DNA from: Methylocella silvestris BL2
GTDB taxonomy: Bacteria > Pseudomonadota > Alphaproteobacteria > Rhizobiales > Beijerinckiaceae
Length of the DNA stretch: 64,000 bases
Reading direction: 5' to 3'
Assembly: GCF_000021745.1 (NCBI RefSeq)
Contig: NC_011666.1
Span: 3,747,001 to 3,811,000, forward strand
Shown here: piece by piece, positions 1 through 64,000 of the stretch
Numbering within the stretch: position 1 is the first letter of the stretch
Layout of the letters: each line of letters starts with the position of its first letter
Notes under the pieces: model-generated
Seen by the model: the letters and a program-made list of their open reading frames with translations, nothing else
What the model was told of the DNA's origin: nothing
The model's database searches: none
Program-made: the position numbers and the translations under genes

Positions 1-3000
1 CCGGCTGCATAAAGCCGATATAGGCTTGCGGGACGTTGACGTAGATGCGCATCGCATGGATGTCCGAGACTTTGAACAAGGGCTGGCCGGACTTCTGGCC
101 GGAGTCGACAAGATCGCCGATCTCGACATTGCGCGCCGTCACGACGCCGTCGAACGGCGCTTCGAGCCGCTCGAAGGAGGCGAGCGCTTCGAGCCGCGCG
201 ACATTCGCCTGCGCAGCGACCACAGAGGCGTTCCTGGAGGCGAGCGCGCCCTGCTTTTCGTCATCCGCCTGCTTCGAGACGATGTTGCGGCCAACGAGGC
301 TGCTCCACCTTTCGGAGGTCACCTTGGCGAGTTTTGCGTCCGCCTCCGCGCTGACGAGGACGGCGCGCGCCTGAGCCAGCTGCTGGTCGACCTCAGGCGA
401 GTTGATTGTCGCGAGGACGTCGCCTTTCTTGACGTGGTCGCCGATATCCTTCTTCCAGGCGGTCACGTAACCGCTGGCGCGGGCGTAGATCGAACCCGTA
501 TTGAAGGCGGCGACGTCGCCCGGCAGCGTCAGCTCGGTCTCCTTTGGACCGGGCGTCGGCGTCTTGAGGCGCACGCGGGGGACGGCGAGCTCCTCGGTCC
601 GCGCGGCGATTTCCTGCTCGCCTTTTGCGCGCACCATCACGCCCGAAACGGCGATCCCCACAGCCGCGAGCGCAAAGCCGAGGAGCAGAACCCGCAGGCG
701 TCCGGACGACGGCGGAGCTATGGCGAAAAGCGGCATTGGATCTCCTTCAAGAAGGCGGAATGCCTCCGCGGCGGCCTTCGCGACGGCCGTAGTGGAGGAA
801 GCGCGAGGCGCGCGCAGCAGGGCGAAAAGGACAGGCGCGAACACCAGCGTCGCGCAGGTCGCGAGCATCAGTCCGCCGATCACGGCGCGTCCGAGCGGCG
901 TGTTCTGGCCGGGTTCGATCGCCATCGGCGCCATGCCGATGATCATGGCGAGGGCCGTCATCAGAACAGGGCGAAACCGCGCCGCCCCGGCCGCCAGCGC
1001 CGCCGCCGCCGGCTCGACGCCGCGTGCGAGCTCTTCGCGGGCAAAGCTGATGACGAGAATGCTGTTGGCGGTGGCGACGCCCATGCACATGATGGCGCCG
1101 GTCAGCGCCGGCGCAGATAGCGGCGTCCGCGTGATGAATAACATCCAGACGATGCCGGCGAGCGCCGCCGGCAGGGCGAGAATGATGACCAGAGGATCGA
1201 GCCACGACTGGAAGTTGACGACGATCAACAGGTAGATGAGCAGGATCGAGAAGCCAAGGCCGAACAACAGCTGGCGATAGGCGCTCGTCATTGTGGCGGC
1301 CTCGCCGCGGATTGTGACGGTTGCGCCCATTGGCGCCTCCGCGCGGGTTTCCGCGATGATCTTTTCGACATCGGCCCTGACGGCGCCGAGATCTCGGCCT
1401 GCCGCCGAAGCGTAAATGTCGATCGCTGGCCGGATGTTGTAGTGAGTGACGACGCTTGGCGCCGGCTCCGGGGTGAAGGTCGCGACGGCGCCGAGGAGCT
1501 GCGAGTCGCTGGGTCCAGAGACAAGGACGTTCTGAAGGCCCGGCAAGGTGTCGATCGCATATTGCGGCGTCTGGATCGAAACGGGATAGGATACGCCGTT
1601 CGATGGGTTCAGCCAGTAGACGGGCGTGCTCTGACTGCTGCCGGACAAGGTGTCCTGCAGGCTTGTCGATGCGTCATGCTCGGTCAGCCCGACGACGCCG
1701 GCCAGATCGCGGTTGAAATCGACCTTGAGCGCCGGCGCCGCGAAGACCTGCTGCACGCGCGCGTCGGCCGCGCCGGGCACGTGATTAATGCGCTCGAATA
1801 GGGTGTCCGCATACGCCCTGTCGGCCGCGGCGTCGAAGCCGGCGATCTGTACGTCGATCGGTGCGGGCGCGCCGAAATTCAAAATCTGTGTGACCATGTC
1901 GCCGGGCAGAAACGCGAAGGACACGCCCGGAAAGGCGTTCCGCAACCGCTGCCGCAAGGCCGTCTCATAGGTCGCGACCAATTCTTCGCCGGGCGCGAGC
2001 GTGACCAATATGTCCGCGTCGCTCACGCCGATCGTCCCCGAATTTGCGTAGGACAGATTGATGCCACTGTTCGGCATCCCGATGTTATCGACGATCGACT
2101 CGAGCTGGTCCCTCGGAATCGCTTTGCGGATTTCCTGTTCGACCTCGCTGGCGATGCGCGCAGTCTCCTCGATCCGCGTCCCCGCATGGGCGCGCATGTG
2201 GATGCGCAGAATCCCGGCGTCGACGGAAGGGAAGAACTCCTGGCCGAGAAAGGGAATGAGAAGCAAAGAGGCGACGCAAAAACACAGGAAGCCGGCGACA
2301 AACGCTTTGCGATTGTCGATCGCCCAGCTGAGCAACGCGGCGTAGCGCGATTGCACGGCCTCGAACGCGCGCTCGAACCGCGATTGCGGCGCTCCGTCTC
2401 CATGCGCCGGCGATGCGTGGCTCAGCAGCGCGCGCGCCATCGTCGGCGTTAGCGTGTAGGTGAGAACGTAGGAGGCGACCATCGCCGAGACGACGGCAGT
2501 GGCGAGCGGCCGGAACAGATAGCCGGCGACGCCGTCCAGCGAGAGCAGCGGGACGAAGGCGATGCAGATGCAAAGCAGCGAGACCGTGGCGGGCGGCATG
2601 ATCTCCCGCGCGCCCTCGACGATGGCCGTCTCGATGTCTTCGCCGCGATGAAGATGCCGGTTGATGTTCTCGATGGTGACGGTCGCGTCGTCGACGAGAA
2701 TGCCGACGGCGAGGGCTAGGCCGCCGAGCGTCATGACGTTGATCGTCTGCCCGGTCAGCGACAGAAAGACGAGCGAGCTCAGGATCGCGAGGGGGATCGA
2801 GATCGTGATGATCAGCGTCGACCGCCAGCTGCCGAGAAAGACGAGGATCATCAGGCCGGTGAGGCTCGCCGCGATGACGCCCTCTCTCACGACATTTGTC
2901 ACGGAGGATTTGACGAAAGCGGATTGGTCGTTGACGAGCCTCAGCCGGACGCCGGGCGGAAGCGAGGCTTCGATCGCGGGAATCGCCGTCTTGACGCCGT

Positions 3001-3898
3001 CGATGATGTCGAGGGTTGAGGCCGATCCGTTCTTGACGACTGAGATGAGCACCCCCTTTGCGCCGTCCATCTGTACGATGTTGGTCTGCGGCGGTGAGCC
3101 GTCATGGACGAAGGCGACGTCGCGCATGAAGACAACAGCGCCGTTCACCACCTTGATCGGGATGTCGTTGAATTCCTGAAGCCGCTTCGGCGAATCGTTG
3201 AGGTCGATCGTATATTCGTAGCGGCCGATCTTCTGGGTTCCGACGGGGGTGATGATGTTCTGCCGGACGAGCGCGTCGACGACGTCCTGCGCCGAAAGAT
3301 TATGCGCGCGCAGCGCCTTCTGATCGAGGTCGATTTGCGCCTGCCGCGCTGCGCCGCCATAGGGCGAGGGCATTTGCGCGCCGGGAATGCTCGCAAGCTG
3401 CGGACGAATGAAATTGGCCGCAAGATCATTCAGCCGCGCCTCCGGCAGGGAGTCGCTCGACAGGGCGAGCTGAATGATTGGCACGCTCGAGGCGTTGTAG
3501 ACGAGGATCTGCGGCGGGTTGATCCCCGCGGGAAGCTGCTTCAGGATCGTTTGGGAGATCGCGGTGACCTGCGCCTGCGCCGCGCTGACGTCGACCGTCG
3601 GCTGGAAATAGATCTTGACGACGCCGTAGGTGACGAAGGATTGCGACTCGATGTGCTCGATGTCGTTGACCGTCGTCGACACCGCCCGCTCATAGTTCGA
3701 GATGACGCGCCCGGCCATGTCGCCGGGCGGCAGGCCGTTATAGGTCCAGATGACGCTGACGACCGGGATGCCGATATTCGGGAAAATATCCGTCGGGGTC
3801 TTCAATATGGCGAGTGCCCCGTAAATGGCGATCAAAATCGCCATCACGACGAAGGTCAAAGGACGTGAAAGCGCCAGCCTGACGATGCCGATCATCAT
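1..3898 (-). CDS. RND efflux permease fused in frame to its membrane-fusion protein (partial, runs off left edge)
   Basis: Inner-membrane proton-driven efflux pump. The first ~1054 residues are a complete HAE/AcrB-type permease: N-terminal membrane segment, two large periplasmic loops, two blocks of membrane helices, and motifs such as GILVDDATV and GQEFFPSVD. Translation from 3898 continues with no stop into a HlyD/AcrA-type adaptor beginning at the Met codon at 736, which has a signal-anchor helix, a barrel-sandwich segment (GSIYARASGYV) and a coiled coil. Families of this kind are normally two genes, permease and adaptor, that assemble with a TolC channel. A Shine-Dalgarno-like AAGGAGAT lies just before the adaptor Met, so the adaptor may also be made separately. 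Start ATG at 3898 or 3895. The adaptor C-terminus and any TolC gene lie outside the window. Family call is sure; whether the product is a true fusion is open. Confidence 0.88.
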   Translation of the reverse strand, partial: MMIGIVRLALSRPLTFVVMAILIAIYGALAILKTPTDIFPNIGIPVVSVIWTYNGLPPGDMAGRVISNYERAVSTTVNDIEHIESQSFVTYGVVKIYFQPTVDVSAAQAQVTAISQTILKQLPAGINPPQILVYNASSVPIIQLALSSDSLPEARLNDLAANFIRPQLASIPGAQMPSPYGGAARQAQIDLDQKALRAHNLSAQDVVDALVRQNIITPVGTQKIGRYEYTIDLNDSPKRLQEFNDIPIKVVNGAVVFMRDVAFVHDGSPPQTNIVQMDGAKGVLISVVKNGSASTLDIIDGVKTAIPAIEASLPPGVRLRLVNDQSAFVKSSVTNVVREGVIAASLTGLMILVFLGSWRSTLIITISIPLAILSSLVFLSLTGQTINVMTLGGLALAVGILVDDATVTIENINRHLHRGEDIETAIVEGAREIMPPATVSLLCICIAFVPLLSLDGVAGYLFRPLATAVVSAMVASYVLTYTLTPTMARALLSHASPAHGDGAPQSRFERAFEAVQSRYAALLSWAIDNRKAFVAGFLCFCVASLLLIPFLGQEFFPSVDAGILRIHMRAHAGTRIEETARIASEVEQEIRKAIPRDQLESIVDNIGMPNSGINLSYANSGTIGVSDADILVTLAPGEELVATYETALRQRLRNAFPGVSFAFLPGDMVTQILNFGAPAPIDVQIAGFDAAADRAYADTLFERINHVPGAADARVQQVFAAPALKVDFNRDLAGVVGLTEHDASTSLQDTLSGSSQSTPVYWLNPSNGVSYPVSIQTPQYAIDTLPGLQNVLVSGPSDSQLLGAVATFTPEPAPSVVTHYNIRPAIDIYASAAGRDLGAVRADVEKIIAETRAEAPMGATVTIRGEAATMTSAYRQLLFGLGFSILLIYLLIVVNFQSWLDPLVIILALPAALAGIVWMLFITRTPLSAPALTGAIMCMGVATANSILVISFAREELARGVEPAAAALAAGAARFRPVLMTALAMIIGMAPMAIEPGQNTPLGRAVIGGLMLATCATLVFAPVLFALLRAPRASSTTAVAKAAAEAFRLLEGDPMPLFAIAPPSSGRLRVLLLGFALAAVGIAVSGVMVRAKGEQEIAARTEELAVPRVRLKTPTPGPKETELTLPGDVAAFNTGSIYARASGYVTAWKKDIGDHVKKGDVLATINSPEVDQQLAQARAVLVSAEADAKLAKVTSERWSSLVGRNIVSKQADDEKQGALASRNASVVAAQANVARLEALASFERLEAPFDGVVTARNVEIGDLVDSGQKSGQPLFKVSDIHAMRIYVNVPQAYIGFMQP
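740..747 (-). promoter_or_regulatory. Internal ribosome binding site before the adaptor Met
   Basis: AAGGAGAT on the minus strand, about five bases before the ATG at 736. It is read as Leu-Glu-Gly-Asp in the permease frame, and suggests the adaptor was, or still is, translated from its own start. Confidence 0.55.
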
Positions 3899-4242
3899 GT
3901 TTTAGAATGCAAGCCCTTGCAGTAAAGCGATTGCTGGCGAAGCGCAGCCGACACGCCTTTTCGTAACATTGGCGAAGCAGTTGAAAAAGTAACTTATGTT
4001 TTAGCTTCCGGATTTGCGTGTGGAGGGGGCGCAGCATCCACAGGAATAAAATCTAAAATATCTTTTATATTAAATAAATATTGTTTTACGCTTCTACTCT
4101 GGCGCTCAATGCTAAAGCTATACATAGAGAGCGGCCAGACGGGCTATCCTATTTAACGACCGGAGACATGCGCGCGACGCGAGCACATTTCGCGCCGCCG
4201 AAGGCCTGTCTCGCCGCCTCGATCAATAAGGGGGCGGAATCA
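3899..4242. other. Divergent intergenic region, RND pump / porin
   Basis: About 340 bases separating the leftward pump from the rightward porin. It holds an AT-rich patch around 4045-4085 that probably carries the promoters. An in-frame upstream extension of the porin (from 4081) exists but lacks porin-like sequence, so it was not taken as coding. No repeat or operator was recognised. Confidence 0.4.
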
Positions 4243-5892
4243 ATGAATAAACTCGTGAGCAAAAAGGCGGCTCTGGCGCTCGGTCTCGGCGTGCTCGCCG
4301 GTTGTCAGGGGGCGCGAGCGGATGACACGTCCGACGAAATTCGGGCGCTGAAGGCGCAGTTGAAGCGCCTCGAGACGAAAGTCGAGCAGCAGGCGCAGAA
4401 GCAAAAGCAGACGCAGGTCGAGATTCATGAGGTGCGGACTCATCCCGCAGCAGTGGCTAACGGCGCGACGCCAGCCGTCTCCATCGCTCCGCTGGGCGGT
4501 CCGGCGCCGGGCGCGATCGTCGCGACGGAATCCGCGATCCGTGGCCTGCCTGTAGCGGGAGCGCCCAGTCTCTACATCAATGGCGTCAGCATCACGCCGG
4601 GCGGGTTTATCGCGCTCGAAGGCGTATTCCGCGATCGCTTCATCGGCGCCGATATTGGAACTCCCTTCCAGAACATTCCGTTCGGCAATGTACGATCTGG
4701 AAACGCCAACGAATTCCGCATGAGCGCGCGGCAGAGCCGGGTCAACGTCCTCGTCGAGGGAAGCGTCAATCCGACGACACACCTTGCGGCCTTCGTCGAG
4801 ATGGATTTCCTCGGGGCGGCGCAGACCGCCAATTCCAACGAGAGCAACTCGTTCAATCCGCGCATCCGGCACCTCTACGCGACCGTGGACCAGGACGATT
4901 TTGGCGCCCATCTTCTGGCCGGCCAAAGCTGGTCTCTCGTCACCATGAACGCCAAAGGCATTATTCCACGGCAGGAGAACCTTCCGCTGCAGATCGACGC
5001 GCAATATGTTCCGGGCTTCGTATGGGCGCGCAATCCGCAGATTCGCATCGTCAAGGATTTCGATAAGACTTTCTGGGCGGCGCTGTCGGTCGAAAATCCA
5101 CAAACGACTTTTGGCGGCTTCACCACAGTCGGCGCAACGGCGGCGACGCTTCCGAGCACGCTCGTCTATAACGTTGCGCCTCCGGGCGGCTCCCTGTTCA
5201 ATTCGCTTAACGCGGTGTCGCTTAACCACATGCCAGACATTATAGGAAAAGCCGCTTGGGACACTGCGGTTGACGGCCACAATATTCATCTCGAAGGGTT
5301 CGGCCTCTTCCGCGACTTCTACAGCCAGGTCAACAACTCCAATCAGGATACGCCCGGATGGGGCACGGGCGGCTCGGCGCTCGTGTCTCTCCTGCCAAAG
5401 CAGCTCGAGGCGCAGTTCTCGGGGATGACCGGCAGAGGGATCGGACGCTATGGCTCTGCGCAATTGCCTGACGTGACCTTCAACTGGAATGGGACGATCG
5501 ATCCGATCCCGGAGACCATGCTGCTGGCGGGCCTCGTCTGGCATCCGACGTCCGATCTTGACCTTTATGCTTACGGAGGCGAGGAGTTCCAGACGGCGAC
5601 CTTCAGCACGACGCAGACGGGAGCCGCCGTCAACGCGTTCGGCCTCGGCAACCCACTGTTCTCGAACGCAGGCTGCTCAGTTCCCGGATCGACCGTGTGC
5701 AATGGGAACATTCATTTGATCCGCCAGCTCACTGGCGGCTTCTGGCAGAAGATCTATCAAGGGGCCTTCGGACAGCTGCGCGCCGGACTGCAATATTCTT
5801 TCACGCAGAAATATTCGTTCCAGGGCATCGGCGGCGGCGCCAAGGCGCAGGAGAACATGGGGCTGTTCAGCATTCGCTACTACCCGTTCTGA
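4243..5892 (+). CDS. Outer-membrane porin, DcaP-like
   Basis: A 549-residue predicted outer-membrane beta-barrel channel. The N-terminus is a signal peptide (hydrophobic ALALGLGVLAG, then Cys and an ARA-DD cleavage-like site). A short alpha-helical coiled coil (about residues 28-62, rich in Lys/Gln/Glu) follows, then a long beta-rich barrel ending in the aromatic RYYPF. This layout matches DcaP-type trimeric porins, which carry a periplasmic N-terminal coiled coil and take up organic acids or other small anionic compounds. ATG 4243 was chosen because the signal peptide starts there; the longer frame from 4081 adds residues without any signal. Substrate unknown. It lies between an efflux pump and a sensor kinase. 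Confidence 0.85.
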   Translation: MNKLVSKKAALALGLGVLAGCQGARADDTSDEIRALKAQLKRLETKVEQQAQKQKQTQVEIHEVRTHPAAVANGATPAVSIAPLGGPAPGAIVATESAIRGLPVAGAPSLYINGVSITPGGFIALEGVFRDRFIGADIGTPFQNIPFGNVRSGNANEFRMSARQSRVNVLVEGSVNPTTHLAAFVEMDFLGAAQTANSNESNSFNPRIRHLYATVDQDDFGAHLLAGQSWSLVTMNAKGIIPRQENLPLQIDAQYVPGFVWARNPQIRIVKDFDKTFWAALSVENPQTTFGGFTTVGATAATLPSTLVYNVAPPGGSLFNSLNAVSLNHMPDIIGKAAWDTAVDGHNIHLEGFGLFRDFYSQVNNSNQDTPGWGTGGSALVSLLPKQLEAQFSGMTGRGIGRYGSAQLPDVTFNWNGTIDPIPETMLLAGLVWHPTSDLDLYAYGGEEFQTATFSTTQTGAAVNAFGLGNPLFSNAGCSVPGSTVCNGNIHLIRQLTGGFWQKIYQGAFGQLRAGLQYSFTQKYSFQGIGGGAKAQENMGLFSIRYYPF

Positions 5893-6089
5893 TCGGACGG
5901 GCAAGCGCAGCGAAGGATCGTGGACGCGGCGCCCTTTTGGTCGGCCGCTCCCGTCCTTCGCGGTCCGCTCTTTACCAGAGTCGTCACATCATGATCCAAC
6001 TCATCCGCCCGGCCCCTGAAGGAGTCGGCGACGCCGGCCTTGGGGGGAGAGCTCTCCCTTCCCGCGAGGCGGAGACGGGAGCGGCGGCA

Positions 6090-7460
6090 ATGCCGATGCG
6101 CATTTCGGATCTTTTCCGCACCGCGTCGTTTCGTCTCGCGGTGCTGTTTGCCTTCGCGGTGACCGCCGCGACAACGGTCGTCTTTCTCTTCATCTACTGG
6201 CATGTCGCGACCTTCGACGTCCGCCGAGTCGATGTGCGACTTTCGGAGGAGGTCGCTCGGGCCGCGGCGGAGCCGGACGATCAGCTGCGCCGCCAGCTTA
6301 GGCGGCGCCTTACGAGCGATCTGCGAAAGCTCGACTACGTCGGGCTGTTCGACGCGCAGGGAAAGCCCGTCTTCGGCAATGTCGGCGCCTTGCCGGAGGC
6401 GCTTCCGATCGACGGCGAGCCGCATCCGATCGAGGTCGCGCCGCTCAGCGGCCGTTCGGGAACCGAGCCGGCCCTGCTCGCCGCGCGTCGGCGCGCGAAC
6501 GGCGGCGTCGTCCTGATCGGCCGCAGCCTTTATGAGGTCTACGCCCTGCGGCGGCTTGTCGTTCGCGCCCTTGCGCTCGGCATCGCGCCAACAATCCTTT
6601 CGGCGCTGATCATCGGGCTAATCTTCAGCCTGCGCACGGTGAGGCGTCTTCGCAGCGTCAACGAGGCGATTTTCCGCATCATGCAGGGCGATCTGCAGGA
6701 CAGGTTGCCCGTCGGCCCCTGGAAGGACGACGTCGACAATATCGCGAACGGCGTCAATCTGATGCTTGACGAGATCGTCCGTCTCCTCGATCAGATCAGA
6801 AGCGTGAGCGACAACATCGCGCATGATTTGCGCTCGCCCCTCGCGATCACGCGGCTCAGCCTTGAACGCGGTCTCGCGGCGGCCGCCGAGAAGGATCTTC
6901 GCCTCGCGACGGAACGCGCTCTTGCCGAGCTCGACCGCGCCCTCACGACCGTGTCTGCACTGTTGCGGATTTCGGAAATCGAGCTCGGACGCCGACGGCA
7001 TGAATTTGTCCCCATCGATCTCGCCGAGGTCTGCGCGACGGCCTTCGAGCTCTACGAGCCGCTGGCGGAAGCAAGATCAATCTCCTTCACGCTCGACGCA
7101 GGGCGCCCCGCGCCGCTGTCCGGCGATCACGATCTGCTCGTCGAAGCCATCGCCAATCTCCTCGACAACGCGCTGAAATTCGCGCCGGAGAATGGCATTG
7201 TCCGCCTCTCGGCGTCTGTCGTTTCGGGGTGCGCCGAGGTCGCCGTTTGCGACAATGGACCGGGCGTCGATCCGAGCGAGCGCAGCGAAATCTTCAAGCG
7301 CTTCTATCGTTCGAAATCGGCCCGCGCCATTCCCGGAACAGGCCTTGGCCTCAACCTCGCGGCCACGATCTTCAGCCTGCATGGGCTTGATCTCAAAGTG
7401 ACGGACAATCACCCCGGCGCCCGCTTTGTGGCCTCGCAACGCTTGCCGACTTCGTCATAA
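6090..7460 (+). CDS. Two-component sensor histidine kinase (orphan)
   Basis: A 456-residue membrane sensor kinase of the OmpR-partner class. Two membrane segments (about residues 14-36 and 160-182) flank a ~120-residue periplasmic sensor, followed by a HAMP linker, a dimerisation helix with the phospho-acceptor His in AHDLRSPLA, and an ATPase domain with N box (LLDNALKFAP), G1 (DNGPGVDP) and G2 (GTGLGLNLA). Phosphotransfer to a response regulator is the family role, but no regulator gene lies next to it, where QseB/OmpR-like partners usually sit. Start chosen at MPMRISDLF, just before the first membrane helix; an earlier ATG at 5991 is possible. Signal unknown. Confidence 0.9.
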   Translation: MPMRISDLFRTASFRLAVLFAFAVTAATTVVFLFIYWHVATFDVRRVDVRLSEEVARAAAEPDDQLRRQLRRRLTSDLRKLDYVGLFDAQGKPVFGNVGALPEALPIDGEPHPIEVAPLSGRSGTEPALLAARRRANGGVVLIGRSLYEVYALRRLVVRALALGIAPTILSALIIGLIFSLRTVRRLRSVNEAIFRIMQGDLQDRLPVGPWKDDVDNIANGVNLMLDEIVRLLDQIRSVSDNIAHDLRSPLAITRLSLERGLAAAAEKDLRLATERALAELDRALTTVSALLRISEIELGRRRHEFVPIDLAEVCATAFELYEPLAEARSISFTLDAGRPAPLSGDHDLLVEAIANLLDNALKFAPENGIVRLSASVVSGCAEVAVCDNGPGVDPSERSEIFKRFYRSKSARAIPGTGLGLNLAATIFSLHGLDLKVTDNHPGARFVASQRLPTSS

Positions 7461-7872
7461 TCTTTGTGATGGACTGGACGGATAGAATAGTTAAATCAGT
7501 GCGCTAGCATGGGCTATGTGCAAGAATTGCACATACAGTCATGTTCTCTTCGCTATCCGCTGGTACGATCGGCTGTAGACCGCTGCGCCGAAAGCGCGCG
7601 CAATTGCCCCGACTGGCCCGTGCTTCGACCCCGAGTTCTGTCATCTGGCGTGAGCCAGGGCCATGGACGCGATAAGACGACCTGCACGATGGGTGGGATA
7701 TCCCGCAAGCCGATGGCTGAGCGAGCCCTTCCGCGCAGCATCATTTCCGCGGCATGTCGTCGGCTATGTCGGCGCGCCGACCCGACAGTATATTATCCAA
7801 AGCGCGCGCGATCTGAGATAAGCAGCCGAACTCCTCGTCCAAAAGAATGGCGACGGCTGGGCGTAAGTAACG
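7461..7872. other. Intergenic stretch without a recognised gene
   Basis: About 410 bases between the kinase and the AraC remnant. Short open frames exist on both strands but none resembles a known protein or has a convincing start. Probably part of the decayed segment that follows. Confidence 0.3.
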
Positions 7873-8273
7873 CTAAGGAAGGGACGGCTGAAGGCGACAG
7901 CGCGACATGCGCCGGTACAAGGGCCTGCCAAATGAAGAGGACTTAGCAGGAAGGCTGTAGCGTTTTGGCGTCGTGCCGGTGATGGGCCGAAACATTCGAC
8001 CAAAGTGGCTTTGACTCGAAAAACCCATCGTCGAAGCGACCTCGGCGACGACATTTCCCCGTCGGCGAGGAGACGCTTCGCGACGGCGACCGGTCGACTT
8101 AGGATATAGCGATGCGGGGACATTCCTACGGAGCGGCAAAAGGCTTCCGAAAAATGGCCTGAGCATAGGTGAGCGATAGCCGCTAGCTCGACAATGCCGA
8201 GCTCCTGCCCGAGATTCTCCGCCACGAAGTCCAGGACCCGCGCAAGCCGTCGCCGATCGAGTGCTCCCTTCAT
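7873..8273 (-). pseudogene. AraC-family regulator C-terminal domain, frameshifted
   Basis: Two helix-turn-helix motifs of an AraC DNA-binding domain are readable but in different frames. The first (LGIVELAAIAHLCSGHFSEAF) runs from about 8220 to 8060. The second (VAEVASTMGFSSQSHFGRMF, ending TTPKRY) continues from about 8055 to 7957 one frame away. The shift falls near 8050-8062, where ADGEM should run straight into VAEVA. Only the DNA-binding half is present, with no effector domain upstream, so this is a truncated and frameshifted gene unless the shift is a sequencing error. Confidence 0.75.
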
Positions 8274-8664
8274 CCTTCGCGATCGCTCATCAACAGCCGA
8301 TTATCAACCCACAATATAGGTCGCGACGGCCAGAGAGAGCAATCGTGGCGGATGAATAGGGCGCCGCAACGAGACTATGTCTCTGCTGCTGCTAAAGGTG
8401 ACGGCCGCATGAGTAGTGCGATTCGAGCACTTCTAAATGAGCAGCGATTCGGGAAATTGCGTTTGACTATTTTGCGGGACTTCTGCCCGCTCCGAAACGC
8501 CGCGCCGTTCCTCTACCTGCCATGCCCAAGGGGCCGCCACAAGGGACCCCCGCGCCACAGAGCTGGCCGTCGGGAGGCGCGATCGATTGGAGCCTGGTCC
8601 GTTGCATCGTTCGGGTCCGCTCCGCTATCAGCGGCCGGCGCGCGCGCAGGAGGATCGGGAGGAG
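8274..8664. other. Intergenic stretch without a recognised gene
   Basis: About 390 bases between the AraC remnant and the HExxH protein. No known domain in any frame and no clear repeat or terminator. It must contain the promoter of the gene at 8665. Confidence 0.3.
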
Positions 8665-9528
8665 ATGGTGTGCCAAACCATACTTTTGCATCAATACCGC
8701 TCGGATAAATTTGCCGATCTGCGCGAGCTATGGGGCGACGTGATGATCAGGTTTGAGCCCTTTCCGATCGTTATCAGCGGAAATAACCGAGACGATCTCC
8801 TTTACGAGTGGTGGCTTCTCGAAAAGCAGATTGATCCCGACGCTCAAAAACCAGGAAATCTCAACGAGATCGAACGCAAGCCTTCTGTGGGCCCGGAGGC
8901 TCAAAAATATGAGAAGGCGATCTGCGAAGCTCTATTGAGGGTTGCCAAGCATAAAGCGGGGCGTCAGGTCTTGGCCGCGACCTTCTCGCTTCCAGCGGAT
9001 CTCTATATTCTCCCCGTGGGAGAGCGTGACAAGGTTATGCTTCCGGAAGGCGAATTTGTAGGGGAATGCTATTCCCTTATTCCCCATATTTCTTTGACAA
9101 ATCGCGACGACAAAGTCCCACCGATAAAGGTGACGCCCGAAAATCCGAAGGGATGTCGCCTAAGCGAGACCAACAAGCGTTTGAGCAAGCTGGACGATCT
9201 GGAATCAACACTGGTACACGAGATGGTCCATGCCGCTCGGCCTAAAGCCGAGTATCTGAAGAAAATCAAAACCGGGGACGTATGGGACGATCTCGAGGAG
9301 TTTTTCTCGATCATTGTAGAAAACATTTATCGATCGGAGCGGAGAGATCTTCTGCTCCGCGGCGGCCACGACAGTTCTGTTCTTCCCAAAGAACAAACGA
9401 CATCTGAAGGTTTCATGAAAGACGCAACGCTTCGGGAGAGGATCAAAAAGGTCTTTAAGCACGAGCCGCTCGCCCAAAAGCTGGGCCGGTTTAAGGAAAT
9501 TAGGTTTAATCCATTCTCACTCGTCTGA
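8665..9528 (+). CDS. Putative zinc metallopeptidase with HEMVH motif (M91/NleD-like)
   Basis: A 287-residue soluble protein with no signal peptide and no membrane segment. About two thirds along it has STLVHEMVHAAR, a canonical HExxH zinc motif, followed ~25 residues later by EEFFSIIVENIYRSE, which can supply a third ligand. This arrangement recalls the M91/NleD-like effector peptidases, but the rest of the protein is not recognised, so the family is tentative. Codon use is less GC-biased than the neighbours. Start: ATG 8665 follows a GGAGGA-type site; an alternative is ATG 8743 (MIRFEPFP). It stands alone between pseudogenes, consistent with recent acquisition. It could be a secreted effector, a toxin or a domesticated protease; the sequence does not decide. 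Confidence 0.6.
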   Translation: MVCQTILLHQYRSDKFADLRELWGDVMIRFEPFPIVISGNNRDDLLYEWWLLEKQIDPDAQKPGNLNEIERKPSVGPEAQKYEKAICEALLRVAKHKAGRQVLAATFSLPADLYILPVGERDKVMLPEGEFVGECYSLIPHISLTNRDDKVPPIKVTPENPKGCRLSETNKRLSKLDDLESTLVHEMVHAARPKAEYLKKIKTGDVWDDLEEFFSIIVENIYRSERRDLLLRGGHDSSVLPKEQTTSEGFMKDATLRERIKKVFKHEPLAQKLGRFKEIRFNPFSLV

Positions 9529-9972
9529 CCAAGCACTTTGCAATTTGACCGTCGTTTCGACAGCGGCCCGAGGCGCTTCTGGCGATGGGGGACCAATCGT
9601 TCCCGCTCGCCCATCTGCGGTTGTCGCTGGCGGGTTGCGAGATTGTATGGCTTTCCGATGAAGCGACGCTGATCGCTCCCGGCTCTCGGCGGTCCCCTCT
9701 GGGAGATCGCCGGTTCGTTCTTTGATCAAAGATCACCCGATTGCAACGTCTCCACAGCGGAGCGCCTGATAGTGCGCAACGCCATCTGACCGCGATCCTC
9801 ACCCCGAAGGCAACTCATGAAGAAGGGCCGCATCGTTGATAATGCGACCCTTTATACCCGACAAGCTCAGCCCTGGCTCTCTATGTTCTCACACACAACC
9901 TGCCTCAGCAGGAGGTCTCTTTCATCACCAATAGCACATACACATAGCGGCTCCGGGCTGGGATCGGTGCGA
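9529..9972. other. Intergenic stretch without a recognised gene
   Basis: About 440 bases downstream of the HExxH gene and downstream of the leftward esterase fragment. No conserved domain, tRNA or terminator was recognised. Confidence 0.3.
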
Positions 9973-10820
9973 TTAAAAGCGATTCCTGTTCAGCGTCGCG
10001 CGGCCGCCAGCAGCGTTTATTGCCGTCTGAGCTGCGGTGCAAAGAGTTAGCCGAGGTTGACCAGTGCTGGCAGGATTGCCGACGACGTTGTCTCCGTGGA
10101 TGTAGAGAACATTTGGTACTTGCTTATACGCGGCAATGGCGGCGGCGCTCAGCGCGCCACAATTGCTCTCGACATGTATCATCATCTTTACGAGGCCGGG
10201 ACGGCCAGCGACAGCGTTATCAGCGAAAGTGCCCGCCTGCGAGTGCACCATTAAGATCGATGGCCCAATCTTATCGAGCAAGGCGTCGATCGACGCCGGC
10301 ACCGTGACGCTGCTGACAGGATCCAAGGTGGACTCGCCGTTCGGGACGCCCTGAGCGCTAAATTGTTCGGCGATCTCTTCATTGAGCCCCGTCGCGGTAG
10401 CCTCCGGGGCCTGAACTCCGGGGAAAGGAACGAAATCTGACGGTCCCATTCGGAAAGCAATCCAGGCTGACTCTAGGCCGGTCCGGCTCAGGCTCGGCTG
10501 TCCCGAAACGTCCTGCGTAAACTTTGCCTGATTAATGGGAGTGACGTTAAATCCGGCGCGTCCGCGGCCCGGAAAATCAACGACATAAACCTTGAATCCG
10601 TGGCGAGTAAAATAGGTCGCCCATCCTTCCCGGCCGTCAGGTGTGGTTTCCCAGCTCATCCCCGTTAGGCCGGATCCATGCACCATGATGATCGGCAGCT
10701 TATGGGTTACTGCGACCGGGACCCGATAGTGAACATACATCTGATTGACGACGAAACTAGCAGGAGTGGGAGGCGCTCCGTTCGCTCCAGCGGTCGGATA
10801 GTCACTCGTTATTTTGGCCC
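9973..10820 (-). pseudogene. Alpha/beta-hydrolase (esterase) lacking its N-terminus
   Basis: About 280 residues of an alpha/beta-hydrolase with the oxyanion region (IIMVHGSGLTG), the family block TTPDGREGWATYF and the nucleophile elbow HSQAG (GxSxG variant). Relatives of this secreted-esterase family start with a signal peptide and ~60 residues that are absent here. The homology begins abruptly at the joint with the oxidoreductase fragment near 10815 and no sensible start precedes it. Reading further upstream only gives out-of-frame oxidoreductase sequence. Likely a dead fragment made by a deletion. Confidence 0.7.
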
Positions 10821-11513
10821 GAGAGCGAGAGCGCCGTCGGTGCCGGGCTTGATCTGGACATGCCAGTCGGCAGCCTTGGCCGTGCGGGTCCTGACCGGAT
10901 CTATGACCACGACCTTCGCGCCAGCCTCCTGCGCCCGAACGATGAACGGCCAGCCGTGGATGTTCGTCGAGGTCATGTTCATGCCCCAGACGATGATGTA
11001 CTTCGCATGGACGAAGCTCTCGATGTCGAGGCCGCCGGACGGGCCGACGGTCATGAGCCAAGCCGTCGACGAGCCGCTCTCGCAGTAGGTCTTCTCAGCG
11101 ATCGTCGAGCCAAGGCGATTAAAGAAGGCGTCGCCCGCCGTCAGGCCGTTCAGCACGCCCTGATGTCCGAGATAGGCATGGGGCATGATCGCCTGACTGC
11201 CGTACTCGGCGATGACGCCGCTCCACTTGTCGCGGATGGTCGAAAGCGCCTCATCCCAGATGATGGGCTCGAACTGACGCGATCCCTTCGGACCAACGCG
11301 CTTCATGGGCGTCAGTATCCGGTCGGGGTTGTAGTGGTGGCTCGCGAAATCCTTGAGCTTCACGCATAGGCGCCCCTGCGTCATCGGATGGTTCTTGTCG
11401 CCGGTAACCTCGACAAGCTTCCCGTTCTTGACGTGATATTCGAACGCGCATGTGTCGGGGCAATCATGCGGGCACGCGCCCCGCACAATCCTCGTGTCGA
11501 TCTCAGCGTTCAT
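10809..11513 (-). pseudogene. Molybdopterin oxidoreductase, N-terminal third only
   Basis: 234 residues matching the N-terminus of the DMSO-reductase superfamily. They include a 4Fe-4S-type motif (CPHDCPDTC and a later Cys in GRLCVKL), the DEALSTI block and the start of the molybdopterin guanine dinucleotide binding region (AKVVVIDPVRTRTA, GTDGALALG). Full-length members have 650-800 residues. Here the frame stops three codons after GALALG, exactly where similarity to an esterase takes over in another frame. Start ATG 11513 is preceded by GGAG. The truncated protein could not hold the cofactor. It faces a divergent TetR gene that probably controlled it. Confidence 0.8.
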
Positions 11514-11912
11514 GATTAGCTCCGTCGTTCCAGACGTTGCGGCGGCCGGCGCCCGTGGGCGACGGCGCGACAATTGCTTGTAACCATACCAAGGAGCCAA
11601 ACGCTGTAAATAGTACGGGCGTCCTAAACTGCCTAAATGATGTTCATTTTAGTACAGTTGGCGGCTAAAATGATATGCGACGCCGGTCAATTTCGTGGCG
11701 CCACTGATGAGGACAAGCTTTCAAGGCGCATACAATGCTCCGAACAAATCTTGGGAAATGATCTCCGCCGGATCGTCAGCGAGGCGTCAGGCGCCGTCGC
11801 GAATTCGGTCGCGTCGTGGACATGCTTTAAGGCCATGGCGCCGCCGCGGACATACGACCTCGGGGTGTTGGTCGACAAGGCCTCGACCTCGCCCACTGGC
11901 CGAGCGATATTC

Positions 11913-11924
11913 GTATGATCGTAC
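11913..11924. promoter_or_regulatory. Candidate TetR operator 1
   Basis: GTATGATCGTAC, palindromic at 10 of 12 positions. It lies 57 bases (centre to centre) from a sister site and 127 bases upstream of the TetR start. Confidence 0.45.
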
Positions 11925-11969
11925 TAATATAGAACGCTTGCTCTTTCGCGCCCAACCTTGGATAATTCT

Positions 11970-11981
11970 GTACGGTCGTAC
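11970..11981. promoter_or_regulatory. Candidate TetR operator 2
   Basis: GTACGGTCGTAC, palindromic at 10 of 12 positions and of the same GTAyGrTCGTAC pattern as the site at 11913. It lies 70 bases before the TetR start, a position suited to autoregulation. Confidence 0.45.
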
Positions 11982-12050
11982 GATTTTGCGTGACCGAAGT
12001 CCGTCGCGCGGTCAATATCTGCTTCTTATGCGGATGATGTGGAGCCTCAG

Positions 12051-12668
12051 ATGGTCCAAGCGGAGCCCGGCGTTCGAACGCCAACGGCGAAAGGCAGTGA
12101 TCGGGTCGAGACGATCCTGATCGCCGCAAAAGACATCCTGGTGAAGCAGGGCTTCGCAAACCTATCTTACCGCAACATCGCTAAAGGCGCCGGCATCGCT
12201 GTCGGTAACGTCAACTATTACTATCCATCCAAAGATAACCTGATGGTCGACCTTGCACACTACATCTTCGATCGATGGGATCACCGCTTCAGAAGGCGAG
12301 TGCCCGCAAAGCTGAAAGACGATAGAGAGATCTTTAAATTTTCGATCGAATTCATGATCTCTGAGAACCAGCGCGACCGAACGGTCAGCCTTCTTATGGA
12401 GATGTGGACGATGGCGAACCATTCGCCGGCGGTCTCCAAAATGCTCGGCGCCTTCTATCAAAAAATGCGGGCGTGGATCAGCGGAATGATCGAGCGGGCC
12501 AAACCCGATCTCTCGCGCGAGAGCCGCGATTTGAGGGCCGCGTTGATCACGGCGCAGATCGAGGGACTGATGATCCTGATCGGTCCGAAGCGGGTTCGTT
12601 ACGATGAACTCGTCGGACTGGAGCGCGTCGCGGTCACCCAGATCGAGCGACTGGCCTTCGAAGATTGA
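12051..12668 (+). CDS. TetR/AcrR-family transcriptional regulator
   Basis: A 205-residue repressor-type regulator. The N-terminal helix-turn-helix covers about residues 20-65 (ILIAAKDILVKQGFANLSYR, then NVNYYYPSKDNL), followed by the usual all-helical ligand-binding domain. ATG 12051 has GGAG six bases upstream, so it is preferred to the GTG at 12039. The gene is divergent from the oxidoreductase remnant, with paired palindromes between them. Ligand unknown; the oxidoreductase locus it probably regulated is now broken. Confidence 0.9.
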   Translation: MVQAEPGVRTPTAKGSDRVETILIAAKDILVKQGFANLSYRNIAKGAGIAVGNVNYYYPSKDNLMVDLAHYIFDRWDHRFRRRVPAKLKDDREIFKFSIEFMISENQRDRTVSLLMEMWTMANHSPAVSKMLGAFYQKMRAWISGMIERAKPDLSRESRDLRAALITAQIEGLMILIGPKRVRYDELVGLERVAVTQIERLAFED

Positions 12669-12979
12669 ACTAGCGAACGCGCATGTGCGCCCTTCCAGCC
12701 GCCTCCGCCGACGCGATGAAGAAGGGCCAGAGGCTGATCGTCATCGCGACGCGTGATAGCGCGGGAGCCGCTCGAGCCTATAGCTTCTCGCTCGACGAGC
12801 TCACCGCGGCATGGGCCGGGACGGAGAACTCGCGAAATGAGCCGCTCCAGTACAATGCCAGTAGAGGTTGATCTCTCAGAAGCGCCCGCGAATCTGAAAT
12901 CCAACCTCACCAGCTTCGCTAGGAGATCGAGGGCCGAACATGGTGGGTTCCAGCAGTGCCCCGAGGAGGTGACGGATGG
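12669..12979. other. Intergenic stretch, possible coding remnant
   Basis: About 310 bases. A frame at 12683-12871 reads like part of a real protein (KKGQRLIVIATRDSAGA) but I cannot assign it. Nothing else recognised. Confidence 0.25.
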
Positions 12980-13260
12980 TCACTTTTTCGCTACGTCACG
13001 GTCCACGTCGAACAGCAAACCGCCGCGCCTCGTGTAGAACCACCAGGTGACGGCGATGCAGCTCACGTAGAAGGCCAGGAACGCATTAAAGCGCTGCAGC
13101 CGTTCCGCCGGTCATGGCGATCGAAGCGCCGAAGCTTTTGGGGATGAAGAAGGCGCCATACGCCGCGATCGCCGAGCTGAAGCCGATGATGGCGGCCGAT
13201 TCCTTATCGGATTGCTTGACGAGGTTGGCGGCGACGACGCCGGGATGCCGCACTGCGTCC
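12980..13260 (-). pseudogene. Nitrate/nitrite transporter NarK, C-terminal remnant
   Basis: Minus-strand sequence matching the last two membrane segments of NarK-type MFS transporters: ANLVKQSDKESAAIIGF, IAAYGAFFIPKSFGASIA, then after a frameshift AFLAFYVSCIAVTWWFYTRRG, ending at a stop at 12980-12982. An in-frame TAA sits at the shift near 13100. Ten of the twelve transmembrane helices are missing. Full-length NarK exchanges nitrate and nitrite across the inner membrane; this piece is non-functional. Upstream sequence up to ~13260 shows weak continuation only. Confidence 0.7.
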
Positions 13261-13446
13261 CGAAGCCAATAAAGCGTGAAGAGAGAACTCTTTCCGGCTC
13301 ACGGAAGGTGGCAGGAGGCGAGCGTGGGCGTGGGCTTAGCGGCATATCGGGACCTCATCCCAAGCTTAAGTCGGAAGGGTCAAACCTGCGATCGACGTCT
13401 ATACTGGCGTCCGAAACGTCGCTTTTCGAACGGTCGGGATCCCACT

Positions 13447-14652
13447 ATGCCAAGTACGCGAGAAGAACGCATCGATCGCCGCGACTTTATGGTCGCATCG
13501 ATTGCAACGATCAGCGCATCGGCAGCTGTCGCGGCCAATGCTGGTTCTGCGAACGCCCAGGAGGCCGAGATTTCCTCCGCCAGTCTGGCGCCCGGCGGTC
13601 CATCCGCAACGGTCTATACCGGCGACACAATCCAGGGGAAAAAGGTCGTCAGCGCGCTCGACGTCAACGATCTGGAGCCTGGGCGCAAGCATCTTTTGTA
13701 TTTTCAGGGCGTTCAAATGCCGACCGGACAGTACTGGTATGTGTCCGTGACGGTCGCCAAGGGAGCAAAGCCGGGCAAGCGCGTCGTCCTCGTCAGCGGC
13801 GTGCATGGCGACGAGCTGAGTTCCGTACACACGGTCCAGACCGTGATGAACCAGCTCGATCCGGCGCAGATGTCGGGCACGGTGATGGCGGTCACGGACG
13901 TGTCGCGCCCGGCCATGGAAGGCATGCAGCGCCGATGGCCCAATTCCGGCAGGGGCGCCGATCTGATCGACATGAACCGGGAATGGCCAGGGAATGAGAA
14001 CGGCGCCACCGCGCCCAGCCGGCACGCGGGCCTCTTGTTCAACCGGCTGCTGCGGCCGAACGCCGACGCAGCGATCGACTTCCACACCGGGACGACCGGA
14101 TTCGATGTCACCGCATTCAACATCGCCGGCATGGATGTGCCCGAGATTAGAGCGATGGCGGAACTCTACCCCGTGGGCCAGATTTTCGACAATCACGTGT
14201 ATCCCGGCGTTCTGCACAACGCATTTGTCGACGTCGGCATCCCATCTTTCACGCCGGAGATCGGCGCTGCGCGCGTCCTGAACCTGGAGATGATCTCACT
14301 GTTCGTCGAAGGAACCATGAACGTCCTCAAGCATCACGGCATCCTCGTCGGGCCAATGGGACGCACAGGCAAGGACGTGGGCGTTTTTATTGGCAATAGT
14401 GCGCTCCCGATCCTTGCCACTAAGGGCGGGATCGTCGAGCATCTGGTCAAGCTCAACGCCAAGGTCGAGGCCGGACAGAAGGTGGCCATCCAGCGCAACA
14501 GTTTCGGCGAACTGGTCGCGGAATATACAAGCAGCGTGGCCGGAGAGATCACAGGCCTGCGTAGCGACGCGATGTCCGAACCCGGGGACCCCCTGGCATT
14601 CATCCTTTTCCACAAGGCGACCCCCGGCGACCATGAGACTTATCCTGAGTAA
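13447..14652 (+). CDS. Secreted M14-like succinylglutamate desuccinylase/aspartoacylase family protein
   Basis: A 401-residue zinc amidohydrolase or carboxypeptidase-like protein. A twin-arginine signal (DRRDFMVAS, hydrophobic stretch, ANAQEA) predicts export of the folded protein. The catalytic domain shows the zinc motif HGDE (HxxE) near residue 120, an NREWPG segment, and a second zinc His in DFHTGTTG near residue 210. The C-terminal ~100 residues form a small beta domain, as in AstE/aspartoacylase relatives. The family hydrolyses N-acyl amino acids or related amides. ATG 13447 was chosen because it starts the Tat signal. It stands alone among decayed genes. Substrate unknown. Confidence 0.8.
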   Translation: MPSTREERIDRRDFMVASIATISASAAVAANAGSANAQEAEISSASLAPGGPSATVYTGDTIQGKKVVSALDVNDLEPGRKHLLYFQGVQMPTGQYWYVSVTVAKGAKPGKRVVLVSGVHGDELSSVHTVQTVMNQLDPAQMSGTVMAVTDVSRPAMEGMQRRWPNSGRGADLIDMNREWPGNENGATAPSRHAGLLFNRLLRPNADAAIDFHTGTTGFDVTAFNIAGMDVPEIRAMAELYPVGQIFDNHVYPGVLHNAFVDVGIPSFTPEIGAARVLNLEMISLFVEGTMNVLKHHGILVGPMGRTGKDVGVFIGNSALPILATKGGIVEHLVKLNAKVEAGQKVAIQRNSFGELVAEYTSSVAGEITGLRSDAMSEPGDPLAFILFHKATPGDHETYPE

Positions 14653-14890
14653 TCCAACACTTGGCGCCCGCTTCTGACGGTGGCGATGATTGTGTCCGGA
14701 TCCTTGGCCCAATGGGAGAGCCTTGGCTCGGCACTGACCGCAACGACGAAGCGGTTGACGGCACACTGGAGTGCGTCGACCAGGGAATGGAAGACCACCG
14801 CGCCTCCGGCGCCGGTTAGCAAGCTGGCGAAGAACCCCTCGACCGCATTGATCGAGGATGCCGAGGTCGGTGTGAAGCGGAGGCCCAGCG
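14640..14890 (-). mobile_element. IS630-family transposase, C-terminal remnant
   Basis: The minus strand reads LRFTPTSASSINAVEGFF, then NRFVV and a terminal DAIIATVR-like block (DTIIATVRSGRQVLD). These are the C-terminal catalytic motifs of IS630-type transposases, where the second acid lies in NAVEGFF. The N-terminal DDE residues are missing, and the frame runs into a cupin fragment upstream, marking an old insertion and decay. Confidence 0.75.
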
Positions 14891-14984
14891 TGGATGGGGG
14901 CCGCCGCCCGGGAGCCGGAAAGAACCGCCATCCTCCGATCCTGGCGAGCGCCCAAAGCCCCGACGAGCGGCGGTCGAACGCGAA

Positions 14985-15262
14985 ATTGTCAGGCCCGCGA
15001 TCGACTCCGCCCGGCGTGCTAGTCAAGACCGTCGCCTTTCGGCCGGGCGGCAACTGGTCGATGACGAGCAGCTTGACCGGGACCTCGCCGACCGTTTCCG
15101 CAACGTGCCAGCGATCGACGCTTTCGGCGATGAACTCGCCGGCGTGATAGATCCGCGCCGAAGATCCAAGCTGTTGCACCTTCAGGTCGCCCTGAAGCAC
15201 GTAGCAGTGTTGGACGACCGTCAGAAGGTCGAGGCCGATCTTAAGGACGGCTGAAACTTACC
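14985..15262 (-). pseudogene. Cupin-domain protein fragment
   Basis: Minus-strand frame VVQHCYVLQGDLKVQQLGS, HAGEFIAESVDRWHVAET, LLVIDQLPPGR is typical of a small cupin barrel with a glycine-rich turn and a metal-site-like His/Glu pattern. The N-terminus is cut by a stop at about 15262, and the C-terminal side passes without interruption into IS630 remnant sequence. A broken gene rather than a functional fusion. Confidence 0.55.
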
Positions 15263-15416
15263 GCCTTCGTCCCGCATCCCGATGTCGCCGACACCGAAGT
15301 GACGTGCAAGCAGAGCGCTCGCTCAAAATCGATACAAGCGGGCCCGCGGTTCAGTACCGATCCGCAATATGTTCGGACGTTCGGCGTCTTCAAACACAGC
15401 TTTGGAATGCCTATGA

Positions 15417-16112
15417 TCATCTCAATTGCGCGATGAGATCATCTGCTCCCTTGTCTATTCCGGCCTCTGCTGCGGCCAGCGATCCCATGCTGGCCATGAC
15501 GTCGTATGGGCTCGGATATTGCTTGCTGACATATGCGCTCAGCAGGCGGGAGGTTGACGCATCGAATATTTCGACGGCATACATGACCGATCCTGTCATC
15601 AGCCCCTCTCCGCCGCGCGCTGTTTGCACTCCGTTGTAGACTGCGCCAGCAACGTCGAATCGTGATAGCGTCGCGAGAACCGGCGTGCTGGTCGCGGCGC
15701 CCGTCAAGGTCAGCCTGATACGCAAGGTGTTCGGCGCGCGCGCTCCCGCGAGCGCGAAGCGGCTGCCCAACTTTTCAGTGAATCGGGTTTGCATGTAATT
15801 GGCGAGCGACTCTTTATCCTTTTCCGACATATCGCCGAATTGGTGATCGCGACCCCGATAGAGCACCACCGGCTCGATGATAATTTTGTTGTAGGCGCGC
15901 CAGTCCGCTCCAGCGGAGTATCGGTAGGGGACGCGTCCGGACGCATCCGATCGATTTGCCGTTAGCTGAGGCGAGGAAGCGACGTCCGAATAAAGCGCTG
16001 GCTCCACGCTTGCGCATCCGAATAATGCAACTGTCAGCGCTAAAATCGCCAGGCGAAAGCCGGTCCAAAGCGCCAGGGCCGCCATATGATCGCCCCGCCA
16101 AGATGTGTACAT
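15417..16112 (-). CDS. DUF3313-like lipoprotein
   Basis: A 231-residue predicted lipoprotein. The N-terminal hydrophobic segment ends in a lipobox (ALFGC), after which the mature protein is soluble and faces the periplasm. The middle (VPYRYSAGADWRAYNKIIIEPV, GDMSEKDKESLANYM) matches DUF3313, a family of envelope lipoproteins of unknown function. ATG 16112 follows AGGAG seven bases upstream; ATG 16085 is an alternative. It is co-oriented with the DUF2147 gene at 16236, 124 bases upstream, and may be co-transcribed with it. Confidence 0.75.
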   Translation of the reverse strand: MYTSWRGDHMAALALWTGFRLAILALTVALFGCASVEPALYSDVASSPQLTANRSDASGRVPYRYSAGADWRAYNKIIIEPVVLYRGRDHQFGDMSEKDKESLANYMQTRFTEKLGSRFALAGARAPNTLRIRLTLTGAATSTPVLATLSRFDVAGAVYNGVQTARGGEGLMTGSVMYAVEIFDASTSRLLSAYVSKQYPSPYDVMASMGSLAAAEAGIDKGADDLIAQLR

Positions 16113-16235
16113 CTCTAGCTCCTGTCGTGCATGCGGGACGATGCTCAAGAGTGACCAGCCAAATATCCGGCGAAGCTTTCGCGCCGGAGCCGATTCGCCG
16201 CGGTCAATTGGCGGTCACCCGGGCACACTTGGCAG

Positions 16236-16772
16236 TCACCTGGCCGGCTCCGTGTTCGGCCTTGGACCGGTCGGGTCGCCGGTTGCTCCTGCCAATTGCC
16301 CTGGAAGGACATCGCGCGTCTCAGTCCAGCTCTGCGTGGCGCATAGAACTGACAACAAGCAGCCTCTGACCTTCAATATGTCGGCCTCCCGCCACAGCGA
16401 GATCTCGTAGGTTTTGCCATCGTCGGCATTGTAGATCTGACCCTCGAAATGACCCTCGGAGCTCGTTTTCCGGCCTGCGATCAGCTGGCGCCCCAGAACA
16501 GGCCGATAGCGTTTCGCAGGATCCGGGTTCTTCTCGTCCTGGAGCGGCCGCCCTTTCGCATCGAGCGAAATTTTCATCCAGACGACGTAGCCACAGATCT
16601 CGCCCTGCTTTGCCCCGCAGGGCTCGATCCGGATGCGAGCCCGGCCGTCTTCCGTGAGCCAGGCGCCGCTCGGGTCGGCGGGGCTTGCTGCGTTGCCGGA
16701 TCCAACGCCGAATGCGATCCCTGCGAGAATGACGCACACAGGCGCTCGCCGGACCAAACTCTTCTGTCTCAT
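16236..16772 (-). CDS. DUF2147-family secreted protein
   Basis: A 178-residue protein with a signal peptide (VCVILAGIAFGVGSGNAAS) and a DUF2147 domain, recognisable from DPSGAWLTEDGRARIRIEPC, GYVVWMK and YNADDGKTYEISLW. The family is a small periplasmic or secreted beta-barrel of unknown role that often accompanies envelope genes. The start ATG 16772 has AAGGA upstream. Its upstream region carries a 15-base element identical to one upstream of the Omp25-like gene, implying shared control, probably by the neighbouring TetR protein. Confidence 0.8.
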   Translation of the reverse strand: MRQKSLVRRAPVCVILAGIAFGVGSGNAASPADPSGAWLTEDGRARIRIEPCGAKQGEICGYVVWMKISLDAKGRPLQDEKNPDPAKRYRPVLGRQLIAGRKTSSEGHFEGQIYNADDGKTYEISLWREADILKVRGCLLSVLCATQSWTETRDVLPGQLAGATGDPTGPRPNTEPAR

Positions 16773-16846
16773 ATCTTGTCCTTCACGGCGCGAAAGCGGA
16801 CGAGCCCGCAACACGCGGTAGGCGACGGCAACCGACGCCTTCAGCT

Positions 16847-16877
16847 CATTAATCAAACGATACAGTACGATTATACG
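16847..16877 (-). promoter_or_regulatory. Candidate shared TetR operator upstream of DUF2147 gene
   Basis: On the minus strand this contains ATCGTTTGATTAATG, identical to the 15-mer at 17935-17949, plus a GTAC four bases away. The plus strand also reads GTACGATTATACG, which matches the reverse complement of the 11913 site at 12 of 13 positions. Confidence 0.55.
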
Positions 16878-17155
16878 CAATCTTGTGGATTTGCAAGCCG
16901 GTATCGCAGCCGCGGTGAATCGACGCGCGCCGGCGCCGTGGCGCAGCCCCGAAAGGCGTTGGGACTGTGCGGAAGCGCAAATGTGCGTCGCCAGCCGCAG
17001 GCCGAACAGAAAAAGGCGGCCACATAGGAGACGGCTAATGAAAGACCTGTCCGGCGCGCTGGACGCCGCCGCATTCGGAAACAGTTCATTCTGCCGAAGA
17101 GGAGGCTGATCCAGAAGCCTATGAGGAAAAGCTCGTGGGCAAGCGGCGCCTGTCG

Positions 17156-17806
17156 CTAGCGGCACCCGTCCAGAAACAGTCTGACGGCGGCGACGATCCG
17201 CTCACGCCGCTCCCTCTCCGATCTGACGCCCTTGCCGCTGAGCATCAGCGCGCGGGCGGGACCATCTACCACCGCGTACAGGAACTGCTCGGCAAGGAAG
17301 CGCGCGTCGGTCGATCGTATCTGCCCCTCACGCATGGCGTTCGAAAAAAGATCCGCAACCAGATCTCGCGTGTGGACGCTGCTTTCATGGTAGGCGAGGG
17401 ACAATTGCCGAAATTGATGTGCTTCCGACGCGATGAGCCGCTCGAGCTCAATGGCCGCTGGCGTCAGCGCGCGTTTGGAGAGCTCGACGCCGATCTGCAC
17501 CAAGGTTGTTTCGATGGGGCCCAGGCGCCCGAGCTGGGAGAGCGGCACAAAAAGATCGCTTATCCTTTTCAGAATCACGGCGGCAAACAACACTTCCTTC
17601 GAGACGAAGCGGGCGTAGAAGGTCTGCTTCGATATCCGGGCGGTCTCCGCGATAAGATCGACGCTCGTCGCTTCGAAGCCAGTCTCAAGGAAGAGCCGCG
17701 TCGCTACATCGATGATGTGCTCTGTGAGCTGCTGCGCCTGCTCTTTCGTCGGCCGCCCGCTGCGTCGTCCCGCGATCTTGTCCGGCTTGGCCTTGGCGAC
17801 TTTCAT
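17156..17806 (-). CDS. TetR/AcrR-family transcriptional regulator
   Basis: A 216-residue regulator. A basic N-terminus (GRRSGRPTKEQ) precedes the helix-turn-helix (ATRLFLETGFEATSVDLIAE, ISKQTFYARF), followed by an AefR-like helical ligand domain (RLIASEAHQFRQL, FLYAVVDGPARALML). It is divergent from the Omp25-like gene. The repeated 15-mer operator candidates lie in that gap and upstream of the DUF2147 gene, so the likely targets are itself, the porin and DUF2147/DUF3313. Ligand unknown. Confidence 0.9.
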   Translation of the reverse strand: MKVAKAKPDKIAGRRSGRPTKEQAQQLTEHIIDVATRLFLETGFEATSVDLIAETARISKQTFYARFVSKEVLFAAVILKRISDLFVPLSQLGRLGPIETTLVQIGVELSKRALTPAAIELERLIASEAHQFRQLSLAYHESSVHTRDLVADLFSNAMREGQIRSTDARFLAEQFLYAVVDGPARALMLSGKGVRSERERRERIVAAVRLFLDGCR

Positions 17807-17921
17807 TTCGATTTTCTCTCCGAACCGTCCCCATGCGCCTCAACGCCGCTTCGCCAGCGCCCGCAGACCGCCTGATCCTACGATCTACGCATATCGACTT
17901 GCGGCCTGATTCAAAAGAGTA

Positions 17922-17949
17922 TAAATAGTACGTGATCGTTTGATTAATG
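17922..17949 (+). promoter_or_regulatory. Candidate shared TetR operator upstream of Omp25-like gene
   Basis: TAAATAGTACG followed by ATCGTTTGATTAATG. The second part is an exact inverse copy of 16847-16861 and the first part recurs at 11607-11617. It sits 50-77 bases before the porin start, between it and the divergent TetR gene. Confidence 0.55.
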
Positions 17950-17998
17950 CGTGGAGCATTTTCAAACTCATCGAGCTGCAATGTGGAGGAGCAGGGTC

Positions 17999-18674
17999 AT
18001 GACCCTTAGAAATTCGATCGTCAATAACGTCACGATGTCGGCGCTGGTCCTCGTTGCCGCCCTCGTCGCCCGCGCCGCGCATGCGGCGGATCTTCCATAT
18101 CCTAAGGAAGCGCCCCTCTATACGCCGCCGCCGGAATTCTCCTGGACCGGCTTCTATGCCGGCGTGAATATCGGCGGCGGCTTAAGCGCCGAAAATGCCT
18201 TCAACAGTTTTTCTGGAATAAACGCCAGCCGGGCAGGCGGAGTGGTCGGCGGTGGTCAGGTCGGCTATAATTATCAGCTGACGCCGCTATTTGTTGTCGG
18301 CATAGAAAATGAGTTCCTCGGCTCGAGTATTTCCACGAGCAACAATGATTGGAACAGACCGCATGTAACCGTTCCCTTCTTTGGAACCGCTCGCGGCCGC
18401 GCAGGATTCACGGTCTTTGATCCACATTTGCTCGTCTACGGAACCGGCGGTCTGGCTTTCGGCCAGGTGAATGACGCCGGAATCAACAAGCTTCGAATTG
18501 GCTGGACCGCGGGAAGTGGGTTTGGAATGGGCTTTTCAGCCCAATTGGTCCGCCAAGATCGAATATCTCTGCACGGATCTCTACAAAAATCTCAAAAATG
18601 ACGATTTGCCTGATCAGCACGCGAAATTTCACACGATCCGTCTCGGCCTGAACTATCATTTCAACCTGTTCTAG
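17999..18674 (+). pseudogene. Omp25/porin-family outer-membrane protein with a single frameshift
   Basis: An alphaproteobacterial small beta-barrel protein. Signal peptide (LVAALVARAAHAADLPY), then the family block WTGFYAGVNIGGG, QVGYNYQ, GRAGF and, after the shift, NWSAKIEYL and a C-terminal HTIRLGLNYHFNLF ending in the required aromatic residue. Frame one runs from 17999 to about 18522. The remaining 50 codons are in the next frame, ending at 18674. The break lies in a GGTTTGG run at about 18520, consistent with one extra T. It is otherwise intact, so this may be a very recent mutation, a phase-variable site or a sequence error. Confidence 0.8.
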
Positions 18675-18889
18675 CCGGCGTTCCCTCCAAGGGCTGTCGA
18701 TCGGCACAGGATCACGGTTTGACGAAGCGTCAGACTAGACAGCTGTCGATCGTTTGTTTCTGACAAGGCTCTGGGATGCTGGCGGCGGCGCTCTCCCTGA
18801 AATCCCGGCGGCGGCCGCCTCAACGCCCGTCGGCGTCCGGCAATTTAGCCGATCCTTTTTGCACAATCATTGATGGAGCGATTTACAAG

Positions 18890-19076
18890 ATGGAGAATGT
18901 GGCTCCAATCCTGATGATGCTGCTCGCCGTTGCGGCGAGCGGCATGATCTCGCGCGCCGTCCCCGTCGTCTCTCCTCAGACGAGGCATGAAAATGCCCGA
19001 ATTCGACGAGCCGCAGCTTGACGAAGCCGACGCCCGGATCGCCGCAGCCCAGGCGGCGATTGGTAGAGTTCCGTAG
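18890..19076 (+). pseudogene. Possible Na+/H+ antiporter remnant
   Basis: MENVAPILMMLLAVAASG followed by ISRAVPV resembles the first membrane helix of CPA1 sodium/proton antiporters. About 60 bases later EPQLDEADARIAAAQAA resembles their charged C-terminal helices. Everything between is missing. Tentative. Confidence 0.35.
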
Positions 19077-19469
19077 ATTTCACGAGCAGAGAGGGGCGAG
19101 GTGGCCGATCGCAAAAAACGCGTGCGCCTCTATAGGCAACATGCGCCGACCAAAAGTAACTTCATTCCAGAACGAAGCAAGATGACTGCTTGCCTGCGAG
19201 CGGTCGCTTAGCGAGCGCGAATAGCGCGTCTGTCCTTTCTCGCATTGCCGGACCAAACGATTGGCCCCGAGCGAGCGTCCGTCTTTGGCGTGAGCCAACG
19301 GATGAAAGGCGGCATCTCTTTTTATCCTCAGCTGCTATAGGCCCGCCGGTACGACCGTGTCAGCAATAATAAAAATAACTGACTTCGTCGTGGTTGGAAG
19401 ATCCTGCCCTGTCCATCTCGAAGCTCATTCCTAGTCAACAATAATACACTGATTTTGAGGGAGAACGCG
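19077..19469. other. Intergenic stretch upstream of the MetA-like channel gene
   Basis: About 390 bases with no supported gene. The AT-rich part (19360-19450) just before the next gene probably carries its promoter. No operator palindrome was recognised. Confidence 0.3.
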
Positions 19470-20408
19470 ATGAGGACGACACTTCAGAAATCTGCCATCA
19501 CCCATGAAAGAGCGTGTCCCGTAAGCAAATTCCGGTTGGGCGCTTTTGTGGCTTTGCTTGCCTTTTTCGGCCTATACGCGCCGTGCGCTCGAGCCCTCGA
19601 CGTCGATGCCGACGACTACAGCGCAGGCGCTCTTCCGGCAGGGACCAATCTCGCACTGCTCTACGGGCAATTCGTAAATCGCGACGCAGCGTATTCTGCC
19701 AGCCAGCGTGTCGGAAACGGAACGCTCGATTCTGAGGTGGGGATCCTCCGTTATGCGCATTTCGTCGAAATAGGGCCCTTTATCGCCGATCCGCAGTTTT
19801 TGCTCCCTTTCGGACATTTGCAGGGTATCGGCGATCTTGGCAGTCTTGGCCAGACGACTGGCGTCGGCGACCTGATCCTCGCTTCAACGATCTGGCTATA
19901 TAACAAGCCAGAGTCGAATTTGTTTTTCGGCATTACGCCGGTTCTCTACGTTCCCATCGGAACCTACAACTCCAATAATGCGTTGAACCTCGGCGAGAAT
20001 CGTTGGAAAGGCGCGTTGCAGGCCGGGTGGGTTATGCCGGTTTTCGTCAAGGAACTCGTGCTTCAGCTCGTCGGGGACGTTACGTTCTATGGCAACAACA
20101 CGTCGTTCGGGGGGAGGGCCCAGACGCTGCAGCAGCTCCCGCTTGTTTCGCTTCAGAGCTGGCTTAAATATGCGGTGACCCCCGATTTCGATTTGCGGAT
20201 GGGCGCCACCTACTATGCCGGCGGTCAGACAAAGGTTAATTCGACCGTCAACAGCGATAGCCTCAGCACTGTCAACTTCAAAGTCGGCTTCGCGTGGAAC
20301 TTCGCGCCGAGCTGGAATATCATGGCGGTCTATGGGCGGGATATCTCGGTCGACAACGGCCTGAGAGAAGCCAATCGCGTCAATCTCAGGCTGCTGAAGG
20401 CCTTCTGA
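19470..20408 (+). CDS. MetA-pathway-type outer-membrane channel
   Basis: A 312-residue outer-membrane beta-barrel of the Phenol_MetA_deg (SphX-like) family. Signal peptide (FVALLAFFGLYAPCARALDV), then alternating beta strands with family-like blocks (GVGDLILASTIWLYN, FFGITPVLYVPIGTY, GENRWKGALQAGW) and a terminal RLLKAF. Such proteins are encoded in hydrocarbon, phenol and solvent degradation clusters and are thought to help hydrophobic substrates cross the outer membrane. Start ATG 19470 follows GAGGGAG. It precedes the catabolic operon at 20780 and is separated from it by a terminator, so it is likely its own transcript serving the same substrate. Confidence 0.82.
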   Translation: MRTTLQKSAITHERACPVSKFRLGAFVALLAFFGLYAPCARALDVDADDYSAGALPAGTNLALLYGQFVNRDAAYSASQRVGNGTLDSEVGILRYAHFVEIGPFIADPQFLLPFGHLQGIGDLGSLGQTTGVGDLILASTIWLYNKPESNLFFGITPVLYVPIGTYNSNNALNLGENRWKGALQAGWVMPVFVKELVLQLVGDVTFYGNNTSFGGRAQTLQQLPLVSLQSWLKYAVTPDFDLRMGATYYAGGQTKVNSTVNSDSLSTVNFKVGFAWNFAPSWNIMAVYGRDISVDNGLREANRVNLRLLKAF

Positions 20409-20464
20409 GAAAATCTGCTTCTGTTTCGTCGCGGCGCTGCCACTCCCCAGCAGTCCGCTTCATT

Positions 20465-20500
20465 CGCCGCGCTTCCAGAAATGGGGGCGCGGCGTTTTTT
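20465..20500 (+). terminator. Rho-independent terminator
   Basis: Perfect 8-bp GC stem CGCCGCGC / GCGCGGCG with a 14-base loop followed by six T. It lies 56 bases after the channel gene. Confidence 0.85.
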
Positions 20501-20779
20501 GTTGGACGCGGCTCGAGAGCATCGTCCGCGAAGGCGCCCTATCGCGGCAGCGTCGGCGCTGGCTACTCTGGCGTCGATCGAAACGCCGATCACGAAGCGG
20601 GGCTCCGATTCTGTCCGACCAGGATAAGCCCGTGGCTCCTTTTTATCTCTAACGGCAATAGTCAGGCCGTCGGCCGCGCTTCATTCTGCGATCCGCAATG
20701 GGGAGGACATTTGTTCGCAGGAAATCTGCGCGCAAATCCCGCACGCCGACACAAAAATGAACAAGCGGAGCGCGTGAAC

Positions 20780-21904
20780 ATGCTACGAATGAAAGCTGCG
20801 GTCGTACGCGAGAAGGGCGGACCTTTTCTGGTTGAGACGATCGATCTCGACGATCCGCGAGGCGAGGAGGTCTTGGTCCGGATCGCTGGCGTCGGCATGT
20901 GCCACACGGATCTTGTGGTCCGCGATCAATATTTCCCGACGCCGCTGCCGGCCGTTCTGGGCCATGAGGGCGCCGGAGTCGTCGAAAAGATCGGCTCTCA
21001 GGTGACCAAAGTCGCTGTTGGCGACCATGTGGTGCTGACCTTCGCAAGTTGCGGCAAATGCGCCAATTGCCAGAGCGGACGCTACGGCTATTGCCCCGAC
21101 CTTTATGCGCATAACTTCAGCGGGGCCCGGGCAGACGGATCGAGCCCCTGCTGCGACGCGCATGGCGATCGCGTCAGCGGATATTTCTTCTCGCAATCGT
21201 CGTTCGGCGAATATGCGCTGGCGACCGAACGCAACGTCGTCAAAATTCCCAACGATGTCCCCCTTGAGATCATGGGACCGCTGGGCTGCGGCGTCCAGAC
21301 CGGCGCTGGCGCGGTCATCAACGCGCTGAAACCCGGAGCTGGGACCAGCATCGCGATCTTTGGCGCCGGCTCGGTTGGCCTCGCCGCGGCAATGGCGGCG
21401 CAAGTGGTCGGATGCGCCCAAATCATCGTTGTCGATTTGAACGCTCGCCGGCTGAATTTGGCGAAGGAGCTTGGCGCGACGCATGTCGTCAACGCCGGTC
21501 GGGAAGACCCAATACTTGCCGTCAGGGCGCTGACGGGCAATGAGGGCGCGCAGTTTTCGCTGGAATGCACAGGGCTGCCGAAAGTCGCGCGCCAGGCGGT
21601 CGACTGCCTGAGGCTGACGGGCCTTTGCGGACTCATCGGCGTCGCGCCGCTCGGCACGGAACTGACGCTCGACATGAACGGCATTCTTTTCGGCCGCGCC
21701 ATACGCGGAATTATCGAAGGCGACAGCGTGCCCGATATTTTCATCCCGCAATTGATCGAGCTTTGGCGGCAGGGGCGTTTTCCGTTCGATCGGCTGATCC
21801 GCAAATATCCGCTGACCGAGATTGAAGAGGCCGCTCGCGCTTCGGAGTCGGGCGACGTGCTGAAAGCCATATTGATCCCGGACGGCGCCCCGGCCGGGAG
21901 CTGA
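20780..21904 (+). CDS. Zinc-dependent alcohol dehydrogenase, aryl/allyl alcohol type
   Basis: A 374-residue medium-chain alcohol dehydrogenase that oxidises a primary alcohol to aldehyde with NAD. The catalytic zinc site is read from GMCHTD and GHEGAG, the structural zinc from the Cys cluster CGKCANCQSGRYGYC, and the Rossmann fold from IAIFGAGSVGLAAAMAA. The overall pattern (SFGEYALATERNVVKI, GPLGCGVQTGAGAV) matches benzyl-alcohol/geraniol/perillyl-alcohol dehydrogenases, which favour allylic or benzylic alcohols. Start at ATG 20780 with GGAG upstream; ATG 20789 is an alternative. It is the first gene of the operon and overlaps nothing; the acyl-CoA ligase begins 10 bases later. Confidence 0.9.
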   Translation: MLRMKAAVVREKGGPFLVETIDLDDPRGEEVLVRIAGVGMCHTDLVVRDQYFPTPLPAVLGHEGAGVVEKIGSQVTKVAVGDHVVLTFASCGKCANCQSGRYGYCPDLYAHNFSGARADGSSPCCDAHGDRVSGYFFSQSSFGEYALATERNVVKIPNDVPLEIMGPLGCGVQTGAGAVINALKPGAGTSIAIFGAGSVGLAAAMAAQVVGCAQIIVVDLNARRLNLAKELGATHVVNAGREDPILAVRALTGNEGAQFSLECTGLPKVARQAVDCLRLTGLCGLIGVAPLGTELTLDMNGILFGRAIRGIIEGDSVPDIFIPQLIELWRQGRFPFDRLIRKYPLTEIEEAARASESGDVLKAILIPDGAPAGS

Positions 21905-21913
21905 GAGGCCGCG

Positions 21914-23437
21914 ATGCGTCGGGGCGTCATCTCAAATCTTGTGCAGCTTGCGGCGCAGCGCTACGGCGACGGCGCCGCATTGACGCTGCCGGGAGCGCGC
22001 AGCTTCACCTTTCGTGAGCTTGACGAGCTCACCGGACGTTTCGCCGGCGGCCTTCGCAGCCTTGGCGTGCGCGCCGGCGATCGGGTCGTGCTGCATCTTC
22101 CCAATGGCTGGGAGTGGATCGTTTCCTATCATGCGATCGCGCGGATAGGCGCCGTCGTCGTTCCCGCGAATTTTTTGCTCAGCGCCGCCGAAGTGACATT
22201 CGCTGCGCGCGATTCCGAGGCGCTCGCGCTGATCCTGCCAGCAGAGCGCAGAAGCGCGGTCGCAGTGAGCGAGGACGTTGCCGTCATCACGCTTGGGTCA
22301 TCTGAAGGCGCTGTCGAATTTCAGAGGTTGCTCGCAGGCGCCTACATAGATCCGGTCGAGCGCGGGGCAGACGATCTTTTTACCATCGGCTACACCTCAG
22401 GCACCACAGGCAGACCAAAGGGAGCCATGCTGACGCATGGATGCGTCTACGCAAGCATGGCCGCGACCGCGACGATGCATGTGCGTCACGCCGGCGATAT
22501 AGTGCTGTCATCGCTGCCTTTCCCGCATGTTTACGGCAATGTCGTCATGAACGCCGTATTTTTGACCGGGATGCGGCTCGTTTCGACTCCGCGTTTCGAG
22601 GCGGGAGCGGCGCTGAAGCTTATAGAACAGGAACGCGTGACGCTCTTTGAAGGCGTGCCGACGATGTATTATCAGATGCTCGCGCATCCGGATATTGCGT
22701 CCGCCGACTTGACCAGCCTTGTACGCTGTACGGTTGGCGGTCAGACGATGCCCCTTTCGCAGATCGAGGCCGTCGCGAACCGATTTGGCTGCCCCGTGCT
22801 TGAACTGTGGGGAATGACCGAAGTCGCCGGTCCGGCGGTCACCCATTCGCCCTACTGGCCGTCGCGTTACGGTTCGATCGGCCTCCCCGCGCCCGGCGTC
22901 CATGCGCGCATCGTTGATCTTGAAGAGCGCACACGCGATCAGCCCATAGGCGAAGCGGGCGAGCTGCTGGTGCGCGGCCCCATGGTGACGCGCGGATACT
23001 GGAACGATGCGGAGGCCACGGCCGACGCGATCGACAAGGATGGCTGGCTCGCCACTGGCGACGTCGCGCGGGCAGACTCAGACGGCTACATCTTCATCGT
23101 CGATCGCAAGAAAGATCTCATCATCACCGCGGGCTACAATGTCTATCCAGCCGAGCTCGAGCAGGTGATCGCCATGCATCCTTCGGTCGTGATGGTCGCG
23201 GTGGCGGCGATCGCGGACGCCGAGAAAGGCGAATTGGCCGAGGCGTTCGTCGTCCGCCGCGCCGATGCGACGCTTGACGAGACGGAACTGTTGATCCACT
23301 GCCGCAAGCATCTCGCCGCCTACAAGGTGCCCCGGCGCGTGATCTTCGTGGACGATCTGCCGAAGACCAGCACCGGCAAGATCATGCGTCGAAAGCTGCG
23401 CGAGTCGGCTCGCGATTGCATCCCCACACAAGCGTGA
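21914..23437 (+). CDS. Acyl-CoA synthetase (AMP-forming)
   Basis: A 507-residue adenylating enzyme joining a carboxylic acid to CoA through an acyl-AMP. It shows the P-loop YTSGTTGRPKG, the LWGMTE motif, the hinge/ATP block WLATGDVARADSDGYIFIV with DRKKD, and the C-terminal catalytic Lys in TSTGKIMRRKL. Length is normal. Genomic order places it between the alcohol and aldehyde dehydrogenases, so its substrate should be the acid formed from the alcohol. Given the downstream carboxylase, a branched unsaturated acid such as 3-methylcrotonate is the simplest reading (inference). Confidence 0.92.
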   Translation: MRRGVISNLVQLAAQRYGDGAALTLPGARSFTFRELDELTGRFAGGLRSLGVRAGDRVVLHLPNGWEWIVSYHAIARIGAVVVPANFLLSAAEVTFAARDSEALALILPAERRSAVAVSEDVAVITLGSSEGAVEFQRLLAGAYIDPVERGADDLFTIGYTSGTTGRPKGAMLTHGCVYASMAATATMHVRHAGDIVLSSLPFPHVYGNVVMNAVFLTGMRLVSTPRFEAGAALKLIEQERVTLFEGVPTMYYQMLAHPDIASADLTSLVRCTVGGQTMPLSQIEAVANRFGCPVLELWGMTEVAGPAVTHSPYWPSRYGSIGLPAPGVHARIVDLEERTRDQPIGEAGELLVRGPMVTRGYWNDAEATADAIDKDGWLATGDVARADSDGYIFIVDRKKDLIITAGYNVYPAELEQVIAMHPSVVMVAVAAIADAEKGELAEAFVVRRADATLDETELLIHCRKHLAAYKVPRRVIFVDDLPKTSTGKIMRRKLRESARDCIPTQA

Positions 23438-23449
23438 AAGATCGTTTCC

Positions 23450-24874
23450 ATGAGCATCGACTTTTTTTCAAATTACACCATGTCGATCGACGGCGCCGCC
23501 GCGGCCTCGGCGGCGACGTTCGAGGCTTTCAATCCGGCGACTGAAGAGGTCATCGCGGCGGCTCCCGATGCGAGCCGGGAGCAGCTTGAGGCCGCCGTCG
23601 CCGCGGCCAAGCGCGCCTTTCCAGCCTGGAGCGCGCGGCCGATCGCAGAGCGCCAGGCGCTGGTGGCGCGGATCGGCGACCTTATCGAGGCGCATGCCGA
23701 GGATTTCATGCGGCTGCTGACCCGCGAGCAGGGCAAGCCGCGCAAGGGCGCCGAGTGGGAAATTTTCGGGTCGGCGATCTGGTGCCGGGAAATCGCCAAA
23801 CAGGAGCTGCCCGTCCACATCAGCGAAGAGAGCCAAACGCGCAGAGTGGAGACACGTCGCGAGCCGCTCGGCGTCATCGCCGGAATTACGCCCTGGAATT
23901 TTCCTGTCCTGCTCGCCATCTGGAAGATCGCGCCGGCTCTTGTCGCCGGCAACACGATGGTCCTGAAGCCTTCTCCCTACACGCCGCTTTGCACGCTCAA
24001 GCTCGGCGAGCTGGTTCGCGAGCTGCTTCCCCCCGGCGTTCTGAATATCGTCTCCGGCGGCAACGAACTCGGCGTTTGGATGACGACCCACTCGGACATT
24101 CGCAAGATTAGTTTTACCGGCTCGACCGAAACCGGCAGAAAAATCATGGCGGCGGCGTCGGGCAACATCAAACGCATTACGCTTGAGCTTGGCGGCAACG
24201 ACCCTGCGATCGTGCTTCCGGACGTTGACGTGAAGGAAACAGCCGAAAAGCTGTTCTGGGCGGCGTTTCAGAATAGCGCGCAGTTTTGCGTCGCGGCGAA
24301 GCGCCTTTATATCCACGCCGATATTTACGACGATCTCGCCGCCGAACTGGTCGCCTACGCGAAAACGGTGAAGGTCGGCGACGGCTCCCTGCAAGGCACA
24401 GACCTTGGTCCAATACAAAACAGGATGCAGTTCGAGAAGCTGAAGAACCTGCTCGCTGACGCCAAGACCAACGGTCTGCGCTTTCTACTTGGCGGAGACG
24501 TCACGGACGCGAAAGGCTTCTTTGTCCCTGTCACGATTATCGACAACCCGCCGGAGAACAGCCGCGTTGTCGCTGAAGAGGCGTTCGGGCCGATCCTGCC
24601 CCTGCTAAAATTCGATGACATTGACGGCGTGATCGCGCGCGCCAATGACACCGAATACGGGCTCGCGGCTTCTGTCTGGGGTAAAGATATCAAAGCGGCG
24701 CGGCGGGTCGCCGAGCGTATCGACGCCGGAACCGTCTGGGTGAACGAGGTCCATACCTTCTCGCCGCATGTCGCCTTCGGCGGACATAAGCAATCCGGTC
24801 TTGGCATCGAAAACGCGCTTGAGGGGCTTGCTGAATACACCAACGCAAAGACGCTCGTCGTCAACGCGGCCTGA
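23450..24874 (+). CDS. Aldehyde dehydrogenase (NAD(P)-dependent)
   Basis: A 474-residue ALDH-superfamily enzyme oxidising aldehyde to acid. The catalytic Cys280 is in QFCVAAKR, the general base Glu246 in LELGGN, the NAD motif in FTGSTETG, and the substrate channel block in PWNFPVLL. Length and architecture are complete. It follows the ligase by 12 bases and should act on the product of the alcohol dehydrogenase. Confidence 0.93.
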
Positions 24875-24918
24875 GCCGTGGCGAAATCGGAGCTGCGCTT
24901 GAATCAGAGGAGAACTAC

Positions 24919-26514
24919 TTGAGCGTTTTAACCAGCAGCATCGATCGCGCGGATCCGGTTTTCGCGGCCAACGCCGCGCATAATCGAGGGCTGGTCGAGA
25001 CCTTACGGGATACAGTGGCGATCGCCGCGAAAGGCGGGTCGGACAGCGCGCGCGAGCGGCATGTGGCGCGCGGCAAGCTCCTGCCTCGCGACCGTATCCA
25101 TCGCTTGCTCGATCCCGGCTCGCCGTTCCTGGAAGTCGGCGCGCTCGCCGCCCACGGCATGTATAGCAGCGATGCGGCAGGAGCTGGCATCATCGCCGGC
25201 GTCGGCCGCGTATCGGGCCGCGAGATTATGATTGCTGCGAATGATTCCACCGTGAAAGGCGGCGCCTATTTTCCGATGACGGTCAAGAAGCATCTCCGCG
25301 CGCAGGAGATCGCTCAGGCGAACCGTCTCCCCTGCGTCTACCTTGTGGACTCCGGCGGCGCGAATCTTCCACATCAGGCGGAGGTATTTCCGGATCGCGA
25401 TCATTTCGGCAGAATCTTCTACAATCAGGCGCAGATGTCGGCGGAGGGCATTCCGCAGATCGCCTGCGTCATGGGCAGTTGCACTGCGGGGGGCGCCTAT
25501 GTTCCCGCCATGTCGGATGAGACGGTGATCGTCCGCAAACAGGCGACAATTTTCCTCGCAGGACCGCCGCTGGTGAAGGCCGCCACCGGCGAGGTTATTT
25601 CAGCCGAAGACCTCGGCGGCGCGGATACGCATAGCCGCAAATCCGGCCTCGTCGACCATGTGGCGGAGAATGACGAGCATGCGCTTTTGATTGTCCGCGA
25701 CATTGTCGCGACCTTCAATCGCCCCAAGGCGGTCGACGTCGAAATGATGACGCCGCGTCCGCCAAAGCTCGATCCGCAGGATCTTTATGGCGTCGTGCCG
25801 ATCGATGTTCGCGCGCCCTATGAGGTGCGCGAGGTTATCGGCCGCATCGTAGACGGCTCCGAATTTCATGAGTTCAAGCCGCTTTACGGAACAACCCTTG
25901 TCTGCGGCTTCGCTCGCGTCTGGGGCGCGCCCGTCGCGATTCTCGCCAACAATGGCGTTTTATTCTCGGAGTCGGCGCTGAAGGGGGCGCATTTCATCGA
26001 GCTGGCCTGCCAGCGGCGCACGCCGCTGCTATTCCTGCAAAATATCTCCGGCTTCATGGTCGGCGGCAAATATGAAGCCGAAGGGATCGCGAAGAATGGC
26101 GCGAAGCTGGTGACGGCGGTCGCCACCGCCTCTGTGCCGAAGATCACGGTTCTGATCGGCGGCAGCTTCGGCGCAGGCAATTACGGGATGTGCGGGCGCG
26201 GCTATAGTCCGCGCTTCCTGTTCAGTTGGCCCAATTCGCGCATCTCGGTCATGGGCGGAGAGCAGGCGGCCTCGGTGCTCGCCACCGTCAACCGCGACGC
26301 CGAGCATTGGACGCCGGAGCAAATCGAGGCCTTCAAGGCGCCCATCCGCAAGAAATTCGACGACGAAGGCAATCCATACTACGCCACCGCGCGCCTGTGG
26401 GACGACGGAATCATAGATCCCGTTCAGACTCGCGACGTCCTCGGCCTCGCCCTTTCCGTGACGCTTGGCGCGCCGATCCCCGATCGGCCGCGCTTCGGAC
26501 TGTTCAGAATGTGA
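24919..26514 (+). CDS. Acyl-CoA carboxylase carboxyltransferase (beta) subunit, methylcrotonyl-CoA type
   Basis: A 531-residue carboxyltransferase that moves CO2 from carboxybiotin to an acyl-CoA. The characteristic blocks of methylcrotonyl/geranyl-CoA carboxylase beta are present ([59 protein letters not shown]). They distinguish it from propionyl-CoA carboxylase. The start is TTG 24919, six bases after AGAGGAGA; no ATG fits. It pairs with the biotin-carrying subunit 49 bases downstream. Methylcrotonyl versus geranyl specificity cannot be settled by eye. Confidence 0.9.
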
Positions 26515-26563
26515 AGCCGGCCGATCGCCGGACCCTTTGAACGGCTACGGATCTGAAAGCACG

Positions 26564-28444
26564 ATGTTCGAAAAGATATTGATCGCAAATCGCGGAGAGA
26601 TCGCGCGTCGGATCATCCGCACGGCGAAACGGCTTGGCGTGCGGACCGTCGCGGTTCATTCCGACGTCGACGCCGCCATGCCCTTCGTCGCGGAAGCCGA
26701 CGAAGCGGTCGGCATCGGCGGCGCATCCGCCCGCGAAAGCTATCTCGCGCCGGACAAGATCCTGTCGGCGGCCCGGACGACCGGCGCCGAGGCGATCCAT
26801 CCGGGTTATGGCTTTCTGTCGGAAAACGCCGACTTCGCCAAAGCCGTCGCGGGCGCCGGCCTTGTCTGGATTGGCGCGCCTCCGGCCGCTATCCGCGCCA
26901 TGGGCCTGAAAGACGCCGCAAAGCGCCTGATGCAGAAGGCTGGCGTGCCGGTGACCCCTGGCTATCTCGGCGATAATCAGAGCCTCACGCGGCTGCAAAC
27001 GGAAGCTGATGCGATCGGCTATCCGGTTCTCATCAAGGCGGTGGCGGGTGGCGGCGGCAAGGGAATGCGCAAGGTCGAGGCCGCCGGGTCCTTCGCGCAG
27101 GCGCTGGAGAGTTGCCGCCGCGAGGCCGCCGCCGCCTTCGGCGACGACCGCGTGCTTCTCGAAAAATATGTGCTGAACCCGCGCCATATCGAAGTGCAGA
27201 TTTTTGGCGACTCCCATGGCGGGGTCGTCCATCTGTTCGAGCGCGACTGTTCGCTGCAGCGCCGCCATCAGAAGGTGATCGAGGAAGCCCCCGCGCCCGG
27301 GATGGATGACGAGACGCGCGCCGCCGTCTGCGCGGCCGCCGTCAGGGCGGCGAAAGCTGTGAACTACGTTGGCGCCGGCACGATCGAATTCATCGCCCAA
27401 TCGGACGCCGACGCGCGGGGCGCCGTCCGCGCCGACCGCATCTGGTTCATGGAGATGAATACGCGCCTCCAGGTCGAACATCCGGTGACCGAGGCGATCA
27501 CGGGCCAGGACCTCGTCGAATGGCAGCTGCGCGTCGCCTGCGGCGAACCGCTTCCGCTTAAGCAGGAGGCGCTGGCCATCAACGGCTGGGCGATGGAGGC
27601 GAGGCTTTACGCCGAGAATCCCGCGACCGGCTTCCTGCCCTCCACGGGCCCCCTCGACTGGCTGCGCTTTCCCGATAATGTCCGAGTCGACAGCGGCGTC
27701 GAGCGGTATGGCGAAGTCACCCCGCATTACGATCCGATGATCGCCAAGCTCATCGTCCATGCTCCGACGCGCGCCATGGCGGCGCAGCGCTTGGCGAAAG
27801 CGGCCGGCTCCGTCGAGGCGTGGCCGGTCAAGACCAATGCGGCTTTTCTCGCGCGGGCCGCAAGCGATGCGGATTTTGTCGCGGGCCGCGTCGATACAGG
27901 CTTCATCGACCGCCATGGCGACCGGCTGCTGCCGCCAAAAGATCCTTCGCACGCGGTGCTACAGGCGGCGGCGCGGGCGATGCTGTCCGCAGACGCGGTC
28001 GATCCGTGGCGCGCGCTTGCCGGATTTCGCGCCAACGCCGCGCCCGATCGGCGAATTATCGTCGAAGTCGCCGGCGTCTCCCATGTCGTCGCAGTCGAGG
28101 GGCCACCGCCTTCGGCCCGATTTGCAGAGGTCGGCGGCCAGCGCATCGTGTTCTTTCACGGGGAAGCGTGGCCATTTGGGGCGCCCACCGCCAACAGAAG
28201 CGGCGGCGAAGTGGTTTCGACCGGCGTGATCGTCGCCCCCATGCCCGGCCGGATCGTCGCCGTGGAAATCTCCGACGGCGAAAAGGTCTCGCGCGGTCAA
28301 AAATTGCTAGTGCTGGAAGCCATGAAGATGGAGCACGCCATGACCGCGCCTTTCGATGGCGTCATCGCGCATTTGAAGACGAAGGTCGGCGCTCAGGTCT
28401 CGGACGGCGACGTCCTGCTGAGCGTGGTCAAGGGAGAAGACTGA
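26564..28444 (+). CDS. Acyl-CoA carboxylase biotin carboxylase/biotin carrier (alpha) subunit
   Basis: A 626-residue protein with an N-terminal biotin carboxylase (FEKILIANRGEIARR, ATP-grasp loop KAVAGGGGKGMRKV, catalytic block MNTRLQVEHPVTE), a spacer, and a C-terminal biotinyl domain with Lys588 in EAMKMEHAM. It carboxylates biotin with ATP and bicarbonate and delivers it to the beta subunit just upstream. ATG 26564 starts the conserved N-terminus. Its TGA overlaps the ATG of the MaoC gene by one base, indicating tight co-translation. Confidence 0.93.
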   Translation: MFEKILIANRGEIARRIIRTAKRLGVRTVAVHSDVDAAMPFVAEADEAVGIGGASARESYLAPDKILSAARTTGAEAIHPGYGFLSENADFAKAVAGAGLVWIGAPPAAIRAMGLKDAAKRLMQKAGVPVTPGYLGDNQSLTRLQTEADAIGYPVLIKAVAGGGGKGMRKVEAAGSFAQALESCRREAAAAFGDDRVLLEKYVLNPRHIEVQIFGDSHGGVVHLFERDCSLQRRHQKVIEEAPAPGMDDETRAAVCAAAVRAAKAVNYVGAGTIEFIAQSDADARGAVRADRIWFMEMNTRLQVEHPVTEAITGQDLVEWQLRVACGEPLPLKQEALAINGWAMEARLYAENPATGFLPSTGPLDWLRFPDNVRVDSGVERYGEVTPHYDPMIAKLIVHAPTRAMAAQRLAKAAGSVEAWPVKTNAAFLARAASDADFVAGRVDTGFIDRHGDRLLPPKDPSHAVLQAAARAMLSADAVDPWRALAGFRANAAPDRRIIVEVAGVSHVVAVEGPPPSARFAEVGGQRIVFFHGEAWPFGAPTANRSGGEVVSTGVIVAPMPGRIVAVEISDGEKVSRGQKLLVLEAMKMEHAMTAPFDGVIAHLKTKVGAQVSDGDVLLSVVKGED

Positions 28445-28893
28445 TGGCCGGCCGATGGTTCGACCAATGGCGCGTCGGCGACCGCATCGTCCATGATATC
28501 CGCCGCACCGTGACCGAAACGGATAATCTCCTTTTCTCGACCATGACGCATAATCCGCAGCCGCTGCACCTCGACGCGGAAACGGCAAAGGCCAGTGAAT
28601 TCGGCCGCATTCTCGTCAATGGCACATTCAGCTTCGCGCTGATGATCGGACTGTCGGTGGGAGACACGACGCTGGGCGTGCTCATCGCCAATCTCGGCTA
28701 TGATAAAGTCAAAATGCCAAAGCCCGTCTTTATCGGAGACACGATGCGCGCCGAAACGGAGGTTCTGGCGCTGAAGGAAAGCCGGTCGCGCCCTGAGGCC
28801 GGGGTCGTCACCTTTGCGCATCGTTTGATTAATCAGCGCGATGAGATCGTCTGCCAGTGCGAGCGGGCGGCGCTGATCCGGAAATCCTCATGA
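28444..28893 (+). CDS. MaoC-family enoyl-CoA hydratase
   Basis: A 149-residue single hot-dog hydratase. The MaoC catalytic block is present as MTHNPQPLHLD with downstream EFGRILVNGTF. It is expected to hydrate an unsaturated acyl-CoA. It lies between the carboxylase and a CitE-type lyase with start/stop overlaps on both sides. The same set of four occurs in the M. tuberculosis leucine operon (accD1, accA1, Rv2499c, Rv2498c), where the MaoC protein is placed after methylcrotonyl-CoA carboxylase. By analogy it should hydrate 3-methylglutaconyl-CoA. Confidence 0.88.
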   Translation: MAGRWFDQWRVGDRIVHDIRRTVTETDNLLFSTMTHNPQPLHLDAETAKASEFGRILVNGTFSFALMIGLSVGDTTLGVLIANLGYDKVKMPKPVFIGDTMRAETEVLALKESRSRPEAGVVTFAHRLINQRDEIVCQCERAALIRKSS

Positions 28894-29726
28894 GGCTGCG
28901 CTCGCTTCTGTTCGTTCCGGGCGACCGGCCGGAGCGCTTTGCCAAGGCGCTGGCCAGCGGCGCCGACGCCTTGATCCTCGATCTTGAGGATTCCGTCGCG
29001 GCCTCGCGCAAGGGGGAGGCGCGGGCAGCCGTCGCCGCCTTTCTCGCCCCGAGCGGTGCGAGATCCGCGACGCTGTTCGTGCGGATCAACCCTCTTGGCG
29101 GCGAGATGGCCGACCTTGACCTCGCCGCCGCCCGCGGCGCCGATGGGATCGTCCTGCCGAAAGCGGAGGGTGCGGGCTCGATCGCCGATCTCGACCGGCG
29201 GCTTGGAGCGGATCGCGCCATGATCCTTCCCATCGCCACCGAAACGCCGGCTGCGGTGTTCGCGCTTGGCTCCTATGGCGGCGTCACGCCAAGGCTGTGC
29301 GGCCTGACATGGGGCGCCGAGGATCTCCCGGCGGCGATCGGAGCTACGACAAGCCGCGAGGCGGATGGAAGCTATACGGCGCCCTATCAGCTTGCCCGTT
29401 CGCTCGCCCTGTTTGGCGGGCACGCGGCGGGCGTCGCCGCAATCGAAACGGTCTTTCCGGATTTCCGCGATTTGCACGGGCTGTCCCTCTATGCCGCCAG
29501 AGCGGCGCGCGACGGCTTCACAGGCATGCTGGCGATCCACCCGACGCAGGTCGCCGTGATCAACGCGGCCTTCACGCCGCCAGAGGCCACGCTCGCGGAG
29601 GCGCGCCTGATCGTCGCCGCGTTCGCGGCGAATCCTGACGCCGGCGCGCTTCAGCTGGCGGGACGGATGATCGACGCCCCGCACCTGAAACAGGCGAGGC
29701 GCATTTTGGCGGCGGCTGGAGAATAA
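28890..29726 (+). CDS. CitE/HpcH-type beta-hydroxyacyl-CoA lyase
   Basis: A 278-residue TIM-barrel aldolase-type lyase. It shows RSLLFVPGDRPERF, ADALILDLEDSVA (Mg-binding acid), the Arg in VRINPLGG, the metal-binding Glu region PIATETPAA, and GMLAIHPTQVAVIN. These are CitE/Rv2498c hallmarks. It cleaves a beta-hydroxyacyl-CoA; in this operon HMG-CoA to acetoacetate and acetyl-CoA is the likely reaction, by analogy with Rv2498c. ATG 28890 overlaps the MaoC stop (ATGA). Confidence 0.88.
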   Translation: MRLRSLLFVPGDRPERFAKALASGADALILDLEDSVAASRKGEARAAVAAFLAPSGARSATLFVRINPLGGEMADLDLAAARGADGIVLPKAEGAGSIADLDRRLGADRAMILPIATETPAAVFALGSYGGVTPRLCGLTWGAEDLPAAIGATTSREADGSYTAPYQLARSLALFGGHAAGVAAIETVFPDFRDLHGLSLYAARAARDGFTGMLAIHPTQVAVINAAFTPPEATLAEARLIVAAFAANPDAGALQLAGRMIDAPHLKQARRILAAAGE

Positions 29727-29862
29727 ACGAACGATCGGCCCCAGGCCGGGATAAAGTCGAGCGCCCTTATTATCTGTCGAAGATATGGCGCAGGCCCAAG
29801 GATCGACGCTAATTTCATCGCCACGAACTTGCGAAGCAAGATTGAAAATAAGGGAGAAATGC

Positions 29863-30855
29863 ATGATTGGGGCTGCGGACGCCGAATTTCATCCAGCTGA
29901 TCCGGACAAGCTAAATTGGGCGGAAACCAATTTCTTCGGCTTCTATAATGCCGAGGAGAGATTAAACATTGGCGTATACGCCCTGTTCCGGACCAATCTG
30001 CGCACCGTCAATTCGACCATCTGCATGAATTCCGGCTTCGCAATCGCGCCTTGGGAAGCCGATTACGTCGACTGTCAGTCCGTCATTCCTATGGCCCCTG
30101 ACTGCAGTCTGCTCGACTACGGGCTCGCCAATGGCCTGCACATCCGCTGCGTTGAGCCAAACATGGCTTGGGAGATCAAATTCGACGACGGCGAAGGCAC
30201 TAAGATCGACGTCGTCTACCGATCGATCATGCCCGCATTCGATATTCACGATCCGGTCATGGATCCAATGGTTGGCCGCCATGACGGCGAATTCGCCTGG
30301 GGAACCGCCTACAATGGCCATTTTGACCAAACTGGCCACTACCAAGGCGCCGTGACCCTGCGCGGCCGTACGATCCCGATCGACTGCATTTCCACCATGG
30401 ATCACAGCTGGGGTCCAAGGCCGGAGCGCGGCGCCCCCAACATGAGCTGGCTGCATGCGCACTTTTCGAAAGATCTCGCGGTTCACGCCATCTTCAGCTT
30501 CGATCCCGAGCAGAATGGGTTGAAGCTCTCCTTGACGCACGGCTATGTTGTAGAGCGCGGCGAAATCTTCGGTCTCAAGGCGGGCTCCGGACAGGCGGTG
30601 CGCCCGCGCGACCGTTACGCCGACAGCGTCGAGCTTTGGCTCGTCGATCGCGCCAATCGGGAGTGGAATCTTTCCGCAAAAGGGCTGACGAGCTTTCCGT
30701 GGCAATGCTGGGCCAATATGGTTGCATTTAACGTGCTCGGACGGTGGGAGATGAATGGTCTCGTCGGCTATGGCGAGATTCAGGACTTCTTCGAGCTGCC
30801 GCAACTGACCCGGTTGAACTCCATCCCGGCGACGCGCATCGCCGCGGCGGCGTGA
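29863..30855 (+). CDS. Lipocalin-like AttH/CrtC-superfamily protein
   Basis: A 330-residue soluble beta-rich protein without signal peptide. The motif TMDHSWGPRPERG near its middle and the two-lobed pattern are typical of uncharacterised proteins related to AttH and to the CrtC hydroxyneurosporene synthase (carotenoid 1,2-hydratase) fold. CrtC adds water to an isoprenoid double bond; whether this protein does chemistry or binds a hydrophobic ligand is unknown. ATG 29863 has AAGGGAG upstream. It is 136 bases after the lyase and 5 bases before the phosphatase, so it belongs to the same operon. A substrate-preparing hydratase/dehydratase role is an inference. Confidence 0.6.
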   Translation: MIGAADAEFHPADPDKLNWAETNFFGFYNAEERLNIGVYALFRTNLRTVNSTICMNSGFAIAPWEADYVDCQSVIPMAPDCSLLDYGLANGLHIRCVEPNMAWEIKFDDGEGTKIDVVYRSIMPAFDIHDPVMDPMVGRHDGEFAWGTAYNGHFDQTGHYQGAVTLRGRTIPIDCISTMDHSWGPRPERGAPNMSWLHAHFSKDLAVHAIFSFDPEQNGLKLSLTHGYVVERGEIFGLKAGSGQAVRPRDRYADSVELWLVDRANREWNLSAKGLTSFPWQCWANMVAFNVLGRWEMNGLVGYGEIQDFFELPQLTRLNSIPATRIAAAA

Positions 30856-30860
30856 AGTCG

Positions 30861-31664
30861 ATGGCGCCGCCAATTCGTGCGATTCTGTTCGATCTCGACG
30901 GAACTCTCGTGCAGACCCGGGACGCGTCCTGGGTGCTGTTCGAACGGACCAACAGGAAATTCGCGCTCGGCATCGATGACCGCGAGCAGTTCTTCAAACT
31001 CTTTCGGGACAATCTGTTTGTCGCAGTCCCGCAGGCTTGCGGCGACGAGGAACGCGGGCTTGCGGCGATCAATCATTTCCTCGAGCTTTTGCGCAAAGAG
31101 TATAATCCGCCGCTGGTGCCGGGCATCGCGGATGTCGTCAGGACTCTCGCGGCGCGCTGCGTTCTGGGCATCGTCTCAAGCAACGCGCTCGAGGCGATCC
31201 GGCGGATCGCCGACGACGCCCATATCGCCCAATGCATTGCCCACGTATTCGCAGGCGATATCGAGCCTGACAAACGCAAAAGCATCCGCCAATTCCTCGC
31301 CGATCCGTCATATGCCACGTTGCGCATCGGCTCGCCCGCCTATCAGGAGCGCGCGCCGAAACCGTTCGAGCCCGATGAGGTCGCATTTGTGACAGACACG
31401 GTCTGCGACGTTCGACATGCGCGCGAATGCGGCGTCCGAACGCTTGGCGTCTCATGGGGAATGCACAAGGCGAGCGACCTTATGGAGGCGGGAGCGGAGA
31501 AAGTCGCGGTCTGGCCGCAGGAGATCATCTCCTGGGCGCTGTCGCCGCGGTCAAACGTGATCGAGGAACGCGCGGACGAGGTAGAGCCGCCGCCGGAGAC
31601 AGACCTTGAACCGGTCCTCGAAAAATCCGGCGTCCTGCGCCTAAAAGGACTTCGCGCTGATTAG
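30861..31664 (+). CDS. HAD-superfamily hydrolase (phosphatase-like)
   Basis: 267 residues. Motif I FDLDGTLV (nucleophile Asp and acid Asp), motif II VSSN, and a motif III/IV region FVTDTVCDVRHARECGV (acidic Asp pair, somewhat divergent from the usual GD) place it among HAD phosphatases. A helical cap lies between motifs I and II. The C-terminal ~50 residues are acidic and not conserved in the family. Being encoded directly before a phosphotransfer system, it may remove phosphate from an intermediate or a mis-phosphorylated product (inference). Confidence 0.8.
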   Translation: MAPPIRAILFDLDGTLVQTRDASWVLFERTNRKFALGIDDREQFFKLFRDNLFVAVPQACGDEERGLAAINHFLELLRKEYNPPLVPGIADVVRTLAARCVLGIVSSNALEAIRRIADDAHIAQCIAHVFAGDIEPDKRKSIRQFLADPSYATLRIGSPAYQERAPKPFEPDEVAFVTDTVCDVRHARECGVRTLGVSWGMHKASDLMEAGAEKVAVWPQEIISWALSPRSNVIEERADEVEPPPETDLEPVLEKSGVLRLKGLRAD

Positions 31665-31714
31665 AGCCGCAAGCAAATGCGGTCCAGCGCCACAAACAAC
31701 AAGGAGAGGAAACA

Positions 31715-32131
31715 ATGAAAGTCATAGCGCAAGGATACAACAGTTTCGAAACAAAAAAATCGTCCGAAGGCGAGGTTGTCTACCTGCCAAATCCACAATC
31801 TGTGATCAAGCTAATCCAGAGCGGAAAGCTGAAGGAGCACATATTACTCGTTCAGGGCGGCACGACGACGTTTCTTTCGCCTGCGCTTACTATGGGCGCG
31901 ATCGGCGTCATCACCCTGTCTGGCGCCCCCGAGTCGCATCTGGGAATTCTGTCGCGCGAATTTCAAATGCCCTGCGTCATGACGGCTCATCTCGTCGACA
32001 GCGACACGCGCTATGTCACCGGCGGCGACAATGACGCGCATTTTGGAGCGATGATCAGCCGTCTTCAAGGCAAACGCGTGCGACTCGATTGTAGCGATGT
32101 CGAGCAGGGCAAGATCGTCGAGCTCGATTGA
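31715..32131 (+). CDS. Stand-alone phosphohistidine swivelling domain (PEP-utiliser mobile domain)
   Basis: A 138-residue protein that is essentially only the mobile domain of PEP synthase/PPDK-type dikinases. Residues 59-88 (TMGAIGVITLSGAPESHLG onwards, then MPCVM) align with the phosphohistidine loop, giving catalytic His75 in PESHLG. In dikinases this domain carries phosphate between an ATP site and an acceptor site. It occurs free here, although a second swivel domain is present in the dikinase at 34202. Strong AAGGAGAGG site upstream. Split dikinase subunits are known in phenylphosphate synthase. Confidence 0.82.
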   Translation: MKVIAQGYNSFETKKSSEGEVVYLPNPQSVIKLIQSGKLKEHILLVQGGTTTFLSPALTMGAIGVITLSGAPESHLGILSREFQMPCVMTAHLVDSDTRYVTGGDNDAHFGAMISRLQGKRVRLDCSDVEQGKIVELD

Positions 32132-32175
32132 GACAACAATATAATAAGCAAAAGCAACAGGGCGAGGAAAAAACA

Positions 32176-33585
32176 ATGAGCAGTTACAAGAAGCGTTATT
32201 CCGAAGGCGATGATGGGCTCCGGTTTCAGGATCTCGCCTACGTCGGCAATTTCAAGGGTCAGGAGCCCGTGCGCGACGGCATCGTCGGCGACCGTATCAT
32301 GCGCTCCCGCGCGAAGTCGAAAGTGCTTGAAAAAGTCAGCCGCGAGGACGTCCTTAAAGGTCAATTCACGCTCGACGAGCTGAACGACCTAAACAACTAT
32401 CTCGCCTGGAATATCTGGGACGTTCTGGTTATGCGCGCAACCGAGGGCGTATCCGGTATGATCCCCCGCCAGGAATATGAAATCCTGGCGTTCATGAATG
32501 AATTCTATCGTTGGCCCGAAATTCTGCGCATGACGACCGACGAGATCGGCGCGGAAGGCGTCATCAATATAGGCGCGACGGCTCGGCGGGAGATCGGAAT
32601 CAAAGTGAACGCCGTCCATGACTGGTGCATCGGCGCCGTCGGTTTCGGTATGGGCCGTTGCGGGCTGCTCGCTCTCGAGGCGATCAAGCCGAACGACTAT
32701 GTCGAGGAAAGCAATGAAATTCTGAAATTCATGCAGCGCGTCCTGTGGGGCAAGCGTCAGGACGGCTATATCCTGAATTCTCAGAACCGGTATCGCTGTG
32801 CGATCCACGACAAGGACGTCATCGAGACGCTCGCCTCGCATATTGAGTATTTTGAGCCCGGCAGCGATAAGCACCAGAAGTTCACGCGGTTCAACGCGTC
32901 GGCCGAATTGCTCGCCTTCCTGGACCATTTCGACAACCGACTCGGCCTCGGCGACACGGGCCCGTATGAGCTCGCGGACGGCAAAATTCTCATCATTCGC
33001 GATCTTTTCACGAATGAGGAAGTTTATCACTGGAGCGACGCCTGCGACAACGCCGGCGTCCCGCATTGCTACAGCCTGCTGCTGGTGATCGATCCGGAGG
33101 CGATGAGCCTCGAAGAGATCAGAGTTAACGACATCTCGACGACATTCACGAGGCCAAAAAACTATATCGAGCACATCGTCGGCGGCGCCGTATTCGTGCG
33201 CGAGAAGTGGAATACGCCGATGTCGGAGATCTATCCGATCGCGATCGACAATCTTGAGAAGCGCGTCGAGGGCATCCAGCAGGCGACAATGGGTCTCTAC
33301 AGTAAGCTCGCCCGCATGTCACGGCGCCAGCTCATCACCAATGGCATGTACACCTATTATATCGACATGATCCTGCCTCATCTGCGTCTCGCCGGGACAT
33401 ATGAGAAGGCCTGCGTCGACTATGATTTCTGGGAAATCGATCAGCGCGTCTCCAATTATTATTATGACATCACCAAGCGCGGCTTCGCACAGGCGGTCGT
33501 GCCACAGAAGATATTTTCGGGCGAAGGCTATCTTCCGTTCCCGGACGGAACGGATCTGCGCCGCTCCAAATATTTCTGGAGTTGA
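32176..33585 (+). CDS. Unrecognised 469-residue protein of the dikinase operon
   Basis: I do not recognise this family. It has no signal peptide or membrane segment, is rich in aromatic and acidic residues, and ends in RRSKYFWS. Points to note: RYRCAIHDKDVIETLASH, HWSDACDNAGVPHCYSLLLV and the helical segment EKRVEGIQQATMGLYSKLARM. ATG 32176 with GAGGAAA upstream; 44 bases after the swivel domain and 3 bases before the next gene. The spacing suggests a structural partner. A substrate-binding or catalytic acceptor subunit for the phosphoryl group is a reasonable guess, since the dikinase has a degenerate PEP/pyruvate domain. No function is claimed. Confidence 0.6.
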   Translation: MSSYKKRYSEGDDGLRFQDLAYVGNFKGQEPVRDGIVGDRIMRSRAKSKVLEKVSREDVLKGQFTLDELNDLNNYLAWNIWDVLVMRATEGVSGMIPRQEYEILAFMNEFYRWPEILRMTTDEIGAEGVINIGATARREIGIKVNAVHDWCIGAVGFGMGRCGLLALEAIKPNDYVEESNEILKFMQRVLWGKRQDGYILNSQNRYRCAIHDKDVIETLASHIEYFEPGSDKHQKFTRFNASAELLAFLDHFDNRLGLGDTGPYELADGKILIIRDLFTNEEVYHWSDACDNAGVPHCYSLLLVIDPEAMSLEEIRVNDISTTFTRPKNYIEHIVGGAVFVREKWNTPMSEIYPIAIDNLEKRVEGIQQATMGLYSKLARMSRRQLITNGMYTYYIDMILPHLRLAGTYEKACVDYDFWEIDQRVSNYYYDITKRGFAQAVVPQKIFSGEGYLPFPDGTDLRRSKYFWS

Positions 33586-33588
33586 GCC

Positions 33589-34209
33589 ATGATGGTTTCC
33601 GGCAATCGCGCATCGACGGTATCGCCGCCGGTCGCGCCCTTGATCGACGACAACACATTCGACGTTTTGAACGCCATCTATCTGCACAAGATGGCGACGC
33701 CAAAGCATGTCGCCGAGGTCTCCGAACTCGCCGAGCCCCAGGTTGAGAGCATCCTGAAGCGGCAGCAGAGCGAGGAGGCGGTGATTGATCTTGGCGGCTC
33801 TTTCGTCCTTGGCGAAAAAGGGACCGCAAAGGTGCTCGCCTTCTACCGCGAGGTCTATGCGCCGTTGCGCGCGCAGGCCGGCGTCATCGCCTGGTACGAC
33901 AAATTCGAAACAAGCCTCAACCAGCAGTTCATCAAGGCGGTTTCCGACTGGCAGACCTCCGCGGGAGACGATCGCGCCCGCGAAAAGATGACGAAGCTCG
34001 TCGAACGCATGATCCGAACCTTGCGCCAGATCACCTCCGACGTGTCCCGTTATGAAAAATACGCCAATCGCTTTGCGCGGGCGATGGCGCTTGCCGATCG
34101 CGGCGAAGACGACTTTGTCTGCAAGCCGACAGTGGATTCGATGCACAATATCTGGTTCGAATTTCACGAAGACATCCTCGCTTTGATAGGACGCCCGCGT
34201 GATGTCTGA
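33589..34209 (+). CDS. Unrecognised 206-residue protein, winged-helix-like N-terminus plus helical domain
   Basis: Not assigned to a named family. Residues 20-85 (FDVLNAIYLHKMATPKHVAE, QVESILKRQ, FVLGEKG) look like a winged-helix fold. Residues 95-205 are helical and Arg/Glu-rich, ending in VDSMHNIWFEFHEDILAL. It lies 3 bases after the 469-residue protein and overlaps the dikinase start by 8 bases, so coupled translation and a complex are likely. It could be a linker/regulatory subunit rather than a DNA-binding regulator (inference from position). Confidence 0.6.
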   Translation: MMVSGNRASTVSPPVAPLIDDNTFDVLNAIYLHKMATPKHVAEVSELAEPQVESILKRQQSEEAVIDLGGSFVLGEKGTAKVLAFYREVYAPLRAQAGVIAWYDKFETSLNQQFIKAVSDWQTSAGDDRAREKMTKLVERMIRTLRQITSDVSRYEKYANRFARAMALADRGEDDFVCKPTVDSMHNIWFEFHEDILALIGRPRDV

Positions 34210-36694
34210 GGTGCTTGAAACGACGGCGGCCCGCTTCGTCTGGGACATTCGCGCCCTCGATCCGAGCGACGGCAGACGGTTTGGCGGCAAGGCGACGGGA
34301 CTCGCTCGGATGGTCGCGGCTGGCATTCCCGCGCCCCCGGCGTTCGCCATCGGCACGGACGCCTTCCACGCCTTCCACGCCAACGGGCGGCGCTTGCCGG
34401 ATGACTTGCGCCGCCAGGTGAATGAAGCCATGGCGCGGCTTGGCGCGCAGGCCGGGCGACGGTTCGGCGTCGCCGACGCGGGCGAACTGCCCTTGCTGGT
34501 GTCGGTCCGCTCGGGCGCGCAGGTCAGCATGCCGGGAATGATGGACACCGTTCTCAATCTCGGTCTTGACGCCGGGCTCGCCGCCAAAATGATTGCCTGC
34601 ACAGGCGCGCGCGAATTCGTGATCGATAGCTGGCTGCGGTTCTGGAAAATGTACGCCGAGATCGTGCTCGGCCTCGACGGCGATGATCTTGTTGATGACA
34701 TCGCGCCGCAGCGCGCGGCCGCAATCGGGGGAGAGATCGACCTCGAGACGCTGGAGGCCGCCGTCGTCGCGCATATCCTCTCGCAGGGAGAGGCCGCGCC
34801 GACCGATCCGCGCGCGCAACTCGATCAGACCATTTCCGCGGTCTTCGCCTCTTGGGACAGCCCGCGCGCAAAAGCCTACCGCCAGCATCATGGAATAGCC
34901 GATGACCTTGGCACGGCGGTCACAGTTCAGGCGATGGTGTTTGGCAACGCCGACGACAATTCCGGCTCCGGCGTCGCCTTCTCGCGCAATCCCAATGACG
35001 GCGATCCGGCGCTTTATGGCGAATATCTCGCCGGCCGGCAGGGCGAAGACATCGTCTCGGGGGCGAAGACGCCGATTGATCTCTCCCGATGCGAGAACGG
35101 TTACGCTGAGCTGCGGGCGAAGCTCGACGAGCATTCGCGCGCGCTTGAGCGTCTTTACGGCGACGCCGTCGATATCGAATTCACTGTCGAATCGGGCAAG
35201 CTCTATCTGCTTCAGGTGCGCCCCGCCAAGCGCACGGCCGAGGCCGCCGTCCGCATCGCGGCGGATCTTGTGGAGGAGGGGCTTGTCGATTCGGCCGCCG
35301 GCCTCAAGCGGGTTTCCGCCGAGCAGGTGAAACGGCTGCTGCGTCCCGTGTTCGACCCCGCCAAACTCGCCGAGGCAAGAAGCATCGCAAAAGGCATCGG
35401 CTCATCGCCCGGACAGGCGAGCGGCGTCGCGATTTTCGATTCGGACCGCGCGGCCGAGCGCGCAGCGGCGGGCGAAGCCGTCATTCTCGTGCGGCCGACG
35501 ACGAGTCCGCTCGACATTCGCGGCATGATCGCGGCCGACGGCATATTGACGGCGCGTGGCGGCGCGCTGAGCCACGCCGCCGTCGTCTCCCGCGCGCTCG
35601 ACAAGCCCTGCATCGTCGGATGCGAGACGATCGAGATCGATCCCGAAGAGAAGGTGTTCGTCGCGGGCGGCAAACGCTACCGTGAAGGCGACTGGATCGC
35701 TATCGACGGCGCGAGCGGGCTTGTCTATGCGGGCGCGATCGATCTTATCGCCCCGGCGCAAGGCGCCCGCCGCTTGTCCCGCCTGCTCGAGAAAGCCGAC
35801 GCGCTGTCGCACGCGACGATCTGGACCGCGACCCATAATGGCGGCGAGGCCGTGCAAATGAGGGGAGCCGGCTGCGCGCGCGCATTGACGGGCATGACTG
35901 ATTTCGCCCTTGCGACCGGCTCGATCGAACGACTGATTGACTGCGTCAGCCGGATCGGGCGTCCGAACGCCGCCACGGAAATAGAACTCGGAGAGATTGC
36001 AGGAGCGATCGCCGCGAAAATATTCGAGACCGCTTGCGCGCCGATAAATCATATCCGCCTGCCGAGGCTGGCGTCCGAACGCGCTCGCTCGCTGATACCC
36101 GGCTGGTCCGATCTCGACCCGCGCCTGTTTCTGCCGCTAGGCAACCCGGCGTTTTATCGGCCCCTGCTTCATGGGCTGTCGCAGGCGTCCCTGGATCAGG
36201 ACGCTCCCATCACAGTCTTGATTGGCGGCGTCACAGACGTTGGCGAATGGCGCCGTTTCCGAAATGAGGCTGAAGCGTTTCCAAATCTCGCCGCCGGCGT
36301 CACCGTGCAGAATGTGGCCTGCCTCGACGCAGCGCCTGCAATGCTCGCAGAAGGCGCGACCTTGTGGCTCGACATGGATGAGATCCTTTTATCCGCGCAT
36401 GGATTCGTGCCCGAGCATTATCTGGTTGCGACCGCGCTTGACGATTATGTCCATCAAGGCCTCATGAGCGCCAATCCGCGAAGCGCCCTGAAGCCCTTTC
36501 TCGCCTCTCTCCTGAACAGGCTGGCAAATGCGTCGGACGCCGCCGAACGCGTCGGCGTCGATTGCGGCGCCGGCTGCGATCTCGGCTTGCTCCGCGCTCT
36601 CTACAGGGAAGGCTTCCGGACGTTCGGCGTTCCCCCCTGCAACCGCGAGGTGGTTTGCCTGGTGCTGGGACAGGAGGCTGCATTTAACCTATAG
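34202..36694 (+). CDS. PPDK-like dikinase with degenerate C-terminal barrel
   Basis: 830 residues. The N-terminal ATP-grasp domain closely follows pyruvate phosphate dikinase (GGKATGLARMVAAG, LLVSVRSGAQVSMPGMMDT, GVAFSRNPNDGDPALYGEY, DIEFTVESGKLYLLQVRPAK). The swivel domain has catalytic His458 in GGALSHAAVVSR; the Thr two residues before His in PPDK, target of the PPDK regulatory kinase, is Leu here. The C-terminal ~270 residues correspond to the PEP/pyruvate TIM barrel but are divergent: the terminal block that holds the catalytic Cys in PPDK reads FGVPPCNREVVC, out of register with that Cys. ATP-dependent phosphorylation of something other than pyruvate is inferred. ATG 34202 chosen over GTG 34199. 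Confidence 0.85.
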   Translation: MSEVLETTAARFVWDIRALDPSDGRRFGGKATGLARMVAAGIPAPPAFAIGTDAFHAFHANGRRLPDDLRRQVNEAMARLGAQAGRRFGVADAGELPLLVSVRSGAQVSMPGMMDTVLNLGLDAGLAAKMIACTGAREFVIDSWLRFWKMYAEIVLGLDGDDLVDDIAPQRAAAIGGEIDLETLEAAVVAHILSQGEAAPTDPRAQLDQTISAVFASWDSPRAKAYRQHHGIADDLGTAVTVQAMVFGNADDNSGSGVAFSRNPNDGDPALYGEYLAGRQGEDIVSGAKTPIDLSRCENGYAELRAKLDEHSRALERLYGDAVDIEFTVESGKLYLLQVRPAKRTAEAAVRIAADLVEEGLVDSAAGLKRVSAEQVKRLLRPVFDPAKLAEARSIAKGIGSSPGQASGVAIFDSDRAAERAAAGEAVILVRPTTSPLDIRGMIAADGILTARGGALSHAAVVSRALDKPCIVGCETIEIDPEEKVFVAGGKRYREGDWIAIDGASGLVYAGAIDLIAPAQGARRLSRLLEKADALSHATIWTATHNGGEAVQMRGAGCARALTGMTDFALATGSIERLIDCVSRIGRPNAATEIELGEIAGAIAAKIFETACAPINHIRLPRLASERARSLIPGWSDLDPRLFLPLGNPAFYRPLLHGLSQASLDQDAPITVLIGGVTDVGEWRRFRNEAEAFPNLAAGVTVQNVACLDAAPAMLAEGATLWLDMDEILLSAHGFVPEHYLVATALDDYVHQGLMSANPRSALKPFLASLLNRLANASDAAERVGVDCGAGCDLGLLRALYREGFRTFGVPPCNREVVCLVLGQEAAFNL

Positions 36695-36781
36695 TGGCCG
36701 ACAAGAATTACGCCAAACGGGCTCAAAGTAGCCTGGGGCCCCCGTGGTCGGTTTGGGCCGCGGCAAACATGAGGAAACGCC

Positions 36782-39007
36782 GTGGCTGCATCCAGGCTGG
36801 ATCACGCGCATGCAATGCCGCCGCCGCAGGACGCCGGCGCCGATCCGCTGATGGCGCTGGAGGCGCTGACGAAGCGCGTCGCGGCGTCGGTCGAAGGCGG
36901 CTCGCATGGGGTGTTCGCAGAAGCCGAGCGAGCTCTCGCGGAGTTTGCCAAGGCTCGCGCCGTACGTATCCTCGTCAATGCGGCGGGAAGCTGGCGTCCG
37001 TGGCGCCAGCTCGACACGCCGGACACGCCGCGCTCTGATTCGGCGCCCGAACTTGCCCCGGGCGCTCCGCTTCTCGCCGACGACCGCATCGTGGCGACCA
37101 TCCGCGCCGGGTGTATCGTTGCATTGATCGACCACGCCGCGATCGGCGAAGCGCGCCGGCAGGCGCTGAACGTCGCCGCAAATTGCATCGATCTTGCGAT
37201 CACGACCGGTGAGCGCCAAGACAGTTCAAGTCGCAATGCGACGGAGATGCAGGCGCTTCAGAACGTCGCCGGTCGCATCCTCCAGAGTTCGGATATCGAG
37301 GAGATCCTGCTTCTCGTCAGCCACGAAACCAAGCGGTTGCTGGCGTCGGATATTTGCGGCGTGCTGATGCGCGTCGGCGACGAAGTGGTGATGCGAAATT
37401 GTGTCGGACATTTTTCGGCGGAGCTGGCCAAGCTGCGCATGAAGCCCGGCAAGGGCGTCGCCGGCCGCGTGCTCGCCACCAGCGAGCCTTTCGCGGTCGC
37501 TAATTATGTCGAAAGCGACGCGATCAGTCCGGATTTCATTCCCCTCGCGCGGATTGAGAAGGTGCGCTCGGCGGCGGCGGCGCCGATTGTTTCGCGTGAC
37601 GCGGTGATTGGCGTCCTTGAAGTATGGCGGCGGCGTCCTTCGACCTATACCGAGCAGGATGCGAACCTGCTTCTCGCGCTGGCCGGACTTGCTTCGCTTG
37701 CGATTGTGAACGCGGAACTCTTGCAATCGCGCGCTTGCGCCGCCGCGGAGCTCGCGGTCGTCAACGCCACGCTCGCGCAACGCTGCGCCACGATCGAGAA
37801 TTCAGCCAAATTTCAGGAAAAAATCGTACAGCTGATGTTGAGCGGACGGCCTCTTTCTGTCCTGGCGGCGACGACGGCGGAGCATGTCGAGGGAACCGTG
37901 CTGGTGCTCGATCGCGACCTCGCGATCGAGACGGCGCAGCCTGACCCGGGAGAAAGCGCGGGCGCGATACTTGATCTGGCGCGGTCCATCATCAAGAAAG
38001 TCAACCGCATTCCCGATCAGGCGATCGTTATGGGCGCGGGGGACGATCATGTGCTGGCGCAGCCTGTTCTCGCCGGCGCCGAATTGCTCGGTTGGATTGT
38101 CTGGCGCGGCGACGCCGAGCCGTCCGAGACGACGAGGCTGGCGTTGAGCCATGTTTCGCTCGCGGTCGCGATGCTGCTGCTCGAACGTCGCAGCGCCGCC
38201 CGCGCGCGGGCCGAGACCGTCCAGGCGGTGCTCTGGGATCTGCTTGAGGGCGATGAAGTGGTTAGCGCGGCGGCGCTCGATCGCGCAAGGGAAATGAACG
38301 TGTCTTTCAAGGGTAAGGTCTGCGTGCTTGTCGCCACGCTGGAGAGCTTCGGTCCTGGCAAGGACCGCGGCGCCGGCCTGCCCGACGGGACCACCCATGA
38401 TCGTGTGCTTGACCGCGCCCGTCTCGCCGACCTCGGACGCAGCGCCCATATGGTGGGCTTGCGCGGCGACCAGCTTCGCATGATCTGCAAGGCCGCTGAC
38501 GCGGAGTCGCTTTGCGCCGCGGCGGCTCGGATGATCCACGACATCAGGCTCGAGGCCTCGGGCGTGTCGCTCAAGGCAGGCATTAGCGGACCATGCGGCG
38601 ATCTGCGCAAGCTGCCGGCATGTTTCCGCGAAGCGACCGTCGCTCTCGAGGTGGCGCAATATCGTCATGGCCAGCCCGTCGCCTGCTACAGCGACATTGG
38701 CGTACTCGGCCTGTTGATTAACTTACGCGGCAAAACGGATATCCGGCGCGTCAGCGAGGAGATCCTTGGCGAGCTTACTTCGGAGCCTCAGCCGTCGCGC
38801 AAAATTCTGTTGGAGACGATGCAGACATTCTTCGAATGCGACTGCTCGCAGATTGCGACAGCCGCCAAGCTCGGAGTGCATCAGAAGACCATCGCCTATC
38901 GCCTTGGCAAAGTGTCCCGCCTTACAGGCCTCGATCTCGCGCGGCACCAGGATAGGCTGCTCGCAGATATTGGGATTCGCCTGAGCCTGACGCTTGAAGC
39001 GAAATAA
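36782..39007 (+). CDS. GAF-domain PucR/CdaR-type transcriptional regulator
   Basis: A 741-residue cytoplasmic regulator. A GAF sensor spans about residues 155-310 (ILQSSDIEEILLLVSHETKR, GVAGRVLATSEPFAV, AAAPIVSRDAVIGVLEVW). A GGDEF-like/PucR middle domain (ALDRAREMNVSFKG onwards) and a C-terminal PucR helix-turn-helix (FECDCSQIATAAKLGVHQKT, AYRLGKVSRLTGLDL) follow. Regulators of this build commonly activate adjacent catabolic operons in response to a small effector bound by GAF. The GTG start at 36782 has GAGGAAA upstream. It is 87 bases after the dikinase gene on the same strand, so it is likely the operon's own regulator. Confidence 0.88.
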   Translation: MAASRLDHAHAMPPPQDAGADPLMALEALTKRVAASVEGGSHGVFAEAERALAEFAKARAVRILVNAAGSWRPWRQLDTPDTPRSDSAPELAPGAPLLADDRIVATIRAGCIVALIDHAAIGEARRQALNVAANCIDLAITTGERQDSSSRNATEMQALQNVAGRILQSSDIEEILLLVSHETKRLLASDICGVLMRVGDEVVMRNCVGHFSAELAKLRMKPGKGVAGRVLATSEPFAVANYVESDAISPDFIPLARIEKVRSAAAAPIVSRDAVIGVLEVWRRRPSTYTEQDANLLLALAGLASLAIVNAELLQSRACAAAELAVVNATLAQRCATIENSAKFQEKIVQLMLSGRPLSVLAATTAEHVEGTVLVLDRDLAIETAQPDPGESAGAILDLARSIIKKVNRIPDQAIVMGAGDDHVLAQPVLAGAELLGWIVWRGDAEPSETTRLALSHVSLAVAMLLLERRSAARARAETVQAVLWDLLEGDEVVSAAALDRAREMNVSFKGKVCVLVATLESFGPGKDRGAGLPDGTTHDRVLDRARLADLGRSAHMVGLRGDQLRMICKAADAESLCAAAARMIHDIRLEASGVSLKAGISGPCGDLRKLPACFREATVALEVAQYRHGQPVACYSDIGVLGLLINLRGKTDIRRVSEEILGELTSEPQPSRKILLETMQTFFECDCSQIATAAKLGVHQKTIAYRLGKVSRLTGLDLARHQDRLLADIGIRLSLTLEAK

Positions 39008-39089
39008 AGCGCCAAGCATTTGGGCGCGTATAGTCCGACAATGGCGCAAACGCCGAAGGCGTTCCCTTGCCGACGCTGGAGCGATGCCG

Positions 39090-39475
39090 AACCGAGGGCA
39101 TCGTCCTTCTGCGAAAGATGAAGAACTGAAGCTTGCGGCCTTTCAGACCGCTGAGGCGATTACAAGCGGCGCGCTGCCGCTCGGCGAACTTGGCGCCTTA
39201 CCGGCCGACGTGGCCCATGCCGCGCTGACGGCGGTGAAAGGCATCGGCCCCTGGACGGCCGACATCTATCTCATGTTCTGCCTTCGCCATTCCGACGCAT
39301 TTGCCTTGGGCGACCTTGCCTTGCAGGAGGCCGCGCGTCTCGCCTATGGAATGGCGTCGCGGCCGAGCGTCACCGAACTTGTCACGCTCGCCGAGTGCGC
39401 CCATGGCGCGCCGTCGCCGCCAAGGTGCTCCGGGCGCATTACAAGATCGCGAAGGGCCCCCGCGTGTCGGATAGC
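39090..39475 (+). pseudogene. DNA-3-methyladenine glycosylase II (AlkA-like) fragment
   Basis: The helix-hairpin-helix/GPD core is readable (ALTAVKGIGPWTADIYLMF, FALGDLALQEA, where the catalytic Asp lies in GDLAL). The first half of the protein is absent, and after LAECAHG the conserved tail (PWRAVAAKVL, AHYKIAK) continues in another frame. A truncated and frameshifted base-excision repair gene. Confidence 0.75.
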
Positions 39476-39852
39476 GTCAGGCTCGTGACGGCGCGTGCGT
39501 CGAAGCAGATCGCCGTGAAACCGAAGCGGTCGAAGTCAGCGAGGACGGAGCGTGTCGTCGCTCGCCATTGGGGATCGCATAAAAATAAAACTGCTTCCCG
39601 CTGCCGCGCTTGCGGAGAGTTCGTTGCCAAAATGGCGGCGTCAGGTATAGGCTCGTTCGGGCTAGTTTATAAAACGACGAGAGACGCTATGCCTCAAATA
39701 GTGATTGGGAGAAGACGCGCCAGCGTTCGCCGCGTGAGCTTGACCTGAGGTGTTTTATATTCTGCTAACTTGCAGTCTGCTCGCATTCGCCGAGTCTCTA
39801 CACAGCTTATGAATGTTAAGTATTATCAGTTTTTGCAAGAGGAAATCTCATC
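39476..39852. other. Intergenic stretch upstream of the sedolisin gene
   Basis: About 375 bases. No recognised gene. The AT-rich 39750-39850 part probably carries the protease promoter. Confidence 0.3.
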
Positions 39853-41733
39853 ATGAACCGATCACTGCGCAACTATTTTGCTGCGGCAATGATTTTTGGT
39901 GTGACGGGGGCGCAAGCCGGGATTCCCTACCCGACGGCGGCGACCCCTAAAGCGATCGACCGGGGCTTAATGAAAAGCCTGGCGAGCAGCAGTGAAATCT
40001 CGGTGACGGTCGCGCTGCGGCCGCGCGACCCAAACGGCGCGGAAGAGTTGCTCAGCGCGCTGACGACGCCGGATGACCCTCAGTTTCACAAATTTCTCAC
40101 TCCGCAACAGTTCGCCGCGAAATTCGGCCCGAGCGCGGCGGATGTCGCGAAGGTGATAGCGACACTGAAGGGCTATGGCCTTCGGGTCGAGCAGGCGACG
40201 CCTTTCACGCTGCGCGCAACTGGAACTCCTGCCAAAATTGAAAGCGCCTTTCACGTAAGCCTGCACCAGTTCGATGTTCCGGCGCAGGGCGGCGCGGCCG
40301 CCTACAGCTATCACGCGCCGGCGACGCCTCCGACCGCGCCGGACGCGGTGGCCGGGCTTATCTCCGGCATCGTCGGTCTGGATACAAAGCCGCATTTTCG
40401 GCCCCACGTTCAGAAGGCTCCGGCGGAGCTAAGCGCCGTCGAGGGGCAGCAGCAGCAAAGCGGCAACCCAAGCCTTATAAACCCTTTGGGGTCGCTTACG
40501 GTGGCAGATTTCGCCCAGTATTACGACGTGAAGCCGCTCTACGCCGCCGGCGTCGCGGGCAACGGCCGGACGCTGGGAATCATCACTCTTGCGAATTTCA
40601 CTCCGAGCGACGCTTTCCATTATTGGACAAGGGTCGGGCTTGCGGTCGCGTCCAACCGAATGACCCTCGTCAACATCGATGGCGGCCCGGGCGCCCCGAG
40701 TGACGTTTCCGGCTCCGACGAGACCACACTGGATGTTGAGCAGTCCGGCGGATTGGCGCCGGGGGCCAGGATGATTGTTTATTTGGCGCCTAACACGAAC
40801 CAGGCTTTCTTCGACGCCTTCGCCAAGGCGGTCAACGATAATACGGCCGATACGGTATCGGTCAGCTGGGGCGCTTGGGAGGGATTTGATCAGTCAACCG
40901 GATTTACCAATTCGCTGCATAGCCTGCTCGTTCAGGCTGCCGTACAAGGGCAGAGCTTCTTCGCCGCCGCTGGCGATGATGGCGCCTACGACGTCGATCG
41001 CGCGATCGGCGTCCAGGCAGGCGGCGTGACGGTCGATTATCCGGCGAGCGATCCGGCCATAACAGCGGCAGGGGGCACGACGCTTGCCGGCAAGCAGGCG
41101 TTTACCGTCAATGGACGTCCCCTTGTCATCAATGTCGCCAAGGAGCGCGTGTGGGGCTGGGACTATCTTGATCCTGTCTGCAAAAAACGAAAATTGGACC
41201 CAATCGATTGCGGCATCTTCTCCGTGGGCGGTGGCGGCGGGGTCAGCATTGTGTTTGGCATTCCTGATTATCAAACAGTGACCAAGAGAAAAGGCGCTGT
41301 GCCGATTCCGGGGATAAAGACAAGCGCAAAGGGGGAGACAGTGCAAGGCGCGCGGCTGCCGGCTGGTTTCCAGGGGCGCAACGTGCCGGACATTTCAGCA
41401 AATGCCGATCCCAATACCGGATATTCGATGGATTATACCTCTAACATTCACGGCTTCCGCACGACTACTTTCAATGGCGGCACCAGCTTCGTCGCGCCTC
41501 AATTTAATGGCGTCACGGCTCTGCTCTGCCAGAAAGCAAATAGCAGGCTCGGTTTGATCAATAACCCTCTCTACAGTTTAGTGAGAGCGAATGCTGGCAA
41601 GAAGGCAGGCGGACCAATAAGATCCATCGCGACCGGCGACAATTGGTTTTACAAAGGCGCACAGGGTTATAGCCCGGCCGCCGGGGCCGGCGTGCTCGAC
41701 GTGACGAAACTAGCAACCGAACCTGGATTCTAG
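39853..41733 (+). CDS. Secreted S53 (sedolisin/kumamolisin) serine-carboxyl protease
   Basis: A 626-residue exported protease precursor. Signal peptide (FAAAMIFGVTGAQA), an S53 activation prodomain (about residues 40-185, with FHKFLTPQQFAAKFGPS and RATGTPAKIESAFHVSL), then the catalytic domain. The Glu and Asp of the S53 triad lie in DETTLDVEQSGG, the oxyanion Asp region in VSWGAWEG/AAGDDGAYD, and the nucleophile Ser in NGGTSFVAP. The family works at acidic pH, consistent with an acid-soil organism (inference). Single gene, flanked by a decayed glycosylase gene and an IS graveyard. Length is normal. Confidence 0.92.
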   Translation: MNRSLRNYFAAAMIFGVTGAQAGIPYPTAATPKAIDRGLMKSLASSSEISVTVALRPRDPNGAEELLSALTTPDDPQFHKFLTPQQFAAKFGPSAADVAKVIATLKGYGLRVEQATPFTLRATGTPAKIESAFHVSLHQFDVPAQGGAAAYSYHAPATPPTAPDAVAGLISGIVGLDTKPHFRPHVQKAPAELSAVEGQQQQSGNPSLINPLGSLTVADFAQYYDVKPLYAAGVAGNGRTLGIITLANFTPSDAFHYWTRVGLAVASNRMTLVNIDGGPGAPSDVSGSDETTLDVEQSGGLAPGARMIVYLAPNTNQAFFDAFAKAVNDNTADTVSVSWGAWEGFDQSTGFTNSLHSLLVQAAVQGQSFFAAAGDDGAYDVDRAIGVQAGGVTVDYPASDPAITAAGGTTLAGKQAFTVNGRPLVINVAKERVWGWDYLDPVCKKRKLDPIDCGIFSVGGGGGVSIVFGIPDYQTVTKRKGAVPIPGIKTSAKGETVQGARLPAGFQGRNVPDISANADPNTGYSMDYTSNIHGFRTTTFNGGTSFVAPQFNGVTALLCQKANSRLGLINNPLYSLVRANAGKKAGGPIRSIATGDNWFYKGAQGYSPAAGAGVLDVTKLATEPGF

Positions 41734-41734
41734 C

Positions 41735-41784
41735 GGCGGCCAAAGCAACCGGACACGCAGGCGGTCACGTTAATTTTGGCCGCC
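41735..41784. repeat. Inverted repeat after the sedolisin gene
   Basis: GGCGGCCAAA and TTTGGCCGCC, perfect 10-bp arms with a 30-base spacer, beginning two bases after the stop codon. Could serve as a bidirectional transcription stop, but there is no long T-run. Confidence 0.5.
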
Positions 41785-41925
41785 CTGCTGTGTTTCCTGT
41801 ACCGACAAATCGGCCGCTATGTCCGTCGTCAGAACAGCTGGCGCAGACCGCGGCGTAGATTAGCGGAGTGTCGGCCTTGTCTGAGGTTCATGTTAAGCCG
41901 CGATCTTGCAGGGCTGCAAGCAACG

Positions 41926-42241
41926 ATGTTAGACGGTTTTCCGCTTGATCCTTTCTTGTCGCTTGATGATGGTTGAGGCTCTGCCGAAGCAGGCGTCGGC
42001 CGGGTCACATTGTCCAGACTCTTGTGGTAGCATTGGTGGTTGTAGTGCTCGATGAACGCCGCTATCTGGGCTCAAGGTCGCCTGGCAGGAAGTCCAGCAG
42101 GACGGGGCTCTTGAGGGTCTGATACAAGAGTTCAATCCTCTCCTGGGTCGGCGGCACGACGGGCGCCGCGGACATGGCTCATGCGCTGGCCCTTAATATA
42201 TCCGACCAGTTCGTAGGTGATGCAGCTGGAGCCATTGTCGC
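41926..42241 (-). mobile_element. Integrase-type (IS3/IS481-like) transposase remnant
   Basis: The minus strand shows DNGSSCITYELVGYIKGQ, TQERIELLYQTLKSPVL, AFIEHYNHQCYHKSLDN and FGRASTIIKRQERIKRKT in several frames. This is the C-terminal half of an rve-type transposase, broken by frameshifts and a stop. Confidence 0.75.
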
Positions 42242-42351
42242 CGTGCCGGGCCGCCGCCGTCCTGAAAGCGATCGGTGGCGTTTCGACCAGCGTGTTCTCC
42301 TATTGTATAGCACTTATTAGCCCCTTGATGGAAGTGGACGGCCCGGAGACC

Positions 42352-42649
42352 AAAGTCGTTTTTGCCTATTGCGGCTATGATTCTGATCATATTCGCGAGA
42401 CGCCAGAGGAAAAGGGTGTGGCGGCTGTCATTCCGCGCATAGGAACCGCAAAGCATAAATTCCGGTCGATGGCCACGTCTATGTCCTGTGTAACCGCATT
42501 GAGCACCGCTTCAATAAGCTCAAAAACGTGCGATGCCTGGCGAGCCGATACAACAAGTCATCTTGGGTTCGTCCAAATCGCTGCCGTCAGGCTTTGGACG
42601 CACTTTGTCACCAAAGCGTAGCATCACTTTTGCAGAACTATTTCAACTG
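42352..42649 (+). mobile_element. IS5-family transposase remnant
   Basis: Reads YCGYDSDHIRETPEEKGVAA and, one frame over, NRIEHRFNKLKNVRCLASRY ending LLQNYFN-stop. This is the C-terminal DDE portion (final Glu in NRIEHRF) of an IS5-type transposase with a frameshift near 42465. Confidence 0.75.
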
Positions 42650-42966
42650 ACGCGCCGTTCGCATTCGACAGTGCGGACATCGATACGAGTCTATGGCAAA
42701 CATTCTCCGCCCTCACGCCCGGCTCGAAGCGGGAAAAGACCCGGCGCGTCTACGAGGAAACGAAATCGCGAGAAACCACGCGGGCGTGGCGCTTTGCGTG
42801 TCATAAATGCCAGAGGAGGCTGGACAAAGAGAAGCGCCCGTCGATATACTCAATGGTTAGCCCCCCTATCCGTACACATAGTGCGGCGGCGCCACTCTCT
42901 TGGAGCGTGGTAACTACCTGATCTGCGCAGTTACAGACATCACGAGTTGCACCGCAGAGGCCAACG
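42650..42966. other. Intergenic stretch between IS remnant and protease gene
   Basis: About 315 bases. A frame with the segment DSADIDTSLWQTFSAL looks coding-like but was not identified. It probably also contains the promoter of the following gene pair. Confidence 0.25.
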
Positions 42967-44091
42967 ATGCCAATCCTCGTCAAGCCGCTCGGCGAACTCG
43001 ACAGGCCACCGTCGTCCGACAATCCAACCATGCATAGCACGGACGGCTTCGATCCGTTGATGCCGTATCAAATGATACCGCTCGGCAAAAGCCGCGAAAT
43101 GGTCGTGCAGACGGGGGATTTCAAGGCAGAGCTAAACTTGGCGATGGGCGACATCTCCAGCATGTCGGATTTTCGAATCCTGAGACAGACGAGTCCGAGT
43201 TTGTTCCCGCTGCCCGGCCCTGGAGTGCCGGTGCGTCGGATCGCCTTGCCTGAGCGGTCGGTGGTGCAGTTCACGCTTTTCGGGCGAGCGCCTGGCCTCA
43301 CGGTGCTTGAGGGCCGAGATCGGCCCGTGGGCGGGCCTCCCCTCAAACCGGATTTGCAGCTGCTCATTGCCGTGAAGACGCTCCAGATTCGCCGCGTGGC
43401 GGTCTGTTACTTATTCGATCGAGTCAATCGAGACACCGGGGCGCGCGGGGACTTCGCCGGCCACATCGAGGCATCGAACAAGGTTTATCTCGATCAGGCA
43501 AACTTCGGGATCATAAACATCGATGGCGTTGCGGCGAACACGCAGGCGCGCACGCTGACCTTGAACGGCACGATGGGAAAGACGTTCGACTTGATCGATC
43601 ATCAACTGATCGGCCGGATTATCGATGGGCTCAACGCCAAGTTTCCCACGCTCCGGCGGGATGCGAACGTTATAATTCTGCCAATTCCGGTGCCTCTGGT
43701 GGTCAAAAAGAAGGAAGCGAATTCTCAAATCCTGGGTATGGGCATAACATGGCGCAAAGCGGACGGGCAGCGCTTCAACTTCCTGTTCCTCGGCCCAAAG
43801 ATCGTTCTGCCCAGAGCGAAGCAAGGCGGGCGCCGACCCTCTCCGCTCCGCCAGTTGCGGAACACCATTTCCCATGAGCTTGGTCATTTGCTAGGGCTCA
43901 GACATCACCCCTCCGAGATCGTGGACTTGCCCCCGACGCTTATCGGCAAGGAAATCAATCCGGTGTTTTTCAATGCAAGCTTCCACAATCTGATGTTCCC
44001 GACAACCCTTATTGTGTCCGATCGGCTCAACGGCGCTCAAGTCGAAGACCTACATCGGAGCACGGGGTCGCTTCGCCAGTTCGATCTCTGA
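42967..44091 (+). CDS. Putative metzincin-like zinc metalloprotease
   Basis: 374 residues, no obvious signal peptide or membrane helix. Near residue 300, SHELGHLLGLRHH gives the extended HExxHxxGxxHH zinc motif of metzincins. FHNLMFPT about 40 residues later supplies the expected Met-turn. The N-terminal ~280 residues are unassigned. The gene is followed 17 bases later by a small partner gene and is enclosed by IS remnants, suggesting acquisition as a module. A secreted effector or toxin-like protease is possible; housekeeping function is unlikely. Confidence 0.7.
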   Translation: MPILVKPLGELDRPPSSDNPTMHSTDGFDPLMPYQMIPLGKSREMVVQTGDFKAELNLAMGDISSMSDFRILRQTSPSLFPLPGPGVPVRRIALPERSVVQFTLFGRAPGLTVLEGRDRPVGGPPLKPDLQLLIAVKTLQIRRVAVCYLFDRVNRDTGARGDFAGHIEASNKVYLDQANFGIINIDGVAANTQARTLTLNGTMGKTFDLIDHQLIGRIIDGLNAKFPTLRRDANVIILPIPVPLVVKKKEANSQILGMGITWRKADGQRFNFLFLGPKIVLPRAKQGGRRPSPLRQLRNTISHELGHLLGLRHHPSEIVDLPPTLIGKEINPVFFNASFHNLMFPTTLIVSDRLNGAQVEDLHRSTGSLRQFDL

Positions 44092-44108
44092 CAACAAGGG
44101 AGACGCCA

Positions 44109-44477
44109 GTGCCATTGAAATCCAGCTTGCTAGCGGGAGACGAGCGGCTTGAGGCCTGCCTTGTGCAAGACAGCGCCCACTTGATCCAGCCGGTAAAGGG
44201 CGACTTCGTTGGCAAAGTTCAGACAGCGCTGATCTTCCTCGATGATCTCACCATTGACGAGTCCGAACTGACAACGCAAACCTATGGGCCGTCCACTGCC
44301 GGCGCAGTCCTCAAGTTCAAGCAGAAGCGAAAGATCATCAACAAGGCGTATCAACAGCACGAGGACGACATCGTCGGTAGGATGACGATCAAGGCCCTTG
44401 ACGATGAGATGGCGCTTGCCGAGGCCGCCCCCCAAGACCTGCCGGTCTCGCCGATCTGCCTCGAAAAGTTGGAGTAG
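44109..44477 (+). CDS. Small peptidoglycan-binding-domain-like protein, partner of the protease
   Basis: 122 residues, GTG start with GGGAG upstream, 17 bases after the protease gene. The segment GKVQTALIFLDD, TYGPSTAGAVLKFKQKR, DDIVGRMTIKALDDEM has the repeat pattern of PG_binding_1 domains (three short helices, with G-x-x-T and L-D near the end). No signal peptide. Position suggests a targeting, carrier or immunity-type partner of the protease; none is proven. Confidence 0.55.
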   Translation: MPLKSSLLAGDERLEACLVQDSAHLIQPVKGDFVGKVQTALIFLDDLTIDESELTTQTYGPSTAGAVLKFKQKRKIINKAYQQHEDDIVGRMTIKALDDEMALAEAAPQDLPVSPICLEKLE

Positions 44478-44605
44478 GCGGAGCCGGATAAGCAGCTAAC
44501 CCGAATAATGCAGCGCGGGTAGACGGACGCGGTGAAAACAGCTGATTTAACGTAGGATTTGGCTGCCGACTCAAATCAACGCTATTTCCGCGAGACCATA
44601 CCCCC

Positions 44606-44784
44606 CTGACCGATCCTGTGCTGCCGCCCGGCCTGTCACCTGGCTCCGGCAAGACAATCCTTGTCAAATTCGATGGTGGACTGCTGTCGTCGGATGACGG
44701 GATTCTAATTTTACGCGAGGTGGACCAACGCCTTCGTTTGCTGATCGCATCGTAGCGGCCGCCAGACCAGATAACGCACAGCAT
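44606..44784 (+). mobile_element. IS1380-family transposase N-terminal remnant
   Basis: Reads LPPGLSPGSGKTILVKFDGG, LLSSDDGILILREVDQRLRL, then a frameshift into ADRIVAAARPDN. This is the conserved N-terminus of IS1380-type transposases; the catalytic part is missing. Confidence 0.65.
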
Positions 44785-44836
44785 GGTCACCATCATACTT
44801 TCGCTTGCTGATGATCGCAGCTGGCTAAGAATATAG

Positions 44837-45355
44837 CGCGACAATCTGGGTGAGATGATGATGTGGGAGCGGTGATCGGCGGTCGAGCAGCGCCGTCGTC
44901 ATGTCGGCGTCGCCGAACACGACGGCCCACTCGCCGAAGCGGAGATTAGTCGTGATGATGGCGCCTGTCCGCTCGTAGAGTTGGCCGAGGAGGTGGAAGA
45001 ATAAGGCTCCGGCCGACGCGCTGAAGGCAGATAGTCACGCTCGCCGACGGCGTCATTATTGGGGTCGAACCGCATCTCATGGGCTTGTCGCGGATAGGCC
45101 CAGAGAATGAAGGCGCGGCTGTAGGAGAGCTTGAAGTGGGCCGACCTGCAATTTGATGCGCTCGCCGCCGATGACCGCCCAATGTCCCGACCAGTCGAAC
45201 GGAAAAGCCTCGCCCGGCGGGAATGTCAGCGGCGCCAAGGCCCCGGGGCCGCAAGTGTTCTGTTCTCGCTGGCGGGCGGCGTTCGAGTCGGGAGCAGTGG
45301 CCGCCACGCGATTGTATGAGCGGTCGTAATCAATCTGGCCAGGGTCGAGCTTCAT
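44837..45355 (-). mobile_element. IS21-family remnant (IstA and IstB pieces)
   Basis: 45355-45020 on the minus strand shows IstA sequence (LAPLTFPPGEAFPFDWSG, HWAVIGGERIKLQV), with later parts frameshifted. 45017-44837 shows IstB sequence ([39 protein letters not shown]). Both are internal fragments with the intervening sequence deleted. Confidence 0.75.
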
Positions 45356-45660
45356 GAAACCGACGCATTCAGTGGCGGAGCCCAGATTTGACCGCTTGCC
45401 GAGCAGTGGGCCATAAGGGCGCGGCGAGAATCGTTCAGGCGCCTCAAAGGGAGGGGACTTGCAGCAACCCGAGAGTCGCCGGCTCGGCGGCCGGGAGGCC
45501 GTAGCAGAAAAGCGGGAAAAGGCGGCTGCGCGAGCTTCTTGCTGAAGCTGCTAGCTCCGGCCCTTGACGCCAATGCCACTGAGGGGGCCGCCGATCTGAC
45601 GCGTTCCAAACACATAGGAGCGCGCCTACGAAAGCGAATCGATAGGAGCGGCGCGAGCGA
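45356..45660. other. Intergenic stretch upstream of chaA
   Basis: About 305 bases between the IS21 remnant and the antiporter gene. No recognised feature apart from an AGGAG 15 bases before the antiporter start. Confidence 0.3.
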
Positions 45661-46767
45661 ATGTCTCAAGAATCCCACGGTTCCAACGCCATGTGGACCT
45701 GGCTCGCCCCTGCCGCGGCAAGCATTCTGCTTTTTGCGAAATTTGCCGGCCTCGTCGACGTAAGCTCCGGCATCGCGCTGGCGCTTTCCGCTGCTCTTCT
45801 GGGAGGTGCGGTGTTTGCCTCGGTGCATCATGCGGAGGTCCTGGCGCTCCGGCTCGGCGAGCCCTTCGGCTCGATCCTTCTCGCCCTCGCGGTCACCGTC
45901 ATCGAAGTGGCGCTCATCGTCTCGATCATGGTGTCAGGGGCCGAAGGCAGCGACCAGGTCGCGCGCGACACGGTGTTTTCGGCCGTGATGATCGTGCTGA
46001 ATGGCGTTGTCGGCCTATGCCTCATTTTCGGAGGCCAGCGTCACTACGAACAATCGTTCCGCCTCGACGGAGCTTCGGCGGCGCTCGCCGTCCTCGGCAC
46101 GCTCGCGACCTTGGCGTTGGTTCTGCCGAATTACACACTGGCGATTTCCGGCCCCGAGTATTCGCCAGTCCAGCTCATCTTTATCGGCGCTGTCTCGCTG
46201 GCCCTCTATCTCGTCTTCGTTTTCGTCCAGACCATTCGCCATCGCGACTATTTTCTCGACGCGACAGAGCCGGAGCTTGCTTCCGATCAGGCCGCGCCTG
46301 GCAAACCGACGACCAGCACAGCGGCGGCCAGCGCTGGCCTGCTTCTGGTTTCCCTGGCTGCGGTGGTGCTTCTCGCAAAAATCCTCTCTTACCCGCTCGA
46401 CGCGGCCATCACCTCAGCCGGTCTGCCGAAAACTTTCGTCGGCGTCGTGATCGCAACGGTCGTCCTCTTGCCCGAGGGCATCGCCTCGATCCGCGCGGCG
46501 CTGTTCAACCGGCTGCAAAACAGCATAAATCTTGCGCTGGGGTCGGCCTTGGCCAGCATAGGTCTGACGATCCCCGCAGTGGCGGTCGTCTCACTCATCA
46601 CCGGCTCGAAACTCACGCTCGGGCTCATCCCCGAGAGCATCGTCTTGCTGGTTTTGACCCTGTTCGTCAGCACGCTCACGCTGGGAACCGGCCGCACAAC
46701 TGTTCTGCAAGGAGCCATCCATTTGGTGATCTTTGCGACCTTCCTTCTTCTGTCTGCAATTCCCTGA
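45661..46767 (+). CDS. chaA: Calcium/proton antiporter ChaA-type
   Basis: A 368-residue inner-membrane cation exchanger with about 11 hydrophobic segments. The two alpha-repeats of the CaCA superfamily are visible: GSILLALAVTVIEVALIVSI and FVGVVIATVVLLPEGIASI, each with the acidic ion-binding Glu. ChaA exports Ca2+ (and Na+/K+) in exchange for protons at alkaline pH. Single gene. The end of the window's IS-rich island lies just upstream. Confidence 0.9.
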   Translation: MSQESHGSNAMWTWLAPAAASILLFAKFAGLVDVSSGIALALSAALLGGAVFASVHHAEVLALRLGEPFGSILLALAVTVIEVALIVSIMVSGAEGSDQVARDTVFSAVMIVLNGVVGLCLIFGGQRHYEQSFRLDGASAALAVLGTLATLALVLPNYTLAISGPEYSPVQLIFIGAVSLALYLVFVFVQTIRHRDYFLDATEPELASDQAAPGKPTTSTAAASAGLLLVSLAAVVLLAKILSYPLDAAITSAGLPKTFVGVVIATVVLLPEGIASIRAALFNRLQNSINLALGSALASIGLTIPAVAVVSLITGSKLTLGLIPESIVLLVLTLFVSTLTLGTGRTTVLQGAIHLVIFATFLLLSAIP

Positions 46768-47031
46768 ACTCCGCCCTTCTTGCCCATCGTTAACGGTGTG
46801 GCCGAACAGGCTGAACGACGCGCCGAATTTCTACCGAAGCGGAAAGTGGCGGCCTCGACGCGAACGCCAAAGGAAAAAAAATCGCATTGCGCGGCGCCGC
46901 GATCTCCCTGAGTTGATCCATGTCCAAATGTCCGCAGCGCCGAGAGTCGTCCAGCTCAGCCCAGAGGTTTTGCCGCTTTGCGGTGTTACGTCATGATCCT
47001 GCGAAGAGGGGGGCCCGCGCCGACGCCAGAC

Positions 47032-48591
47032 TCAGTGCGCTTCGAGTGGGCCGGCGGCGCGCGTTGGCTTGCCGAGCAGCGTGATCGCGGCAAGGCTGAT
47101 GATCAGCGCGACGCCGACGACCCAGAAGGCGTCGGAGAAGGCGGAGACGTAGGCTTCCCGGCGAACTTGCGCTGCAATCATCTGAAGCGCATGCCCCTTG
47201 GCGATGGCTGGATCGGCGAACTTCTCATACATGCCGGCCATGAGCGCGGCAATGCGCTCCTGGACGCGGGTCGCGTTTTGCGTCATCGCCTCGGAAAGCA
47301 TCGAAAAATGAAACTGCTCGCGCCGCTCAATCATCGTCGAAAGCAGAGCAATGCCAACCGATCCGCCGAGATTGCGCATCATATTGGACAAGGCCGAGGC
47401 GTCGGCCGTATCGCGCGGCGCGAGATTGGCGGTTGCAAGCTGCGACAAGGGAATCGAAAACAGCGGCTGCCCAGCGGCGCGCAGAAGCTGCGGTAGAATG
47501 AGCTGATCCATGCCGACGTCATGCGTCAGATTCACATTGATGAAACAGCTTGCCGCAAAGAGCAGCGTGCCCAAAGCGACCAGAATTCGCGCGTCGATCC
47601 TTTTCATCAGGAAAGGCATGCCCGGGAACAGCACGAGTTGCGGCAGGCCGCTCCACATTACCACATAGCCGATCTGTTCGGCGTTGTAGCCCTGGATTTG
47701 CGCGCAATAGAGCGGGATCACATAAGTCGAACCCAGCGTGACGGCGCCGACAATCGACATCAGCGCAGTCGAGACGCCGACCGTTCGGTTGCCGAGCACG
47801 CGAAGGTTGATGAACGGCTTCGCCGCCGTCAGCTCGCGCAGAATGAAACAGGAAATCCCCAGTCCGGCCAGGAGCGACAACTGGACGATCCGATCCGACT
47901 CGAACCACTCCTTTCGCTGGCCTTCCTCCAACACGTAAGTGAGGCTCGCCAGCCCGACCGCCATGGCGCCAATGCCGAACCAATCGCCGCGCGGCAGTTC
48001 CCGCCACAAGGCCTTTTGCTTCGACAATGAGCTGAGCTGAATGATGACGGCGGCCGGTCCCGGGATCAGGTTCAGGTAAAAGATATATCGCCAGGAAAAA
48101 CGATCCGTCAGCCAGCCGCCAATCGTCGGGCCAAGCGCCGGCGCCAGAGTCGCCGTCAGGCCAAAAAGCGCGATGCCGATGCCCTGTTGCGACTTTGGCA
48201 GGCGCATCCGCACGATGGTGATTGCGGTCGGGATGAGAACGCCGCCCGTAAATCCTTGCCCGGCGCGGAAAACGATCAATTGCGCAAGCGACGTCGACAG
48301 CGCGCAGGCGATGGAAAAGATGACGAACAGGGACGTGTTGACCGAAAGATAGCGGCGAAGGCCGAAGATCGAACCGAGCCAGCCCGTCAGCGGAATCACG
48401 ATGATCTCGGCCATCAGATAGGCCGTTGAAATCCAGCTGCCCTGTTCAGCCGATGCGCCGATCGCTCCCTCGATATTGGCGAGGGAGGCGTTGGTGATCT
48501 GAATGTCGAGAATCGCGGTGAAGGCGCCGAGAATGGCGCCGGCGACCGCGAGCCAGTCGCCCGCGCTCGCCTTCGATTCACCGCCGCTCAT
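47032..48591 (-). CDS. emrB: DHA2-family MFS multidrug efflux permease (EmrB-like)
   Basis: A 519-residue permease with 14 predicted membrane segments. It shows the DHA2 motif block ILDIQITNASLANI, the MFS motif A-like LGSIFGLRRYLSV and the antiporter motif GPTIGGWLTDRFSWRYIF. It expels hydrophobic drugs using the proton gradient, with the EmrA adaptor encoded immediately upstream (14-base overlap) and an outer-membrane TolC partner not in view. Likely repressed by the divergent TetR gene product. Confidence 0.93.
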   Translation of the reverse strand: MSGGESKASAGDWLAVAGAILGAFTAILDIQITNASLANIEGAIGASAEQGSWISTAYLMAEIIVIPLTGWLGSIFGLRRYLSVNTSLFVIFSIACALSTSLAQLIVFRAGQGFTGGVLIPTAITIVRMRLPKSQQGIGIALFGLTATLAPALGPTIGGWLTDRFSWRYIFYLNLIPGPAAVIIQLSSLSKQKALWRELPRGDWFGIGAMAVGLASLTYVLEEGQRKEWFESDRIVQLSLLAGLGISCFILRELTAAKPFINLRVLGNRTVGVSTALMSIVGAVTLGSTYVIPLYCAQIQGYNAEQIGYVVMWSGLPQLVLFPGMPFLMKRIDARILVALGTLLFAASCFINVNLTHDVGMDQLILPQLLRAAGQPLFSIPLSQLATANLAPRDTADASALSNMMRNLGGSVGIALLSTMIERREQFHFSMLSEAMTQNATRVQERIAALMAGMYEKFADPAIAKGHALQMIAAQVRREAYVSAFSDAFWVVGVALIISLAAITLLGKPTRAAGPLEAH

Positions 48592-49831
48592 CGTCCGCCT
48601 TCAATGCGACGGACTGCGGCGAGCCCTTGTCGGGGCGAGCGCGCGTATCGACGGTCGCTTCCGCCGAAAGCCCCGGCCGCAGCCGCGAGATCATGGGATC
48701 GCCGCCGTCGAGAACGATCTTGACCGGCACGCGCTGCACGATCTTGGTGAAATTACCCGTCGCATTTTCCGGCGGCAGCAGAGCAAATTGCGCGCCTGTT
48801 CCCGGCGCGAAGCTGTCGAGGCGCCCATGAAACACATGGCCGCTGTAAGCGTCCACCGTGAAGGATGCGGTCTGGCCCTCGACCATTCCGCCGAGCTGGG
48901 TTTCCTTGAAATTGGCGACGAGATAAATCGCCTCGCCCATCGGCACAATCGTCAGCAGGTTGGATCCCGGCTGCACGAGCTGGCCCTTGCGCACCGACCG
49001 ATCGCCGACGACGCCGTCGATGGGCGATTTGATCGTGGTATAGTCGAGATTGAGTTTGGCCTGATCGAGATTGATTTCGGCCCGTTGCAGGCTCGCGCGC
49101 GCGGCCGCTTCCAGCGAGCGCAGGGCGTCTGTCTGTTTCTCGGCGGCGTCATAGCTTGCGCGCGCCTTGTCCAGCGCAGCCTGTCTCTGCAAGAGATCAG
49201 ACGTGGCCTGATGCGAGCGCTGGGTCGTGCCCGCGCCCTTTTGCAGAAGAGAGCTGTAACGCCTCTCCTCCTCGGTTGCGAAGTCGAGCGCCGCCGTCGC
49301 CGTCGCGATGTCGGCTTTGGCCTCCTCGATCTTCGCCGCCTGCTGGATCAGCGCGGCGGCGACGCCGTCGATGCTGGCGCGCGCCTTGTCGAGATCGGCC
49401 TGCGACTGGAGCAGGGCGATCCGATAATCGCGCTCATCGATGCGGGCCAGAATCTGGCCCGCCTGCACGCGTTGATTGTCGCTGACCAGCACCTCGGCGA
49501 CATAGCCGCCGACCTTCGGCGCCGCCACGACCTTATCGGCCTGCAAAAAGGCGTTGTCGGTCGATTCCAGAAAGCGGCCGGTCACCCACCAACGCCATCC
49601 AAAATGACCGCCCGCGGCGAGTGCGATAAGAACAACGATGACGCCGAGCGTGCGTTTGCCGAACCCCGCGCGCGCTTTCGCCGCCGCGGCCTTGACGTCG
49701 CCTTCCGTCGCAGGGGCCAATGCCGCCGGCGGAAAATTATGGCGCGAGCGAGCTGTTATGGCGGGGATGATTGAGGCATTGTCGCTGGCCTCGTCTGTAT
49801 CAAGAGGCCGAGAGCTGGATGGGGCGAGCAT
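48578..49831 (-). CDS. emrA: HlyD-family membrane-fusion protein (EmrA-like)
   Basis: A 417-residue periplasmic adaptor. A cytoplasmic N-tail of ~55 residues precedes one membrane anchor (LGVIVVLIALAAGGHFGW). A biotinyl-lipoyl half (STDNAFLQADKVVAAPKVGG), a long coiled-coil hairpin rich in Ala/Gln/Glu, and the second half (TTIKSPIDGVVGDRSVRKG) follow. It links EmrB to an outer-membrane channel. It is the first gene of the leftward operon; the promoter faces the TetR gene across an 80-base gap with a perfect palindrome. Confidence 0.93.
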   Translation of the reverse strand: MLAPSSSRPLDTDEASDNASIIPAITARSRHNFPPAALAPATEGDVKAAAAKARAGFGKRTLGVIVVLIALAAGGHFGWRWWVTGRFLESTDNAFLQADKVVAAPKVGGYVAEVLVSDNQRVQAGQILARIDERDYRIALLQSQADLDKARASIDGVAAALIQQAAKIEEAKADIATATAALDFATEEERRYSSLLQKGAGTTQRSHQATSDLLQRQAALDKARASYDAAEKQTDALRSLEAAARASLQRAEINLDQAKLNLDYTTIKSPIDGVVGDRSVRKGQLVQPGSNLLTIVPMGEAIYLVANFKETQLGGMVEGQTASFTVDAYSGHVFHGRLDSFAPGTGAQFALLPPENATGNFTKIVQRVPVKIVLDGGDPMISRLRPGLSAEATVDTRARPDKGSPQSVALKADDERR

Positions 49832-49842
49832 GGGGCCTGCCT

Positions 49843-49871
49843 ATTGGGAACTGAACAGTTCTGTTCTATAA
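49843..49871 (+). promoter_or_regulatory. tetR promoter with overlapping palindromic operator
   Basis: -35 TTGGGA (49843-49848), 17-base spacer, -10 TATAAT (49866-49871). Inside the spacer lies GAACTGAACAGTTC (49847-49860), perfect 6-bp arms around AA. A repressor there would block the tetR promoter and probably the divergent emrAB promoter. Confidence 0.65.
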
Positions 49872-49911
49872 TCGGCTTGGTTCAATATCAAGTTAAAATT
49901 TTGAGGCGCAC

Positions 49912-50593
49912 ATGAACGAGGCTTTGGACGCTTCGCCGGTCGAGCGGCCGAAACCGCGAGGCGGCCGCCCGACCAGGGCGGCGGCGATCTTGCGGGATGA
50001 GCGCCTGCTCGAGATCGCAACCGACATGTTCCTGCAAAGCGGCTTCGATGGCACCTCGATGGATCGGCTGGCCGAAACGGCGATGATCGGCAAGGCGACG
50101 CTGTATGCGCGTTATGCGGACAAGGCCGCGCTCTTCGCCGACGTCCTGCGCCGACGCGTCATGTCGACCTATGGTCAGTTGGAGAACGAGCTTCAAACGG
50201 AGCTCGACGGAACGAGCCTGGAGGAAGCCCTTCTGATCCTCGCGCGTCGCTTCCTTCAAAAGGCGGCGGCGCCCGATTCAGCCGCCCTCATTCGCATTAT
50301 AGCGGCGCAGGCGGAGCGTTTCCCGGAACTCGCAAAACTCGCCATGCAGGAGGGCGCGGAGCGCCAGATCAAACTTGTCGAGGCGGTCTTCCTCCGCTTT
50401 GCCGCGAGCCATCATTATGCGCTTAGCGATCTGACGTTAGCCGCGGATCTGTTCCTGAAGCATCGTGCTCGGCCGCATTTCCCGGGTCGCCATGCTCGGC
50501 GTCCCGATCGAGTCCGAAACGCTCGAATGTCGCGCCGTCGAGGCGGTGCGACTGTTCGTGAGAGGCATGCTGATCGACCCGCCCGATGGCTGA
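49912..50593 (+). pseudogene. TetR-family regulator of emrAB, frameshifted near the C-terminus
   Basis: The N-terminal helix-turn-helix is intact (LLEIATDMFLQSGFDGTSMD, GKATLYARYADKAAL), with a helical ligand domain up to LAADLFL at about 50457. The normal continuation (SIVLGRISRVAMLG, RAVEAVRLFVRGMLI, stop at 50591) is in another frame, one base on. The annotated frame instead runs into unrelated basic sequence to 50649. A single extra A at 'CTGAAGC' near 50457-50460 explains it. DNA binding may survive; dimerisation and ligand response may not. Could be a sequence error. Confidence 0.75.
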
Positions 50594-50695
50594 CAGGCGC
50601 TCCGAGAAACATCCTTGTCGGCGATGGGGACCATCTCAAGATCATCTGAAGCGGTTTCAACCCGGGCTGAGCGGATCACGAGCTGGGGCCGAGCG

Positions 50696-51607
50696 ATGAA
50701 AATCGCCACCTTCAACGTTAACGGCATCAACGGACGTCTGTCCGTGCTCTTGCGCTGGCTCAAAGAAACTCGGCCGGACGTCGTTTGCCTCCAGGAGCTG
50801 AAGGCGCCCGATGAACGCTTTCCGATCCGCGAGCTCGAAAACGCAGGCTATGGCGCCATCTGGCATGGTCAGAAGAGCTGGAATGGCGTCGCCATCCTCT
50901 CCGCTAGCGGCAAGCCCATCGAAACCCGGCGGGGACTGCCAGGCGACCCTGATGACAGCCAAAGCCGCTATCTTGAGGCGGCCATCGATGGAATCGTTGT
51001 CGCGTGTCTCTACCTGCCAAACGGCAATCCCGCGCCCGGTCGGAAGTTCGACTACAAATTGCAATGGCTCCAGCGCCTGACCGACTACGCGGCGGAGCTC
51101 CTTGCGCTGAAAGTTCCCGTCATCCTCGCCGGGGACTACAACATCATCCCGACCGAGCTGGACGTCTATAAGCCCGAGCGATGGGTCGATGACGCGCTGT
51201 TTCGGCTAGAAGTGAGGGAGGCGTTTCAGATTCTGGTCAGCCAGGGCTGGACGGACGCGCTGCGCACGCTTCATCCGGGCGAGCGCGTCTACACCTTCTG
51301 GGACTATTTCCGAAATGCCTGGGACCGGAATGCCGGTTTGCGCCTCGATCACCTCCTGCTTAACCCGCCGGTGACAAAGCGCCTCATCGCCGCCGATGTC
51401 GACCGCGCCGTCCGGGGCTGGGAAAAGGCCAGCGACCACGCGCCTGTCTGGATCGAGCTTTCGGATGCCGCACGGCCTTTGCGCCGCCCGTCAGCAAGCT
51501 CGAAGGGCGTGGCGCGACCCGCAGCGCTTCGCGCCCACTTTCCAGATTGCTCTCATCATACTGCATGCTGGGAAGCAGCGAAGTCGGCCGAGGCGTGCCC
51601 GGATTGA
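50696..51607 (+). CDS. xthA: Exodeoxyribonuclease III (XthA-type) with C-terminal extension
   Basis: 303 residues. The EEP nuclease fold is clear: IATFNVNGINGRL, VVCLQELKAPD (metal Glu), LAGDYNIIPTELDV, LRLDHLLL and the catalytic SDHAPVWIEL near residue 256. It removes AP sites and 3' blocks in DNA repair. Family members normally end soon after that His; here about 45 basic, low-complexity residues follow (DAARPLRRPSASS onwards), as if the original stop was lost. ATG 50696 chosen as the conserved N-terminus. Confidence 0.9.
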   Translation: MKIATFNVNGINGRLSVLLRWLKETRPDVVCLQELKAPDERFPIRELENAGYGAIWHGQKSWNGVAILSASGKPIETRRGLPGDPDDSQSRYLEAAIDGIVVACLYLPNGNPAPGRKFDYKLQWLQRLTDYAAELLALKVPVILAGDYNIIPTELDVYKPERWVDDALFRLEVREAFQILVSQGWTDALRTLHPGERVYTFWDYFRNAWDRNAGLRLDHLLLNPPVTKRLIAADVDRAVRGWEKASDHAPVWIELSDAARPLRRPSASSKGVARPAALRAHFPDCSHHTACWEAAKSAEACPD

Positions 51608-51869
51608 GTGCGCCTAAATGTTAGGCATTAATGGAGTTTTCTCGGATTTTGTCCGTTTCCTTGCTCTCTTTGGCCGAAAAAGGCGGACGGGCGCTATTGC
51701 GCCGAGCGGGATGTTGGGGTGCAATAGCCGAGCCTGATGATCACGTGCAGCGGTTGTCGAGATTATCGGGAAGTATTCCGCAAGTGTCAGAATATAGCTT
51801 TCAGCAAGCCTGAGGCGGCGTGTTGCATATGTATTCTGTCGACAAGTAAAAACTCGTGCGGAGCGCCTT

Positions 51870-52838
51870 ATGAAAAAAATAAATGCTACGATTATTACCG
51901 GATTTCTTGGAGCCGGCAAGACAACGCTGCTTAATGAAATTCTCGCGCAAGCGGCCGGCGAGCGCATAGTGGTCATCGTCAATGAATTTGGCGAAGTTGG
52001 CATCGATGGACAACTTGTCGTCGAGACGGCCGAGGCGATCGTCGAATTGAACAATGGCTGCATCTGCTGCACTGTCCGCGGCGATCTCGTCGTCGCGATC
52101 AGCGATCTGATCAGAAGCGACCGGCCAATCGACCGCCTGATCATCGAGACCTCGGGCCTCGCCGATCCGGCGCCGGTCATTCAATCCTTCATCCTCGACG
52201 ATCTCATGAGCGCCCATGTGCAACTCGACGCCATTGTGACTGTCGTTGATGTCCGCCACATCGCCAGGCAGCTTCAGCATGACGAGGCCCGGGAGCAGAT
52301 CGCTTTCGCGGACATCTTGCTGCTCAACAAGATTGACCTTGAAGACGAAGCCGCCAGCGAGGCGGCCGAATGCGCGGCGCGCCGGCTCAATCCGCTCGCC
52401 CGCTTTCTGCGCACGCGAGAATGCGCGGTAGAGGCCCGGCAGGTGCTCGACCTTGGCGCGTTTGATCTCAAAAATCTCCTGGCGCTCGACCCCGACCTGC
52501 TGGCAGATCACGCGCATGAGCACAGCAGCGAGATCGGCTGTGTCGCCCTGACGATCGAGGAGGGGCTCGATCCGGACGCCTTCAATCGGTGGTTGAACCG
52601 CCTGTTGCAGGATCGGGGCGCCGATATCTTGCGCATGAAGGGCGTGCTGAATTTTTCCGGCGACAAGCGCCGCTACGTCTTTCACGGCGTGCACATGACG
52701 CTTGACGGCCGTCCCGGCCGCCCCTGGCTGAACGAGGAGCGGCGCGTCAGCCAGATCGTGTTCATCGGCCGCCAACTCGACCGCGAGGCGTTGCTGCAGG
52801 GGCTTGAGGCTTGTCGAGCCATCGCTACAGCTGCGTGA
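51870..52838 (+). CDS. CobW/P47K-family GTP-dependent metallochaperone
   Basis: A 322-residue G3E GTPase. Walker A GFLGAGKTTLL, metal-binding GCICC motif (CxCC), Walker B-like LIIETSGLADP, NKID specificity motif, and a His-rich HAHEH linker before the CobW C-terminal domain. The family delivers metals to target proteins; P47K-type members are required as activators in iron nitrile hydratase operons. Here it begins a cluster with a cobalt-type nitrile hydratase and a cobalt transporter, so cobalt delivery is the likely job (inference). Confidence 0.9.
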   Translation: MKKINATIITGFLGAGKTTLLNEILAQAAGERIVVIVNEFGEVGIDGQLVVETAEAIVELNNGCICCTVRGDLVVAISDLIRSDRPIDRLIIETSGLADPAPVIQSFILDDLMSAHVQLDAIVTVVDVRHIARQLQHDEAREQIAFADILLLNKIDLEDEAASEAAECAARRLNPLARFLRTRECAVEARQVLDLGAFDLKNLLALDPDLLADHAHEHSSEIGCVALTIEEGLDPDAFNRWLNRLLQDRGADILRMKGVLNFSGDKRRYVFHGVHMTLDGRPGRPWLNEERRVSQIVFIGRQLDREALLQGLEACRAIATAA

Positions 52839-52870
52839 AGCAAAATCGTCCACTCTCGCCGGAGATCGCC

Positions 52871-53371
52871 ATGTCGCCACTTGTCGCCGCAATGATCAGC
52901 CTTGGAGTGCTCGGCGCGATCGATACGTTCATAACGGCAACCATCCTGCCTGTGCCGGTGTGGGTCACCTTCATCGCCTGGGCGTCGTTCTTTGCCTGCG
53001 GAGGGGGCAAGGACGGCTTTATAAAATCGGTTCTGCGCAACTGGACCGGCATCGCCATCGCCTCGATCACTTTGCTTTTCATCGCGCTGTTGCCAGCGCA
53101 TCCGATCTTCGCTGCGATCTGCGTCGGACTAGGCACCTCGGCGATGGTCGCCGCCTCGGCGCTGCCGATCCTTTCTTTCCCGCCGGCGATCGTGTTCGGC
53201 TTTGCATCGACCGTCGGCACCATGGCTGCGACAGGCAAGGGCATATTGACCGGCGACATCAGTCATCCAACCATCGTCGCCGCGGTGGCGATGGTGGTAG
53301 GCGCCGCGTTCGGATATCTCTCCGAGATGGGGACTAACATGCTCACGGCCAAGAAGACTGCAACCGCCTGA
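52871..53371 (+). CDS. DUF1097-family membrane protein
   Basis: A 166-residue inner-membrane protein with about five hydrophobic segments (MSPLVAAMISLGVLGAIDTF onwards, ACGGGKDGF, MVGAAFGYL-type end). It resembles DUF1097/YcdZ-like proteins of unknown transport function. ATG 52871 chosen at the first hydrophobic segment; the frame extends further upstream. Between the CobW gene and the nitrile hydratase subunits, so a role in uptake of substrate or metal is possible but unproven. Confidence 0.75.
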   Translation: MSPLVAAMISLGVLGAIDTFITATILPVPVWVTFIAWASFFACGGGKDGFIKSVLRNWTGIAIASITLLFIALLPAHPIFAAICVGLGTSAMVAASALPILSFPPAIVFGFASTVGTMAATGKGILTGDISHPTIVAAVAMVVGAAFGYLSEMGTNMLTAKKTATA

Positions 53372-53399
53372 ACTACATCGTCGAATCTGGAGCGCGTTC

Positions 53400-54137
53400 A
53401 TGAAGCTGCAACATACGCTTGGAGGACTCGAAGGGCTCGGCCCGGTCTGGACCGAGACGCGTGTCTTCGTCGAGGAGTGGGAGAAGGGCATATTTGGCAT
53501 CCACACGGCGATGATGGCGTTGAGCCCGCAATTGCCGTTGCCAAAGACCCCGAGCGTTTTCCGCACGATCTGGACATGGGCCGACCTGCGCAAGGGCGCG
53601 GAGTCGATGAATCCGTTCGACTATTTCAAATACCGCTATTACGAGAAATGGCTTGGCGGCATCTCCGGCTATTTTGTCGCCAATGGCTATATCACCCAGG
53701 CGGAGCTCGACGCGAAGACGGAAGAATACTACGCCGACCCTGATAAGCCGCTGCCTACAGGCGGCGCAACGCAAATCGACGAGCGTGTCATACAATATCT
53801 CGTCGACGGCGACTCGCCGAAACGCGACGTCGATCCCAAGCCTCTCTTTGCCAAAGGCGATGTTGTGCGCGTCGGCAATCCGCCGACGGTCGAACACACG
53901 AGGCTGCCGGGCTTCCTCAGAAACCACACCGGCGTCATCGAGGAAGTTTATCCGGGCGCTTATGTCTACCTCTGCGACACCGGTCCGGACGGCGTCGGCG
54001 AAGCCATGGCGTGCTATTGCGTCCGCTTCGATCCGGAAGAGCTGTGGCCCGGCAACGCCGAAAAGAATTTTTTCATCTATGCCGATCTCTACGCGGCCTA
54101 TCTGACCGCGCCCGCCGAACTGGCCTCGGCCGCGTGA
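53400..54137 (+). CDS. nthB: Nitrile hydratase beta subunit
   Basis: A 245-residue subunit. The N-terminal helical part (HTLGGLEGLGPV, WEKGIFGIHTAMM, YYEKWLGGI) is typical, and the C-terminal SH3-like barrel is intact (GDVVRVGNPPTVEHTRLPGF, GVIEEVYPGAYVY, DPEELWPGNAEKN). Together with alpha it hydrates nitriles to amides in the cytoplasm. The order beta-alpha-accessory is that of cobalt nitrile hydratases. 17 bases before the alpha gene. Confidence 0.92.
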   Translation: MKLQHTLGGLEGLGPVWTETRVFVEEWEKGIFGIHTAMMALSPQLPLPKTPSVFRTIWTWADLRKGAESMNPFDYFKYRYYEKWLGGISGYFVANGYITQAELDAKTEEYYADPDKPLPTGGATQIDERVIQYLVDGDSPKRDVDPKPLFAKGDVVRVGNPPTVEHTRLPGFLRNHTGVIEEVYPGAYVYLCDTGPDGVGEAMACYCVRFDPEELWPGNAEKNFFIYADLYAAYLTAPAELASAA

Positions 54138-54154
54138 ACCTTCGGAGCCGCAAC

Positions 54155-54772
54155 ATGAGCGATCAATTCGGATATCCACCCGACCGCGAGAAAAGAAACG
54201 CCGCCCGCGCCAAAGCGCTACAGGCGCTGCTGATCGAAAAAGGCGTCATAACGGGCGACACGGTCGAGACGGTGCTTGGCTATTTCGAAACTAAGATGGG
54301 GCCGTTCAATGGCGCAAAAGTTGTTGCTCGGGCCTGGGTCGATTCCGGTTTCAAGGATCGCCTTGTCGCCGACACGCCGGCGGCGATCGCGGAGCTCGAC
54401 TTTCCGACCGGGATGGCGGGCGCCGAGGGCGAGCATATGAAGGCCGTGGCCAATGGACCTGACGTGCACAATCTCATCATCTGCACGCTCTGTTCCTGCT
54501 ATCCGTGGCCGGTGCTTGGCTTGCCGCCCTATTGGTACAAGGATCCGACGTTCAGAAGCCGGGCTGCGCGCGAGCCGCGCGCAGTGCTGAGCGAATTTGG
54601 CGTCAATGTTCCGCCCGACGTGCTGATCAAGGTCTGGGATTCAAGCGCACAAATCCGCTGGTTCGTGGTGCCGGAGCGCCCGGCCGGAACCGAGGGGATG
54701 AGCGAGGAGCAATTGGCGGCGCTGGTGACCCCGGAAGCGATGATGGGGGTCGCGCTAGCCAAGGCGGCGTGA
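54155..54772 (+). CDS. nthA: Nitrile hydratase alpha subunit, cobalt type
   Basis: A 205-residue catalytic subunit. The metal-binding motif ICTLCSC (Cys110, Cys113, Cys115) has Thr between the first two Cys, which is the cobalt signature (iron types have Ser). In the mature enzyme two of these Cys are oxidised. NGAKVVARAWVDSGFKDRL and VWDSSAQIRWFVVPERPAGT are conserved family blocks. Cobalt use agrees with the nearby CbtA/CbtB cobalt transporter genes. Confidence 0.94.
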   Translation: MSDQFGYPPDREKRNAARAKALQALLIEKGVITGDTVETVLGYFETKMGPFNGAKVVARAWVDSGFKDRLVADTPAAIAELDFPTGMAGAEGEHMKAVANGPDVHNLIICTLCSCYPWPVLGLPPYWYKDPTFRSRAAREPRAVLSEFGVNVPPDVLIKVWDSSAQIRWFVVPERPAGTEGMSEEQLAALVTPEAMMGVALAKAA

Positions 54773-54779
54773 GGGCGCA

Positions 54780-55127
54780 ATGCTGACGCGCTTCGAGCAT
54801 TTCGCCGTCACGAGCATGATGGGCGCACAAGACACGCCCCCGCGCGCGAATGGCTCCCTTTGTTTCTCGCAGCAATGGGAGCGGGAAGCCTTTGGCGTCG
54901 CGCTCGCGCTGGCGCGGGACGGTCATTTCGAGTGGGAGGAGTTTCGCCAGAATCTCATCGCCTCGATCGGCGAATGGGAAAGCGCGCACGCGCTCGATGA
55001 TCCATCGTGGAACTACTATGAGCAATGGCTCGCCGCGTTCGAGAAGCTGCTTGTTGGCAAGGGTCTCGTGAGCGAAGCGGAAATCGACGCGCGCGCGAGC
55101 GAACTGCAAACCGCTTCGCCGGTCTGA
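54780..55127 (+). CDS. Nitrile hydratase accessory protein
   Basis: 115 residues related to the N-terminal half of nitrile hydratase beta (FSQQWEREAFGVALALAR, YYEQWLAAFEKLLVGKGLV). Such proteins (NhlE/P14K-type) form a complex with alpha and insert cobalt by subunit swapping. It follows the alpha gene by 7 bases, as in other cobalt operons. Confidence 0.88.
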   Translation: MLTRFEHFAVTSMMGAQDTPPRANGSLCFSQQWEREAFGVALALARDGHFEWEEFRQNLIASIGEWESAHALDDPSWNYYEQWLAAFEKLLVGKGLVSEAEIDARASELQTASPV

Positions 55128-55198
55128 TCCTGTCCCTACAGGCCGGGGCGCCGCCGCCGCAAACGCTACAGTCCGCAATTCGTTCAGAGGAGCACTCC

Positions 55199-55420
55199 AT
55201 GCCCGCATCGATGATTTCCAGTGGCGCAGCCCCCACCGTCGGTCCTGCGCCGATTCCCGTAGGCGAGATCCTGCCATGGGCCGTCTTCGGCGGCCTGCTG
55301 CTGCTGCTGGCAGTATATTTCGTCGGCGCGGAAGAGGGCGCAACCTCCCTCATTCCCGGCATGTATGTCCATGAATATCTCCATGACGGGCGTCATCTCC
55401 TCGGCTTCCCCTGCCACTGA
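55199..55420 (+). CDS. cbtB: CbtB cobalt transporter subunit
   Basis: A 73-residue protein with a single membrane helix (WAVFGGLLLLLAVYFVG) and a C-terminal metal-binding tail with several His and a Cys (HEYLHDGRHLLGFPCH), the hallmark of CbtB. ATG 55199 with AGAGGAG upstream. Encoded 11 bases before CbtA. Confidence 0.88.
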   Translation: MPASMISSGAAPTVGPAPIPVGEILPWAVFGGLLLLLAVYFVGAEEGATSLIPGMYVHEYLHDGRHLLGFPCH

Positions 55421-55431
55421 CGGAGGTAAAC

Positions 55432-56190
55432 ATGGTTGGAGCCCTTCTTTTGCGCGGCATGTTGACCGGCCTTTTTGCCGGATTGCTCGTCTTCGGATTT
55501 GCCCGCGTCTTCGGCGAGCCGGAGATCGAGCGGGCGATCGCGTTCGAACAGCAGATGGCGCAAGGCACGAGCGAGGCCCAAGAGCCTGCGTTGGTTTCTC
55601 GGGAGACCCAGGCCGGGGTTGGCCTTGCGTCAGGCGTCTTGGTCTATAGCGCATCGATTGGGGGATTGTTTGCGCTCATATTCGCTTTCGTCAATGGCCG
55701 CATCGGATCGCTGGGACCCCGCGGGACATCGGCGCTGCTGGCGATTTCCGCCTTCGTCGCGATCTCGATTGCGCCCTTTCTGAAATATCCTGCAAATCCG
55801 CCGTCGGTTGGCGATCCCGACACGATCGGCGTTCGGACAGGGCTCTATTTCGTCATGGTGATCGTCTCGGTCGCTGCGCTCGCCGGCGCCGTTGCGGCCG
55901 CGCGACAACTGGCGCCGCGGCTTGGCGTTTGGAACGCCGCGATCCTCGCGGGCGTGGCGTTCATCGGCGCGATCGCGGTAGCTTCCTACGCTCTGCCCGA
56001 AATCAATGAAATCCCCGCACAATTCTCGGCGCCGCTGCTTTGGCGGTTCCGCATCGCGTCGCTGGGCCTCCACGCCCTGCTCTGGGCGACCATCGGCCTT
56101 GTGTTCGGCTGGTTGATGGAACGCGGCTCTGCGCAGATTGCTGTCGCCGCGTCAGCCGTCGCCGCCCTTAGGACGCGGGAATTCGGCTGA
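55432..56190 (+). CDS. cbtA: CbtA cobalt transporter subunit
   Basis: A 252-residue integral membrane protein with about seven hydrophobic segments. It shows the CbtA layout: RGMLTGLFAGLLVFGFARVF-type first helix, the EPEIERAIAFE loop, and a long FLKYPANPP segment between helices. CbtA/CbtB is a predicted cobalt importer usually seen under B12 control or next to cobalt enzymes. Here it supplies the nitrile hydratase cluster. I saw no cobalamin riboswitch in front of it. Confidence 0.88.
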   Translation: MVGALLLRGMLTGLFAGLLVFGFARVFGEPEIERAIAFEQQMAQGTSEAQEPALVSRETQAGVGLASGVLVYSASIGGLFALIFAFVNGRIGSLGPRGTSALLAISAFVAISIAPFLKYPANPPSVGDPDTIGVRTGLYFVMVIVSVAALAGAVAAARQLAPRLGVWNAAILAGVAFIGAIAVASYALPEINEIPAQFSAPLLWRFRIASLGLHALLWATIGLVFGWLMERGSAQIAVAASAVAALRTREFG

Positions 56191-56385
56191 CCGCGCGCTG
56201 AAGCGACGCAAGTCTTTCTTATTGGGAAAATCAGTTTATCATGACGGCGCTAGGCATCCGCCGCCGCCGCTGCGGGAGTCGATCCACGCGTTCAGAACGG
56301 CGTTGCGTCCGGCCAGCGCGTGTTTGACGCCGCCTTTTGCCGCGTTCTTCAACGCGACGCGTCTCCTGCTGTTTGAGGCTGAACG

Positions 56386-57369
56386 ATGCGGATTGTGATC
56401 CTTGCTCCCCAAGGGGTTCAATCGCTTGATGTTGTCGGGCCGGCGGAAGTGTTCTGGGAGGCCGCGCGGCGGCTTGGTGATCCTTTCGCCTATGAGGTCG
56501 TCGTCATGGGCGCAACGGCCGAGCCAATCTCAGGAACCGGAAGCCTCCGCTTTCTGCCAGATTGCACCATCGACGATCCGGACCAAGAGATCGATACGCT
56601 GCTGGTAGGAGGCGACCCTTCCTTCGACGAAATCGATCCGAAGGTAACGGCGTGGCTGCGCCGCCGCGCGCCGACGATACGGCGTTATGGCTCCGTCTGC
56701 ACCGGCGTATTTCTGCTTGCCGCCGCCGGCCTGCTCGACGGCCGCAGGGTCACGACCCATTGGGAATGTGCGGCCAAACTGAAAAGCGAATATCCGGATG
56801 TCATCGTCGACGCCGACCAGATTTTCATTCGCGAGGGCGCGCTATGCACGACGGCTGGGGTCACCGCCGGCATGGACCTCGCCCTGGCTCTGGTCGAAGA
56901 AGACTATGGCCGCAATCTCGCATTGATCGTCGCGCGCTATATGGTGATGTTTCTCAAGCGGCCAGGCGGCCAGTCGCAGTTTAGCACCCATCTGGCCGCG
57001 CAGATGTCCGGCAAAAGCGCGATCCAGCAGGCGCAGGAATATGCGCTGCAAAACCTCGCGACGCCGCTGTCGATCACAGCCATGGCGCAGCAGGCGGGAA
57101 TGAGCGTCCGCAATTTTGCTCGCGTTTTCCGGCGCGAGATCAAGATGACGCCCGCCGATTTCGTCGAGGCGGCGCGTCTTGAGGCCGCTCGCCGAAGCCT
57201 CGAGGATTCGCTGACGCCGCTTCAGCACATCGCCACGGCTTGCGGATTCGGCAACAGCGACGCGATGCGCCGAGCTTTCGTTCGCACCCTTGGCGTCAGT
57301 CCTTACGACTACCGGCGGCGATTCCGGAGCGCGCTCTATAAGCAGGGCGTTGAACGCGGTTGTAGCTGA
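56386..57369 (+). CDS. GlxA-type regulator (DJ-1/PfpI domain plus AraC DNA-binding domain)
   Basis: A 327-residue regulator. The N-terminal amidase-like DJ-1/PfpI fold has its Cys in YGSVCTGVFLLAAAGLLDG. The C-terminal AraC domain has two helix-turn-helix motifs (LSITAMAQQAGMSVRNFARV and LQHIATACGFGNSDAMRRAF, then SPYDYRRRF). Members often sense amino-acid or amide-related compounds and activate neighbouring genes. It lies 195 bases after cbtA in the same direction and may control the nitrile hydratase cluster (inference). Confidence 0.9.
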   Translation: MRIVILAPQGVQSLDVVGPAEVFWEAARRLGDPFAYEVVVMGATAEPISGTGSLRFLPDCTIDDPDQEIDTLLVGGDPSFDEIDPKVTAWLRRRAPTIRRYGSVCTGVFLLAAAGLLDGRRVTTHWECAAKLKSEYPDVIVDADQIFIREGALCTTAGVTAGMDLALALVEEDYGRNLALIVARYMVMFLKRPGGQSQFSTHLAAQMSGKSAIQQAQEYALQNLATPLSITAMAQQAGMSVRNFARVFRREIKMTPADFVEAARLEAARRSLEDSLTPLQHIATACGFGNSDAMRRAFVRTLGVSPYDYRRRFRSALYKQGVERGCS

Positions 57370-57539
57370 TCCACACCCGCCACAGCGAGCCACTGAAAAA
57401 GCGCGCAACTGGAACCGTCCGCCCAGGCGCGCATGGGGCGCGCCACTCGAGGTGGACAGTTTCTGGCTGCGGGTTCTCCAGGCGTGACCCCGCCAAACAG
57501 GAGCGCATGTAATTGATGGCATGGAGAATTCGATTTCAT

Positions 57540-57905
57540 TCCGGCGGTCGAGACGGCGAGCGCGCAGATGAGCGTCGTCGCTCCGATGACGCTATAGCGC
57601 AACAGGCCGACCGGAACGCCCAGCGTCCTCGCTTCGTCGTCCCCCATCGAGAGCCCGTCGAGACCTCGCCCGCAGGCGGTCAGCACGGCGAGGCTCCCCA
57701 TTAGCCAGTAGATGATCACCGGCAGCTGATTATAGGGATCGGCGACAAACTTGACGATCGTCAACAGCGCCGCGAATAAGGCGCCGCTGATCAATCAGCC
57801 GAGAACCAACATGATCGTCGACGCCGGGCTGGCCAGATTGGCGACGCCGACGCCGAGCGCAGCCGCGGCAAGGCCGCCGGCGAATCCGGCGATCGATGCG
57901 TCCGC
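57540..57905 (-). pseudogene. FecCD-type ABC permease, internal fragment
   Basis: The minus strand reads FAGGLAAAALGVGVANLASP, TIMLVLG, an in-frame TGA, then LISGALFAALLTIVKFVADP, YWLMGSLA and LSMGDDEARTLGVPVGLLR. This is the middle of an iron-chelate permease missing both ends and interrupted by a stop. It abuts a TonB receptor fragment on the other strand. Confidence 0.8.
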
Positions 57906-57929
57906 GATTCAGCTTGCCCGTCGTGTATT

Positions 57930-58668
57930 CTATCAGATGAACGCCGCCGCCTTTGCGGCGAAGGGGATCACCGCCAATCAGCTGTGGCAGCAGATCAAGC
58001 TCGAAACGTCAGCGGCGCTCGACGCTGGCCTGCGCTGGACCCATGAAGTCTCCGGCCTCGGCGTCTTCTCGATCGAACCGACGGGCTATGTTTCGCGCAA
58101 CGACGACAAGGGCGTCACCTATGATCCCGGCATTGGCATCCAATATGCGCAGAACGTCGGCCAGTCGCTCGCCTATGGCGCGCAATTGCTCGGTCGCTGG
58201 AAGCCGATCGACACGCTCGATATTTTCGCCTCCATGTCCTATGATCGGAACGTCTTCGTCTCCAATCCGCCAGTGCTTGCCGGCGCATCGGCGGCGACTG
58301 TCGCCGGCGCCAATGTCACCGGCACGCAGCTTCCGAACGTTCCGGAATGGACCGCGGCTCTGGGCGGCACGTGGCGCTACGGGGATTTCGCTTTCACGCC
58401 CGTCGCCAATTTCACGGGCTCGCGCTGGCGCGATACGACGCGGACGCAATATCTTTCAGGCTATGCGACGGTTGACCTCAACTTCACCTATCAGTTCAAG
58501 CTTCCGGCCGCCAAGCTCGAAGCCAGCCTCACCATCAGCAATCTGTTCAACGCGCAATACATCGGATTCATGAATAATTCCTACTTTCAGCAGTCGACTC
58601 TGACCAACGCCTTCTACTATCCGGGGGCGCCGCGCGCCGTCGTGGGCAAGATCGCCATGAAGTTCTGA
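57930..58668 (+). pseudogene. TonB-dependent receptor, C-terminal barrel fragment
   Basis: About 245 residues of the barrel of a siderophore-type receptor (ALDAGLRWTHEVSGLGVFSI, LSGYATVDLNFTYQF, SLTISNLFNAQYIGFMNNSY, ending VGKIAMKF). The plug and most of the barrel are missing, and sequence before ~57930 is antisense permease remnant. The intact C-terminus indicates deletion of everything upstream. Confidence 0.82.
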
Positions 58669-58696
58669 CGGCGGCGCCCGGTCCATCTATTAACCT

Positions 58697-59494
58697 TTAG
58701 GAGGCGTCGCCCCAGTGGTCCTTTCCAGCGGAGCTACGTACTGGCGGGATGGCGGCGAAGGTCTCGATTCGTCGGCCTTCATGCTCGAAGGAAAGGCGCT
58801 TAAGCGGCGCGCCATAGAGGCGCCCGAGCGAGGCTTCCGTCAGGATTTGTGAGACTGGGCCTGTTGTGTAGTCGGCTTCGCCCTGCATTAGTAGCGCGGC
58901 GTCGGCGACGGCCAGAGCATGATGGGGATGATGCGTCGTCATGACGATCGTCAGCCCATGTTCGCGGGAGAGGGTCCCGACCCATTTGAGGATTAGCGCC
59001 TGATGCCTGAGGTCGAGCGCCGAGGTGGGCTCATCGAGGATCAGGATTTCGGCCTCTGCGACGATGGCGCGGGCGAAGACGACGAGCTGGCGCTGGCCGC
59101 CCGAGAGCTCATGGAAGGCCCTGCTAGCATAATCTCCCAGCCCGAAACGCTCAAGGGCTTCGAGGGCCGCCGCCTCGTCTTCGCGCGCGGGCTGCGAGAA
59201 CAGCCCGATTCTTCGCGCGCGGCCCATCAACACCATGTCGAGGACGGAGTAATCGAAGCTGACCTCGAACAGTTGCGGCACGAAGGCGCAGCGGCCATCG
59301 ACCTTGATCGAGCCTTCACGCGGCTTCAGCGCGCCGAGAAGAAGCTGCAACAGTGTAGTCTTGCCGCGTCCATTGGGAGCCAGAATGGCGAAGATCGATC
59401 CTCGGGGGACGCACAGGTCGAGATGGCGGAGAATCCAGCGCTCGGCCTGGTAGAAATAGCCGAGATCGCCGATGAGGACTGCGGGACTATTCAC
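58697..59494 (-). CDS. FecE-type ABC transporter ATP-binding protein
   Basis: A 265-residue ATPase of an iron-siderophore/B12/metal-chelate importer. Walker A APNGRGKTTLL, signature LSGGQRQLV, Walker B ILILDEPTSAL and a switch His in MTTHHPHHAL. It overlaps the permease gene by 8 bases (permease first), forming a permease-ATPase operon. No periplasmic binding protein gene is adjacent within the window. Confidence 0.93.
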   Translation of the reverse strand: MNSPAVLIGDLGYFYQAERWILRHLDLCVPRGSIFAILAPNGRGKTTLLQLLLGALKPREGSIKVDGRCAFVPQLFEVSFDYSVLDMVLMGRARRIGLFSQPAREDEAAALEALERFGLGDYASRAFHELSGGQRQLVVFARAIVAEAEILILDEPTSALDLRHQALILKWVGTLSREHGLTIVMTTHHPHHALAVADAALLMQGEADYTTGPVSQILTEASLGRLYGAPLKRLSFEHEGRRIETFAAIPPVRSSAGKDHWGDAS

Positions 59495-60506
59495 GCGTCC
59501 AGCCTTTCGACTGTGTCTTCCAGAACAGAAAGGCGAAGATCGGCGTGCCGATGACGCTGGTCAGCAGACCGATTGGGATTTCTTGTTCCGTTGCGCTACG
59601 GGCGACGTCGTCCATCGCAAGAAGGTAGATGCCGCCAAGAAACGCCGCCGTTGGAAGCAGCCTGACATGGTCAGGACCGACCAGCATGCGGGCAAGATGG
59701 GGCACGATGAGACCTACCCAGCCGACGCCGCCGGAAACCGAGACCTGGGCTGCGACGATCAAGGCGACGAGGCCCATCAGGCTCCAGCGCAGGAGCTCAA
59801 TGTTGACGCCGAGCGAGGATGCGTCTGCATCGCCAAGCGAAAGCAAATTGATCCGCCAGCGCAGCGCGAGGAGTAGCCCGCCAGCGAATAGGGTGATGGA
59901 AGCGACGATCACGACCTGGCTGGAGGTCGCTCCTATGAAGCTGCCGAGCAGCCAATAGACGATCGAGGGCAGCCTGGTAGTGGGATCGGCCAGCGTCTGG
60001 ACGAGGCCGACGAGCGCACTGCAGAAGCCGCCGACGATGACGCCTGAAAGCACGAGAGCAAGCGTGCTCGCGCGTCCGGCGATGCGTGCGAGACCGAAGG
60101 CCGCGGCAAGCGCCAGAAGCCCCAAGGCGAAGGCAAGACCCGTCACCGCAAGTGGGGGCCAGGAGAGAAGAATGGCGACAACGCCGCCGAGCGCCGCCCC
60201 GGAGGAAACCCCTGCGATCTCGGGTCCGACGAGCGGATTGCGGAAGACTCCCTGCATCGCGGCCCCGGACAGCGCAAGGCCCATTCCGCACAAAGTTACC
60301 AGCAGGATGCGGGGCGCGCGCACGATCTCGACCACAATGCGCGGCGTGTCGGCGTCGTCGATATGGGCGCCGAGAGGAGACGTCGTCAAAACAATGCGCA
60401 CGACTTCAGGAAAGGGAACCGGATAGCGTCCAAGCGTCAGGGAGAACAATACCAGCAGGGCGAGGATCAGAAACAGGAAGGCGGGGACAATCTTCGTCGC
60501 GTCCAT
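59487..60506 (-). CDS. FecCD-type ABC transporter permease
   Basis: A 339-residue inner-membrane permease with about ten hydrophobic segments. FecCD hallmarks are GMGLALSGAAMQGVFRNPLV, PEIAGVSSGAALG, LVLSGVIVGGFCSAL, and the cytoplasmic coupling block GWVGLIVPHLARMLVG. It imports a metal chelate with the FecE-type ATPase. ATG 60506 was selected as the best-spaced start; ATG 60524 and 60542 are in frame. Divergent from the nitrogenase-like gene. Confidence 0.92.
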   Translation of the reverse strand: MDATKIVPAFLFLILALLVLFSLTLGRYPVPFPEVVRIVLTTSPLGAHIDDADTPRIVVEIVRAPRILLVTLCGMGLALSGAAMQGVFRNPLVGPEIAGVSSGAALGGVVAILLSWPPLAVTGLAFALGLLALAAAFGLARIAGRASTLALVLSGVIVGGFCSALVGLVQTLADPTTRLPSIVYWLLGSFIGATSSQVVIVASITLFAGGLLLALRWRINLLSLGDADASSLGVNIELLRWSLMGLVALIVAAQVSVSGGVGWVGLIVPHLARMLVGPDHVRLLPTAAFLGGIYLLAMDDVARSATEQEIPIGLLTSVIGTPIFAFLFWKTQSKGWTRE

Positions 60507-60825
60507 CCTCTTCCCTACAGTCATCGACAAAAAGGCAGTCAAACAAGGACCCCGGAGGTTGTCCGCACGCAGCCGACCTGAATCGGGGAAGGCCCGTCTC
60601 CGACGATCGCCAGGATGGACGAACCAGATTTCTCGTCAATCACGGGGTATCGAGGAATCGACGGGCTCGTCAAGCCGCGCGACGCCCGAAAAGACAATGG
60701 CGAGAACCGGTTTGTCGGTGTCGCATATCTGACAAAACTATAGCGGCTTTCGGACAAATAAATTGTTATTGACAAGAAATTGCTATTCCAAAGAGGATAT
60801 AGCTTCACAAGTTCTTGAGGACAGC
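60507..60825. other. Divergent region, FecCD permease / nitrogenase-like gene
   Basis: About 320 bases. The AT-rich part at 60725-60800, containing TTGACA at 60768-60773, probably carries the rightward promoter. A minus-strand frame ending at 60539 contains a protein-like stretch (SSILAIVGDGPSPIQVGCV) that I cannot assign. It may be a remnant or a small gene preceding the permease. Confidence 0.35.
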
Positions 60826-62352
60826 GTGGCGCGTAATACTCTTCTCCCCCAGCAACGCATCCGATGGCGATCAGGAGCCGTCAAGGGGACCGTGGGCGTT
60901 CCGCCGCTGCCTCCGGCCGAACCCGCCATCGCGCTGGAGCTCGACGCACACTCCGTCACCTACCGCAAGGATCCGAGGGGACGAAAGCCGAAAGGTCTGG
61001 CGCATGCGGCAGAGCGGCGCGGAGCGAACTCGGCCGACCTTTGCCAGCCTCCCGTTCGGCGCGCCCATTCCGATGCGGGACGCCTGAGCTTTTGCGCCGG
61101 CAGTTTCCTCGGCGAGAGCGTCTCGGGCTGGGGCGCGGCGATCGACCTCGCCGCCCTGTCGCATGGGCCCGTCGGTTGCGGCCTGTTCACGGGCGCGTCT
61201 CGCCTCAGCCTGCCGGGCTTCGTGCAGGGCGTCGAAAGTTTCGCCGCAATCCACGCCTGCACCGATCTCAATTTTGGCGACCTCGACGACGGCGGCGATA
61301 TGAAGCTGGCGCAGGCGCTCGACGAGCTCTCCATCCTGTTTCCTCTCGCAAAGGGGTTCGCCATCCTCAATGAGGATCCGATCGCGCTCATCGACGCCAA
61401 CGTCAAAGGCGTTGCGAAGGAGAAGGCGAGATCGCTCGGCCGGCTGATCCTGCCGCTCTCTTGTGAAAGCATCAGAGTGGAGCGGCGTTGGGTGGTCGAG
61501 GCGGCGGCGACTCTGAAGGCGGCCGCAAACCGTGCGCCGCCGCGGCGCGCGCAGCGGTATGACGTCGCGCTGCCATTCTACAGGGAAGCCTCGGGACTTG
61601 TGTGGATCGTCAGCAAATTGTTGCGCGAGATCGGCCTGACGCCCGTGCATGAGGTCACGGGATCAAGCGTGAGCGACATGGGCCGCATCAGCGGATGCAA
61701 GCTTGTCGTCGGCTTTGCCGAAAGCCTCGACGCGCCGCCCGATCGCTTTTTCGGCGGCTTTGCCGGCCTGCTGAACCAATGGTTCGGAACGCCCATTCAA
61801 CCCGCCTGTTTCGCGGGGCCAGCTGCGACGGACGCTTCGCTGCGGGCGATCGCCGCGCATTTTGGCCCGCGCGTCCGCGATCAGGCCGAGCGCGTGATCG
61901 CCGCAAACCGCAAAAAAGTCGAAGCCATCGTCGCACGGTATCGGTCGCGCCTCGAGGGCCGGCTGGCCGTCCATTTCACCCCGATGTCGCAAGAGCAGCT
62001 TGAACCCTATCGACTGCTCGGGCTCAGGATCGGCGACGCCTCAGGCTGGACAGCGAAGACCGGAGCGCGGCGAACGCCGCGGCTCGCCTGCGACGCGGAG
62101 AATCCCAGCGAGAAGGCTGTTGATTCCTACATTCGCGAGTCAAGGCCTGATCTCGTGCTGCATTTCGAGCGCGACGAATATGAATGGCGCAAGCGCGGAC
62201 AGAATGCGCTGTCCCTGACGCCGCTCTTCGACCGACGGGGCAATGCCTACTGGGCTTACGACGGCTTCGAGCTTTTCGCCGCCGCGCTTGACCACGCGCT
62301 CAATACGCCATGGCGCAAACTGCTGAAGCCGCCTTGGCGGCGATCCGACTGA
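60826..62352 (+). CDS. Nitrogenase component 1-like (NifD/NifE-related) protein lacking key metal ligands
   Basis: 508 residues from GTG 60826 (GAGG upstream). It aligns with nitrogenase alpha subunits: FCAGS and SHGPVGCG supply equivalents of P-cluster Cys62 and Cys88. The third P-cluster ligand (Cys154 in SECPIGLIG) is Asp184 in NEDPIALID at exactly the same spacing. FeMo-cofactor Cys275 aligns with Pro and His442 with Leu. The C-terminal segments SLRAIAAHFGPRV, ARYRSRLEGR and YDGFELFAAALDHALNTPW are nitrogenase-like. A working N2 reductase is therefore excluded. A maturase, scaffold or different reductase remains possible. No NifK/NifH-like gene is nearby; neighbours are metal-chelate importers. 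Confidence 0.82.
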   Translation: MARNTLLPQQRIRWRSGAVKGTVGVPPLPPAEPAIALELDAHSVTYRKDPRGRKPKGLAHAAERRGANSADLCQPPVRRAHSDAGRLSFCAGSFLGESVSGWGAAIDLAALSHGPVGCGLFTGASRLSLPGFVQGVESFAAIHACTDLNFGDLDDGGDMKLAQALDELSILFPLAKGFAILNEDPIALIDANVKGVAKEKARSLGRLILPLSCESIRVERRWVVEAAATLKAAANRAPPRRAQRYDVALPFYREASGLVWIVSKLLREIGLTPVHEVTGSSVSDMGRISGCKLVVGFAESLDAPPDRFFGGFAGLLNQWFGTPIQPACFAGPAATDASLRAIAAHFGPRVRDQAERVIAANRKKVEAIVARYRSRLEGRLAVHFTPMSQEQLEPYRLLGLRIGDASGWTAKTGARRTPRLACDAENPSEKAVDSYIRESRPDLVLHFERDEYEWRKRGQNALSLTPLFDRRGNAYWAYDGFELFAAALDHALNTPWRKLLKPPWRRSD

Positions 62353-62486
62353 CGCATCGCGCGTCTCAGCTTGCTTACAATTTGATCTGACAACCCTGGC
62401 GGCTGTGAAGCGGCGCCATATGCTGTCTTGCGCGCCGGTCGCCGGAAAAAACATAACCCTCAGTTTCGCCGATAGGAGCTTCATCC

Positions 62487-64000
62487 ATGTCTAAATCCGC
62501 AGCGCGGCTCCGCATGCGCATCCTCGCAAACGGCGTTTCCTTTTTCGCCGCCGGAGCGGTCGCTCCGGCTCTGGCCCAGACGCCAGCTGACCTTCCGCCT
62601 GTGTTGGTCGCAAGTCCGGGTCCGATTTCGCTGACGCCCTTGAATGTCGACGCCGTGCTGCAGTCGGACGCCACGGCTGCGCAGGGCTACAGGCCCGAGT
62701 TTCTGTCAGGCGTCGGTCCGCTTGGGGCCAAGCCCATTATCGACACGCCCTATTCGATCGACGTCATTTCGCGTGAGCTGCTGGAGAATACGCAAGCGCA
62801 ATCGACTGATGATGTGTTCAAGCTCGACCCGTTCACGCAGAATGTGTTCCCGGTCAACCGGGGCAACCCCTTTTCGGTTAATATCCGAGGCTTTGCGACG
62901 AGCGAAACGACGCTCGATAACATGCGGCTGTGGAATACCTCGGTCATCGACATCGAAGGCATGGAGCGCGTCGAAGTGGTGCGCGGGCTTTCCGGTTTTC
63001 TTTACGGAGCGGCCGATCCGGGCGGCCTCATCAATTTCGTCGTCAAGCGTCCAACCGCCGCGCCCTTTGCGCAATTGACCGTGGGCGATTATGGCATTGG
63101 ACCTTTTACTGGCGGAGCCGGCTATGTTCATGGCGATTTCGGCGGTCCGATCGACAAGGAAGGTCGCTTTGGCTACCGCATCAACATCGTCGGGCAGAGC
63201 GGCGACACAGCCGTCGACCAGCAGCGCCTGCAGCGCAGCTATTTCAGCGCCGCGCTCGACTGGCATGTCGCCCCGGAGGCGCTGGCCCAGGTCAATGTTT
63301 TCCACAGCTACTACCGCGTGGACGCGCCGGATCCCTTTTGGTTCTATGGCGGTACGGCCATTCAGGGCCAAGCGCCGTCCGCGCAAAGAAGCTGGAGCCA
63401 GCCCTGGGCCTATTACCGCAACGAACAGAACGGCGCCGAGGCGAAGCTGACCTGGAAGCCAAATGACATCTTGACGCTGCGCGGCGGATTTCTCTACATC
63501 CACAGCTCACAGCCCGAAATCTCCGTGAACAATCTCGTTTTCTCCAACGATGGCACATACTCCCAGAGCCTGAACAACAATGCGGCGGGCGATTTGACGA
63601 CGCTGTCCGGCTACGGCTTTATCGACGCCGATTTTGAGACAGGCCCGCTGAAGCACAAGGTCACGGGCGGCTATTTTACGCAGCGCTATCAGTCGGTGCT
63701 TCCCGAGGACGCGGCGTCTTTTGCCTCCACGACGGGAAATTTTAATTTTGGCCGCCCCTATTATGCCGCGATGCCCAGCTTCGACGCCATTGGAACGCGG
63801 CCTTCGTCGCTCTTCTTTACGCGCAGCAACCAGAATGCCGTTCTGGGCGACCAGATCGATTACGGCCCGCTCTCCGTCATCGCCGGCGTGACGCACGCCC
63901 AGATCCAGACCAGCGACTACACGTACCTGCCGCCGATCGGCGTGTCCCGGACTCTCGAGAGCCAGTATGACGAGGGGCGCTTTACCCCGAGCGCGTCGGT
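62487..64000 (+). CDS. TonB-dependent siderophore receptor (partial, runs off right edge)
   Basis: 504 residues visible. Signal peptide (FFAAGAVAPALAQ), no long signalling extension, then the plug domain (DTPYSIDVISRELLEN, VNIRGFATSETTLDNMRLW, IEGMERVEVVRGLSGFLYGA, DPGGLINFVVKRP) and the first barrel strands. TonB-driven import of a metal chelate across the outer membrane is the family role. ATG 62487 follows ATAGGAG. It lies 134 bases after the nitrogenase-like gene on the same strand and probably feeds the FecCD/FecE importer encoded divergently. Confidence 0.92.
   Translation, partial: MSKSAARLRMRILANGVSFFAAGAVAPALAQTPADLPPVLVASPGPISLTPLNVDAVLQSDATAAQGYRPEFLSGVGPLGAKPIIDTPYSIDVISRELLENTQAQSTDDVFKLDPFTQNVFPVNRGNPFSVNIRGFATSETTLDNMRLWNTSVIDIEGMERVEVVRGLSGFLYGAADPGGLINFVVKRPTAAPFAQLTVGDYGIGPFTGGAGYVHGDFGGPIDKEGRFGYRINIVGQSGDTAVDQQRLQRSYFSAALDWHVAPEALAQVNVFHSYYRVDAPDPFWFYGGTAIQGQAPSAQRSWSQPWAYYRNEQNGAEAKLTWKPNDILTLRGGFLYIHSSQPEISVNNLVFSNDGTYSQSLNNNAAGDLTTLSGYGFIDADFETGPLKHKVTGGYFTQRYQSVLPEDAASFASTTGNFNFGRPYYAAMPSFDAIGTRPSSLFFTRSNQNAVLGDQIDYGPLSVIAGVTHAQIQTSDYTYLPPIGVSRTLESQYDEGRFTPSAS

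What the first reader, a model, noticed from the sequence alone, without database searches (positions are those of the whole stretch)
30861..36694. Candidate new alcohol-activating dikinase system embedded in a catabolic operon
Seen: a PPDK-like ATP-grasp/swivel protein (34202), a second free-standing phosphohistidine domain (31715), two unrecognised proteins (32176, 33589) and a HAD phosphatase (30861) are consecutive, with gaps of 3-50 bases or overlaps. They follow alcohol and aldehyde dehydrogenases and a biotin carboxylase. Known: phenylphosphate synthase (Thauera) and rifampin phosphotransferase show that PEP-synthase relatives can phosphorylate alcohol or phenol hydroxyls, sometimes as split subunits. 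Inference: this is a multi-subunit ATP-dependent kinase for a small alcohol (tertiary or allylic) or ketone enol, with the 469-residue protein as acceptor-binding subunit and the HAD protein releasing or proofreading the phosphate.
Basis: partly seen in the sequence, partly recalled or inferred. Interest (0 to 1): 0.92.

Follow-up and report, generated by a model that had tools for sequence, protein, structure and literature searches.

The report
ATP-driven activator of branched alcohols
A soil bacterium carries a conserved set of genes that looks like a new multi-part enzyme using ATP to phosphorylate a small branched (tertiary) plant-type alcohol so it can be eaten, and relatives of the set sit beside bacterial microcompartment genes of a kind whose starting enzyme has been unknown.

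Summary
Observation confirmed: HAD (30861), free swivel domain (31715), 469-aa (32176), 206-aa (33589) and PPDK-like (34202) genes are intact and nearly contiguous, closing a 13-gene run with ADH, CoA ligase, ALDH, an MCC-type carboxylase, hydratase, lyase and DUF7064. Of 67 loci with a close 469-aa relative, 67 hold the swivel, 61 the 206-aa and 60 the PPDK gene, nearly all within 1 kb. Swivel, 469 and 206 are one chain in 10 fused proteins. The PPDK-like protein keeps its histidine but lacks the pyruvate-site motifs. The 469-aa model (pLDDT 93) has no PDB match. Two relatives lie near MdpJ-like oxygenases; 44 of 67 loci hold microcompartment genes fitting the description of MIC1, which "lacks a signature enzyme". 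Best reading: a PPDK-derived dikinase plus phospholyase that activates a tertiary alcohol, most likely 2-methyl-3-buten-2-ol, towards prenol and 3-methylcrotonyl-CoA; enzymes for that isomerisation were reported uncharacterised in 2016. Substrate and mechanism are inferred; no assay exists.

The parts
19455..20408 (+). Outer-membrane protein of the Phenol_MetA_deg family; probable uptake channel
   Evidence: PF13557, 123.7 bits; same ORF family in L016, L017, L080
20774..21904 (+). Zn-dependent alcohol dehydrogenase; proposed prenol dehydrogenase
   Evidence: ADH_N and ADH_zinc_N; at 45% identity or more in 8 of 67 close loci
21914..23437 (+). AMP-forming acyl-CoA ligase; proposed 3-methylcrotonate-CoA ligase
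   Evidence: AMP-binding PF00501, 296.7 bits
23450..24874 (+). Aldehyde dehydrogenase; proposed prenal dehydrogenase
   Evidence: Aldedh PF00171, 526 bits; at 55% identity or more in 12 of 67 close loci
24919..26514 (+). MCC-type (methylcrotonyl-CoA carboxylase) beta subunit
   Evidence: Best PDB match 3u9r MCC beta 782 bits; also AccD1 773 and one chain named PCC beta (9tps) 764; geranyl-CoA carboxylase 468; other PCC chains 272 or less. NCBIfam has no better name than mmdA, far below cut-off. Only one such gene in this genome
26555..28444 (+). Biotin carboxylase/BCCP (alpha subunit)
   Evidence: Biotin_carb_N/C, CPSase_L_D2, Biotin_lipoyl
28444..28893 (+). MaoC-type hydratase; proposed 3-methylglutaconyl-CoA hydratase
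   Evidence: MaoC_dehydratas PF01575, 80 bits
28857..29726 (+). CitE-like C-C lyase; proposed HMG-CoA cleavage
   Evidence: HpcH_HpaI PF03328; in L080 an HMG-CoA lyase over cut-off stands in the corresponding operon
29863..30855 (+). DUF7064/DUF7065 protein; proposed lyase/isomerase of the tertiary phosphate
30861..31664 (+). HAD phosphatase; proposed to hydrolyse the rearranged or misformed phosphate
   Evidence: HAD_2 49.5 bits; present in 54 of 67 close loci
31715..32131 (+). Free phosphohistidine (swivel) domain with conserved SGAPESHLGILSRE
   Evidence: PF00391 29.2 bits; GxPxSH in 83 of 86 relatives, SH in two more, one truncated
32176..33585 (+). 469-aa protein; proposed alcohol-binding (acceptor) subunit, possibly a new fold
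   Evidence: No Pfam, NCBIfam or PDB sequence match; model pLDDT 93.2, no PDB fold match; most conserved member, median 75% identity
33589..34209 (+). 206-aa protein; proposed linker subunit of the acceptor module
   Evidence: Fused behind swivel-469 in 10 proteins; TrmB-like helix-turn-helix match (sub-threshold) in the R. opacus fusion
34202..36694 (+). PPDK-like protein: ATP-grasp, swivel with GGALSHAAVV, degenerate PEP/pyruvate barrel
   Evidence: PPDK_N and PEP-utilizers; TIGR01828 534 bits against cut-off 843, NF004531 513 against 456; motifs of the pyruvate barrel absent
36782..39007 (+). GAF/PucR-type regulator
   Evidence: HTH_30 63.4 bits and GAF_2; a relative found in 28 of 67 close loci

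Best explanation
Genes 31715-36694 encode one ATP-dependent alcohol dikinase in four parts. The PPDK-like protein binds ATP and phosphorylates its own swivel histidine. The phosphoryl group is relayed to the histidine of the free swivel domain, which delivers it to an alcohol bound on the 469-aa subunit; the 206-aa protein ties this acceptor module together. The alcohol is tertiary, most likely 2-methyl-3-buten-2-ol (MBO). DUF7064 then removes phosphate from the tertiary ester through an allylic cation, giving prenol, or dimethylallyl phosphate that the HAD enzyme hydrolyses. ADH, ALDH and CoA ligase (or, in many relatives, a microcompartment with an acylating ALDH) convert prenol to 3-methylcrotonyl-CoA, and carboxylase, hydratase and lyase finish. 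Shown: gene content, co-occurrence, fusion, both histidines, loss of the pyruvate-site motifs, model folds and their matches. Inferred: direction of phosphoryl flow, relay, acceptor binding, substrate, chemistry of DUF7064 and HAD. My estimates: alcohol-phosphorylating dikinase 0.85; tertiary alcohol 0.7; MBO in particular 0.5.
For: Co-occurrence in 67 close loci, neighbours mostly within 1 kb. Ten swivel-469-206 fusions. His kept in both swivels; pyruvate barrel degenerate. DUF7064 best matches 25-phosphosteroid lyase, whose substrate is made by a kinase from a tertiary alcohol. MCC-type carboxylase; carboxylase, hydratase and HMG-CoA lyase together in L080; such carboxylase genes also in L018 and L119. 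MdpJ-like oxygenase (60-62%) near the module in L027 and L055. In Methylibium PM1 a microcompartment copy and a divergent second copy lie in the same 70-kb region as the Rieske oxygenase. MBO to prenol described as possible for PM1, Aquincola and P. putida MB-1, enzymes uncharacterised. The soluble ADH/ALDH/ligase set appears in three separate parts of the 469-aa tree.
Confidence: 0.5

Rival explanations
1. Same dikinase and lyase, but the natural substrate is another tertiary alcohol, such as tert-butanol, 2-methyl-1,2-propanediol or 3-methyl-1,3-butanediol; with a 1,2-diol, loss of phosphate would give an aldehyde directly, an ATP-driven analogue of diol dehydratase feeding a microcompartment.
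For: Mutase subunits (64%, 62%) and CoA ligase (63%) like those of PM1 beside L032; MdpJ-like neighbours; microcompartments process aldehydes; soluble set and microcompartment together in four loci.
Against: The carboxylase in the window is MCC-type and L080 carries carboxylase, hydratase and HMG-CoA lyase; the 469-aa subunit is 70-88% identical between MCC-linked and microcompartment-linked loci, suggesting one substrate.
Confidence: 0.25
2. A phenolic or ketone-enol dikinase like HpeHI, PpsAB or CreHI, acting on an aromatic or methyl-ketone substrate.
For: Known two-component dikinases initiate phenol catabolism; distant 469 relatives (24-27%) in R. pyridinivorans P23 lie with biotin carboxylase and thiolase genes, and Novosphingobium shares those ORF families; an extra 469-aa copy lies near an acetophenone-carboxylase-like gene.
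Against: No aromatic-degradation enzyme among the Pfam matches of the operon; the ATP-grasp part is PPDK-type, whereas the phenolic kinases resemble PEP synthase; the 469 model did not match rifampin phosphotransferase (inconclusive); DUF7064 lies in 53 of 67 close loci.
Confidence: 0.08
3. The unit phosphorylates isoprenol or prenol (a primary alcohol) to feed isoprenoid synthesis, not catabolism.
For: Dimethylallyl and isopentenyl phosphate are natural isoprenoid intermediates (recall); a HAD phosphatase could balance the pool.
Against: The operon ends in carboxylation and cleavage of an acyl-CoA; relatives carry microcompartment genes with an acylating-type ALDH.
Confidence: 0.05
4. Ordinary leucine-degradation operon with an unrelated PPDK paralogue by chance neighbourhood.
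For: MCC is the leucine-pathway enzyme and this is the only such beta subunit in the genome; NCBIfam would name 34202 a PPDK.
Against: No acyl-CoA dehydrogenase in the operon (the three PF00441 matches of the genome lie outside the window); ADH, ligase and ALDH are not leucine-pathway enzymes; the module recurs across phyla with and without MCC.
Confidence: 0.03

Closest known systems
HpeHI / PpsAB / CreHI two-component phenolic dikinases (J Biol Chem 2025, PMC12167813)
   Same: ATP-grasp protein separate from a protein with swivel histidine and acceptor site; initiates catabolism of a small hydroxyl compound
   Different: Those ATP-grasp parts resemble PEP synthase and HpeH is RPH-like with a C-terminal swivel. 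Here the ATP side is PPDK-like with its own swivel, a second swivel stands alone, and the acceptor candidate shows no detectable relation
Pyruvate phosphate dikinase (EC 2.7.9.1)
   Same: ATP-grasp and first swivel domain, 534 bits to TIGR01828 and 513 to NF004531
   Different: C-terminal PEP/pyruvate barrel lacks three conserved motifs of the housekeeping PPDK, which is encoded elsewhere in the genome (L001)
25-hydroxysteroid kinase and 25-phosphosteroid lyase of anaerobic sterol degradation
   Same: ATP phosphorylation of a tertiary alcohol followed by phosphate removal; DUF7064 shares the lyase fold
   Different: 25-HSK transfers the gamma phosphate reversibly with ADP by a ternary-complex mechanism; it barely turns over tert-butanol
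Linalool isomerase / linalool dehydratase-isomerase
   Same: Tertiary allylic alcohol to primary allylic alcohol
   Different: No ATP requirement (recall); no Pfam match of the operon genes points to such an enzyme
MIC1 bacterial microcompartment (PLoS Comput Biol 2014, PMC4207490, section 28 read)
   Same: AldDH, lactate/malate dehydrogenase, Zn-ADH, a hydrolase and an MreB-like protein match the neighbours of the module in relatives such as L020
   Different: The text names no dikinase and no signature enzyme; the window itself has no microcompartment genes
PTS enzyme I to HPr phosphorelay
   Same: Possible histidine-to-histidine transfer between separate proteins
   Different: Relay here is inferred from two conserved histidines only

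Membership tests
Two-component phenolic dikinases (HpeHI type) | Swivel domain with catalytic His on the acceptor side | tested here: met
   GxPxSH in 83 of 86 relatives, SH in two more, one truncated; swivel fused to the 469 family in 13 proteins
Two-component phenolic dikinases (HpeHI type) | Acceptor subunit related to the rifampin-binding domain of RPH | tested here: inconclusive
   No match by Foldseek or VIA-align, which does not exclude it
Two-component phenolic dikinases (HpeHI type) | ATP-grasp of PEP-synthase type | tested here: not met
   PPDK models 534 and 513 bits against 108 and 82 for the two general PEP synthase models; PDB matches PPDK first. The loop motif named in PMC12167813 was not examined
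Two-component phenolic dikinases (HpeHI type) | ATP to AMP with phosphorylated phenol | not testable with these tools
   Needs assay
Pyruvate phosphate dikinase | ATP-grasp and swivel with catalytic His | tested here: met
   GGxxSHA in 70 of 71 relatives, the other truncated; NF004531 over cut-off
Pyruvate phosphate dikinase | PEP/pyruvate barrel with active-site motifs | tested here: not met
   RTEHMFF, SFGTNDLTQ and CGEHGGD of the housekeeping PPDK absent in window and the five relatives aligned; no PEP-utilizers_C match in Pfam; TIGR01828 below cut-off. That the motifs are active-site motifs is recalled
25-phosphosteroid lyase / AttH superfamily (DUF7064) | Shared fold | tested here: met
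25-phosphosteroid lyase | Detectable sequence similarity | tested here: not met
   No hit with profile or single sequence; 16-19% identity in structural alignments
25-phosphosteroid lyase | Phosphate-binding and catalytic residues | not tested
   Coordinates and residue lists were not available
MIC1 microcompartment (for the relatives, not the window) | AldDH, LDH/MDH-type and Zn-type dehydrogenases, MreB-like protein, no signature enzyme named | tested here: met
   L020 genes by Pfam and NCBIfam; L053 by ORF families and two Pfam matches; compared with section 28. Absence of a PTAC was not searched for
MIC1 microcompartment (for the relatives, not the window) | Member of the published locus cluster | not testable with these tools
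   Dataset S1 of PMC4207490 could not be opened

The most novel reading that the evidence does not exclude
The module is the missing signature enzyme of a widespread class of incomplete-core microcompartments: a PPDK-derived, four-part dikinase with a two-histidine phosphorelay and a new-fold acceptor subunit phosphorylates a tertiary hemiterpene alcohol (MBO), and a DUF7064 phospholyase turns the tertiary phosphate into prenol, so that an allylic alcohol isomerisation is driven by ATP and can scavenge trace plant volatiles. The carboxylase operon of Methylocella is the shell-free version.
Probability: 0.4. Interest if true: 0.94.

Novelty: new variant of a known kind. Interest (0 to 1): 0.87.

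Why it matters
It makes two printed open questions testable with named genes: which enzymes convert 2-methyl-3-buten-2-ol to prenol (not characterised according to PMC4791888), and what generates the aldehyde in MIC-type microcompartments (no signature enzyme). It would extend dikinase chemistry from phenols and pyruvate to tertiary alkyl alcohols, give DUF7064 a function, and suggest how soil bacteria consume hemiterpene volatiles of trees and fuel-oxygenate alcohols.

Tried and rejected
Considered and rejected. (1) Plain PPDK: pyruvate-site motifs lost, though NF004531 is over cut-off. (2) Leucine operon: no acyl-CoA dehydrogenase in it. (4) 25-HSK as a homologue: by the authors' account it works by a sequential mechanism with ADP; no sequence was compared. 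(5) The 206-aa protein as a nucleoporin relative (E 1e-4): judged a coiled-coil coincidence, not tested further.

Led nowhere or limited. The first automatic gene caller lost genes to antisense ORFs and was replaced; its architectures are still imperfect, so counts rest on tblastn for the module genes and on ORF families for microcompartment genes. Hits anywhere in a locus count as present; one search gives distances. L045 and L046 come from one genome, and L016 is nearly identical to the window, so the 67 loci are not 67 independent cases. PDB sequence search for the 469-aa protein gave nothing. Its fold searches were whole-chain only and VIA-align compared 310 chains; absence of a match does not prove a new fold. 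NCBIfam gave no specific name for the carboxyltransferase. The L120 carboxylase resembles MCC and a PCC-named chain about equally, so I do not count it. For MBO genetics, searches (listings capped at 12 to 20 rows) led to PMC4791888; passages of PMC7176365 and PMC7600658 added context only. Schuster 2012 and Malone 1999 are not held; what I say of them comes or recall.

Rows dropped: one search kept 80 of 115 loci; A3 uses the window and 48 of those 80 (the first attempt failed on a stop codon in L093); the tree left out L011, L012 and sequences under 250 aligned residues and holds 85 rows; loci were not in the tree. Searches examined 385 genomes, not the 400 asked for.

Full report
WHAT IS THERE. 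The window lies in a 4,305,430-base single-contig genome, most likely Methylocella silvestris (a 99% identical copy of the 469-aa gene lies in M. silvestris strain TVC; the size fits strain BL2 by recall). From 20774 to 36694 a compact + strand run of 13 genes encodes ADH, acyl-CoA ligase, ALDH, an MCC-type carboxylase (beta and alpha), a MaoC hydratase, a CitE-like lyase, a DUF7064/7065 protein, a HAD phosphatase, a free PEP-utilizer (swivel) domain, the 469-aa and 206-aa proteins and a PPDK-like protein; a GAF/PucR regulator follows and a Phenol_MetA_deg outer-membrane protein precedes. That it is one transcript is inferred from spacing. Among 60 genomes (own plus 59 relatives) only one other has the 469-aa gene.

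THE CARBOXYLASE SUGGESTS C5. The carboxyltransferase matches P. aeruginosa MCC beta best (782 bits). AccD1 (773) and one chain named propionyl-CoA carboxylase beta (9tps, 764) score almost as high; geranyl-CoA carboxylase has 468 and the other propionyl-CoA carboxylases 272 or less. NCBIfam has no specific model for it. It is the only such beta subunit in the genome; the second match is 33% identical. In Pseudomonas sp. NFACC02 (L080) the module is followed by a related carboxyltransferase (65%), an enoyl-CoA hydratase, a biotin carboxylase and an HMG-CoA lyase (470 bits, cut-off 246). L018 and L119 also carry carboxylase genes. Window, L018 and L080 lie in one clade of the tree (L119 was not in it), so this is one evolutionary linkage, not four. 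M. silvestris TVC lacks the carboxylase in the locus but has one elsewhere.

THE MODULE IS REAL. A scan of one genome for each of 84,980 species with a five-row alignment of the 469-aa protein gave 115 loci, 80 kept. Of the 67 with at least 65% identity, the swivel is found in 67, the 206-aa protein in 61 (1 absent with room to see it, 5 not testable), PPDK in 60 (2 absent, 5 not testable), DUF7064 in 53 (6 absent, 8 not testable), HAD in 54 (6 absent, 7 not testable). Within 1 kb of the 469-aa gene lie 66 swivels, 61 of the 206-aa genes and 59 PPDK genes; DUF7064 lies within 3 kb in 27 loci and farther, up to 7.8 kb, in the others; all six genes are in 49 of 67. The 13 more distant loci keep the swivel (13) but hold the 206-aa gene in 9, PPDK in 6, DUF7064 in 2 and HAD in 0. 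In an even sample of 385 genomes of the class, 4 (one is the window's own) have a 469-aa match above 700 bits and all 4 have a DUF7064 match above 280 bits; 2 further genomes have such a DUF7064 match without the 469-aa gene; 4 others have only weak 469-aa matches, and 16 of 385 have any DUF7064 match. Two of the four, and both DUF7064-only genomes, are from one genus.

WHICH PARTS BELONG TOGETHER. In 10 fused proteins the order swivel, 469, 206 is on one chain, and in 3 more swivel and 469; none of these 13 contains PPDK. So swivel, 469 and 206 look like the acceptor side, PPDK like the ATP side. In Methylibium petroleiphilum PM1 the plasmid has a microcompartment locus (443-457.6 kb) with DUF7064, HAD, a short remnant of the 469 gene and a PPDK-like gene (58%), a separate divergent set DUF7064, 469, swivel, 206 and regulator at 480-487 kb, and a second PPDK-like gene at 506.8-509.3 kb (49%). 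This suggests that ATP side and acceptor side can be exchanged.

THE PPDK-LIKE PROTEIN. Its ATP-grasp and swivel domains are PPDK-like (534 bits to TIGR01828, below its cut-off of 843; 513 to NF004531, above its cut-off of 456; the two general PEP synthase models 108 and 82). GGxxSHA is kept in 70 of 71 relatives, the other truncated. Its last 315 residues align with the PEP/pyruvate barrel of the housekeeping PPDK but lack RTEHMFF, SFGTNDLTQ and CGEHGGD in the window and the five relatives aligned. It is therefore unlikely to use pyruvate. The free swivel keeps its own SH motif (85 of 86, one truncated). Two conserved histidines on separate proteins suggest a relay, which is inference.

WHERE THE RELATIVES SIT. 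44 of 67 close loci hold microcompartment genes; many of the others are short contigs. In Bradyrhizobium jicamae (L020) these are EutN, two BMC-domain proteins, a CcmP-like BMC protein (below the CcmP cut-off), EutJ and malate dehydrogenase (both over a cut-off), an ALDH nearest to acylating types (below cut-off) and a Zn-ADH. [quoted passage not shown] 11 of 67 have at least two of ADH, ALDH and ligase close to the window's; 4 have both sets. In the tree the soluble set appears in the Methylocella group, the Burkholderiaceae and the Nocardiaceae/Gordoniaceae, the last mostly together with microcompartment genes. I read the two sets as alternative ways from the same alcohol or aldehyde to an acyl-CoA; their joint presence in the last group does not fit simple replacement.

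TERTIARY-ALCOHOL NEIGHBOURS. L027 and L055 carry, 1.4 and 0.6 kb downstream of the 469-aa gene, a Rieske protein 62% and 60% identical to the PM1 Rieske protein at 502.4-503.9 kb, which I take to be MdpJ, the tertiary-alcohol monooxygenase/desaturase (identity of MdpJ from recall; PMC4791888 cites MdpJ in its references). L032 carries homologues of PM1 mutase subunits (64%, 62%) and CoA ligase (63%) next to the module; that these are 2-hydroxyisobutyryl-CoA mutase genes is recalled. The linalool isomerase paper says that MBO mineralisation may proceed by initial isomerisation to prenol in Aquincola, Methylibium PM1 and P. putida MB-1 and that the enzymes were not characterised (passage of PMC4791888).

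MECHANISM AND LIMITS. The simplest scheme that uses every gene is: MBO, ATP and dikinase give MBO phosphate; DUF7064 gives prenol or dimethylallyl phosphate; HAD hydrolyses the latter; ADH, ALDH and ligase (or the microcompartment) give 3-methylcrotonyl-CoA; carboxylase, hydratase and lyase give acetyl-CoA and acetoacetate. Spending ATP would make the isomerisation irreversible and allow scavenging at low concentration, as argued for HpeHI (discussion of PMC12167813). Against: no assay, C4 alcohols are also indicated, PM1's acceptor is divergent, and the carboxylase linkage is confined to one clade. Novelty: the searches (terms only; long listings were capped) showed no description of this module; subscription papers, preprints and supplements could not be searched.

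Noticed in passing
L101:12059-17592 (Methylibium petroleiphilum PM1 plasmid, record 452058-457591): The microcompartment copy in PM1 shows only a short remnant of the 469-aa gene and no swivel or 206-aa gene, while a divergent set stands about 23 kb away next to B12-mutase genes.
   Followed up: partly
L011:11260-23565 and L012:11719-23885: Distant 469-aa relatives (24-27%) in Rhodococcus pyridinivorans P23 and Novosphingobium lie with AMP-ligase, 206-like, PPDK and carboxylase-type genes, reminiscent of the Hpe pathway; substrate unknown.
   Followed up: no
L117:11889-15035 and L118:10214-14320: Alphaproteobacterial genomes of one genus carry three or four DUF7064 genes in tandem, with or without the dikinase nearby.
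   Followed up: partly
L120:5073-14370 and L121:11-12574: Second 469-aa copies without swivel or PPDK in the stretch fetched lie beside acyl-CoA dehydrogenases; L120 also has an OYE-type reductase and an MCC-like carboxylase, L121 an acetophenone-carboxylase/caprolactamase-like gene.
   Followed up: partly
L009:2428-15759 (Rhodococcus opacus B4 plasmid): Fused swivel-469-206 protein in a cluster with P450, ADH, ALDH, CoA ligase, tyrosine-type phosphatase and two APH/EcKL-like kinases, suggesting another alcohol substrate.
   Followed up: no
L067: Contig labelled Klebsiella pneumoniae MAG carries part of the module, but its 469-aa protein groups with another gammaproteobacterial MAG; probably a mislabelled or mixed bin.
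   Followed up: no
L035, L039, L042, L050, L052, L081 and others: A tyrosine-phosphatase-like protein, also found beside the Rieske oxygenase in PM1, matches in at least 15 loci (list cut at 15); it may be a second phosphatase of the pathway.
   Followed up: partly
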